Part shown: piece by piece, positions 1 through 39,085 of the stretch | How positions within the stretch are numbered: the first letter of the stretch is position 1 | How the letters are laid out: every line of letters starts with the position of its first letter | Assembly (NCBI GenBank): GCA_003158745.1 | Contig: PMLC01000041.1 | Coordinates: 38,848 to 77,932 of the forward strand | Direction: 5' to 3' | DNA: 39,085 nucleotides | Source of the DNA: Acidobacteriota bacterium | GTDB lineage: Bacteria > Acidobacteriota > Thermoanaerobaculia > Thermoanaerobaculales > Thermoanaerobaculaceae | Translations under genes and position numbers: made by a program | The notes under the pieces: generated by a model | Databases searched by the model: none | The model's input: only the letters and a program-made list of their open reading frames with translations | What the model was told of the DNA's origin: nothing

Positions 1-1662
1 GCCGGCTTCCTTGGCGGCCTGGGTTCCGCTGTTCATCGCGACGGCCACGTCGGCCTGAGCCAGAGCAGGGGCGTCGTTCGTCCCGTCGCCCGTCATCGCC
101 ACGAGGCGCCCGCCGGTCTGCAGCTCGCGGATCAGGCGCAGTTTCGTCTCCGGTGTCGCCTCGGCGAGGAAGTCGTCCACGCCGGCCTCCGCGGCGATCG
201 CGGCGGCCGTGAGCGGATTGTCGCCGGTTATCATGACCGTCTTGATTCCCATCGTGCGGAGCTCGGCGAAACGTTCGCGGATCCCGCCCTTGACGATGTC
301 CTTGAGGTGGATCACGCCAAGCACGCGCGATCCCTCAGCCACCACGAGCGGTGTTGCCCCGCCCTTGGCGATCCGGTCCACGCTGGCGCGCACACTCTCG
401 TCGAATGCCCCGCCTCGGGACGTCACGAATGCCTCGACGGCATCCGCCGCGCCCTTCCGAATCTGTCGCCCGTCGAGGTTCACGCCGCTCATGCGGGTCT
501 GGGCCGAGAACGGAACGAACGTCGCGCCCATGGACTGCACGTCGCGGCCACGCAGGCCGTACTTCTCCTTCGCCAGCACCACGATGCTGCGCCCCTCCGG
601 TGTCTCGTCGGCAAGGGAGGCGAGCTGGGCTGCGTCGGCCAGCTCGTTCTCGCGCACGCCGGCGGCCGGGACGAACGCCGTCGCCTGCCGGTTGCCCAGG
701 GTGATGGTCCCCGTCTTGTCGAGGAGGAGCACGTCCACGTCGCCGGCTGCCTCCACGGCGCGCCCCGAGGTCGCGATCACGTTCGCCTGGATCATTCGGT
801 CCATCCCCGCGATCCCGATGGCGGAAAGGAGGCCGCCGATTGTCGTCGGGATGAGACACACGAGCAGCGCAACGAGCACGGTGACGCTGACGGGAAGGCC
901 CTGTCCTGCAACCTTCACCGAGTAGAGGGAGAACGGCAGCAAAGTCGCAACCGCCAGAAGGAAGATGATCGTCAGGGCGGCCAGCAGGATCGAGAGGGCG
1001 ATCTCGTTGGGCGTGCGCTGCCGCTTGGCGCCCTCCACCATGGCGATCATCCGGTCGAGGAATGTCTCGCCTGCTTCCGCCGAAACGCTCACGACGAGCC
1101 AGTCGGAGAGGACCCGCGTGCCCGCCGTCACGGCGCTGCGGTCGCCGCCCGACTCGCGGATCACCGGCGCGCTCTCGCCGGTGATCACGCTCTCGTCCAC
1201 CGACGCGATCCCCTCGATCACCTCGCCGTCGCACGGGATGATGTCGCCGGCCTCGACGAGGACCGCGTCGCGCCTGTGCAGCATCTGCGCAGGAATCGGA
1301 GCCCATCCAGCGCCGTGCCGCGGCTCCGCCATGAACTTCGCAACAAGCTGCTTGCGCGACCGGCGTAGCGCGTCCGCCTGCGCCTTCCCCCGCCCCTCGG
1401 CCATCGCCTCGGCGAAGTTGGCGAACAGAACGGTGAACCACAGCCACGCCGAGACCGCCAGGATGAACCCGGCCGGCGCCTCGCCCTTGCCGATCAGCGC
1501 CTGGATGAAGAGGCAGGTGGTGAGGACGCTGACCACCTCCGTGACGAACATCACCGGGTTCCTGACCTGGTGGCGGGGATCGAGCTTCTTGAACGAATCG
1601 AGGATCGCGCGCCGCACGATCGCGGCTTCGAACAGTTTGAGAGCTTGGACTCTGCTTGGCAT
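1..1662 (-). CDS. kdpB: KdpB, ATPase subunit of the K+-transporting P-type ATPase (partial, C-terminus outside window)
   Basis: This is the catalytic subunit of the KdpFABC high-affinity K+ pump in the inner membrane. It hydrolyses ATP and is phosphorylated on an aspartate. My translation of the minus strand starts [14 protein letters not shown] and contains the P-type ATPase signatures TGES (actuator domain) and DKTGT (phosphorylated Asp). It reaches [17 protein letters not shown] in the hinge motif just before the window edge. The 554 codons run open to base 1; the family is about 680 aa, so roughly the last fifth is missing through the window boundary, not through damage. The ATG at 1660-1662 lies 11 bp after the kdpA stop, with a GAGGAG ribosome site overlapping that stop, so translation is probably coupled. 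kdpC and possibly kdpDE would be expected just outside the window. Confidence 0.97.
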
Positions 1663-1673
1663 CTATCTTCTCC

Positions 1674-3485
1674 TCAGTGCGCTGCCGCCAGCATCTGGAG
1701 GTGCTCGACGATCGGCCCGAGCGCCAGAGCCGGAAAGAACGTCAGCGCCGCCACCAGCAGGATCGTGCCTATGAGCAGCACCACGAAGAGCGGCGTGTGG
1801 GTTGCGAGGGTGCCGGCGCCGACCGGCGTGAGCTTCTTGGCGGCGAGCGAGCCGGCGATGGCGAGGATCGGGACCTTCGACCAGAATCGGCCGAAGAACA
1901 TCGCGAGAGCCAAGGTGAAGTTGTAGAATTGCGTATTGCCGTTGATACCCGCGAACGCCGAGCCGTTGTTGTTGCTGGCCGACGAGAACGCATACAGGAT
2001 CTGGGAGAAGCCGTGCGCACCCGGGTTGGATGCCCCGGCCTGCCCGGCGGTGGTGGCGACCGCGACGGCGGTGCCCAGCAGCACGGCGGCGGGCGGGATG
2101 AGGATGACGAGCGACGCCATCTTCATCTCGAACGCGCCGATCTTCTTGCCGAGGTACTCCGGGGTGCGGCCCACCATCAGACCGGCGATGAACACCGCGA
2201 CGATGACGAACGCCAGCATCCCGTACAGACCCGACCCGACCCCGCCGAACACCACCTCGCCCAACTGCATCATCACCATCGGCACCAGCCCGCCGAGCGG
2301 CGTGAATGAGTCGTGCATCGAGTTGACGGCGCCGCACGAGGTGCTCGTGGTGATTGCGGCGAAGAGGCCGCTCGCAGCCGGGCCGAAGCGAACCTCCTTG
2401 CCCTCCATGTTGCCCCCGGCCTGGGTCGCGGAGAAGCGCTGATCCACGCCGAGCTTGGTCAGTAGCGGGTTGCCTCCTTGCTCGTTCGAGATGGCGACCA
2501 CCGCCGCCACCATGAAGATCGCGGACATCGCCGCGAGGATCGCCCATCCCTGGCGCCGATCGCGCACCATCTCGCCGAACGTGAGGCACAGCGCGCCAGG
2601 GATCAGGAAGATCGCCACGATCTCGATGAAGTTCGAGAGCGGCGTCGGGTTCTCGAACGGGTGGGCGGAGTTCGTGTTGAAGAAGCCGCCGCCGTTGGTG
2701 CCGAGGTGCTTGATGGCGACCTGGGACGCCGCCGGTCCCACGGCCAGCGTCTGCTCCGTCACCGTGACCTTCTCGGTCACCGGGTTGCCTTGGGCGTCCT
2801 TGACCGGCGCGCCGGAGGGATCCAGCTTCGGCTGGTCGACCACGACCGGTTGGACGAGCGCGACCTTCTTGTACGGTGCGAGCGTCTGCACGACCCCCTG
2901 CGACACGAGGGCGAGTGCCACGATCAGCGACAGGGGCAGCAGAATGTACAGCGTGCCGCGCACCGTGTCGACCCAGAAGTTGCCGATCGTCGAGGTCGTG
3001 CGGCGGGCGATCCCGCGAATCAGGGCCACGAGCACCGCCATCCCGGACGCGGCGGAGAGGAAGTTCTGCACCGTCAGGCCGAGCATCTGCGTCAGGTAGC
3101 TCATTGACTGCTCGCCGGAGTAGTTCTGCCAGTTCGTGTTGGTCACGAACGAGATCGCGGTGTTGAAGGCGAGGTCAGGAGCCACGGCGGGGAAGTGAGC
3201 AGGGTTGGCCGGCAGCCCGCCCTGCACACGCTGCAGCGCGTAAAGGGCGAACATCCCCACCGCGTTGAAGAGCAGCATGGCAACCGCGTACCCCTTCCAT
3301 CCCATCTCGTCGCCGGGATTGACTCCGGCGATTCGGTAGAGGAAGCGCTCGACGGGACCGAGCACGCGCCCGAGCCCGCTCGGGCGTCCCTCGTACACCC
3401 GGGCCATGTAGATTCCGAGCGGCTTCGCGAGTGCCACAATCGCACCGAGGAAGACCACCAGCTGAACGACGGCGAGCGCTGTCAT
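1674..3485 (-). CDS. kdpA: KdpA, K+-binding and translocating subunit of Kdp ATPase
   Basis: This integral membrane subunit, a relative of K+ channels, selects and binds K+ for the Kdp pump. The 603-aa length is normal to slightly long for the family. The four selectivity-filter loops are visible: TNTNWQNYSGEQ, GTNGGGFFNTNSAHPFENP, TSTSCGAVNSMHDSFTPLGG and SSASNNNGSAFAGINGN. Hydrophobic segments lie between them and an N-out start MTALAVVQLVVFLG precedes them. Its ATG overlaps the kdpF stop (ATGA), and the kdpB ATG follows 11 bp after its own stop. The 32-aa peptide, kdpF, kdpA and kdpB therefore form one translationally coupled operon. Confidence 0.98.
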   Translation of the reverse strand: MTALAVVQLVVFLGAIVALAKPLGIYMARVYEGRPSGLGRVLGPVERFLYRIAGVNPGDEMGWKGYAVAMLLFNAVGMFALYALQRVQGGLPANPAHFPAVAPDLAFNTAISFVTNTNWQNYSGEQSMSYLTQMLGLTVQNFLSAASGMAVLVALIRGIARRTTSTIGNFWVDTVRGTLYILLPLSLIVALALVSQGVVQTLAPYKKVALVQPVVVDQPKLDPSGAPVKDAQGNPVTEKVTVTEQTLAVGPAASQVAIKHLGTNGGGFFNTNSAHPFENPTPLSNFIEIVAIFLIPGALCLTFGEMVRDRRQGWAILAAMSAIFMVAAVVAISNEQGGNPLLTKLGVDQRFSATQAGGNMEGKEVRFGPAASGLFAAITTSTSCGAVNSMHDSFTPLGGLVPMVMMQLGEVVFGGVGSGLYGMLAFVIVAVFIAGLMVGRTPEYLGKKIGAFEMKMASLVILIPPAAVLLGTAVAVATTAGQAGASNPGAHGFSQILYAFSSASNNNGSAFAGINGNTQFYNFTLALAMFFGRFWSKVPILAIAGSLAAKKLTPVGAGTLATHTPLFVVLLIGTILLVAALTFFPALALGPIVEHLQMLAAAH

Positions 3486-3574
3486 CCGAGTTCCTCCGGT
3501 TTGAGAAGCGCCACAAGCAGATAGATCACCAGCGCCAGAGCGATCAGAGCTGAGATCAGGTAGAGCCAGTTCAT
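3482..3574 (-). CDS. kdpF: KdpF, small stabilising subunit of Kdp ATPase
   Basis: A 30-aa peptide beginning MNWLYLISALIALAL and ending LLKPEELG. It consists of one transmembrane helix and a short polar tail, the size and form of KdpF, which stabilises the KdpABC complex in the membrane. Its stop overlaps the kdpA start (ATGA), and its own ATG overlaps the stop of the upstream 32-aa peptide (ATGA again). The identification rests on length, hydrophobicity and position immediately before kdpA. Confidence 0.93.
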   Translation of the reverse strand: MNWLYLISALIALALVIYLLVALLKPEELG

Positions 3575-3669
3575 TCCGCCCTCCCGCTGCCGAGGCGGTC
3601 CACGCCCCGGACCAGCCACAGCGTCAACGCGAAAAGGACGACCGTCAGCAGCACGACAAGCACGTCCAC
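3571..3669 (-). CDS. 32-aa single-helix membrane peptide leading the kdp operon
   Basis: A GTG-started frame encodes MDVLVVLLTVVLFALTLW followed by a basic tail ending DRLGSGRAE: one transmembrane helix with a positively charged end. A strong ribosome site, GGAGGTG (3674-3680), precedes the start. The stop overlaps the kdpF ATG in an ATGA arrangement, so KdpF translation would depend on this frame. Similar tiny peptides sit before kdpF in other genomes, but I know of no defined role. It may be an extra Kdp subunit or simply a translational lead-in. GTG is the only reasonable start here, because an upstream GTG in another frame runs straight into a stop. Confidence 0.72.
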   Translation of the reverse strand: MDVLVVLLTVVLFALTLWLVRGVDRLGSGRAE

Positions 3670-3709
3670 CTCACACCTCCCGTCGTCGCCATCGCACCAC
3701 CGACCGCGA

Positions 3710-3755
3710 CAAGACCGCATAAGTGCCACCCTGCTCGACATCAAGAAAATGTCAA
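3710..3755 (-). promoter_or_regulatory. Promoter/operator of the kdp operon (bipartite module shared with the porin promoter)
   Basis: On the plus strand this reads CAAGACCGCATAAGT (3710-3724), 16 bases, then TCAAGAAAATGTCAA (3741-3755). On the minus strand it gives two TTGA half-sites 11 bp apart (TTGACAT, then CTTGATG). This is the helical-turn spacing typical of OmpR/KdpE-class response regulators. A possible -35 (TTGATG, 3739-3744) and weak -10 (TATGCG, 3716-3721) are 17 bp apart, placing the mRNA start near 3709, about 40 bases before the GTG of the first kdp peptide. The same two blocks with the same 16-base gap lie upstream of the porin (6089-6134). Binding by KdpE is inference. Confidence 0.6.
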
Positions 3756-3805
3756 GCCGTCGAACTCCAGCTGATGGGGGCCGGGAAACGCAACGGCGAC
3801 CCAGG

Positions 3806-4090
3806 CTAACCCGTTGAGGCTTCCGGGCCCCAGATGGCTCCCCGCAACAGCGTTTCCAGCTCTTCCACCGCCTGTTCCGCGTCCTCGCCGTCCGCCGCGA
3901 TCGTAAGCCTTGCTCCGCCGCCGACTCCGAGCGTCATCAAGCCTACGATCGACTTCCCGTTCACTTGCAGCGTCCCGGTCGAGACCGTGACCTCGCATCT
4001 GAATTTCCTTGCCGTCTTGACGAACATCGTCGCAGGCCTGGCGTGCAGGCCATACCTACTCCTTATGGCAACGGTCTTCGCCACTTTCAT
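3806..4090 (-). CDS. HPr-family phosphocarrier protein (HPr or NPr)
   Basis: A 94-aa protein with the HPr fold signatures. The phosphorylated histidine is His16 in GLHARPA. The regulatory-serine region is NGKSIVGLMTLG, with Ser47 matching Ser46 of Bacillus HPr, the target of HPr kinase. HPr passes phosphate from enzyme I to EIIA proteins in the cytoplasm. No enzyme I, EIIA or sugar permease gene is nearby. It lies 65 bp after the porin stop and just before the kdp promoter, so it may be co-transcribed with the porin. In E. coli the nitrogen-PTS protein EIIA-Ntr controls KdpD, so a PTS carrier beside kdp is suggestive. Whether this is the sugar-type HPr or the NPr type cannot be settled from the sequence alone. 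Confidence 0.93.
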   Translation of the reverse strand: MKVAKTVAIRSRYGLHARPATMFVKTARKFRCEVTVSTGTLQVNGKSIVGLMTLGVGGGARLTIAADGEDAEQAVEELETLLRGAIWGPEASTG

Positions 4091-4105
4091 GGGTCTTGGC
4101 CGAAA

Positions 4106-4141
4106 CCACGGCCGCCGTGATTCTCCAAGTCCTCGCCGTGG
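4106..4141 (-). other. Imperfect inverted repeat between the porin and HPr genes
   Basis: CCACGGC (4106-4112) can pair with GCCGTGG (4135-4141) across a 22-base loop. A shorter alternative, CACGG-CCG-CCGTG (4107-4119), competes with it. No run of U follows on the minus strand, so this is not a standard terminator. It could reduce read-through from porin to HPr or stabilise the upstream mRNA end. Confidence 0.3.
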
Positions 4142-4155
4142 CTCATCTGCCAGAG

Positions 4156-5943
4156 TCAGAGCTTCACCAGGAGGGCCATATTGATTCGGTTCTCCGACTT
4201 TCGGAGATCAGGGCTCCAGCCAGGTACCAGCGATCCGGCCGGACCCGTGTTCCCGGCCGGCGGCGTCACGCCGCCGACGCCGGCGAAGTAGGGCACGCTC
4301 GCGGCGCGGTGGTCGAACTCCCACCGGAAGGTCACGAACTGGCTTGGCATGTAGTCGAAGGTGACGGAAGCGTCCCAGGCCTTGAATTGGTCCCCGGGAT
4401 TCTCCGTGAAGTACGGTGTCCCGGAGGACGCTGTCGCTCCGTTGATCGGCGGCATGAGCACGAGATAGCGGCCAGGGTTGTTGATCTGCCCACCCCCGAT
4501 CGTGAGGCCGAACACGTCCTTGTGGAACCAGAGGCGGTCGTAGACCATCCAACCCAGGAAGTACTGGGCCGGCTTCGCCGCAGAGCCGCCTGTGCAGCTG
4601 ACTCCACCGCCGCTCTCGCAACCGGCGTCTACGGTCAGTGAGAACGCGGCCTTGTCGAGAAACCTCGTGGGACTGTCGTAGTACTTGATCTGAAGGCTGT
4701 CGTCGCTGTGCCAGCGGGTACGGGACGAGTTGCCGAGCGTGTCCGTGCCCACGCCGTAGCTGTTGGAGAGAATCGAGACGGAGCCGTTCGGACGCCAGAG
4801 GACCTGCAGCCCGAGACCCGGTTTGCTGTTGAACCTGCCGTACGACTGCCAGCCGTTGATCAGCCACGGCTCGATCTTCAGCTTGTCGGAAGGGAAGATC
4901 TGGACGCGCACGCCGTCGAAAAACCACGGCGTGTTCGACGAGACGTACGACGGCTGATACGCCCAGTTATCGAAGTTGTAGTAGCTGAACAGACCGACGT
5001 ACGACATGAAGATCCCGGCCTCGATGTTGATCCCGTTCCATTTGTCGATGTGGTACCCGCCGTACGCCTCGGAGATGTAGCGGTAGGCATCGGCGAGGTC
5101 CCACTGGCCGCGCGAAGGGCTTGCGTCGTTGCGCGGCGTCATCGTCGAGTACATGCCGAACTGCGTCATCACCCGTCCGATCACGTTGTCGTAGTGGAAG
5201 TCGCCGCCGATCCCCAACTGCTGGACCTGGAACTCGCCGGTGCGGCCGCTCTCCGAGCTCCCGACCAGGGTGTTGTCCTGCGGGTGGTTGAAGTCGTAGA
5301 TGTAGCTGGTGTCGACCCGGAACTCGCCGGTGAAGACCTTCGAGTCGAGCGGCGAGTCCTTGGTCCGCGGGTTGCCGTTGAGCCATGTGAAGTCGGCGAA
5401 GGCGAACGGGTCCGCCGCCTTTGCAGTGGGAGGTTTGGCAGCCTCCGACTCCGCGGCCGCGGTGTCGCCTCTTACTTGCGCACGGGAACCGCCCTCCGGC
5501 TCGGCCGTCGCCGCCCGTCCCGGGTCCGGCAATGAGCTCGCATCGGCCAACGGTGGTGCAGCGAATGCGCCAAGAACAGAGCCTCCAGAGACCGGGGCGA
5601 CAGGCGTGCTGGCCGCTGTGGCGGCAACCGTGGGCTCGGCTGGTGATTCCGAAGAACTAGCCCGCATTGCAGTCGTCCCCGGCGCCCCGGCGGCGACCTT
5701 GGATTCCAGGGTCAACAGCCGGCGCTCGAGGTTGCGGATCTGGTCAAGAAGTTGCCGTTCCCTCTCGGTGAGGGGGCCAGCAGCTGGTGCCTTCTCCTTC
5801 GAGGCGGCCTCATCTTGCTCGGCGTCCGCACGCCGATGCTCCGGGCCTCCCGCTTTGTACTGCGCGCCGGCAGGCTGTGGTGAGAACCACTCCAGCGTTG
5901 CCGCCAGAGCCAGGGTCGTCACGAACCTCAACGTGTTGGTCAT
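4156..5943 (-). CDS. Outer-membrane beta-barrel porin, BBP2/OmpL-like
   Basis: A 595-aa exported protein. It has a signal peptide (MTNTLRFVTTLALAATLEWF..., cleavage near residue 27), a short coiled coil around residues 60-85 (ERERQLLDQIRNLERRLLTLE), a low-complexity Ala/Pro/Ser linker to about residue 175, and then a long barrel region. The barrel has alternating aromatic/polar strands (GEFRVDTSYIYDFNHPQDN, GGYHIDKWNGINIEAGIF, FFDGVRVQIFPSDKLKIEPW) and ends in a hydrophobic C-terminus, NMALLVKL. This fits the beta-barrel porin-2 family, which forms outer-membrane channels. I chose the ATG at 5943, with AAGGGAAGG just upstream, over an upstream GTG at 5964, because it starts directly at the signal peptide. 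Its promoter shares the kdp operator module, so K+ or related cation uptake under K+ limitation is the likely role (inference). Confidence 0.85.
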   Translation of the reverse strand: MTNTLRFVTTLALAATLEWFSPQPAGAQYKAGGPEHRRADAEQDEAASKEKAPAAGPLTERERQLLDQIRNLERRLLTLESKVAAGAPGTTAMRASSSESPAEPTVAATAASTPVAPVSGGSVLGAFAAPPLADASSLPDPGRAATAEPEGGSRAQVRGDTAAAESEAAKPPTAKAADPFAFADFTWLNGNPRTKDSPLDSKVFTGEFRVDTSYIYDFNHPQDNTLVGSSESGRTGEFQVQQLGIGGDFHYDNVIGRVMTQFGMYSTMTPRNDASPSRGQWDLADAYRYISEAYGGYHIDKWNGINIEAGIFMSYVGLFSYYNFDNWAYQPSYVSSNTPWFFDGVRVQIFPSDKLKIEPWLINGWQSYGRFNSKPGLGLQVLWRPNGSVSILSNSYGVGTDTLGNSSRTRWHSDDSLQIKYYDSPTRFLDKAAFSLTVDAGCESGGGVSCTGGSAAKPAQYFLGWMVYDRLWFHKDVFGLTIGGGQINNPGRYLVLMPPINGATASSGTPYFTENPGDQFKAWDASVTFDYMPSQFVTFRWEFDHRAASVPYFAGVGGVTPPAGNTGPAGSLVPGWSPDLRKSENRINMALLVKL

Positions 5944-6088
5944 CGCCTTCCCTTCCGCGTTCACCCGAATTCGCTGGGCCCGCCCCTCCCGAGTCCGGGC
6001 GGAGCGGCAGGCCGCTCCCGGTTGCGATTTCCCCGGGGCCGGCCTGGCTGTGGGGCCAAACGCGATGCAATTAGACCGCCTGGGAAAT

Positions 6089-6134
6089 CAAGACCGCATA
6101 AGTTCGTCGACTGCGCGCGTCAAGGGGATGTCAA
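6089..6134 (-). promoter_or_regulatory. Promoter/operator of the porin gene (same module as kdp)
   Basis: The plus-strand text is CAAGACCGCATAAGT (6089-6103), 16 bases, then TCAAGGGGATGTCAA (6120-6134). The first block is identical to the kdp copy over 15 bases. The second block matches at 12 of 15, with only the central three bases changed, and the gap length is identical. On the minus strand, -35-like TTGACG (6118-6123) and -10-like TATGCG (6095-6100) are 17 bp apart. The mRNA would start near 6088, leaving a leader of about 145 bases before the porin ATG, in which I see no clear structure. Confidence 0.6.
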
Positions 6135-6216
6135 CAGGTTCAGCTTCCGGGACCGGTGACGCCCGACTTTCGGTAGCGCGAAGGACTCCTCGCGTGGATA
6201 ATCACGGTGGCCACCG

Positions 6217-6882
6217 ATGATGGAGATACCGTTTCCGCCGCAAGTGCGTTGCGAGCTTCCGGGATGGCTTCTCTTCTGGGCGGATCTCGAGCTGCTCCCG
6301 GATGCCGACGGTCGGCTCGAAGCCCTACGGAGTGAGGTCGGGGAAAGAGTGAGGCAGGTCTACCGGCTCGAGACGCTCGGTGAGCAACCGACAGTGGCTG
6401 CGGTTCGCAGGCTGTTCCGCCAAGCGGGTTGCGATCCCACCCGGTACCGCCCCGCCTCGGAGGCGCTGCTGCGCCGCATCCTCAAGGAAGAGGATCTCCC
6501 CGCCATCCACCCGCTCGTGGACCTGGGCAACTGCGTGTCCGCCCGGCTCGCCGTCCCCGTGTGCATTGCGGACTCGAGCACGATCGATCCTCCGCTCGTG
6601 TGGCGTGCCGGTCGTCCCGGCGAGACGATGGCTTCCCTCAAGGGCCCGTTCAACCTGGAGGGCAAGCCCCTCCTGCTCGACCGGCAGGGTCCTGTCGACG
6701 TGCCGATCACAGGCAGCGAGCGCGTGAAGGTCACGCAGGCGACATCGCGGGTCTGGCTCGTCGCGTACCTCCCGGCCGGCGTGCTGGACGCGGCCCGAGC
6801 GCAGGACGTTCTCGACGCGTTGGTTGTAGCTGCCCCCGTCGCGGCCGTCCGGGGAACCGGCGTGATGCGACAGGCCGGATGA
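6217..6882 (+). CDS. Stand-alone B3/4 domain protein (PheRS beta-subunit editing-domain relative)
   Basis: A 221-aa soluble protein resembling the B3/4 domain of phenylalanyl-tRNA synthetase beta. In the synthetase that domain hydrolyses mischarged Tyr-tRNA(Phe). Free-standing versions are common in bacteria and their substrates are mostly unknown. Supporting segments are HPLVDLGNCVSARLAVPVC, the conserved VDxxN/S entry of the domain, and the central FNLEGKPLLLDRQGPVDVP. There is no signal peptide. ATG codons at 6217 and 6220 are both possible. A -10-like GATAAT (6197-6202) lies so close that the mRNA may have little or no leader, and I see no good Shine-Dalgarno sequence. The gene is transcribed alone, away from the porin. 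Confidence 0.75.
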   Translation: MMEIPFPPQVRCELPGWLLFWADLELLPDADGRLEALRSEVGERVRQVYRLETLGEQPTVAAVRRLFRQAGCDPTRYRPASEALLRRILKEEDLPAIHPLVDLGNCVSARLAVPVCIADSSTIDPPLVWRAGRPGETMASLKGPFNLEGKPLLLDRQGPVDVPITGSERVKVTQATSRVWLVAYLPAGVLDAARAQDVLDALVVAAPVAAVRGTGVMRQAG

Positions 6883-6964
6883 GGGCCGCCTCCCGCACGT
6901 CGAAGACGTCCCGCAGGGCCCGCTCGCCTGACCAGGCAGCCCGATCGGACGTCGCCGGGAATAC

Positions 6965-6991
6965 AAAAGGGGCAGCCGCCGTGGCCGCCCC
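6965..6991 (-). terminator. Rho-independent terminator of the M6 peptidase gene
   Basis: Read on the minus strand, GGGGCGGCC, loop ACGGC, then GGCTGCCCC form a 9-bp stem with one G-U pair, followed at once by TTTTGTATT. It lies 33 bases after the M6 peptidase stop. On the plus strand the stem is followed by the weaker TGTCTT, so it may also help end B3/4 transcription. Confidence 0.85.
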
Positions 6992-7024
6992 TGTCTTCCC
7001 GCGACACGATGTCGCGCCGTCAGG

Positions 7025-10000
7025 TCACCACTTCATGTTGATCGTCGTGGGGTCGCCGGTATTCTGGTCGATCACCGAGGCGTACGCCACCACACCCGAT
7101 TCGGTGTTGACCGTGACCACCGCATACCCGCTGTCGATGCCGCCCACCACAAGGTACGGCTGCTGGTACTGGTAGAACTGGCCGGGCGTGTAGTTCAGGG
7201 TGTTGCTCCACATCTGGACGCCCTGTCCGTTGTACAGCGTCAAGGTGACATTTGCCGTCGCCGTGCCGGTGTTGGTGATCCCGATGTTGGTGCGGAAGAG
7301 CGCGTTCTCCGTCAGCTGCGGCAGCCACGCGGACTGCCCCGCCGCCAGCAGGTCGCCGGGAGCTTGCCCATCGTAGTCCTGCCCGTACGTGTGGGTCGCA
7401 TCGACCTGGTTGTACGTCCGGCCAGTGAGGAAGATGTCCTGGTCCGAGTCGACCTCGAGGGCCCCGGAGTCGGCCGTGATCCCGAGTTGCCCCGCCACGT
7501 CGCGCAGGAGCGCCTGCGCGTTCCCCCCCAACGTCGTGCTCATCGTCTTGAGTCCCGACGGTGCGTAGATCTTCAGGGTCAGGTTCGCGGACTGCGCAGA
7601 ACGGTTGACGATGGCGACGTCGCTCCTCCACATCGCGGACTTCGACGGCACATCTTTGTGAATCACCGCCGGAATCCAGTACGAGAAAGGGCCCGCGGCG
7701 CCGGCCGTGCCGGTCTTCATGTTAATGGTCGTGGGGTCACCGGTGTTCTGGTCGATCACCGAGGCGTATGCCACCACACCCGATCCGGTGTTGACCGTCA
7801 CAACCGCATACCCGCTGTCGATGCCGCCCAGCCCCAGGTATGGTTGTTGGTACTGGTAGAACTGCCCGGGCGTGTAGTCGAGGCTGTTGCTCCACATCTG
7901 GTTCCCCGCCGAGTCGAACAGCGTCACCGTCACGTTCGCGGCGGCAGTGCCGGCGTTCGTGATGCCGATGTTCGTGCGGAACAAGGCGTTTTCCGTCAAC
8001 TGCGGCAGCCAAGCGGACTGCCCGGCCGCCAGGAGGTCACCCGGCGCCGCTCCGTTGTAGTCCTGCCCGTAGGTGTGTGTCGCGTCCACTTGGTTGTAGG
8101 TTCTGCCGCTCAGGAATATGTTCGCATCTGAAACCACCTCGAGGGCCCCGGAGTCGGCCGTGATCCCGAGTTGCCCCGCCACATCCTTCAACAGTAACTG
8201 GCCGTTCCCGGGGATTTGGTACGGAACCGGCTGCGGGGGCCCGGACGGCGCGTAGACCTTCAAAGTCAGGCTCGCCGTCTGCGACGAGCGGTTGAGCAAA
8301 GCGACATCGCTCCGCCACCACGCGTTGTGCGACGGCACGTCCTTGTGGATGACCGCAGGGATCCAGTGATCGAAGTTGGGCTGGCCCTGAACCAGTTTCT
8401 TGATCACGACGTTGTCGACGTACGCGCCTTCACGCTGTACGGTGGCGTCCGACAAGAACAAGAACGCGAACCAGACCTGCCCATTGCCGACGACCGGCGT
8501 CCCGGCGTCCAGTGTCATCTCGCTCATGTTGACGGTGACGTGCTGCCAACCGCCGGTCTGGCCCGAGATGCCGTTTCCGTAGAAATCGACATTGTCGATC
8601 GACCACATCCAGAGCACCTGATCGCTTGGGTTGTTGGGGTCGCCGCCGGTGTCGATGTCGGTCCAGAGGTCGAAGTCCCACGTCCCGTCGACCGCGTCGG
8701 CCAGCGTGAACGGGCCGGTGATCATGAACGCGCCCTCGTTCGGGGCGTACTGGGTGCAGGGTGTCTGCGGCGCCGACCCCCCCGCGGCGCACCACGCGGC
8801 GCCGTTCCCGCTCTTCGTCTTGCAGCTCACGATGCCCCAGTTGGTGGCACCGGCATCGGAAGTTAATCCGAGCTGCCACTTCGAGAGGTCACTCTCAAAA
8901 TCGTCCGAGAAGATCGTGATCCCGTTGCCGGACCCTCCCACGTTGAAAGCCCACGCCCCGGCGCCCGGAGCGAGCGCCTGCGAGCAGCTGTTCTTGGCGA
9001 CCACCCTCCAGAAGCAGGTCGAGCCGGCGGCCACGGTGACGTCGACGCTCGTCCCCACCTGGTTCCCGAGCAGCGGCGGGTTGACGTCCGCGCCGAAGTA
9101 GACATCGTACGAGGTCGCCCCGACCGAGGCGCTCCAGCTGAGCGTGGCCGAAGTTGAAGCGGCGAGGTTAGCGCCATCGGCGGGCGACGTCAGGGAGAAC
9201 GGCCCCGGCTGGCTGCACGCCGCCACGGCGTCGAGTTTGAATGTGATCGTGTCACCCGCAGTCCCGACGTCGTGGATGGAGAGCCCGCCCGGGAAGCCGG
9301 TCGAGAGGAATGGTGACGGATCAGTCGTGTCGTTGATCGCCGTCCGCGGTGGGATGGCACCGCCGTTGAGAGGTGCCTGGTTGATCGTGCCGTTGGCCGC
9401 AGGAGTGCCGCCTGGCCGGTAGATGTAGAGCTCATCGGGAGGGCCTGAGGCGTTGCCCTGCCCATCTACGGTGGTGTTGATCCGGTAGACGACCAGCCCC
9501 GAACCCGGCAGCGACATCTCGTACACACCCGCTCTCTTTCGATACTCCACCATGAAGTACTCCGTCGCCGAGTTTGGCGACGCGATCTTGGCGCAGTTGT
9601 TGGTTGCTGATGTCAGGGGGTTCAGCGTGACGGTCGCCGGCGGTGTGATTACCGGGCAATCGGAGATGAATCCAAGGTACCGCATTTTCAGGTAGGCGGT
9701 TGTGTGTTGCGGCGGGTTGGCATCGTTGGCCATGAGATCCCAGGGACCGACCGGTTCGAGGGAACCCGAGTAGTGGTAAAGGTCGGGAGCGCCCAGGGTG
9801 TGGGTCATCTCGTGGCACAGCACTCCGCTGCCTTCAATGTTCCCATCGAGTTGAAGGTCGTAGTCGCCGACAAGCTTGCCGTTGATCGTCGCGGGGTAGT
9901 TCTGGTAGTCGAGCGACCACTTGTGCGGCCAGAGGAGGTTGCTCCAGTCCGCGTTGACAGCGGTGCCACTGACGACAAAGACCACGCTGTCGACGAAGCC

Positions 10001-10804
10001 GTCGTTGTTGGTGTCCACGTTGAGCGTGGACGGGACCTGTGAGGCGACCGCCGCCACCGCGCCTTGCAGCAGCGACCACTCCCGCGCGTTCCGCTCATCG
10101 TCCTTGTAGCCGATGGGGTTGGTGGATGCGTCGTACGGCTTGTAGTAGGCGCGGGGATTCGAGTCCTGGTATGAGGCGATCACGCTGCCCGACGGCGCAG
10201 GGTAGAACGTGCTGCTCACCAGGAGTTGGTTATACGACGCCTCGAGAAAATAGCGTTGCATCGAAGAGGCGGTACCCGCCGTGGAGTTGAACCACATCTG
10301 GTAGGTATCGGTTGAATTGAAGCCCGCAGCGGGTTCGTCCGAGAACCTGATGAAGATCACCACGTTGTTGATCACCGAGAACGCCGGCGCGTTCGAGAGC
10401 CCCAGCGTCCCAACCCGGCCGTGGTACCGGGAACCCGGGTAGATCTCCTCGGGGTCCGGCAGCGTCCACGGGTCCGGCTTCAGGCCCGGCTCGAGGCCCG
10501 CCGCCGCAGGATCCGCTTCGCCCACAACGAACGCCGTCGGTTGCAGGCGGCCGTCCACCTTGATCGCGTAGACGAGATATCCCGTATCGGGGTCGCGGAG
10601 GACCGTGAACCCGTTTCCGTCGTGCAGCCGGTTGTAGTACTCGTCACCGGTCGCAAAGAGATGCACGACCGTGCCGTCCGGCTGTTTCAGGATTTGCGGC
10701 ACGTTCCGGAGGAGCGCCGCCTGGGCCGAGACCGCCACCAGCACCGCCGCGAACCCCAGGAGCCACGGTGCGAGGACCTTCCTTACCAACGTACAAGAGC
10801 CCAT
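7025..10804 (-). CDS. Secreted M6-family metallopeptidase with Fn3-like, jelly-roll and two tandem C-terminal modules
   Basis: A 1259-aa exported zinc peptidase of the immune inhibitor A-like M6 family. It has a signal peptide (MGSCTLVRKVLAPWLLGFAAV...) ending near residue 30. The catalytic domain runs to about residue 520, with zinc motif HEMTH at 331-335 followed by TLGAPDLYHY. A Fn3-like beta-sandwich covers about 533-630. A jelly-roll-like domain (FSDDFESDLSKWQLG onward) covers about 632-800. Two tandem ~219-aa modules, 811-1030 and 1040-1258, end the protein. The start at 10804 follows a strong AAGGAGGT; an upstream in-frame start at 10864 has no such site. No membrane anchor or LPXTG is visible, so it is probably released or surface-bound through the modules. 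It is transcribed alone. Confidence 0.88.
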   Translation of the reverse strand: MGSCTLVRKVLAPWLLGFAAVLVAVSAQAALLRNVPQILKQPDGTVVHLFATGDEYYNRLHDGNGFTVLRDPDTGYLVYAIKVDGRLQPTAFVVGEADPAAAGLEPGLKPDPWTLPDPEEIYPGSRYHGRVGTLGLSNAPAFSVINNVVIFIRFSDEPAAGFNSTDTYQMWFNSTAGTASSMQRYFLEASYNQLLVSSTFYPAPSGSVIASYQDSNPRAYYKPYDASTNPIGYKDDERNAREWSLLQGAVAAVASQVPSTLNVDTNNDGFVDSVVFVVSGTAVNADWSNLLWPHKWSLDYQNYPATINGKLVGDYDLQLDGNIEGSGVLCHEMTHTLGAPDLYHYSGSLEPVGPWDLMANDANPPQHTTAYLKMRYLGFISDCPVITPPATVTLNPLTSATNNCAKIASPNSATEYFMVEYRKRAGVYEMSLPGSGLVVYRINTTVDGQGNASGPPDELYIYRPGGTPAANGTINQAPLNGGAIPPRTAINDTTDPSPFLSTGFPGGLSIHDVGTAGDTITFKLDAVAACSQPGPFSLTSPADGANLAASTSATLSWSASVGATSYDVYFGADVNPPLLGNQVGTSVDVTVAAGSTCFWRVVAKNSCSQALAPGAGAWAFNVGGSGNGITIFSDDFESDLSKWQLGLTSDAGATNWGIVSCKTKSGNGAAWCAAGGSAPQTPCTQYAPNEGAFMITGPFTLADAVDGTWDFDLWTDIDTGGDPNNPSDQVLWMWSIDNVDFYGNGISGQTGGWQHVTVNMSEMTLDAGTPVVGNGQVWFAFLFLSDATVQREGAYVDNVVIKKLVQGQPNFDHWIPAVIHKDVPSHNAWWRSDVALLNRSSQTASLTLKVYAPSGPPQPVPYQIPGNGQLLLKDVAGQLGITADSGALEVVSDANIFLSGRTYNQVDATHTYGQDYNGAAPGDLLAAGQSAWLPQLTENALFRTNIGITNAGTAAANVTVTLFDSAGNQMWSNSLDYTPGQFYQYQQPYLGLGGIDSGYAVVTVNTGSGVVAYASVIDQNTGDPTTINMKTGTAGAAGPFSYWIPAVIHKDVPSKSAMWRSDVAIVNRSAQSANLTLKIYAPSGLKTMSTTLGGNAQALLRDVAGQLGITADSGALEVDSDQDIFLTGRTYNQVDATHTYGQDYDGQAPGDLLAAGQSAWLPQLTENALFRTNIGITNTGTATANVTLTLYNGQGVQMWSNTLNYTPGQFYQYQQPYLVVGGIDSGYAVVTVNTESGVVAYASVIDQNTGDPTTINMKW
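7031..7687 (-). repeat. Second copy of the tandem C-terminal module of the M6 peptidase
   Basis: Encodes the module starting FSYWIPAVIHKDVPS and ending TTINMK. It repeats the copy at 7715-8374 closely, with long identical stretches such as GALEVxSDxxIFLxGRTYNQVDATHTYGQDY (written with x for differing residues). It is a coding direct repeat, not a mobile element. Confidence 0.9.
7715..8374 (-). repeat. First copy of the tandem C-terminal module of the M6 peptidase
   Basis: Encodes the module starting FDHWIPAVIHKDVPS and ending TTINMK, joined to the second copy by the short linker TGTAGAAGP. The near-identical DNA over about 650 bp suggests recent duplication or continuing gene conversion. Confidence 0.9.
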
Positions 10805-10879
10805 GTGACCTCCTTGAAACCGCCAGCCCGACCGTTCAAGGCTACGCGGCAGAGCGTAGGCCATAGAGCAGATTTTTCA

Positions 10880-10901
10880 AAGTCGCCGCGATGTGCGACT
10901 T
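10880..10901. other. Inverted repeat between the M6 peptidase and glnA
   Basis: AAGTCGC (10880-10886) and GCGACTT (10895-10901) flank an 8-base loop. It lies 110 bases after the glnA stop. On the minus strand it is followed by GAAAAAT instead of a U-run, so it is not a typical terminator. It may protect the 3' end of glnA mRNA or be an operator for the M6 gene that starts 76 bases further on. Confidence 0.3.
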
Positions 10902-11011
10902 CGTCTCGCAATGGAAGTCAGTGTCCGAGCTCGGAACGTCGTGCAACATTCGGGTGGCCCCCTACAGCGAGTCAGCGACGCCTGCTGCTCCCCGCACCCT
11001 TCCGTCGACCA

Positions 11012-12430
11012 CTACAGGCTGTAGTACAGCTCGATCTCGTACGGGTGCGGGCGGTTGCGGACCTCTCGGTCCTCCAGGCGCTTGCGCGCGATCCAGCGTT
11101 CGATGAGGTCGCGGCTGAAAACGTCGCCATCGAGCAGGAACTCGTGGTCGCTCTCGAGCGCGTTCATGGCTTCTTCGAGCGAGGTCGGCAGCGCCTTGAT
11201 CGAAGCCCGCTTCTCCGGCGGCCACGAAAAAATGTCCTCGTCCACCGGTCCGAACCCGAGCGCGGTCGGGTCGAGCTTCCGGCGCATCCCGTCGATCCCG
11301 GCCATCAACTGGGCCGCCACCGCGAGGTACGGGTTGCAGGTGGCGTCCGGCGGCCGGAACTCGAACCGGGAGCTCTCCGGGCGGTTGGCATACTTCGGGA
11401 TCCTTATCGCGGCTGAGCGGTTGCCGAGCGAGAAGATCGCGGAGACCGGGGCCTCGTACCCGGGGATGAGGCGGCGGTAGGAGTTGGTGGACGGGTTCGT
11501 GAACGCCATCACGGCGCCGCCGTGCAGCAGAAGACCGGCGATGAAGGAACGCGCGGCCTCGGAGGTCGTGCCATATCCGTCAGGATCGTGGAAGAGGTTC
11601 GTCTCGCCCTTCCAGAGCTGCTGGTGGAAGTGCAGGCCGGAACCAGCCTCGCCGTAGAGCGGCTTGGGCATGAACGTCGCAGTCATTCCCATCGCGGCCG
11701 CGGTCATTCTGGTCACGTACTTCACGAGCAGCACAGTGTCCGCGGCCACGAGCGCCGGCATGAAGCGGGTCTCGATCTCGCACTGCCCCGGACCCCCGAC
11801 CTCGTGGTGGTGGTACTTGACCTCGACGCCCATCGCTTGGAGGTTCAGGGTGATCCGCGTGCGGGCGTTGTGCAGGCTGTCCTGGGGTGGGATCGCGTGG
11901 TAGCCGCCATGGCGGGCGATGTTGTACCCGCTGCCGAGCTTGGCGCTGCCCCAATCGGCCTCCGAGGACTCGACCCGGTACGAGGCCACGTTCATGCCGT
12001 TCTCGTACGAGACCCCGTCGAACAGGTAGAACTCGAACTCGGGTCCCCACCGGCTCCAGTCGGCGACCCCGGTCGCCTGGAGTTGCGCCTCGGCGTTGCG
12101 AGCGATGTTGCGGGGGTCGTACGGGAACCGCTGGCGGGTGTCCGCCTCGAGGGTCGTGCAGATGAAGGAGAGGGCCGGCACCTCCCCAAACGTATCCACG
12201 AACCCGGTGGCGAGGTCCGGGACCATCACCATGTCGCCCGCGCTCACGGTCTTGAAACCGACGCTCGAGCCGTCGAACCCAACGCCCTTCTCCATCGTGC
12301 CCGAGTTGAAGCGTGCCGACGGGATTGTGACGTGGTGCCAGCGCCCCCACACGTCGCAGAACTTGAGGTCGACCACCTCGATCCGCCGTTCACGCACGAA
12401 TGACTGGGCTGCCTCGAAGTCCTGGAACAT
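11012..12430 (-). CDS. glnA: Type I glutamine synthetase
   Basis: Makes glutamine from glutamate, ammonia and ATP in the cytoplasm, the main entry of ammonia into metabolism. The 472-aa length is normal for GSI. Motifs in order: GVGFDGSS near the N-terminus, GPEFEFYLFD, HHHEVGGPGQCEIE, the ATP-binding KPLYGEAGSGLHFHQ, NPSTNSYRRLIPGYEAP and RFEFRPPDATCNPYLA. The stretch matching the E. coli adenylylation site reads DEDIFSWPPEK, with Phe401 where E. coli has Tyr397, so AMP control by GlnE appears impossible. The ATG at 12430 has GGAGGA eight bases upstream. An in-frame GTG at 12478 would add 16 Arg-rich residues unlike the family. A leader hairpin and a possible sigma-54-type promoter lie upstream. 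Confidence 0.97.
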   Translation of the reverse strand: MFQDFEAAQSFVRERRIEVVDLKFCDVWGRWHHVTIPSARFNSGTMEKGVGFDGSSVGFKTVSAGDMVMVPDLATGFVDTFGEVPALSFICTTLEADTRQRFPYDPRNIARNAEAQLQATGVADWSRWGPEFEFYLFDGVSYENGMNVASYRVESSEADWGSAKLGSGYNIARHGGYHAIPPQDSLHNARTRITLNLQAMGVEVKYHHHEVGGPGQCEIETRFMPALVAADTVLLVKYVTRMTAAAMGMTATFMPKPLYGEAGSGLHFHQQLWKGETNLFHDPDGYGTTSEAARSFIAGLLLHGGAVMAFTNPSTNSYRRLIPGYEAPVSAIFSLGNRSAAIRIPKYANRPESSRFEFRPPDATCNPYLAVAAQLMAGIDGMRRKLDPTALGFGPVDEDIFSWPPEKRASIKALPTSLEEAMNALESDHEFLLDGDVFSRDLIERWIARKRLEDREVRNRPHPYEIELYYSL

Positions 12431-12478
12431 GCCGACATCCTCCGGGCGCCGCCTCACTCGATGGGCCCGGCGGCGCAA

Positions 12479-12501
12479 ACACCCGGCTCCACGCCGGGTG
12501 T
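12479..12501 (-). other. Nine-bp hairpin in the glnA leader
   Basis: ACACCCGGC (12479-12487) and GCCGGGTGT (12493-12501) form a perfect 9-bp stem with loop TCCAC. On the minus strand it is followed by TTGCG, too short a U-run for a confident terminator. It sits 49 bases before the glnA ATG, in the 5' leader if the promoter is at 12512-12540. It could be an attenuator or an mRNA-stabilising structure. Confidence 0.5.
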
Positions 12502-12511
12502 CGTCGCGGCC

Positions 12512-12540
12512 ATGATATCCAATTCACAAGCGCGGAGCCA
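12512..12540 (-). promoter_or_regulatory. Candidate glnA promoter (sigma-54-like, overlapping a -10-like element)
   Basis: On the minus strand TGGCTCC-GCGC-TTGTG (12526-12540) resembles the -24/-12 consensus TGGCACG-N4-TTGCW, but the -12 has GT where GC is expected. A TATCAT -10-like hexamer lies at 12512-12517 without a convincing -35. Sigma-54 control of glnA is known in many proteobacteria; here it is only a possibility. Confidence 0.25.
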
Positions 12541-12570
12541 GAAGGCAGGGATCAGGGGTCCGTAACGACA

Positions 12571-12652
12571 AGCAGAGGAGCGGAGGGGCTGAGGAGCGGA
12601 GGAGCCAGAGACAGTTAAGAGTGAAGAGTTGAGAGTGAAGAGTTCAGAGGCA
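12571..12652. repeat. Purine-rich degenerate intergenic repeat (glnA upstream copy)
   Basis: Begins with AGCAGAGGAGCGGAGGGG (12571-12588), followed by a second partial copy, GAGGAGCGGAGG. It then has alternating GAGTGAAGAGTT / GAGAGTGAAGAGTT words to about 12652. The 18-base opening word recurs at 24665 and 38908. The rest of the 423-base gap between glnA and the next gene (12653-12853) shows no gene or structure I can support. Confidence 0.75.
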
Positions 12653-12853
12653 CAACAGGTACCGCTTGCAAGGAACGCGTGCCACCGGATGACCGGAGAA
12701 GCAGTGGTCCACGATCATAGGCCCGTGGTCCGCAAAGGGCGCGCGAACACACCGCGCAACCCGAAGGTGGATTTGCGTTCTTACGCCGAGGCCATCGGGG
12801 ATCTCGGAACACCGGGACAGGGATATCCGGCATCGCTGGATGAACCAACGAGG

Positions 12854-13807
12854 CTAATGCGGTCGCTGGACACTCGGTTCTCCAGCTGAAGACGCCTCCA
12901 TGCGTCCGAGCCATGAATCAATTCGCTCCTCATAGCGTTGCATGGTCGAGATCGAGGTGGTTGTCGCCGTGCCGCTCGCCTGGCGAACTTTCTTGTCGAG
13001 CTGCTCTTGTCGCTTGACGATATCCTTGATCGACGCACAACCGGGGTTGCGACGTGGGGCAAAGGTATCGACTGCGCACACGTAGGTGGCGATGTCACCG
13101 ACGACCTTCTGGAACGCCGCGTCAGTGTTCATCCTGTCGCGGAAGTCAGCATCCTTCATTGCGGCGAGACGCTCACTCGCCAAGCGGTTGGCGTCCTCTC
13201 GATCGCTTGCACCTGCTCCGAGTTCCAGGCGCACAAGCAGCTCTGGAAGAGGAAAAGCCGAGCGAACCTCTGCAGACTCCTCTGGGTAGTGTGCCTCGAT
13301 CAAGGGCTTGAGCTCAGCGAGACCATCGATAGCGGCCGCCCCAATCGCGGTCTGGCGGAGCAGCGGCCAGCCGTGCTGGAGTGTCGTCCGGCCCTCGACG
13401 ATGGCGGCTGAATAGATCCGCAGCCTCTCGTCACGTGACATGCGGCCGAGCTCAACGCTATCGAGGAACCACCCCACGTTCCGCGATGTGGGATTGTTGC
13501 TCCGCCCAAACTCGGTGATGATGTCCTCGAACGGCCGCAGATCCAGCCAGCGACTGTTCATTCCAAGATACCCCAACACCTCGTTGGCCACGTTGGCCTT
13601 GCTCTCAAGCAGACCCTTCCGGATCGCCTCGCGAAGCGCTGATTCGCGCGCAATAGGATCCGAAAGCGTTGCTGCATCATCGATCGCTTGCTTCCCGGGA
13701 AACACAATTACCGGATTATTTGGCGATTCGGCACCCGTGTACTGTGCCGCCGCCAAGCTGGTCAGGAAAACCAGGCATACGGTCGCGAGCCGCGAGAGCA
13801 TGTTCAC
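12854..13807 (-). CDS. Orphan exported helical protein, function unknown
   Basis: A 317-aa protein that I do not recognise. It has a clear signal peptide (MNMLSRLATVCLVFLTSLAAA, cleavage before QYTG) and no other membrane segment, so it is periplasmic or secreted. The mature part is predominantly helical, charged and free of low complexity. Two cysteines about 15 residues apart (YVCAVDTF...NPGC) could form a disulfide. A GTG start at 13807 has AAAGGAG at ideal spacing; an ATG at 13801 with GAGGTGA is nearly as good. Base composition looks less GC-rich than the neighbours and both flanks are repeat-rich, which may point to acquisition by transfer. It is transcribed alone. Confidence 0.75.
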   Translation of the reverse strand: MNMLSRLATVCLVFLTSLAAAQYTGAESPNNPVIVFPGKQAIDDAATLSDPIARESALREAIRKGLLESKANVANEVLGYLGMNSRWLDLRPFEDIITEFGRSNNPTSRNVGWFLDSVELGRMSRDERLRIYSAAIVEGRTTLQHGWPLLRQTAIGAAAIDGLAELKPLIEAHYPEESAEVRSAFPLPELLVRLELGAGASDREDANRLASERLAAMKDADFRDRMNTDAAFQKVVGDIATYVCAVDTFAPRRNPGCASIKDIVKRQEQLDKKVRQASGTATTTSISTMQRYEERIDSWLGRMEASSAGEPSVQRPH

Positions 13808-14000
13808 CTCTGCACTCCTTTAATTTCTAGCTTACACCCTTTCACCTCCCCACACAGGACCTTCACGCTGGTTGCATTTTGGAGCACTGCCTTGGCGCAT
13901 GGCGTCCAGCGGCGCCGCCGGGGAGACAGGGGCTCGGACACCGGGCTCCGAGGCCGAAAAAGGCCGACGCCGCAGGACCGAAGGCAGGGCAATGCCACAA

Positions 14001-14073
14001 GGCGTGCAGCCGCGCCGCCGCCGTTGGGCCTATAGCCGGGCGTCGGGGCATGAGGCGTGTAGCCGCGCCGCCG
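14001..14073. repeat. Direct repeat pair in the intergenic region downstream of the multihaem cytochrome
   Basis: GGCGTGCAGCCGCGCCGCCG (14001-14020) recurs with one mismatch at 14054-14073, 53 bases later. Related GC-rich words lie in 13900-14000 (for example GGCCGAAAAAGGCC). The whole 13808-14187 gap of 380 bases holds no credible gene and looks like an array of degenerate repeats. Confidence 0.65.
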
Positions 14074-14100
14074 AGAGTGGGCCGGATGCTAGGCGCGCGA

Positions 14101-14150
14101 GCCGGTCGGACCGGAGCATAGCCGGAGGCTATGTGAGGATCCGAACCGGC
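14101..14150. repeat. Long imperfect hairpin (REP-like palindromic unit)
   Basis: The inner stem CATAGCC (14117-14123) pairs with GGCTATG (14127-14133) around a GGA loop. The outer arms GCCGGTCGGACC (14101-14112) and GGATCCGAACCGGC (14137-14150) pair with small bulges. The structure begins 38 bases after the multihaem cytochrome stop (minus strand), so it would form at the 3' end of that mRNA and may act in termination or stability. Confidence 0.65.
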
Positions 14151-14187
14151 GAGCGCAACAACGCAGACGGTCCGCTATCGGCGGCGC

Positions 14188-17037
14188 CTATCGGTACGCG
14201 AACAACATCGCGTAGATGATCCAGACTACGATGAGGAACCCCAGGCTCAGCGCCGTCCACCCGAACAGCCGCACGGCCTTGATCACCACCGGCTGGTACG
14301 GCTCGCGGAGGTGCTCTTCGAGCGTTCCCGCGGCCACCTGCGCCTCGTACTCGGCGGGCTTGTCGCGCCTGAACTCCTCGACCGGCATGCGGCCCGTGAA
14401 CACCACGATGTCCATCGGGAACTTCTCCGGCCGCAGGTGGGTGTTGAAGAAGTGCACGGTGAAGATGAAACCGACGGCGAGGAGCGCCTCATCGCTGTGG
14501 ATGATCGTCGCGACGTTGATCAACCACCCCGGGAGAAGCCGCGTAAACGCCTCGGGAAACCAGAGCATGAGGCCGGTGAATCCGATCACGAAGATGCCCC
14601 AGAACACCGCGAAGTAGTCGAACTTCTCCCAGTACGTCCACCGGCCGTACTGCGGACGCGGCCCGCGGCCCATGAACCACTTGAGGGAGCCCCAGAGATC
14701 CTTCGCGTCCTTCCACGTGGGCAGCATCGTATTGGGGCCCGTGACCATCTGCCTCCACGCGAGCCCCTCGCTCTTCTTGCGGCGCAGGAGGTCCCAGATG
14801 TGCGTCACGAAGATCCCGAACATCAGGCAGGCTGCCGTGCGGTGGATATACCCCGCCGTCTCGAACCCGCCGAAGAAGCGCGAGAGCGTCACGGCCCAGC
14901 CGCTGTACGAGAACTTGAGCGTCATCCCCGTCAGCGCCAGGGTGATGAAGCTCACGATCATCGCGATATGAAGCAGGCGGTTGACCCGCGAAAACCGCAC
15001 GTACTGCAGAGCTTTCGGGTCGTGCACGGTCTCGTCGCGATTGAGCTCGCGCCGCATCTGGACGGCGCGGGGGAGCCACATCAGCGTGTGCGTGCCGCCC
15101 ACGATGAACGTCCCGATCAGGAGGCTCGTCATCCCCCAGAACGTCCAGAAAAGCCACGGGTACTTCGCCGGGTCGTGGTGCGTGGCATGCGTGAGGTAGC
15201 CGGCAAAACGCCGTGTCGCGCCCGCGTGACACTTCTGGCACGTCGAGATCACGTTCTCGCGGGACAGGTGCGAGCGCGGGTCCGAGGGCGGCAGGATGTC
15301 GTGCGAGCCGTGGCAGTCGTAGCACTTCGCGGTCTTCGCGTACCCCAGCTGCGAGACCTTGCCGTGATAGGTTTCGAAGTAGGTCTTCGTCACCTGCTCG
15401 TGGCATTTGCCGCAGGTCGTCGTGATCGCCAGCTTGAACCCGAGCGTGTCGGCCCGCCGGATGGTGTGGGCGGTGTGGCAGTCGCTGCACACCGGCAGCG
15501 GCTTCTTTGAGTGCGAGACCTTGACGGAGTGGATGCTCCGCTCGAACGACTGCTCGATCCCGTTGTGGCAGCGTCCGCAGGTGGCCGGCAGGTTGGCGTT
15601 GTTGACGCTCGAGGCGGGGTCGTCGTGCGGGAGGATCGCGTGTGATGTGTGGCAGTCGGTGCACATCGCGGTCACCAGGAGTCCGCTCTTGAGAAGACCC
15701 TTGCCGTGGATGCTCTCCGAGTAGTGCTCGATGATCTGGTGCTCGGTCCCCGTGTAGCGGACGGCCGCTCTCTGGCCCTCGCGGTGGCAGCGGGCGCACA
15801 GCTCCGGCACGTTGCGCGAGAACGTCGGCGAGGCCGGGTCCTTGCGTCCCCTGGTGCCGTGGGCACCGTGGCACTCGCGGCAGGTCGGCGCGTTGGAGTC
15901 GCCCTTCGCCTGCAGCTGGCCGTGCACGCTCTTCGCGTACTGCTGCGCCGGGTCGGCGTGACAGGCGGCGCAATCCACCTTGTGCGTGATGGTGGCGCAC
16001 GCCCGCATGAGCGACGGCCGCACCTCGCTGTGGCACTGGCTGCAGCTGCGGGTGGCGTGCCGGGAACCTGCCAGCTCGGCAGCGTCCACCCACAGCGAGC
16101 GGCCGTCGGACGACGCTTTGATGTCCTTGCGGGCGTGGCACGTGAGGCAGTCCTGGTCCGCCATCCCCTGCTCGTAGAAAACCTTCCGTATCTTGTGAGG
16201 CTGGTGGCAGTCCGGGCACGCCGGCAGGACGTTGGCTTCCTTCTCCCAAAGCTCGCCTTTGATGATCTTGCGGTGCACCGCCTCGATCGCCGAATGGCAC
16301 TTGGTGCACGTGCCGGCGATGTTCTTCCGCGAGATCGACGACCGCGGGTCGGTGTGGGGCAGCACCAGGTGGGGGGTGTGGCAGGACACGCACGTCGCGG
16401 CGACCGTCAGCCCCTTCTTGAGGAGAGCCTCACCGTGAATCGACTCTGAGAAGTTCTCGAAGATCCGGTCCTGGGGGATGTCGAAGTGCCTTTGGACCGG
16501 CGAGCCCTCGTGGTGGCACCTCCCACACAGGAACGGGATCTTGGCCGGCGCCACCGGCGAGCGCGGATCCCTGGCCAGAACGATATCGTGTCCCCGCCCG
16601 TGACAGTCCCCGCACTTCGGCGCGACCGCTTCGCCGCGAGCCTCCGCCCGCCCGTGCAGCCCCGCGGCGTGATCCCCAGCCTCTTTGCCGTGGCACGCGG
16701 CGCAGGTCGGCTTCTGCAATGTCTCGGCGTGAGGGAACTCGGCTCCCGTGAGATCCACATGGCAGCCGATGCAGGGGACCTTGCCATGCGCCCCCGTCGC
16801 GAACTTCTTCTCGTCCACGAAAAGCGACACGGTCTTGCCGGCGCGCTTCTTCGAGAGGTCCTTGTCGGCGTGACAGATGAAGCAGTCGCCGTTCTCTTGC
16901 GCCACGACCCGCGCGGGCACGAGCGCCAGTGCGAAGGCAGCCGCGACCGACGTAAGCAACTTCAGCGCGAGGGCCGCTGAGGCCTTCCGCGCGGGGCCTT
17001 CCACGTGGTGTCGGCGGGTCTTGGAAATCCCTGACAT
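14188..17037 (-). CDS. 19-haem cytochrome c fused to a cytochrome b membrane domain (CbcL-like quinone/periplasm electron conduit)
   Basis: A 949-aa fusion. After a signal sequence (basic start, then ALALKLLTSVAAAFALALV), residues about 51-604 carry 19 CxxCH c-type haem motifs, from CFICH to CQKCH. Residues about 625-949 hold six hydrophobic segments with histidines suited to b-haem ligation (RLLHIAMI, YIHRTA, FVTHIWDLL, IIHSDEALL, VHFFNTHLRP). This is the architecture of Geobacter CbcL, an inner-membrane menaquinol oxidase feeding extracellular electron transfer; CbcL has nine c-haems, so this protein has about twice as many. Internal duplication is visible: SESIHGEALLKKGL...CVSCHTPH and SESIHGKGLLKSGL...CTDCHTSH. 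I chose the ATG at 17037 because the best promoter would start the mRNA near 17051, beyond the GTG at 17076. No outer-membrane partner is encoded nearby. Confidence 0.9.
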   Translation of the reverse strand: MSGISKTRRHHVEGPARKASAALALKLLTSVAAAFALALVPARVVAQENGDCFICHADKDLSKKRAGKTVSLFVDEKKFATGAHGKVPCIGCHVDLTGAEFPHAETLQKPTCAACHGKEAGDHAAGLHGRAEARGEAVAPKCGDCHGRGHDIVLARDPRSPVAPAKIPFLCGRCHHEGSPVQRHFDIPQDRIFENFSESIHGEALLKKGLTVAATCVSCHTPHLVLPHTDPRSSISRKNIAGTCTKCHSAIEAVHRKIIKGELWEKEANVLPACPDCHQPHKIRKVFYEQGMADQDCLTCHARKDIKASSDGRSLWVDAAELAGSRHATRSCSQCHSEVRPSLMRACATITHKVDCAACHADPAQQYAKSVHGQLQAKGDSNAPTCRECHGAHGTRGRKDPASPTFSRNVPELCARCHREGQRAAVRYTGTEHQIIEHYSESIHGKGLLKSGLLVTAMCTDCHTSHAILPHDDPASSVNNANLPATCGRCHNGIEQSFERSIHSVKVSHSKKPLPVCSDCHTAHTIRRADTLGFKLAITTTCGKCHEQVTKTYFETYHGKVSQLGYAKTAKCYDCHGSHDILPPSDPRSHLSRENVISTCQKCHAGATRRFAGYLTHATHHDPAKYPWLFWTFWGMTSLLIGTFIVGGTHTLMWLPRAVQMRRELNRDETVHDPKALQYVRFSRVNRLLHIAMIVSFITLALTGMTLKFSYSGWAVTLSRFFGGFETAGYIHRTAACLMFGIFVTHIWDLLRRKKSEGLAWRQMVTGPNTMLPTWKDAKDLWGSLKWFMGRGPRPQYGRWTYWEKFDYFAVFWGIFVIGFTGLMLWFPEAFTRLLPGWLINVATIIHSDEALLAVGFIFTVHFFNTHLRPEKFPMDIVVFTGRMPVEEFRRDKPAEYEAQVAAGTLEEHLREPYQPVVIKAVRLFGWTALSLGFLIVVWIIYAMLFAYR

Positions 17038-17057
17038 ATCCCCCCAACTGCCACCGG

Positions 17058-17086
17058 AGCGTACGGTTATCGCCACATCCTGTCAA
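17058..17086 (-). promoter_or_regulatory. Promoter of the multihaem cytochrome gene
   Basis: On the minus strand TTGACA (17081-17086), a 17-base spacer, then TACGCT (17058-17063). The mRNA would start near 17051, giving a leader of about 14 bases that contains GGGGGGAT before the ATG at 17037. Confidence 0.5.
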
Positions 17087-17114
17087 GGCCACTAACATCT
17101 CATTTCCAAGCACA

Positions 17115-17126
17115 GTTGGCGCCAAC
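17115..17126. promoter_or_regulatory. Perfect 12-bp palindrome GTTGGCGCCAAC, possible operator
   Basis: The palindrome lies in the 212-base divergent region between the multihaem cytochrome and the Mo-hydroxylase operon, about 30 bases upstream of the cytochrome -35. A dimeric regulator bound here could act on both directions. The bound factor is unknown. Confidence 0.4.
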
Positions 17127-17249
17127 CGCATGGGTCCAATTCAGCGACGAACCTGATCTGTACCCCCAGAGTACGATTCGCAGCTAGAATCCACTGGGAG
17201 TCAGTTTGCCACAGACCTTTCGCAATTCTCGCACCTCAAGGAGGTTCTG

Positions 17250-17879
17250 ATGGGTGGAAAAAAGGATGACAACGAAAGACGCTCCTCTCGTGGCGTGACG
17301 CGGCGCGGCTTCTTCACGGCGGTCGGGGCCGGAGCCGTTGGTGCCGCGGCCATCGGCCGCGCCCAGGCCCCGGGGGAGGCGGCGATCGCCACCGCGGGAG
17401 AGCCCGCGAAGGTCGCATTGCGCATCAACGGGCGTGCGTATCGCCTGCTCGTCGAGCCGCGTTGGACCCTGCTCTTCGTCCTGCGCGAGAGGCTCGGACT
17501 CTCCGGCGCGAAAGCCGGGTGCGAGCGCGGCGAGTGCGGCACCTGCACCGTTCTCATCGACGGCGTGCCCCGGTATGCGTGCACGACGTTGGCCGTCGAA
17601 GCCGAGGGCCACGAGATCACGACACTCGAAGGGCTCATGAACGGGGACAAGCTCGGGCCGGTGCAGCAGGCGTTCCTCGAGGAGGACGCGCTCCAGTGCG
17701 GGTACTGCACCCCGGGTCAGATCATGGCCGCCGAGGGCCTGCTGCGCGCAAACCCTCGGCCAACGCTCGATGAGATCCGCACCGGGATGAGCGGGAACCT
17801 GTGTCGGTGCGGGGCGTACACCCACATCTTCAAGGCCGTGCAAAAGGCCTCCGAACTCAAGAAGGCCGGCGGGAGGTAA
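17250..17879 (+). CDS. Tat-exported [2Fe-2S] subunit of a xanthine dehydrogenase-family Mo hydroxylase (PaoA-like)
   Basis: A 209-aa small subunit carrying two [2Fe-2S] clusters that pass electrons from the Mo centre to FAD. The N-terminus has a twin-arginine signal (GVTRRGFFTAVGAGAVG). Next is the ferredoxin-like domain with CERGECGTC and a distal YAC, and then the helical domain with CGYCTPGQ and LCRCG. The Tat signal places the complex in the periplasm, as for E. coli PaoABC; the Mo and FAD subunits lack signals and would be carried along. It starts a three-gene operon, with the Mo subunit ATG three bases after its stop and GGGAGG across the junction. A -10-like TAGAAT (17185-17190) lies upstream without a clear -35. 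The substrate is probably an aldehyde, but that is inferred from the PaoABC resemblance. Confidence 0.93.
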   Translation: MGGKKDDNERRSSRGVTRRGFFTAVGAGAVGAAAIGRAQAPGEAAIATAGEPAKVALRINGRAYRLLVEPRWTLLFVLRERLGLSGAKAGCERGECGTCTVLIDGVPRYACTTLAVEAEGHEITTLEGLMNGDKLGPVQQAFLEEDALQCGYCTPGQIMAAEGLLRANPRPTLDEIRTGMSGNLCRCGAYTHIFKAVQKASELKKAGGR

Positions 17880-17882
17880 GCC

Positions 17883-20192
17883 ATGAGACCACCCGAACTC
17901 TATTTCATTGACGGCGCCCTCCCCGAGACCCCTGCTCCCGACGACCGCCCCGAGCCCTGGACCGAGACGCGCGTCGTCGGCTCGCGCCGCACCCGCATCG
18001 ATGGCTTCGACCGCGTAAGCGGCGCGGCTGTGTACCCCTCCGACGTGCTCTTGCCCGGCATGCTTTACGCCGCGGTGCTGCGCTGCCCCCATCCCCAAGC
18101 ACGCGTCAAGAAGGTCGACACCTCCGCCGCGGCGAAGATGCCCGGTGTGCGCGCCGTGATCACCGGCGCGACGCCCGCCGCGGACCTGCGCTGGTATTAC
18201 AGCCGGACGGTGTTCACCAAGCTGTTCGATCCGGCCTGCCGGTTCGAGAGCGAGGCGGTGGCGGCGGTCGCCGCGGACACGCCCCAGCTCGCGTGGGACG
18301 CGGTGCGTGCGATCAACGTGGAGTACGAGGTGCTGCCCTTCGTGGTGGACGAACGCGCCGCGCTCGCGGCAGGCGCCCCACCGGTCCACGACGGCGGCAA
18401 CCGAGTCGCCGAGCCCGAGAAGTACAGCCGCGGCGATGTCGCCAAGGGCTTTGCGGAGGCCAACACGGTGCTGGAAGCGAGCTACCGCACCGCGACCGAG
18501 ATTCACTGCCCCACCGAGCCGCACGGCTGCGTGGCCCGGTGGGACGGGCCGCGCTTGACGATCTGGGAATCCACGCAGGGCGTGTACCCGGTCCAGCAGC
18601 GCGTGGCGACGTCGCTCGAGATGCCCCTCGCAAACGTCCGGGTGATCGGCAGCTACATGGGCGGTGGGTTCGGCTCCAAGCTGCAAGCCGACAAGTACAA
18701 CCTCATCGCGGCCGCCCTCGCAAAGCTCACAGCGAGGCCGGTCAAGCTCTTCCTGACCCGCGAGGAGACGTTCCTGTGCGTCGGCAACCGCCCGGCGGCC
18801 AACATGAAGCTCAAGGCGGGCGTCAGGAAGGACGGCACCCTCACGGCCCTGGAGCTCACCGTGCTCGGTACCGGCGGCGCCTACCCGGCCGGAGGGACGT
18901 CGCTCGTGGACTGGCTCGTGCGCGACCTCTACACCTGCCCCAACGTGCGCACCGAGTCTACGGACGTGTACACCAACGCCGGGCCGGCGAGGGCGTTCCG
19001 CGCGCCCGGCCACCCGCAGGGGGCCTGGGCGCTCGAGCAGATGATGGACGCGCTGGCGGAGGCGATCGGGATAGACCCCGTGGATCTCCGGCTCAAGAAC
19101 ATCTCCACCGTCAGCCAGGCGCGGGAGGGCCAGCCGCCGTACACGACGACCGGCCTCGAACGTTGCCTCACCGAGGGCGCAAAGGCGTTCGGTTGGCACG
19201 AGGCGAGGAAGAGGCCCAAGGGCAACGGGCCGGTCCGGCGCGGCGTCGGCATGGCCGCCGGCCTGTGGATCGCCGGCAGCGGCGGTCCCCCGTCGACGGT
19301 GGTCGTGAAGCTCTTCGCCGACGGCAGCGCCAACCTCAACATGGGCGCGTCGGACATCGGCACCGGCACCAAGACGGTGATGGCGATGGTGGTCTCCGAG
19401 GAGCTGGGGGTGCCGCTCGAGAAGATCCAGATCGAGAACGCAGACACCGGCACGACCCAGTACGCGACCGCGTCGGGCGGCAGCAAAACGGTTCCGACGG
19501 AGGCTCCTGCGGTGCGCGACGCGGCGCTCAAGGTGAAGAGGCAGCTCCTCGAGATCGCCGCTGAGGAGCTCAAGGCTCCGGTGAACGAGCTGCAGATCGA
19601 CGGCGAAGCGGTCGTCTCGCGCCGCGACCCCAAGGTCCGGAAGAAGATTTCGGAGCTCGACGGGGTGCGGCGGCGCGGGCTGGTCCTCGGCGTTGGGACG
19701 CGCGGGCCCAACCCCGAGAAGAAGGCCGTCGACCCATTCGTGGCGCAATTTTGCGAGGTCGAGGTCAACGAGCGGACCGGCGAGGTCAAGGTGTTGCGCT
19801 TCCTCTCGGCGAACGACAGCGGTCGGGTGATGAACCGGCTGACGTACGACGGCCAGGTGATCGGCGGCGTAACGATGGGCCTCGGGCTCGCGCTCACCGA
19901 GCAACGCGTCCTGGACCGTCAGACCGGCAAGATGGTCAACCGCAACTGGCACGACTACAAGGTCCCCACAGCAATGGACGTGCCGCCGGAGATCGCGTCC
20001 CTGCCCATCGAGGTCCCGGACAACGAGGCCAACATCTCGGGCGCCAAGGGCCTCGGCGAGCCGGTCACGATTCCGACCGCCGCGGCTGTCGCCAACGCCG
20101 TCTACGATGCGACCGGCGTTCGGGTGACGGAGTCGCCGATCAGCCCGATGCGGCTGGTCGCGCTGTTGGCCGGAAAGCGCGCGGGGAGGTGA
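17883..20192 (+). CDS. Molybdopterin-binding catalytic subunit of the Mo hydroxylase (PaoC-like)
   Basis: A 769-aa large subunit holding the molybdenum cofactor and active site. It carries the aldehyde oxidase/xanthine dehydrogenase a/b hammerhead domain at the N-terminus (VSGAAVYPSDVLLPGMLYAAVLRCPHP) and cofactor segments GSYMGGGFGSK, ARAFRAPGHPQG and SDIGTGTKT. Near the C-terminus GAKGLGEPVTIP supplies the catalytic glutamate (GEP). The length is typical of the periplasmic type. It has no signal peptide, so export would rely on the Tat signal of the preceding FeS subunit. The gene order FeS, Mo, FAD differs from E. coli paoABC (FeS, FAD, Mo). No XdhC/PaoD-type maturation chaperone gene is in the operon. 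Confidence 0.94.
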   Translation: MRPPELYFIDGALPETPAPDDRPEPWTETRVVGSRRTRIDGFDRVSGAAVYPSDVLLPGMLYAAVLRCPHPQARVKKVDTSAAAKMPGVRAVITGATPAADLRWYYSRTVFTKLFDPACRFESEAVAAVAADTPQLAWDAVRAINVEYEVLPFVVDERAALAAGAPPVHDGGNRVAEPEKYSRGDVAKGFAEANTVLEASYRTATEIHCPTEPHGCVARWDGPRLTIWESTQGVYPVQQRVATSLEMPLANVRVIGSYMGGGFGSKLQADKYNLIAAALAKLTARPVKLFLTREETFLCVGNRPAANMKLKAGVRKDGTLTALELTVLGTGGAYPAGGTSLVDWLVRDLYTCPNVRTESTDVYTNAGPARAFRAPGHPQGAWALEQMMDALAEAIGIDPVDLRLKNISTVSQAREGQPPYTTTGLERCLTEGAKAFGWHEARKRPKGNGPVRRGVGMAAGLWIAGSGGPPSTVVVKLFADGSANLNMGASDIGTGTKTVMAMVVSEELGVPLEKIQIENADTGTTQYATASGGSKTVPTEAPAVRDAALKVKRQLLEIAAEELKAPVNELQIDGEAVVSRRDPKVRKKISELDGVRRRGLVLGVGTRGPNPEKKAVDPFVAQFCEVEVNERTGEVKVLRFLSANDSGRVMNRLTYDGQVIGGVTMGLGLALTEQRVLDRQTGKMVNRNWHDYKVPTAMDVPPEIASLPIEVPDNEANISGAKGLGEPVTIPTAAAVANAVYDATGVRVTESPISPMRLVALLAGKRAGR

Positions 20193-20195
20193 GCG

Positions 20196-21164
20196 ATGCT
20201 GCCCAACTTCAACTACGTCAGACCCGCGACCCTCTCGGACGCCGTGCGCCAGCTCACTCCGAACGCCCGCGTTCATGCCGGCGGGACCGACCTTCTCGGC
20301 TGCCTGCGAGACGGGGTGTTCACCGCCGATACCCTCGTGAGCCTCTCGGCCATCGAGGAGCTTCGGGGCATCAGGCCCGCCCTTGACGGCGGCGTCGCGA
20401 TCGGGGCGATGACGACGCTCACCACCGTGGCGTCGGATTCCCGGATCGCCGAGCGCTACCCGGCCCTGTCGCGGGGCGTCACCGCGGCGGCAAGCCCGCA
20501 GTTGCGCAACCAGGGGACGATCGGCGGCAACATCTGCCAGCGCCCCCGCTGCTGGTACTACCGGGGGGAGTTTCAATGCGCGCGCAAGGGCGGCGAGAAG
20601 TGCTACGCCGCCGAAGGTGAGAACCAGTTCCACTGCGTCTTCGGCGGCGAGGTCTGCTTCTACGTCCACCCCTCGGACGCCGCCCCGGCGCTGGTCGCCC
20701 TCGAGGCCATGGTCAGGATCGTCGGGCCATCGGGAGCGCGCTCGGTGGCCGCCGACGCGTTCTTCGTCCTGCCCTCCAAGGACTACACGCGCGAGACCGT
20801 GCTGGGGCCCGGCGAGATCGTGACGGGGATCGTGCTGCCGGCTCAGCCGCGGGGGACGTACGGCACGTACCGCAAGGTGAGGGCGAGAGGGGCGTGGGAC
20901 TTCGCGCTCGCGGGTGCGGCCGTCGTGGCGACTATCGCCGAAGGTCGCGTTGGACGGGTCCGCATCGTGCTCTCCGGCGTGGCTCCGATTCCGTGGCGGG
21001 TGCCCGAGGCCGAGCGCGTGCTCGTGGGTCAACGCCTTTCGGCGAAGTCGGCGGCGAAGGCCGCGGCAGCGGCGGTCGAGGGTGCCGAGCCGCTGGCGCA
21101 GAACGCCTACAAGGTCGACATGCTTCGCGGCGCGGTTGAGGAGGCCCTGCTGGAGCTTGCGTGA
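20196..21164 (+). CDS. FAD-binding subunit of the Mo hydroxylase with an extra cysteine cluster (PaoB-like)
   Basis: A 322-aa FAD subunit of the CO dehydrogenase flavoprotein family. FAD-binding motifs are HAGGTDLLGCLRDG near the N-terminus and QLRNQGTIGGNICQ. Right after the latter comes an insertion with cysteines at about 114, 119, 128, 136, 147 and 154 (CQRPRCWYYRGEFQC...). This resembles the segment that binds an additional [4Fe-4S] cluster in E. coli PaoB. The start codon is three bases after the Mo subunit stop, with GGGGAGG just before. It is the last gene of the operon; the 173 bases to the convergent stress-protein gene hold only a weak palindrome, CAGCCGCGCGGCTG, at 21306-21319. 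Confidence 0.93.
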   Translation: MLPNFNYVRPATLSDAVRQLTPNARVHAGGTDLLGCLRDGVFTADTLVSLSAIEELRGIRPALDGGVAIGAMTTLTTVASDSRIAERYPALSRGVTAAASPQLRNQGTIGGNICQRPRCWYYRGEFQCARKGGEKCYAAEGENQFHCVFGGEVCFYVHPSDAAPALVALEAMVRIVGPSGARSVAADAFFVLPSKDYTRETVLGPGEIVTGIVLPAQPRGTYGTYRKVRARGAWDFALAGAAVVATIAEGRVGRVRIVLSGVAPIPWRVPEAERVLVGQRLSAKSAAKAAAAAVEGAEPLAQNAYKVDMLRGAVEEALLELA

Positions 21165-21337
21165 CGGGAACTCCTTGCGCCTAGAATGCCAAGCACTTGC
21201 CACCGGTGCTGCAGGCGAAATGTCAGCCACGCCGCCCGGTGAACCGCGCCAGCGGTCAACCCGCTACCGGCGTCGGGCGACCAGCCGTACGGCGTTCGGC
21301 GCACGCAGCCGCGCGGCTGAGCAAGGTGGCAGTTCGC

Positions 21338-21775
21338 TCAGACCTTTGGTTCCGTGTCGCCCGCGCGAACGACCAGCACGGAACAGTGTGCATGGTCGAC
21401 GACCTTGTCCGCGGAGGCGCCGAGAACGCGCCGTTTGAGGGCGGTGTGCGGATTGGTGCCGACGACGATGAGGTCGGCCCCGATCTCCTCGGCGTGACGG
21501 ACGATCGTGTCGCCGACCTTGCCGTAGTCCAGGTGGGCCTCGGCGGAAACACCCGCCTTGCGCAGCGTGGCGACCGCTTCCTCCAGTGCTGATTGGTAGT
21601 GGCGTCCCGCCTGTTCCTTCGCTTCCTCGACTTCGCTGACGGTCTCCGCGTACTCGGGAATGCGGCCCACCGCTAGGACCAGCACCTGTGCGCCGCCCGC
21701 GAGCCTGCCGGTGTGCTCGAGCGCCAGTTTTGCCCCCTCCGATCCGTCGTACGCCAGCACGATCTTGCTAAACAT
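21338..21775 (-). CDS. Universal stress protein, UspA family
   Basis: A 145-aa single-domain Usp (MFSKIVLAYDGSEGAKLALEH at the start, DLIVVGTNPHTALKRRVLG and CSVLVVRAG at the end). In the ATP-binding type the loop is G-x2-G-x9-G-S/T. Here it reads GTNPHTALKRRVLGAS, lacking the second glycine, so nucleotide binding is uncertain. The ATG overlaps the antiporter stop by eight bases, with GGGGAG upstream, indicating coupled translation and a likely role as a cytoplasmic regulator or sensor for that transporter. Confidence 0.93.
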   Translation of the reverse strand: MFSKIVLAYDGSEGAKLALEHTGRLAGGAQVLVLAVGRIPEYAETVSEVEEAKEQAGRHYQSALEEAVATLRKAGVSAEAHLDYGKVGDTIVRHAEEIGADLIVVGTNPHTALKRRVLGASADKVVDHAHCSVLVVRAGDTEPKV

Positions 21776-22934
21776 GGCGAGCTCCCCTCTTGCGACCAAA
21801 CGGGTTCTCCGTCTCCTGCGCATGCGGTGCGAAGAACGACTGCGCCACCAGCGTAGGCACAATCGCGGTGAGGATCACGACAACTACCAGTACAGAGTAT
21901 TGCTCCTTGGTGATGACCCCGTTGTTGAGGCCATACAGCGCCGCGATCGTCCCGAACGTGAGGCCGGTGCTCATCATCATCGTCGAGTAGAGGTTGACGC
22001 GCCGCGTGAAGCCCAGGACGCGGCCGACCGGCACAAGGCCGAGGAACTTCGCCCCGGTCTTCGCCGCGAAGAAGGCGGCCACCAGGCCGAGGCTCGCGAG
22101 CACGGCGCGCAGCGAAACCAGGCTCCCGGCCTTGAGGAAGTAGAAGGGCGTCAGCAGCGCGAAGGTGGTCGCCCTCATTCGCTTGATCAGCTCGCGGTTG
22201 CCGAGAAACGCGTCGGCCAGGACCATCCCTACCAGGTACGCGGGCAACACTCCTTCGCTACCGCCGCGCACTGCCAGAAGCGCCAGCCCCGCGAGCACGA
22301 GCAGCAGGTAGCGCACCTCGGGCTCGCTGGAATGGGCGTTGAGCTTTCGCAGGAGAAACGGGGTGATTCTCGGCAGGGTCGCCATCGCGACGGCGGTTGC
22401 GGCGACGAAGATCCAAAAGGTCGCGCCGAAGTTGGTGAACAACAGTCCAAGCGCAATCACGGTGCCGAGGTCGGTGACGAAGCACGCCGCCAGAATGAGC
22501 TTGCCCAGCGGCGTCTCGTTGAGGCCGGTCTCGACCATTACGGCGTACACAACAGCCACCGAGGTCGTCGACATGGCTAGCCCGGCGATCTGTGCGGCTC
22601 GCAGCCCCCACCCGAACACGAACTGCGCCAACATCCAGGCGAGCGCGAACGGCGCTGCGAAGCTGACGACGCCCAGCGCCAGGCTTGCCTTCCAGAACTT
22701 CTTGATGACTGCGCTTTCAAGCTCCGCGCCCGCCAGGAACGTCAGGACCAGCGCGCCGAGGCTCGCGAGGAAGTTGACCCAGGGTGTGATCTCAAGGTGA
22801 AAGGAGTTGCCTGCGGTGATCCCGACCACCAACTCCACGAGTGCAACCGAGATCCCGAGACGCCACGAGATCAGGCTGGCGAGGAACGCCAGTCCGAGCC
22901 AGATGATCACGCCGCTCCAGAGTTGTTCCACCAT
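21768..22934 (-). CDS. Monovalent cation:proton antiporter, CPA2/Kef-like membrane domain
   Basis: A 388-aa polytopic membrane protein with about 12 hydrophobic segments. It has CPA2 features: VVGITAGNSFHLEITPWV, LTFLAGAELE and LILAACFVTDLGTVIALGL, whose VTDLG carries the buried aspartate. PFYFLKAGSLVS matches the conserved F-F-x-x-x-G region. It ends soon after the last helix, without the TrkA-N/RCK domain of KefB/C, so regulation may come from the overlapping Usp. Exchange of Na+ or K+ for H+ is expected; the ion cannot be told. The ATG at 22934 has GGAGGT upstream; a GTG one codon on (22931) is also possible. Confidence 0.9.
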   Translation of the reverse strand: MVEQLWSGVIIWLGLAFLASLISWRLGISVALVELVVGITAGNSFHLEITPWVNFLASLGALVLTFLAGAELESAVIKKFWKASLALGVVSFAAPFALAWMLAQFVFGWGLRAAQIAGLAMSTTSVAVVYAVMVETGLNETPLGKLILAACFVTDLGTVIALGLLFTNFGATFWIFVAATAVAMATLPRITPFLLRKLNAHSSEPEVRYLLLVLAGLALLAVRGGSEGVLPAYLVGMVLADAFLGNRELIKRMRATTFALLTPFYFLKAGSLVSLRAVLASLGLVAAFFAAKTGAKFLGLVPVGRVLGFTRRVNLYSTMMMSTGLTFGTIAALYGLNNGVITKEQYSVLVVVVILTAIVPTLVAQSFFAPHAQETENPFGRKRGARHV

Positions 22935-23009
22935 GACACCTCCACTGTTTGTGCCAGGCGTCATCAGCCCATGGGGCAGTTGATGGAGAACGCCATCTCC
23001 GGTGGCAAA

Positions 23010-23038
23010 ATAGTAAGCAGCTACAGAGACTCCGTCAA
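23010..23038 (-). promoter_or_regulatory. Promoter of the antiporter-Usp operon
   Basis: On the minus strand TTGACG (23033-23038), a 17-base spacer, and TACTAT (23010-23015) make a good sigma-70-type promoter. The mRNA would start near 23003, leaving a leader of about 70 bases before the antiporter ATG. The remaining bases up to the hflX stop at 23232 show no gene. Confidence 0.65.
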
Positions 23039-23231
23039 GTCTCACAACCCCGCTGCAGCTCTACCAGAGGCGCACAGCCTCGTCGGCACACTCCGGTGAG
23101 GAGATACCGAGGTGGGGCGGTTGCGCTTCCGACCGTTCGCGATCACCCGCCGACGGCGTCGCTCACGTCCGCCGTGCTCGTCGTTCCTGTGCGAGGTTGG
23201 CGCCCAAAACGAGACGAATGAGAAGGACCAG

Positions 23232-24605
23232 CTACCGGCGGCGGACGACGAGGTCGATCCCCTCGGCCGTGAATCGGCGCGCGACGACGTCCTCGTCGCG
23301 CAAGGCGCGCTGCAGCTCCTCGCCGCCCTCGGCCGGAAACCGGAGAGTCTCCAGCCCGGGCTGGGACAGGATCGCAGTGCGCAGCCTGTCGCGAAGCGAG
23401 TCCATGCCCTCGCCGGTCAGCGCCGAGATGGCGATGACGTTCCGATCAACCGGCGCCGGAGGGAGCGCGCCGCCCAGCCGGTCTACCTTGTTGAGCACGA
23501 CGATGCAGCCCTTCGGCTCGACTCCCAACGACGCCAGCACTTCCTCGCCCACCGCGAGCTGGTCGGGCCAATCCGGGTGCGACGCGTCCACCAGGTGCAC
23601 GACGACCTGGGCCAGCGCCGCTTCGGCCAGTGTCGCGCGGAACGATGCCACAAGATGATGCGGCAGCTTGCGGATGAATCCGACGGTGTCCGCGACCGCG
23701 ACGGCGACGCCGTCGCCGACCTCGGCGCGCCTGGTGCGCGGGTCGAGCGTCGCGAACAGCCTGTCCTCGACCAGCGTCGAGGTCCCGGTGAGCTTCTCGA
23801 ACAGTGTGCTCTTGCCGGCGTTGGTGTAGCCGACGAGAGCGACGGCCGGGAGTTGGGCGCGCCGCTTGCGCTGCACCTCGCGCTCGCGCTCGACCAGATC
23901 GAGCCGCTCGCGCAGCGTGCCGATGCGGCGCCGGATGACGCGGCGGTCGCTCTCGAGCTGGGTCTCGCCCACCCCGCGGGTGCCGATCCCGCCGGCCTGC
24001 CGGGAGAGGTGCGCCCAGCGCCGGGTGAGGCGCGACATCTGGTAGGTGAGCTGCGCCAGCTCGACCTGGATCTGCGCCTCCCTGGTGCGCGCACGCAGCG
24101 CGAAGATGTCGAGGATCACCCCGGCGCGGTCGAGGACCTTGACGTCCGCGGGCAGTGCCTCGTCGAGGTGGCGGGCCTGCGACGGCGAGAGGTCGTCGTC
24201 GAACACCACGAGCTTCGCCCCGTTCTCCTTGGCTAGGGCCGCGAGCTCGCTCACCTTCCCCTTTCCGATGAACGTCGTCGGGTCGGGCGACTTGCGCTCC
24301 TGCAGCAGGCGCGCCACGGCCACGCCGCCCGCCGTGTCCACGAGCTGCGCCAGCTCGTCGAGATGGGACTCGACCACGTTGCGCGCCGCCTTCCCGGTGA
24401 CCACCGCAACCAGGACAGCGCGCTCGCGCCCGCCGGGCGGGACGCTCGTGCGAACTGGAGTCTCGGCGGCGAGGCTCTCGTCACCGGCGGTGTCGTCCTT
24501 GGTCGGCTCGTGCGCAGGGCGCAGCGCGGACCGCGTCCCGCGGCCCTTGCCCTTGCCCGTCCCCGCCGTCTGCCTCGGCGCACCCTGCGAACTGCGCTTT
24601 CCCAT
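23232..24605 (-). CDS. hflX: Ribosome-associated GTPase HflX
   Basis: A 457-aa GTPase that splits stalled 70S ribosomes, notably after heat stress. It has an N-terminal HflX domain (KSPDPTTFIGKGKVSEL, GVILDIFALRARTREAQIQVELAQL, RWAHLSRQAGGIGTRGVGETQLE). The G domain follows with P-loop GYTNAGKST from residue 259, DTVGFIRKLP and NKVD. A basic, low-complexity tail of about 60 residues (MGKRSSQGAPRQTAGTGKGK) precedes the core. The ATG at 24605 was chosen over an in-frame GTG at 24707 because a strong promoter places the mRNA start at this ATG. No Shine-Dalgarno fits. It is transcribed alone; hfq is not adjacent. Confidence 0.96.
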   Translation of the reverse strand: MGKRSSQGAPRQTAGTGKGKGRGTRSALRPAHEPTKDDTAGDESLAAETPVRTSVPPGGRERAVLVAVVTGKAARNVVESHLDELAQLVDTAGGVAVARLLQERKSPDPTTFIGKGKVSELAALAKENGAKLVVFDDDLSPSQARHLDEALPADVKVLDRAGVILDIFALRARTREAQIQVELAQLTYQMSRLTRRWAHLSRQAGGIGTRGVGETQLESDRRVIRRRIGTLRERLDLVEREREVQRKRRAQLPAVALVGYTNAGKSTLFEKLTGTSTLVEDRLFATLDPRTRRAEVGDGVAVAVADTVGFIRKLPHHLVASFRATLAEAALAQVVVHLVDASHPDWPDQLAVGEEVLASLGVEPKGCIVVLNKVDRLGGALPPAPVDRNVIAISALTGEGMDSLRDRLRTAILSQPGLETLRFPAEGGEELQRALRDEDVVARRFTAEGIDLVVRRR

Positions 24606-24612
24606 CCCCGGT

Positions 24613-24641
24613 ATGCTAGGGGTGAGACGGCGGCGGGTCAA
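24613..24641 (-). promoter_or_regulatory. hflX promoter predicted to give a leaderless mRNA
   Basis: On the minus strand TTGACC (24636-24641), 17 bases, TAGCAT (24613-24618), then seven bases (ACCGGGG) to the ATG at 24605. The usual start distance puts the first transcribed base at or next to the A of ATG. Confidence 0.7.
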
Positions 24642-24664
24642 TGAAGGCTCTCCCCCACCCACCC

Positions 24665-24857
24665 AGCAGAGGAGCAGAGGGGCGGAGGAGCGGAGGGGAC
24701 AAAACAAGACTGTTTGAAGGTTCGGAGGTTCGAAGGTTCGACGAGAAGAGGTAAAAGGTCAGACGTCAAAGGTCAAACGGAAAACGACGACATTCACCTG
24801 AGAACCGAGCTGGCTTTCTTGTCGTTCCTTTGACGTTTCCCTTCTGACGTTTGACCT
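24665..24857. repeat. Composite degenerate intergenic repeat, left of the macroglobulin operon
   Basis: In order: AGCAGAGGAGCAGAGGGG (24665-24682), more of the same purine words to 24698, three tandem GRAGGTTC octamers (24716-24739), and GGTCAAA words (about 24757-24778). An inverted-sense stretch with TTTGACGTTTCCC (24829-24841) and TGACGTTTGACC to 24857 completes it. The GGTCAAA and TTTGACC parts could pair. The same order and orientation recur at 38908-39055. Together with promoters and a leader it fills the 538-base gap 24606-25143. Confidence 0.8.
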
Positions 24858-24931
24858 CTACCTTCTCCCTTCTCACGTTTGACCTCCCGCCAGTACCAGA
24901 CGTCGTACGTTCGAGGTTCAACCGGCGGCGG

Positions 24932-24959
24932 TTGCCGGGAGCATGGACTGGGGTAGAAT
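24932..24959 (+). promoter_or_regulatory. Candidate promoter of the macroglobulin-PBP1C operon
   Basis: TTGCCG (24932-24937), a 16-base spacer, and TAGAAT (24954-24959). The mRNA would start near 24966, giving a leader of about 178 bases before the first ATG at 25144. Confidence 0.5.
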
Positions 24960-25036
24960 CCCTGAAAATTGTGAACGCACACACATGACGCCTGCGCAAG
25001 GGACGGAACCGGTGATCTCGACCGTCGACCACACAT

Positions 25037-25057
25037 CGGGACCGACGATTGGTCCCG
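25037..25057 (+). other. Hairpin in the operon leader
   Basis: CGGGACC (25037-25043) and GGTCCCG (25051-25057) form a 7-bp stem with a 7-base loop, followed by GAGTTCCAG, so it is not a terminator. It lies about 87 bases before the start codon and may influence mRNA stability or translation. Confidence 0.4.
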
Positions 25058-25143
25058 GAGTTCCAGACCATCACAACGGAGTTCAAGTGCGAATAGACGC
25101 ATTAGCGAAGCAACGAACTCGCAGTCCGCAGGAGGGCTCACCG

Positions 25144-28100
25144 ATGACAAACTCCCCCGCCGCCTCTGGTGCACGGCCCGTTTTCCTTTTCCGTCGCAAG
25201 GGAACGATCGCAGCGGCACTTGCCGCCTCCCTGGCCGCCGCGGTCGCCGTCGCCCAGGCGCCGCCGAAGGCCAAGGCGACCCTCTCGCGGACGAGCGTTC
25301 CCGCGGCGGGGCGGCAGGAGGCGATCGTCAAAGTCTCCGCGTTCGGCTACTACGCCCTCACGGTCGCGAGCTCGCAGGGCACGTCGCTGCAGCTCGTGGA
25401 CCGCATGGCGGGCCCGGGGCTGCAGTCCGGCGAGGCCGGGACCAAGGATGGACGACTCGACCTCTTCCTCGACCGCGGCGAGTACAAGCTCATCGCGCTC
25501 GGTCACGAGAAGGCCTCGGGGAACGCCAGGCTCGAGGTCAACCCGTACACCGAGCTGCACGCCCCGCAGCCGCCGCTGCTGGTCGAGCTCAAGCCGATCG
25601 ACGAGACGCTGCAGGACTTCCAGCAGGCGTCGTACTGGCTGCAGGTCGACGAGGCCCGCGTGGTCGCGATCGAGGCCGCCGGGCGCAACCTCGCCGACCT
25701 CCGCCTCTGGCGCGACGGCACCTGGCTTCACGAGGCAGTGCCGGAGCGCGAGCCGATCGAGCCGAAGAAGGGGCACCCAATGCGGGTGTGCCGCCTCTCG
25801 ACGCACCTCGAAGCCGGGTTGTACCTGGTCACCGCGTACGGCGGCCCCGGCCAGCCCTGGTCGGAGGACGCGAGCGAGCATCCGCTGTACGTGCGGTTCG
25901 GCATCCCGAGGCTCCCGCAGGCCGGGCGCCAGCGGTTGACGGTCGGACCGCTCGGCTACGACCGGTTCCTCGCGCCCGGCGACACGACGTACTTCCGCGT
26001 CGAGCTGCCCGAGGCGAGGCCCGCGCAGCTGCAGGTCGGGCAGGCCGATCCTGACCGTCCGCTCCATAACGAGGGTTCGGTCGCAGAGATCACAAAGAAG
26101 TCGTTGCCGCCCGCCGCCGAGGCGGAGATCGGCAAGACGCCCGACCACGACCGCGTCGTGACCGTGCGCGCAGAAGCCGGACAGCCATACATCCTCCAGC
26201 AGTTCGAGGCGAGCAGGACGTACGAGTTTAGAAAGACCGGCGATCACTGGATCTCCACGGTGCACTCCGGGCACCCCGAGGACTCCGTGGACGCCACCGT
26301 GATCGTGGCTCGCTGGTCCGACCGCATTAAGGATCGCGAGGCCTTTCTGGACCAGGCCGTAGAGGTCGACGGCACGCACGGTTGGGCGCGTCGCTGCAAC
26401 CTGCTCGACACGATGACCATTTTCCTCAAGGTCGGGGCGAAGGGACGCTACGAGGTGCTCTCGCGCGGCGTCGAGGCGACGTTCCGCATCGAGCCCTTCT
26501 TCACCTGGCGACCCGAGCATTACGAGAGCCCGAAAGCGAAGCCGAGCGGCTCCGCCTGGGACCTTGACGCCGGATTCTACGTGCTCGGCGTGTTTCCTGA
26601 CACGAAAGGCATCCTCGACATCGTCGTACGGCCGTACGGCGTCCTCACGTACGCCCTCGAGAAGCTCGGCAAGGAGGCCGGGACGCAGCAGACCCCGCTG
26701 CGGGCGGCGGCTCTGTTCCCCCGGGTGACTCTCAACACCGACGACTACTACATGGCCTACCTCAACGACCAGCCCGGCGTTCGCGCCGGCGTCGTGCTGC
26801 GCCCGCTGCCCCTCGACCTCACCGAGGCGCTCCCCGTCACACAGCGACCCGGCGAGGATCTGAAAACCACCTTCAAGGCGGATGAGCGCGGGACTCTTCG
26901 AGCCCGCGACGAGGCGGGGACCTTGATCGACGTTTCGGTCGATGGCGGGGCGCCCCGGAAGGAAACCGTGGTCGAAGAGGGCGAGCACACGCTGAGCGTG
27001 TCCAACGCGGGAGCGGCGACCGTTCTCTACTCCCTCGCGCTCGAACCCGTCCGTCTCCAGGCCGCGGCGCCGTTGCCCCCGGTGCCGCCCGAAGCGCTCG
27101 AGGCGCTCCCCAAGTTCCCGACCCTGACCGCGGGGGCGCCGACCTTCCTCGACATGGAGAGTTCCGAGAGCGCAACGTTCCTCGTGCGCGCCGACGCCCC
27201 GGCGCTGTACCGCCTCGAGTCCACCGGCCTGCTCGCCACCGAGGGCAACGTGCGCACCCGTACCGTGCTCTCGCTCGACCGCCAGGCCGCCAACGGCGTC
27301 GGCCGGAACTTCCTGATCCAGCAGTACCTCCGCGAGGGCGAATACCAGCTCACCGTGCAGCCCGAGGGGGCGTCGGCCGGGCACCTCGGCGTCAAGCTCG
27401 AGAAGACACTGATCACCGACGGCGGGCTCCTCGCGCCCTCGGTCCCGGCCCGCATCTCGCTGCCGGCCGGCCAGGGCGTCGCGTATCGCTTCACGATCGA
27501 AAGCCGCGGCGAGTACCACCTACGGACGCTGGGACTCGGGCACGACTTCCGCTGCCGCCTCGAGGACGCGGACGGGTGGCCGATCGAGCCTCCCAACATC
27601 CGGGCCGACATCACGCGCACGTTCGAGCCGGGCGGCTACCGGCTCGTGCTCCTCCCCGAGGACGTCATGACCCGGCGCGTCACCGTCCTTGAGAAGGCCC
27701 CGGAGCCGCTGCACTTCGCGGGCCACGGCCCCCATCAGCTCCCGTTGGACCGCCAGGTCGACCACGTGTGGGAGCAGGCATCGGATGGCGGCCGGCAGAC
27801 CCCCGACGTATGGGAGTTCTCCCTGCCCGCCACGGCGCGCACTCAGGTCGACCTCTCCGCCGTGATGAACGGAGAGCTCGAGCTGGTCGGAGGCGAGGGC
27901 GCGGGCAAGGTCGGCGACCTCACTCTCGGAAAGGGCTGGTCCGGCGAGCTGAAGGCCGGGAGTTATCGCCTCTCGGTAGTGTGCGCGCGCAACAACAACC
28001 AGGTCGGGTACCGCCTCGCCGTCAAGCCGGGGCCGCTGGTCGCGGGTCTCACCCGGGAGATCAGCGCCCCGGATTCGATCGGCCTCGCCGTCGGCCGCGC

Positions 28101-30549
28101 CGGGCTGGTGGAGCTCTCATCGTTCGGCAGCGACGACGTCCGCGCCGTTCTGCTCAGCCCCAAGGGCCGCGTCCTCGCGTCCAACGACGACCGCCCCGAC
28201 GACTGGAACTTCCACATCGCCACATCCCTCGAACCCGGGAACTACACGCTGCGCGTGATCCCCGTGGGGGCCGGACGCGCCACGTGCGCGGTGTCGATGC
28301 GCACCCCCGGCGAAGCCGCCGAACCGCCTCTCGCGGTTCCTGGGCGCCGGGAGATCGAGACGGGCCAGGCCGCCCACGTCGTTCCTCTCCAGCTGCCTGG
28401 AGGAGCCGAGCTCCTGGTCGCGAGCGTGCGCTCGGCGGAGAGCGTGGGCTGCGTGCTGGAAGCGCAGTCCGAAAAGGGCTGGCGGCCCCTCGCCACACGG
28501 GTCGGGCGCGACCTGCGCCTCGAAGTGCCCCTGCGGGGGCCTGAGCTTGCCAACGGATCGACCGCGCTACGAATGCGGGTCTGGTCGGTCGACCAGCGCG
28601 GGTTGCCGGCTCGGCTTGTCGTCGCGGCAGTCGCGCCGGGGACGGTCAGCGAGGCCGCCCTCGGTTCCGGTATCGACCTGGGCCCGGTGGCCGGCAGCGA
28701 CCCGCCGGTCGGGGCGGCGCTCGTTCATCTCGAGCGCCCCGGGATGTTCCTCCTTTCCGCGGCGGAGGTGCGCGCGACCTCTCGAACGGCGCGCGCCGCC
28801 GAGTCCAGCGCGGGGGAACCCGTCGCGGCGGCCGGTTCGTCGCTCTGGCTGGTCAGCGACATCACGCCCGGCGCCCGCGCCTCCGTGCGGGGATCCCGGA
28901 TGGTCGTGGAGGCGGGCGGAAGCGTCGCGCTCCGCGTGCCGCCGGGAGAACCGGTGGTGTGCGATCTGGGAGGCGGCGAAACCCGGACCGTGCTGGCCGT
29001 CGCCAGCAGCATGAGCGGGCAGCCGGGGGCGCGGATCGTCGACCGGGCCCATCCGAGCGACGCAGGCGCCGGCCCCGTCGCGATGGCGGTCGGGCGCCAC
29101 GGCGCCGTGGCCGTAGCCGTCGGCGTCCGCCAGGTCGCGGCCGCCGTCTGGCAGGCCGAGCCGTCCGTTGAGCCGATCGAGGTCCGCCTGCAGCAGTTCA
29201 GCTACCCGGCACGCCAGCCGGAGCCCGCGCCGTTCGGGACCCTGAGCGGGTCGGTCGCCGGTCGGAACGGCGTCGCTTACGACCTTCCGCCCGGACCGAA
29301 GCGCTTGCAGCTAGGTCTCGGCGAAGGCATCGTGGCGGTCCTCTCGAGCGACAAGGGCATCGAGAGCGTGCACTGGGCCGGAGGGCCGGCGTTCGCCGAG
29401 AGCCTCGACACGTCCGCGACGAAGATGGTCCTCCTGCGGGCAGGGAGCGACAGGGGCAGCTTCTCGATCAACGTCCTGCCGCCGTTGCAGGCCGATTCGG
29501 CGCTCACCCTGGGCACCGAGCGCCCATTCGAGAGCGTGGAGGCGGCCGCTGGGATCCTCAGGCTGACGGTGCCGAAGCTCGACGTGACGGCCGACCACCC
29601 ATACACCGTGCACATCCGCGGCACGAGCGAGGCCGTCTTCCTCGGCGCCGACGGTCGCGTCCGGCACGGACGGGAGATGACGGTCGGCAGCTCCGGCGGA
29701 AGCCTGCTCCTCTCGCACGGGCCGGGACGCCTGCTCTGCTGGCTCGACCGCGCCGGCGATCTCGCCGAGGCGCTCTGGGGCCTCGTCGGGAACCTCACGG
29801 CAACGACCATCGATCCGCCGGCAACGCTGGCACTCCACGGCAAGGCGATGATGGTTCGCGTCAACCTCGGACACCCGGCTTTGCTTCATCTGCGGACAGC
29901 CACGCCGGTGGCCACGCGACTGGTGCGGCCCGGGGGCGAGCCCGAGATCGCGCTCCACCCCAACGGCTGCTCGCTCGACGCCTACCTCCCATCCGGGACT
30001 GCGGAACTGGGCCTGCGGGCCGTGTCGGGGCTCGAGCTCGCGGGCAGCGCCGAGCTGACGGCGACCGGACTCACCTCGATCGATGAGGGCCTCGGCCCGG
30101 AGCTGCTTTTGCCTCCGGGCGAGACCCGCGCCTTCAGCTTCACCGTGACCCTCGAGGGGCCGGTCGGGGTCGGCGTTCGCGCCGACTCGGACACGGTGAC
30201 GTGCAAGCTCCTCGACAGCGCGGGGCGTCCGCTCGGGTCGGGCGTGGTCTTGATGACGAAGCTGACGCCGGGCGAGTACGTGCTCACCGTGCACGCGCCG
30301 GCCCGGAGCGCGCCGGCGAGGGTTCGCCCCGCGGTCGTCGGCATCCGGCCACCCGACACCGGGCCGCCGCCCGAGGTGATCCGCAAGTACCTGGAGCTGG
30401 CCACAGGAAAGAGCGAGGCCTCGGCCGCGACGGCGGCGCGAGGACAGACGCCGAGCGAGCAGGAAGAGACCGAAGAGGCACAGCCCGGCGAAAGCGAGGA
30501 GCCCGGCGAGGGCGAGGAAGCCCCGGAGCCCCCGGGAGGTGCGCGATGA
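25144..30549 (+). CDS. 1801-aa exported multi-beta-sandwich protein, first gene of the macroglobulin-PBP1C operon, function unknown
   Basis: I do not recognise a named family. A basic N-terminus and hydrophobic stretch (FRRKGTIAAALAASLAAAVAVAQA) form a signal peptide. The rest is beta-rich, with repeated closing strands of form G-x-Y-x-L near residues 112, 225, 477, 732, 830, 939, 1033 and 1709 (for example GGYRLVLL, GNYTLRVIP, GEYVLTVH). Around 990-1040, NDDRPDDWNFH...LEPGNYTLRV resembles pre-peptidase C-terminal (PPC) domains. A Glu/Pro-rich tail (EQEETEEAQPGESEEP) ends the protein. No peptidase, glycosidase or thioester motif is visible. The ATG at 25144 has GGAGGG eight bases upstream; an open frame back to 24943 lacks a signal peptide start. 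Its stop overlaps the macroglobulin ATG (ATGA), so the two are translationally coupled. A periplasmic scaffold or partner of the macroglobulin is the simplest inference. Confidence 0.85.
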   Translation: MTNSPAASGARPVFLFRRKGTIAAALAASLAAAVAVAQAPPKAKATLSRTSVPAAGRQEAIVKVSAFGYYALTVASSQGTSLQLVDRMAGPGLQSGEAGTKDGRLDLFLDRGEYKLIALGHEKASGNARLEVNPYTELHAPQPPLLVELKPIDETLQDFQQASYWLQVDEARVVAIEAAGRNLADLRLWRDGTWLHEAVPEREPIEPKKGHPMRVCRLSTHLEAGLYLVTAYGGPGQPWSEDASEHPLYVRFGIPRLPQAGRQRLTVGPLGYDRFLAPGDTTYFRVELPEARPAQLQVGQADPDRPLHNEGSVAEITKKSLPPAAEAEIGKTPDHDRVVTVRAEAGQPYILQQFEASRTYEFRKTGDHWISTVHSGHPEDSVDATVIVARWSDRIKDREAFLDQAVEVDGTHGWARRCNLLDTMTIFLKVGAKGRYEVLSRGVEATFRIEPFFTWRPEHYESPKAKPSGSAWDLDAGFYVLGVFPDTKGILDIVVRPYGVLTYALEKLGKEAGTQQTPLRAAALFPRVTLNTDDYYMAYLNDQPGVRAGVVLRPLPLDLTEALPVTQRPGEDLKTTFKADERGTLRARDEAGTLIDVSVDGGAPRKETVVEEGEHTLSVSNAGAATVLYSLALEPVRLQAAAPLPPVPPEALEALPKFPTLTAGAPTFLDMESSESATFLVRADAPALYRLESTGLLATEGNVRTRTVLSLDRQAANGVGRNFLIQQYLREGEYQLTVQPEGASAGHLGVKLEKTLITDGGLLAPSVPARISLPAGQGVAYRFTIESRGEYHLRTLGLGHDFRCRLEDADGWPIEPPNIRADITRTFEPGGYRLVLLPEDVMTRRVTVLEKAPEPLHFAGHGPHQLPLDRQVDHVWEQASDGGRQTPDVWEFSLPATARTQVDLSAVMNGELELVGGEGAGKVGDLTLGKGWSGELKAGSYRLSVVCARNNNQVGYRLAVKPGPLVAGLTREISAPDSIGLAVGRAGLVELSSFGSDDVRAVLLSPKGRVLASNDDRPDDWNFHIATSLEPGNYTLRVIPVGAGRATCAVSMRTPGEAAEPPLAVPGRREIETGQAAHVVPLQLPGGAELLVASVRSAESVGCVLEAQSEKGWRPLATRVGRDLRLEVPLRGPELANGSTALRMRVWSVDQRGLPARLVVAAVAPGTVSEAALGSGIDLGPVAGSDPPVGAALVHLERPGMFLLSAAEVRATSRTARAAESSAGEPVAAAGSSLWLVSDITPGARASVRGSRMVVEAGGSVALRVPPGEPVVCDLGGGETRTVLAVASSMSGQPGARIVDRAHPSDAGAGPVAMAVGRHGAVAVAVGVRQVAAAVWQAEPSVEPIEVRLQQFSYPARQPEPAPFGTLSGSVAGRNGVAYDLPPGPKRLQLGLGEGIVAVLSSDKGIESVHWAGGPAFAESLDTSATKMVLLRAGSDRGSFSINVLPPLQADSALTLGTERPFESVEAAAGILRLTVPKLDVTADHPYTVHIRGTSEAVFLGADGRVRHGREMTVGSSGGSLLLSHGPGRLLCWLDRAGDLAEALWGLVGNLTATTIDPPATLALHGKAMMVRVNLGHPALLHLRTATPVATRLVRPGGEPEIALHPNGCSLDAYLPSGTAELGLRAVSGLELAGSAELTATGLTSIDEGLGPELLLPPGETRAFSFTVTLEGPVGVGVRADSDTVTCKLLDSAGRPLGSGVVLMTKLTPGEYVLTVHAPARSAPARVRPAVVGIRPPDTGPPPEVIRKYLELATGKSEASAATAARGQTPSEQEETEEAQPGESEEPGEGEEAPEPPGGAR

Positions 30550-33500
30550 ATGCGGCACCGCTGCCGGCAACCCACTGGCCTACAACCTCGCTGACGACTC
30601 GACAGACGGGAAAGGCGGGAAGCATGAGAGCCTCGATGCATCGCCTCGCGGGCGTCGTCCTCACACTGGCTGCGGCGCAGTTGCCTGGGCTCGCGGTGCA
30701 CGGACAGAGCAAGGCTGCAAACTACGTGCCCCCGCTCGTCCGCCCCGCCGGGGCCACGGGAACAGTCGTGGTGCCCGACCGCTTCCTGCGGCGGTGGGAC
30801 CCGGTGACGGTGTTCTTCGCCCGCGACGTCGGGCCCGCCAAGGGAGGCCCGGAGGACCGGCCCGAACGGTTCGTGACCGCCAACCCGCCGCACCCGGGGG
30901 CGTTCACCTGGCTCGACGCACGCACGCTGCAGTTTCGCCCGGCCGAGCCGTGGCCACCGCTGGAGCGCTTCACGTGGACGGTGGACGGGAACACGGCCCG
31001 CTTCGCCACACTCATGGAGCCGCCCACCGGCACCATCCCGTCGAACAACGCCGAGAGGCTCGAGGCCGTCGATTCGATCTCGCTGACGTTCGCCGAGCCC
31101 CTCGACGAGCTGTCCCTCGTGCGCATGGTCACTGTCGAGCTCCGCTCCCTCCCGGGGATCGGTCCCGAGGGGAGCCGGTGGCTGAAGAGCGACGACTTCA
31201 CGCTCAAGGTCATCGAGCGCAAGAGCAGCTCCGACGCCGCCACGTACGTGCTCAACCTGAGAAGCCCGATCCCGCTGGGGATGCGGGCGATCGTCCACCT
31301 CCGTCTCTCGCTCGAGGACGACCCGACACTGTCGTTCACCGAGGTCACGTTCTCCACGGCCGAGCCGTTCCGCGTGGCCTCCTTTGGGTGCGACGCCGTC
31401 CAGGTGCCGGTCACGCCGGAGGGGAACCGGTACGCCCGCGAGCAGGCGCTGCGCTGCGACCCCAACAACCGCAGGCTCGTCGTGCGCTTCTCCTCGGCGC
31501 CGAGCGGGCTCGGCCCGGTCGAGGCGCGCAACCTCGTCCGCCTCACGCCGGCGGTTGACAACCTCTCCTACGGCACCGGCAACGCGTTCCTCACGGTCGC
31601 CGGTAACTTCGCCGCGGAGACCCTGTACCGCGTCACGCTCGTTCCCACGCCGATCAAGGACGCCAACGGCAGGACGCTCGACATGCGGGGCGAGAGCGAG
31701 GTGTACGTCGCGTTCCCCCGTAAGAACACGTACCTCGACCTGGGCGCCTCCCGCGGGATCCTCGAGCGGTTCGGACCCCAGATGGTCCCGCTGGCAGGGC
31801 GCGGCGACGAGCGGGTGGACCTGCGCATCCATCGGATCGACCCGCTCGACCGCTCCTTCTGGCCTTTCCCCGACCGTCCGATCGAGGTGGACGAGGCCGA
31901 CCGGCCACCCGGACCGGGCGAGCGCCCGAAGCCGTTCACCGCGCCCGATCAGTCGATCGACAGCCGCGAACTCTCCGACCAGATCCAGGCTCTCGGCACG
32001 CCCGCCGTCTCGGCGATCGTCAAGCTCCCGCTGCGCCGGGAGGGCAGCGCGGCGACGTTCGGGCTCGACCTCGAGCCGCACCTCGCGTACGCCGGCGGCA
32101 AGGGCCAGCCGGGCACGTACCTCGTCGGAATACGGCGGCTGGACGGCGGGAGCCGGCGTTCATGGATGCGCGTCCAGGTCACCGACCTGGCGCTCGCCAC
32201 CGCCGAGGAGCCCACGGCTGCGCGCTTCGTCGTCACCTCTCTGTCCACCGACGCGCCGGTCGGCGGAGCCCGCGTCCGCGTCGAGGGCTCCGTCGCGGAG
32301 GGGGCCGACACGAAGTGGGAAACGCTGTTCGACGGGGTCACGGACGCCCAGGGGACGGCGACGTGGCAGGCGCCGGGCAACGATCCCCATAAATCCGTCG
32401 AGGTGCGACGCATCGTCGTGCAGAAGGGGGTCGACCTGCTCGTCCTCGACCCCCGACGAGCCCCCGACGGCTACGCCGACGGCCGCTGGAGCCCGACGCA
32501 CCAGCCCTGGCTGCAGTGGACCCAGGAGGTCCTGACGGAACGCCAGGCAGCGGCGCAGACGCTGTGCCACATCTTCACCGAGCGGCCCGTGTACCGGCCG
32601 GAAGACACCGTCTACATCAAGGGCTACGTCCGCATCCGCGAGCGCGGCACCCTGAAGCCCCCGGCGATGAGCGGCACCGTCGTGGTCGAGGGCCCCGGCG
32701 ATCTCGTGTGGCGCTACCCCACCACGCTTTCGGCGATGGGCAGCTTCTACCAGGCGTTCGCCGCCGAAAAACTGCCGACCGGCGTGTACCACGCCCGCTT
32801 CGAGACCGCCAAAGGAGCGACGCTCGGCCGGGTGTCGTTCCGCATGGAGGCGTACCGCATCCCCGAATTTGAGGTGCAGCTCCACGCCCCCGACCGCACG
32901 CCGCTCGACCGCGAGTTCAAGGTCGGGCTGACGGCGACGTACTACGCGGGCGGGCAGGTGGCGGCGCAGCCGGTGCGCTGGCGGGTCACCCAGTTTCCCT
33001 ACACCTGGACGCCGAAGGGCCGCGAGGGGTTCCAGTTCTCCTCGGACGCCCGCTACTCCTCGGGCGGCCGCTTCGAATCCTCCTCCACGCTGCAGCGCGA
33101 CGAGGTCACCGACAAGGACGGCGCCTCGTCGCTCGTCATCAACCCGGCCGCCGAGGTGACGGCGCAGCCGCGAACCTACGTGGTAGAAGCGACGGTGACA
33201 GGAGCCAACGACCAGACGGTGACGGCGGTCGAGCAGGTCACCGCCCTCCCGCCTTTCGTTCTCGGGCTCAAGCTCCCCCGTTTCATCGAGCGGGCCACGA
33301 CGATCGAGCCGGAGATCATCGTCCTCGGCCACGACGACGCCCCCCTGGCCGGCCAGGCCGTCACGGTGCGCATGCTCCACCGCCAGTGGCACTCCGTGCT
33401 GCAGGCGAGCGACTTCTCCGAAGGGAAAGCGCGCTACGTGACCGACGTGGTCGATGAGAAGGTGTTCGAGACCAAGATCACGAGCGGCGCCGACGTGATC

Positions 33501-36440
33501 AAGCTTCCCATCCCGATCAAGGTCGCAGGCGTCTACGTGGTGGAGCTGGAGGCGGCGGACCGCCTGGGCCGCAGCCAGACCGTCTCCCTCGACCTCTACG
33601 CAGGCGGCGAGGAGCCCGTCAACTGGTCGAAGCCGACCACGCCGGTCTTCACCGTAAGCAACGACAAGGCCACCTACGACCCCGGCGACACCGCAAACCT
33701 GGTGCTTCAGAGCCCGTTCCAGAAGGCGATGGCCCTTGCGATCGTCGAGGCGCCCGACGGGAACGAGTACCGGTGGGTCCCGGTCGAGGGCGGGGCAGCT
33801 TCGTTCCAGGTCCCCGTCCGCTCGACCTACGTGCCCGAGCTGCCGGTCCACTTCGTGCTCATGCGCGGCCGGGTCCCCGGCACATCCCCCGGGCCGGGGA
33901 GCGCCAGCGACCTCGGCAAGCCGGCCACCATGGCGGCGACCACATGGTTGAAGGTCAACCCGGTGGACAACCGCGTCGTGGTCAAGCTCGAACATGCGGC
34001 CAGGGCGCTGCCGGGGCAGAAGATCTCGGTGACGATTCGCCTCTCGGACCCGCACGGCAAGCCGCTTCCCGGCGAGGTCACGCTCTGGCTCGTCGATCAG
34101 GCGGTGCTGGCCCTCGGCAAGGAGCAGCGGCTGGATCCGCTGCCGGACTTCATCACGCCGGTGGTCTCGCGACTCGCCGTGCGCGATACCCGGAACCTCG
34201 CCTTCGGGCAGCTCGCCTTCGCGGAGCTTCCCGGCGGCGACCGCGGGGCGCGCGAGCACGGCCTCCTGGCCCGCATGACCGTGCGCAAGAACTTCAAGAC
34301 CGTGCCGTACTACAACCCGGCGATCGAGGTGGGCCCTGACGGGACGGTCACGGTGACCGTCGAGCTGCCGGACAACCTGACCAACTTCATGATTCGCGCC
34401 AAGGCGGTTTCCGGTCCCGACCGCTTCGGGATCGGGACCTCCGAGATCGCGGTCCGGCTGCCGGTGATCGTGCAACCGGCGCTGCCGCGCTTCGTCCGTC
34501 CCGGTGACACGTTCACTGCCGCCGCCATCGGCCGCGTGGTCGAGGGCGAAGGCGGCCCGGGCAAAGCCGAGATCCAGGTGAAGGGCGTCGAGCTCAAGGA
34601 GCCCGCGACCCGCGACGTGACCTGGGTCGCGAACCACCCCGAGCGTCTCGACTTCGGGGTCAGCGTCCCGACGCCGCCGCTCGACGACCAGGGCGCCCTC
34701 TCATATCAGGAGGTGCTGTTCCGCGTCGGCGTGGAGCGGACATCCGACGGCGCGCGCGACGGCTTCGAGGTCTCCCTGCCGATCCGCGACGACCGCAGGC
34801 CGGCCTCGCTACGCCAGCTGGCAGAAGTCGAAGCAGGAAAGCCGCTCGCCATTCCAGCGATCCCCGAGGAAGCCCGGCCCGGCAGCGTGCGGCGGGCGAT
34901 CCTCATCTCCGACCAGCCCGGACTCGTGCGCATGGCCGCCGGGTTGAACTTCCTGCTCACCTACCCGTACGGCTGCACCGAGCAGCGGATCAGCTGCGCC
35001 CGCGCTGAGCTCGCCCTCAAGAAGTTCCGCGCCCTGCTGCAGCAGCGCGGCTCCGACGAGGATCTCGACCGGGCCGTTCGCCAGACCCTCGAGTGGATCC
35101 CGAGCGTGGTGGACGGCGCGGGCCTCACGGCGTACTGGCCCGGCTCCACAGGCTACGTCTCGCTCACCGCGTGGGTCGTGCAGTTCCTGGTCGAGGCGAA
35201 GGATGCCGGCTACCGGGTCGATCCCAAGCTCCTCGACGCGCTGACCGACAGCCTCGAGAAGGCGCTGCGCTCCGACTACTCCCGCTTCATCGACGGCGAG
35301 TCGTTCGCCGAACGGTGCTGGGCACTGGTGGCGCTCGCCCAGGCCGGGAAGTTCAACCCGAGCTACGCCGCGGAGCTGGCGCGGAAGGCGCAGTTCCTCG
35401 ACCTCGAGGCGGTCGCCGGCGTCCTGCAGTCGTTCGCCCGCAACGGCGACGTTTCCTCGGCGACGAGCAAGGAGCTCGCCGCTCGCCTGTGGGACGGCGT
35501 CGTCGTGCGGCTGTGGCAGGGCCGCGAGGCGTACGGCGGGCTGCAGGCGACGGCACACGCCCGCAACGGGCTCATCCTCCCCAGTGAGACGCGGACGGTC
35601 GCCGAGGTGACCCGGGGCCTGGCGCGAACGGACGCCAAGAACCCCCGCCTGCAGGTCCTCATCGACGGGCTCGTCAACCTCGGCCGCGACGACGGCTGGG
35701 GCACGACCAACGCCAACGCATCGGCGCTCCTGGCCCTCGCCGAGCTGCTGCAGCCGCCGTTCGCCGGAAGCAAGCCCCACACCGCGCAGGTGCGCTTCGG
35801 TGATGAGCGCAAGACCGTGACGCTCGGGCAGGCCAACCCGGTCGGCGCCGTGGTCTCGGCCGGGGTCGGCGGCGGCGAGGTCACCCTGGATCCCGGCGGG
35901 GAGGGCCCCGTCGTCGTGCGGGTCGAGACCACCTACGTCCCGCGCCAGGACGGGAGCAAGGTCGCACCTGCGGCGGCGGGGTTCGTCGTCACGCGGGAGC
36001 TCCTGCGCCAGCGCGGCGGCGGCGAGCCGCCCGAAAAGGTCACACTCTCGGAGGCCGGCCAGACCGTCGGCCTCTCGGTCGGAGACGTTGTGGAGGACCA
36101 CGTCCAGGTCGTGAACCCCGGCGACCGCTTCTACGTCGCGATCGTCGTGCCGCTGGCGGCCGGCATGGAGCCGCTCAACCCCAACCTCACGACGGCGCCG
36201 CCGGAAGCCAAGCCCACCGGAGCGCTCACCCTGGTCCCGACGTACGCCGCGTACATGGACGACGGCGTGTCCTTCTACTACAACTCGCTGCCCAAGGGGA
36301 CGTACGACTTCTACTTCCGCACGCGTGCGACGATCCCAGGCAGCTTCATCCAGCCGCCGGCGCAGGCCGAGTTGATGTACGACGGCGCCGTCCGCGGCAA
36401 CGGGTCGGGAGCAAGGATCGAGGTGACGCGGAAGCCGTGA
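30546..36440 (+). CDS. Bacterial alpha-2-macroglobulin with active thioester motif
   Basis: A 1964-aa protease trap of the periplasm. After cleavage in its bait region it covalently captures the attacking protease through a Cys-Gln thioester. The thioester motif is intact: YPYGCTEQ, Cys1477 (34974-34985). The MG2-type domain (VYRPEDTVYIKGYVRI, near residue 683) and the A2M domain (VTVELPDNLTNFMIRAKAVS, near 1260) are clear. E. coli YfhM is 1653 aa and a lipoprotein. This one is longer and has no lipobox, so it is probably soluble. ATG 30546 has GGGAGGTG and overlaps the upstream stop. ATG 30624 would start directly at the signal peptide (MRASMHRLAGVVLTLAAAQL) and may be the true start. The pbpC ATG follows 25 bases after its stop. 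Confidence 0.93.
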   Translation: MNAAPLPATHWPTTSLTTRQTGKAGSMRASMHRLAGVVLTLAAAQLPGLAVHGQSKAANYVPPLVRPAGATGTVVVPDRFLRRWDPVTVFFARDVGPAKGGPEDRPERFVTANPPHPGAFTWLDARTLQFRPAEPWPPLERFTWTVDGNTARFATLMEPPTGTIPSNNAERLEAVDSISLTFAEPLDELSLVRMVTVELRSLPGIGPEGSRWLKSDDFTLKVIERKSSSDAATYVLNLRSPIPLGMRAIVHLRLSLEDDPTLSFTEVTFSTAEPFRVASFGCDAVQVPVTPEGNRYAREQALRCDPNNRRLVVRFSSAPSGLGPVEARNLVRLTPAVDNLSYGTGNAFLTVAGNFAAETLYRVTLVPTPIKDANGRTLDMRGESEVYVAFPRKNTYLDLGASRGILERFGPQMVPLAGRGDERVDLRIHRIDPLDRSFWPFPDRPIEVDEADRPPGPGERPKPFTAPDQSIDSRELSDQIQALGTPAVSAIVKLPLRREGSAATFGLDLEPHLAYAGGKGQPGTYLVGIRRLDGGSRRSWMRVQVTDLALATAEEPTAARFVVTSLSTDAPVGGARVRVEGSVAEGADTKWETLFDGVTDAQGTATWQAPGNDPHKSVEVRRIVVQKGVDLLVLDPRRAPDGYADGRWSPTHQPWLQWTQEVLTERQAAAQTLCHIFTERPVYRPEDTVYIKGYVRIRERGTLKPPAMSGTVVVEGPGDLVWRYPTTLSAMGSFYQAFAAEKLPTGVYHARFETAKGATLGRVSFRMEAYRIPEFEVQLHAPDRTPLDREFKVGLTATYYAGGQVAAQPVRWRVTQFPYTWTPKGREGFQFSSDARYSSGGRFESSSTLQRDEVTDKDGASSLVINPAAEVTAQPRTYVVEATVTGANDQTVTAVEQVTALPPFVLGLKLPRFIERATTIEPEIIVLGHDDAPLAGQAVTVRMLHRQWHSVLQASDFSEGKARYVTDVVDEKVFETKITSGADVIKLPIPIKVAGVYVVELEAADRLGRSQTVSLDLYAGGEEPVNWSKPTTPVFTVSNDKATYDPGDTANLVLQSPFQKAMALAIVEAPDGNEYRWVPVEGGAASFQVPVRSTYVPELPVHFVLMRGRVPGTSPGPGSASDLGKPATMAATTWLKVNPVDNRVVVKLEHAARALPGQKISVTIRLSDPHGKPLPGEVTLWLVDQAVLALGKEQRLDPLPDFITPVVSRLAVRDTRNLAFGQLAFAELPGGDRGAREHGLLARMTVRKNFKTVPYYNPAIEVGPDGTVTVTVELPDNLTNFMIRAKAVSGPDRFGIGTSEIAVRLPVIVQPALPRFVRPGDTFTAAAIGRVVEGEGGPGKAEIQVKGVELKEPATRDVTWVANHPERLDFGVSVPTPPLDDQGALSYQEVLFRVGVERTSDGARDGFEVSLPIRDDRRPASLRQLAEVEAGKPLAIPAIPEEARPGSVRRAILISDQPGLVRMAAGLNFLLTYPYGCTEQRISCARAELALKKFRALLQQRGSDEDLDRAVRQTLEWIPSVVDGAGLTAYWPGSTGYVSLTAWVVQFLVEAKDAGYRVDPKLLDALTDSLEKALRSDYSRFIDGESFAERCWALVALAQAGKFNPSYAAELARKAQFLDLEAVAGVLQSFARNGDVSSATSKELAARLWDGVVVRLWQGREAYGGLQATAHARNGLILPSETRTVAEVTRGLARTDAKNPRLQVLIDGLVNLGRDDGWGTTNANASALLALAELLQPPFAGSKPHTAQVRFGDERKTVTLGQANPVGAVVSAGVGGGEVTLDPGGEGPVVVRVETTYVPRQDGSKVAPAAAGFVVTRELLRQRGGGEPPEKVTLSEAGQTVGLSVGDVVEDHVQVVNPGDRFYVAIVVPLAAGMEPLNPNLTTAPPEAKPTGALTLVPTYAAYMDDGVSFYYNSLPKGTYDFYFRTRATIPGSFIQPPAQAELMYDGAVRGNGSGARIEVTRKP

Positions 36441-36465
36441 CCGTGAGCGCGTGACCGGAGACGAG

Positions 36466-38886
36466 ATGTCGCGACGCGTCGTGCGGGGGTTGGCGGGGGC
36501 AGGCGGCCTGGCGTTCCTGGGTTGCCTGACCCTCGTTGCGGTCGCGGTATGGCGCGCGACCCTCGCGGCGCCGCCGGCCACCATCCTCCTGCGCGACCGG
36601 CACGGCGCGTTCCTCGCCGAGGTCAGCCCTGAGCCCGGCCAGGAGCTCGGGTACTGGTCGGTCCAGGCACTGCCACAGAGAGTTGTCGCGGCCACCGTTG
36701 CCCTCGAGGACCGGCACTTCTGGAGCCACCCGGGCGTCGACCCGCGTGCGGTGGCTCGCGCGTTCCTTCAGAACGTCCGTAACGGCCGGAGGGTGTCCGG
36801 CGCGTCGACGCTCGCGATGCAGGTGGCGCGAATGCAGAATCCGGGCGGGAGGTCGTACCTCCGCAAGGCGGTCGAGGCGCTCACCGGCGTGTTCCTCACC
36901 GCCCGCTACGGCCGCGAGGCGGTCCTCGCGCAGTACCTGCGCCTTGCCCCGTATGGAAACCGCATCCACGGCATCGCGTACGCCGCCCGTCGCTACCTCG
37001 ACAAGCCGGTCGAGGACCTCTCCTGGGCCGAGATCGCCTTCCTCGCGGCGCTGCCGCAGGCGCCGGCCAGGATGAACCCCTTCGACCGCGACGGGCAGAA
37101 GCGCGCGATCATTCGTGGCCGTCGCCTCCTCGGGCTGCTTCGCGAGCAGGGCGTCGTCAGCGAGGCCGAGTACGAACTGGCCGGGGCGCAGCTCGCCGGT
37201 CTGACCGTGCCTGGGCACGAGAAACGGCCGCTGGTCGCCCTGCACGAGATCCTCCGCTACGAGAAGGACCTGCGCGAGCGGGTCGCGCGCGGCGCCGTCG
37301 CAACCCCGATCGTCGCGACCACGCTCGATCTCGGGCTGCAGGAACGTGTCGCGGGCGTCGCTGCCAACGCGGTCGCGGGCTGGGACGACCGCGGAGCCGG
37401 CAACGCCGCCGTGGTGGTCGTCGACCGGCGCACGCGCGAGGTGCTGGCCTGCGTCGGCTCGACGGGATTTTTCGACAGGTCACGGCGCGGCTCGATCGAC
37501 TTCACCCGCGTGCCGCGCTCGCCGGGGAGCACCCTCAAGCCGCTCCTGTATGCCCTCGCCCTCGACCTCGGCGTCATCACGCCGGCCACCGTCCTCGACG
37601 ACCTCCAGCGCGGCCCCGGAGGGATCGTCAACGCGGACGACGACTACCTCGGCCCGCTTTTGCCCCGCGCGGCCCTGGCCAACTCGAGGAACGTGCCTGC
37701 CGTCGACCTCCTGGCCAGGCTCGGGATCGAGGAGGGGTACGCCTTCCTGCGCGACCTCGGCATCGGCGACGGCCGTCTGCCGGCGCGCTCGTACGGGCTC
37801 GGGCTCGCGGTCGGCGGAATGCCGGTCACCCTGGAGCGGCTCGTCCGCGGCTATACGGTGCTCGCCGGCGACGGCCGCCTCGCGGACCTCATCTGGTACC
37901 TCCACACGGAGGAGGGCCGGCCGCGACGGGTGCTGTCCGAGGACACGGCGCGGCAGATCTCGCTCTTCCTCGCCGATCCTCTGGCCCGCCTCCCGACCTT
38001 CCCGCGGATGGGTGCGTCCGAATACCCCTTCCCGGTGGCGGTCAAAACCGGCACCTCGCCCGACCAGCGCGACGCCTGGGCGATGGCGTACTCCATGCGT
38101 TACCTGGTCGGCATCTGGGTCGGCCGCGCGGATTACCGCCCGATGACCGGCCTCACCGGGTACACGAGCGCGGCGCACATCGCCCATCGGATCCTGCTCT
38201 CGCTCCACGCCGACCAGCAGGACGGCCTGGTGGACCTCTCGTTCCCGCCGCCCGCGGGGTTCCGCGAGGTTCGCCTGTGCGCGGTCACCGGGCACGTCGC
38301 GTCGCCCCTCTGCGACCGCACCACCACCGAGTGGTTTCGCCCCGGCACCGAGCCGGTCGCCACATGCGGCGCGCACGTCCGGGTCGCGATCGACGAACGC
38401 AACGGCAGAGTCGCCTCGTCCTCGACCCCCGATCGCTTCGTCGACGTGAGGACCTTCACCCTCCTCGCTCCCAGGTACGCCTCGTGGGCAGCCGGACACG
38501 GCGTGCCGCAGCCTCCGGCGAGTATCGGCACGCTGGCGGCGCAGGGGCAGCTCGGGGGCGTGTCAGCGGCGGCGGACCGGGATGCGGTCCCCGGGCCGCC
38601 TCCCTCCGCGCCCAAGGCGGTGCGCCTGCACGTCGCGTCGCCCCGCAACGGCACTCGCCTGCTCCGCGACCCTGAGACGCCGACCAGCCTCGGGACGCTG
38701 GCCCTGCAGGCGGTCGTCGAGCCGCCCCCGCCCCAGGTCGTCTGGTTCGTTGACGGCGCGCCGTTCAAGGTCGCGGACTACCCGTACGAGGTGCGGTGGC
38801 CGCTCGCCTCCGGCGAGCACAGCTTCCAGGTGCGCGTGCCGTTCACAACGATCGTCTCCTCGCCGGTCCGCATCACGGTCCAGTAA
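36466..38886 (+). CDS. pbpC: Penicillin-binding protein 1C (class A, glycosyltransferase-transpeptidase)
   Basis: An 806-aa bifunctional murein synthase anchored in the inner membrane by one N-terminal helix (GLAGAGGLAFLGCLTLVAVAV). The glycosyltransferase motifs are EDRHFWSHPGVD from residue 82 and SGASTLAMQ from 111. The transpeptidase motifs are STLK with active Ser355, SRN at 407-409 and KTGTS from 527. The C-terminal part (HVASPRNGTRLLRDP to WFVDGAPFK) matches the PBP1C C-terminal beta domain. Pairing with alpha-2-macroglobulin is the well-known yfhM-pbpC arrangement, thought to combine protease trapping with wall repair. ATG 36466 has GGAG six bases upstream; a GTG at 36451 is in frame but lacks a site. 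Confidence 0.96.
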   Translation: MSRRVVRGLAGAGGLAFLGCLTLVAVAVWRATLAAPPATILLRDRHGAFLAEVSPEPGQELGYWSVQALPQRVVAATVALEDRHFWSHPGVDPRAVARAFLQNVRNGRRVSGASTLAMQVARMQNPGGRSYLRKAVEALTGVFLTARYGREAVLAQYLRLAPYGNRIHGIAYAARRYLDKPVEDLSWAEIAFLAALPQAPARMNPFDRDGQKRAIIRGRRLLGLLREQGVVSEAEYELAGAQLAGLTVPGHEKRPLVALHEILRYEKDLRERVARGAVATPIVATTLDLGLQERVAGVAANAVAGWDDRGAGNAAVVVVDRRTREVLACVGSTGFFDRSRRGSIDFTRVPRSPGSTLKPLLYALALDLGVITPATVLDDLQRGPGGIVNADDDYLGPLLPRAALANSRNVPAVDLLARLGIEEGYAFLRDLGIGDGRLPARSYGLGLAVGGMPVTLERLVRGYTVLAGDGRLADLIWYLHTEEGRPRRVLSEDTARQISLFLADPLARLPTFPRMGASEYPFPVAVKTGTSPDQRDAWAMAYSMRYLVGIWVGRADYRPMTGLTGYTSAAHIAHRILLSLHADQQDGLVDLSFPPPAGFREVRLCAVTGHVASPLCDRTTTEWFRPGTEPVATCGAHVRVAIDERNGRVASSSTPDRFVDVRTFTLLAPRYASWAAGHGVPQPPASIGTLAAQGQLGGVSAAADRDAVPGPPPSAPKAVRLHVASPRNGTRLLRDPETPTSLGTLALQAVVEPPPPQVVWFVDGAPFKVADYPYEVRWPLASGEHSFQVRVPFTTIVSSPVRITVQ

Positions 38887-38907
38887 CCGCGCCGGTACGA
38901 AAAGAAC

Positions 38908-39055
38908 AGCTGAGGAGCAGAGGGGAGAAGGACTACACGTTCGAGAGTTTGGAGGTTCGAAGGTCCGGAGGTTCGACGGACGCAGGTCAAAGGGACGACT
39001 CAACCGGTCCCACCCAATTCGGTCGCGGTTCTTCGTCTCTCATTTGACGTTTCCC
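38908..39055. repeat. Composite degenerate intergenic repeat, right of the macroglobulin operon
   Basis: AGCTGAGGAGCAGAGGGG (38908-38925), three tandem GRAGGTYC octamers (38951-38974), GGTCAAA (38984-38990) and TTTGACGTTTCCC (39043-39055). These are the same words in the same order and orientation as at 24665-24857. The copy may continue past the window end. No gene is seen in 38887-39085. Confidence 0.8.
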
Positions 39056-39085
39056 CTTTTGCCTTTAGGGGTATGCACTTGACTC

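Follow-up and report, generated by a model that had tools for sequence, protein, structure and literature searches.

Type I bacterial alpha-2-macroglobulins (A2Ms) trap proteases via a thioester and are paired with PBP1C, and a joint defence-and-repair role has been proposed for the pair (PMC4498604, PMC5764988). Thus, in E. coli (yfhM/ECAM-pbpC) and Salmonella (Sa-A2M), a thioester A2M with a bait region is followed by PBP1C (PMC4498604). The Type II macroglobulin MagD is encoded in the magABCDEF operon of P. aeruginosa; its operon partners bind, place and stabilise it, with MagB being required for its stability (PMC5764988), and it confers protection from certain T6SS effectors that target peptidoglycan (PMC12663445). 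The known Type I unit has so far consisted of A2M and PBP1C only, and the placement and targets of bacterial thioester macroglobulins are unsettled.

Here, we analysed a window of 39,085 nucleotides from a genome of Acidobacteriota (contig PMLC01000041.1), in which a large exported protein, labelled BSP in this work, is encoded directly in front of a thioester A2M and PBP1C. We propose, with a probability of roughly 0.6, that BSP is an obligate, non-enzymatic third component of one distinct Type I A2M-PBP1C lineage that spreads horizontally, most likely serving as a scaffold or recognition subunit. This third component is apparently undescribed: a search of the open-access literature, with subscription papers outside its scope, found no publication on the three-gene unit.

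Gene organization of the cassette

The features of the locus, in window coordinates, are as follows.

25144–30549, + strand: BSP, exported tandem beta-sandwich protein of 1801 aa (predicted), first gene of the cassette
25144–25263, + strand: signal peptide region of BSP, its sole high-hydropathy segment; lipobox absent
28066–28308, + strand: best PPC-like domain of BSP (residues ~975–1055), with invariant D1015, D1016, W1021 and N1022
30055–30345, + strand: last conserved beta-sandwich of BSP (residues ~1638–1734); nearest folds collagenase CBD/PPC (Z ~12) and PliG (Z 11.6)
30424–30546, + strand: acidic Glu/Pro tail of BSP, not conserved among homologues
30546–30549, + strand: ATGA stop/start overlap from BSP to A2M, of the same kind in 11 of 17 loci measured
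30546–36440, + strand: thioester (Type I) A2M; its signal peptide has no lipobox
34971–34985, + strand: GCTEQ thioester motif of A2M (residues 1476–1480)
36451–38886, + strand: PBP1C, bifunctional transglycosylase/transpeptidase; alternative start ATG 36466

A preliminary description of this DNA had reported the 1801-aa frame and its overlap with A2M at 30546–30549, and both the coordinates and the ribosome-binding sites bear this out. Thus, a Shine-Dalgarno GGAGG, rated good to strong, precedes ATG 25144 (a program-made list of open reading frames puts the start farther upstream, at 24943), and the A2M start is provided with a GGGAGG of its own. From this overlap, and from it only, equimolar expression of the two proteins may be supposed. 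PBP1C had been placed 25 bases behind A2M, which is right for ATG 36466; with GTG 36451 the gap is 10 nt. Upstream, the stretch 24700–25200 that separates BSP from the divergent gene showed no terminator-like site, and a single, weak promoter-like site lies at 24932. Both would fit a transcript that starts with BSP, although as evidence they are weak. At the other end, the contig stops about 200 bases behind PBP1C (38886–39085), leaving the right border of the cassette out of sight.

The window A2M belongs with Type I. Its matches to PF07703, PF00207, PF17973 and PF01835 are above the Pfam cut-off (bait region, A2M, bacterial MG/bMG10), it carries a CXEQ motif, and pbpC comes next. Type II shares with this locus that a macroglobulin is encoded together with partner proteins (PMC5764988); MagD, however, has no CXEQ, its operon has no PBP1C and its partners are of 26–60 kDa, whereas the A2M here (GCTEQ) is flanked by PBP1C and a 190-kDa beta array. 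Compared with the Type I units, the cassette differs in having BSP in front and in its A2M, which falls in a separate group (~25% identity to the BSP-less A2Ms of its phylum) and has no lipobox, unlike the E. coli A2M with its lipid anchor at the inner membrane.

The same holds across the lineage: all BSP-linked A2Ms in which the motif region was inspected carry CTEQ or CAEQ, and none of the N-termini read had a lipobox. Since most BSP-less A2Ms read in the window's phylum likewise have none, we treat the lipid anchor as variable rather than defining. It had been suggested that BSP anchors A2M in place of a lost lipid anchor. This was rejected, since hydropathy and lipobox inspection revealed neither a lipobox nor a second hydrophobic segment in BSP, and since the BSP-less A2Ms mostly do without a lipobox as well.

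Architecture of BSP

Export of BSP had been predicted, and a signal peptide is indeed present. Judged from repeats and folds, BSP is built as an array of diverged tandem beta-sandwich (PPC/CUB-like) domains. First, at least eight G-x-Y-x-L closing strands had been noted; we counted 11 copies of G-x-Y-x-[LIVF] against 0.9 expected from shuffles (maximum 5 in 2000), an approximately twelvefold excess that is more than chance would give. Second, profile self-comparison in 110-residue windows returned nine separate window pairs above 90% probability, whereas the reversed-profile control of the same windows peaked at 55% in 435 pairs, with none above 90%. BSP would thus consist, at least partly, of diverged copies of one domain, the clearest of which lie at residues 40–130, 645–840, 865–1055 and 1635–1735. 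Third, the AlphaFold model of residues 1050–1760 is good (mean pLDDT 82) and its domains are all-beta. Its best fold matches, tied within error, are clostridial collagen-binding/PPC domains (Z 12.3, 2.0 Å over 95 residues for 3jqw) and PliG, a periplasmic inhibitor of lysozyme (Z 11.6), and the Foldseek matches include tandem CUB domains (cubilin) and ColG. The model of residues 40–1060 is poor (pLDDT 60), for which reason an enzymatic domain may be hidden in residues ~260–650.

The likeness to bacterial collagenase collagen-binding domains and CUB arrays (Z ~12 by VIA; cubilin and ColG by Foldseek) thus concerns the fold of several BSP domains. Unlike those proteins, BSP is a free-standing long array in which no protease domain was found, and its sequence match stays below the Pfam cut-off: PPC (PF04151) scores 14.8 to 17.5 bits in the window BSP, against a gathering score of 25.9, with a sub-threshold match around residues 975–1055. 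Four of the seven homologues scanned over residues 40–1060 also match PPC (best E 6e-6), and internal-repeat and fold comparisons point to the same region. The PPC-like stretch proposed at ~990–1040 is therefore well placed.

Otherwise, searches of Pfam, NCBIfam, PHROGs, PADLOC and, by sequence, the PDB yielded nothing above threshold for the window BSP (in Pfam and NCBIfam, sub-threshold matches only), and no phage match was found. No family with an unrelated role came up, and BSP apparently belongs to no known family. Two candidate relationships were rejected. BSP is not a duplicated macroglobulin: no A2M, MG or bMG Pfam match occurs in it or in the aligned homologues, and the Foldseek matches to C3, C5 and A2M chains (TM-score ~0.1 or less, rmsd near 30–40 Å, low probabilities) are as expected of any string of beta-sandwiches. 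Likewise, six loci from one taxonomic family of the window's class (L009–L012, L034, L035) match only residues ~947–1055; they hold lone PPC-like domains, ~32–40% identical to BSP ~947–1054, in other proteins (frames of 890–1450 aa) that are not homologous to BSP along their length.

Among the homologues, residues 54–1060 and 1650–1745 are conserved and 1060–1640 variable. In one of them (L112, genome G652, 1265–5275), a short BSP of 1337 aa has no counterpart of window residues ~1080–1560, and A2M and PBP1C still follow; the middle beta region can thus be lost. The acidic Glu/Pro tail exists as described (of the final 41 residues, 12 are D/E). As a functional element it was rejected, since it is missing from many homologues and hence dispensable.

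Linkage of BSP to A2M and PBP1C

The preliminary description had named a survey of related genomes as a test of whether BSP is a new component of the A2M/PBP1C unit. We searched with BSP alone, so that linkage to A2M was not built in. The searches covered 60 relatives, a collection of 84,980 species genomes scanned for peptide patterns, 297 genomes of the window's phylum, 148 of another phylum and 72,556 plasmids; further samples comprised 398 and 247 genomes from two additional phyla, and 199 from a single order, with a profile as the query. Homologues with 28–48% identity were found in several phyla and on Rhizobium plasmids. They are rare and patchy: 18 of the 297 genomes of the window's phylum gave a match, lone-domain matches included, the samples of other phyla gave two to four genomes each, and none of the window's eight congeneric genomes has BSP. 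Seven Rhizobium plasmids carry it, one typed as conjugative and one as mobilizable.

In every locus where the contig continues behind BSP (26/26), A2M is the next gene on the same strand. These are the window, L014–L016, L018–L025, L038–L043, L089–L093, L112, L113 and L017, the last being a split BSP gene in genome G335 with its 3′ part on contig C24. PBP1C follows A2M in 21 of the 26; the contig ends first in four and another gene follows in one. In that locus (L040, genome G079, 7001–13899), BSP and A2M are followed by a metallo-hydrolase-like gene. Two more homologues, outside the readable loci, stop at a contig end. Besides the 11 measured cases, the stop/start overlap recurs in L112 and L113, and in no readable locus was BSP found beside a partner other than A2M. 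The survey thus came out in favour of a new component, and the identical place in every readable related genome gives BSP the look of a third, so far undescribed element in a bacterial system of self-protection.

These data bear on the possibility that BSP, made of PPC repeats, is an adhesion or matrix protein at the cell surface or outside the cell, its gene being no more than a passenger of the cassette. Domains with PPC/collagen-binding or CUB-like folds are able to bind both proteins and glycans, and the patchy, transferable distribution would also suit such a passenger. A passenger, however, would hardly be expected to keep a fixed order in 26 of 26 loci, frequently overlap the next gene and never appear with another partner; moreover, Pfam and NCBIfam revealed no surface-sorting domain in the window BSP. 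We consider this explanation unlikely.

A shared history of the three genes

Linkage was also examined from the side of A2M. Some A2M occurs in 112 of 197 genomes of the window's phylum. Close relatives of the window A2M (40–62% identity, >1400 bits) are confined to ten of the 197, all of which have a full-length BSP or a contig-cut part of one. The next A2Ms stand apart (25–30% identity, <320 bits), and many of these also precede PBP1C. Upstream of BSP-less A2Ms, no gene was common to the ten loci inspected, and another shared partner in that position was therefore rejected. In a tree of 40 A2Ms, a single branch (SH-aLRT 100; none of 500 shuffles as clustered) separates all 20 BSP-linked sequences from the others; the root is unplaced and the branches among BSP-less rows are long, so that the group is a clade only if the root lies outside it.

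The correlation of pairwise distances is 0.98 between BSP and A2M (20 loci; 0 of 999 Mantel permutations), 0.97 between BSP and PBP1C and 0.96 between A2M and PBP1C (15 loci), within an overall range of 0.96–0.99. Furthermore, the BSP tree joins loci of Nitrospirota, Elusimicrobiota and Thermodesulfobacteriota, with full support, beside one locus of the window's class, and the A2M tree groups the same loci. By these comparisons the three genes share one history, and the three-phylum grouping in both trees shows that the cassette has passed from one phylum to another as a whole. Individual cross-phylum cases could be overstated where metagenome contigs were misbinned; the Rhizobium plasmids are immune to this doubt because they are complete records.

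Within A2M, the N-terminal residues 70–540 are 41–50% conserved among BSP-linked sequences, nearly like the rest of the protein, whereas in BSP-less A2Ms they are 27–43% conserved and among the more variable parts. Being conserved specifically in the BSP-linked group, this region could hold a contact site for BSP.

Proposed role of BSP

From the pairing of Type I A2Ms with PBP1C and the need of MagD for its operon partners, we infer that BSP is the partner subunit of one Type I lineage, binding A2M and/or the wall. BSP and A2M would be co-produced and encounter one another in the periplasm. There, BSP, as a long scaffold or recognition subunit, would bind A2M (perhaps at the ~500 N-terminal residues of A2M, which are specific to the lineage) and/or targets in the cell wall. 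In this way BSP would keep the protease trap at sites of wall damage while PBP1C rebuilds the wall, in analogy to MagA, MagB and MagF serving MagD. That BSP binds or positions A2M, as had been suggested, is thus plausible; for a role as decoy or bait we found no evidence. Counting against a scaffold, most A2M-PBP1C units manage without BSP, L040 combines BSP and A2M without PBP1C, and the conserved operon place could also reflect action in parallel rather than binding.

The gene position, directly before A2M and overlapping it, together with the need of MagD for MagB (PMC5764988), would also suit a dedicated folding or export chaperone that is released once the large A2M has matured. An array of 1800 residues is costly for a chaperone, however, and thioester A2Ms of similar size exist without BSP in the same phylum. 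We regard this as the least likely of the explanations considered.

Action in parallel is the essence of the explanation that ranks second behind the partner subunit. Here, A2M traps proteases, BSP shields the wall as an anti-muramidase or peptidoglycan-binding arm without binding A2M, and PBP1C repairs. The rhizobial homologues provide a clue to such a cell-wall function: in L090, an LprI domain (PF07007; 33.2 bits over a cut-off of 22) lies between signal peptide and array, and L089, L091 and L093 show the same sequence if their reading frames are followed farther upstream than the annotated starts. The LprI family is tied to peptidoglycan metabolism (PMC7933661), MagD protects against wall-targeting effectors (PMC12663445), and the last BSP domain (residues ~1638–1734) resembles PliG, a g-type lysozyme inhibitor. 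The label ‘lysozyme inhibitor’, however, was given to LprI without direct proof, and the Salmonella LprI protein ScwA acts on wall metabolism and shows no lysozyme inhibition (PMC7933661); the clue therefore leads to the cell wall and only uncertainly to lysozyme. Moreover, the PliG likeness is one of fold, tied with plain PPC/collagen-binding domains (Z 11.6 against 12.3), and may reflect a shared fold only, and Pfam finds no LprI domain in the window BSP. A wall-shielding arm is thus a possible but clearly less probable role. The public annotation of L090 (13482–19127), ‘lysozyme inhibitor LprI family protein’, derives from the N-terminal domain only; its sister records, with the start placed later, read ‘hypothetical’.

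Returning to the partner subunit, a wider picture can be offered tentatively, as one we hold to be possible rather than probable: a three-part envelope-immunity cassette moving between phyla, in which a thioester protease trap and a wall-repair synthase are joined by a new ~190-kDa beta-array receptor or scaffold that directs the trap to attack sites or neutralises peptidoglycan-cleaving weapons. A co-inherited third protein offers a handle on both the placement and the targets of these macroglobulins. It allows one to ask whether Type I macroglobulins work in complexes as Type II do, and whether proteases, wall-cleaving effectors or both are what the unit protects the cell from. Owing to the presence of the cassette on Rhizobium plasmids, these questions are testable in culturable bacteria. 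On one such plasmid (L092, Rhizobium sp. C104, 13968–27433), BSP, A2M and PBP1C are all fragmented by frame changes, reflecting either decay or sequencing error.
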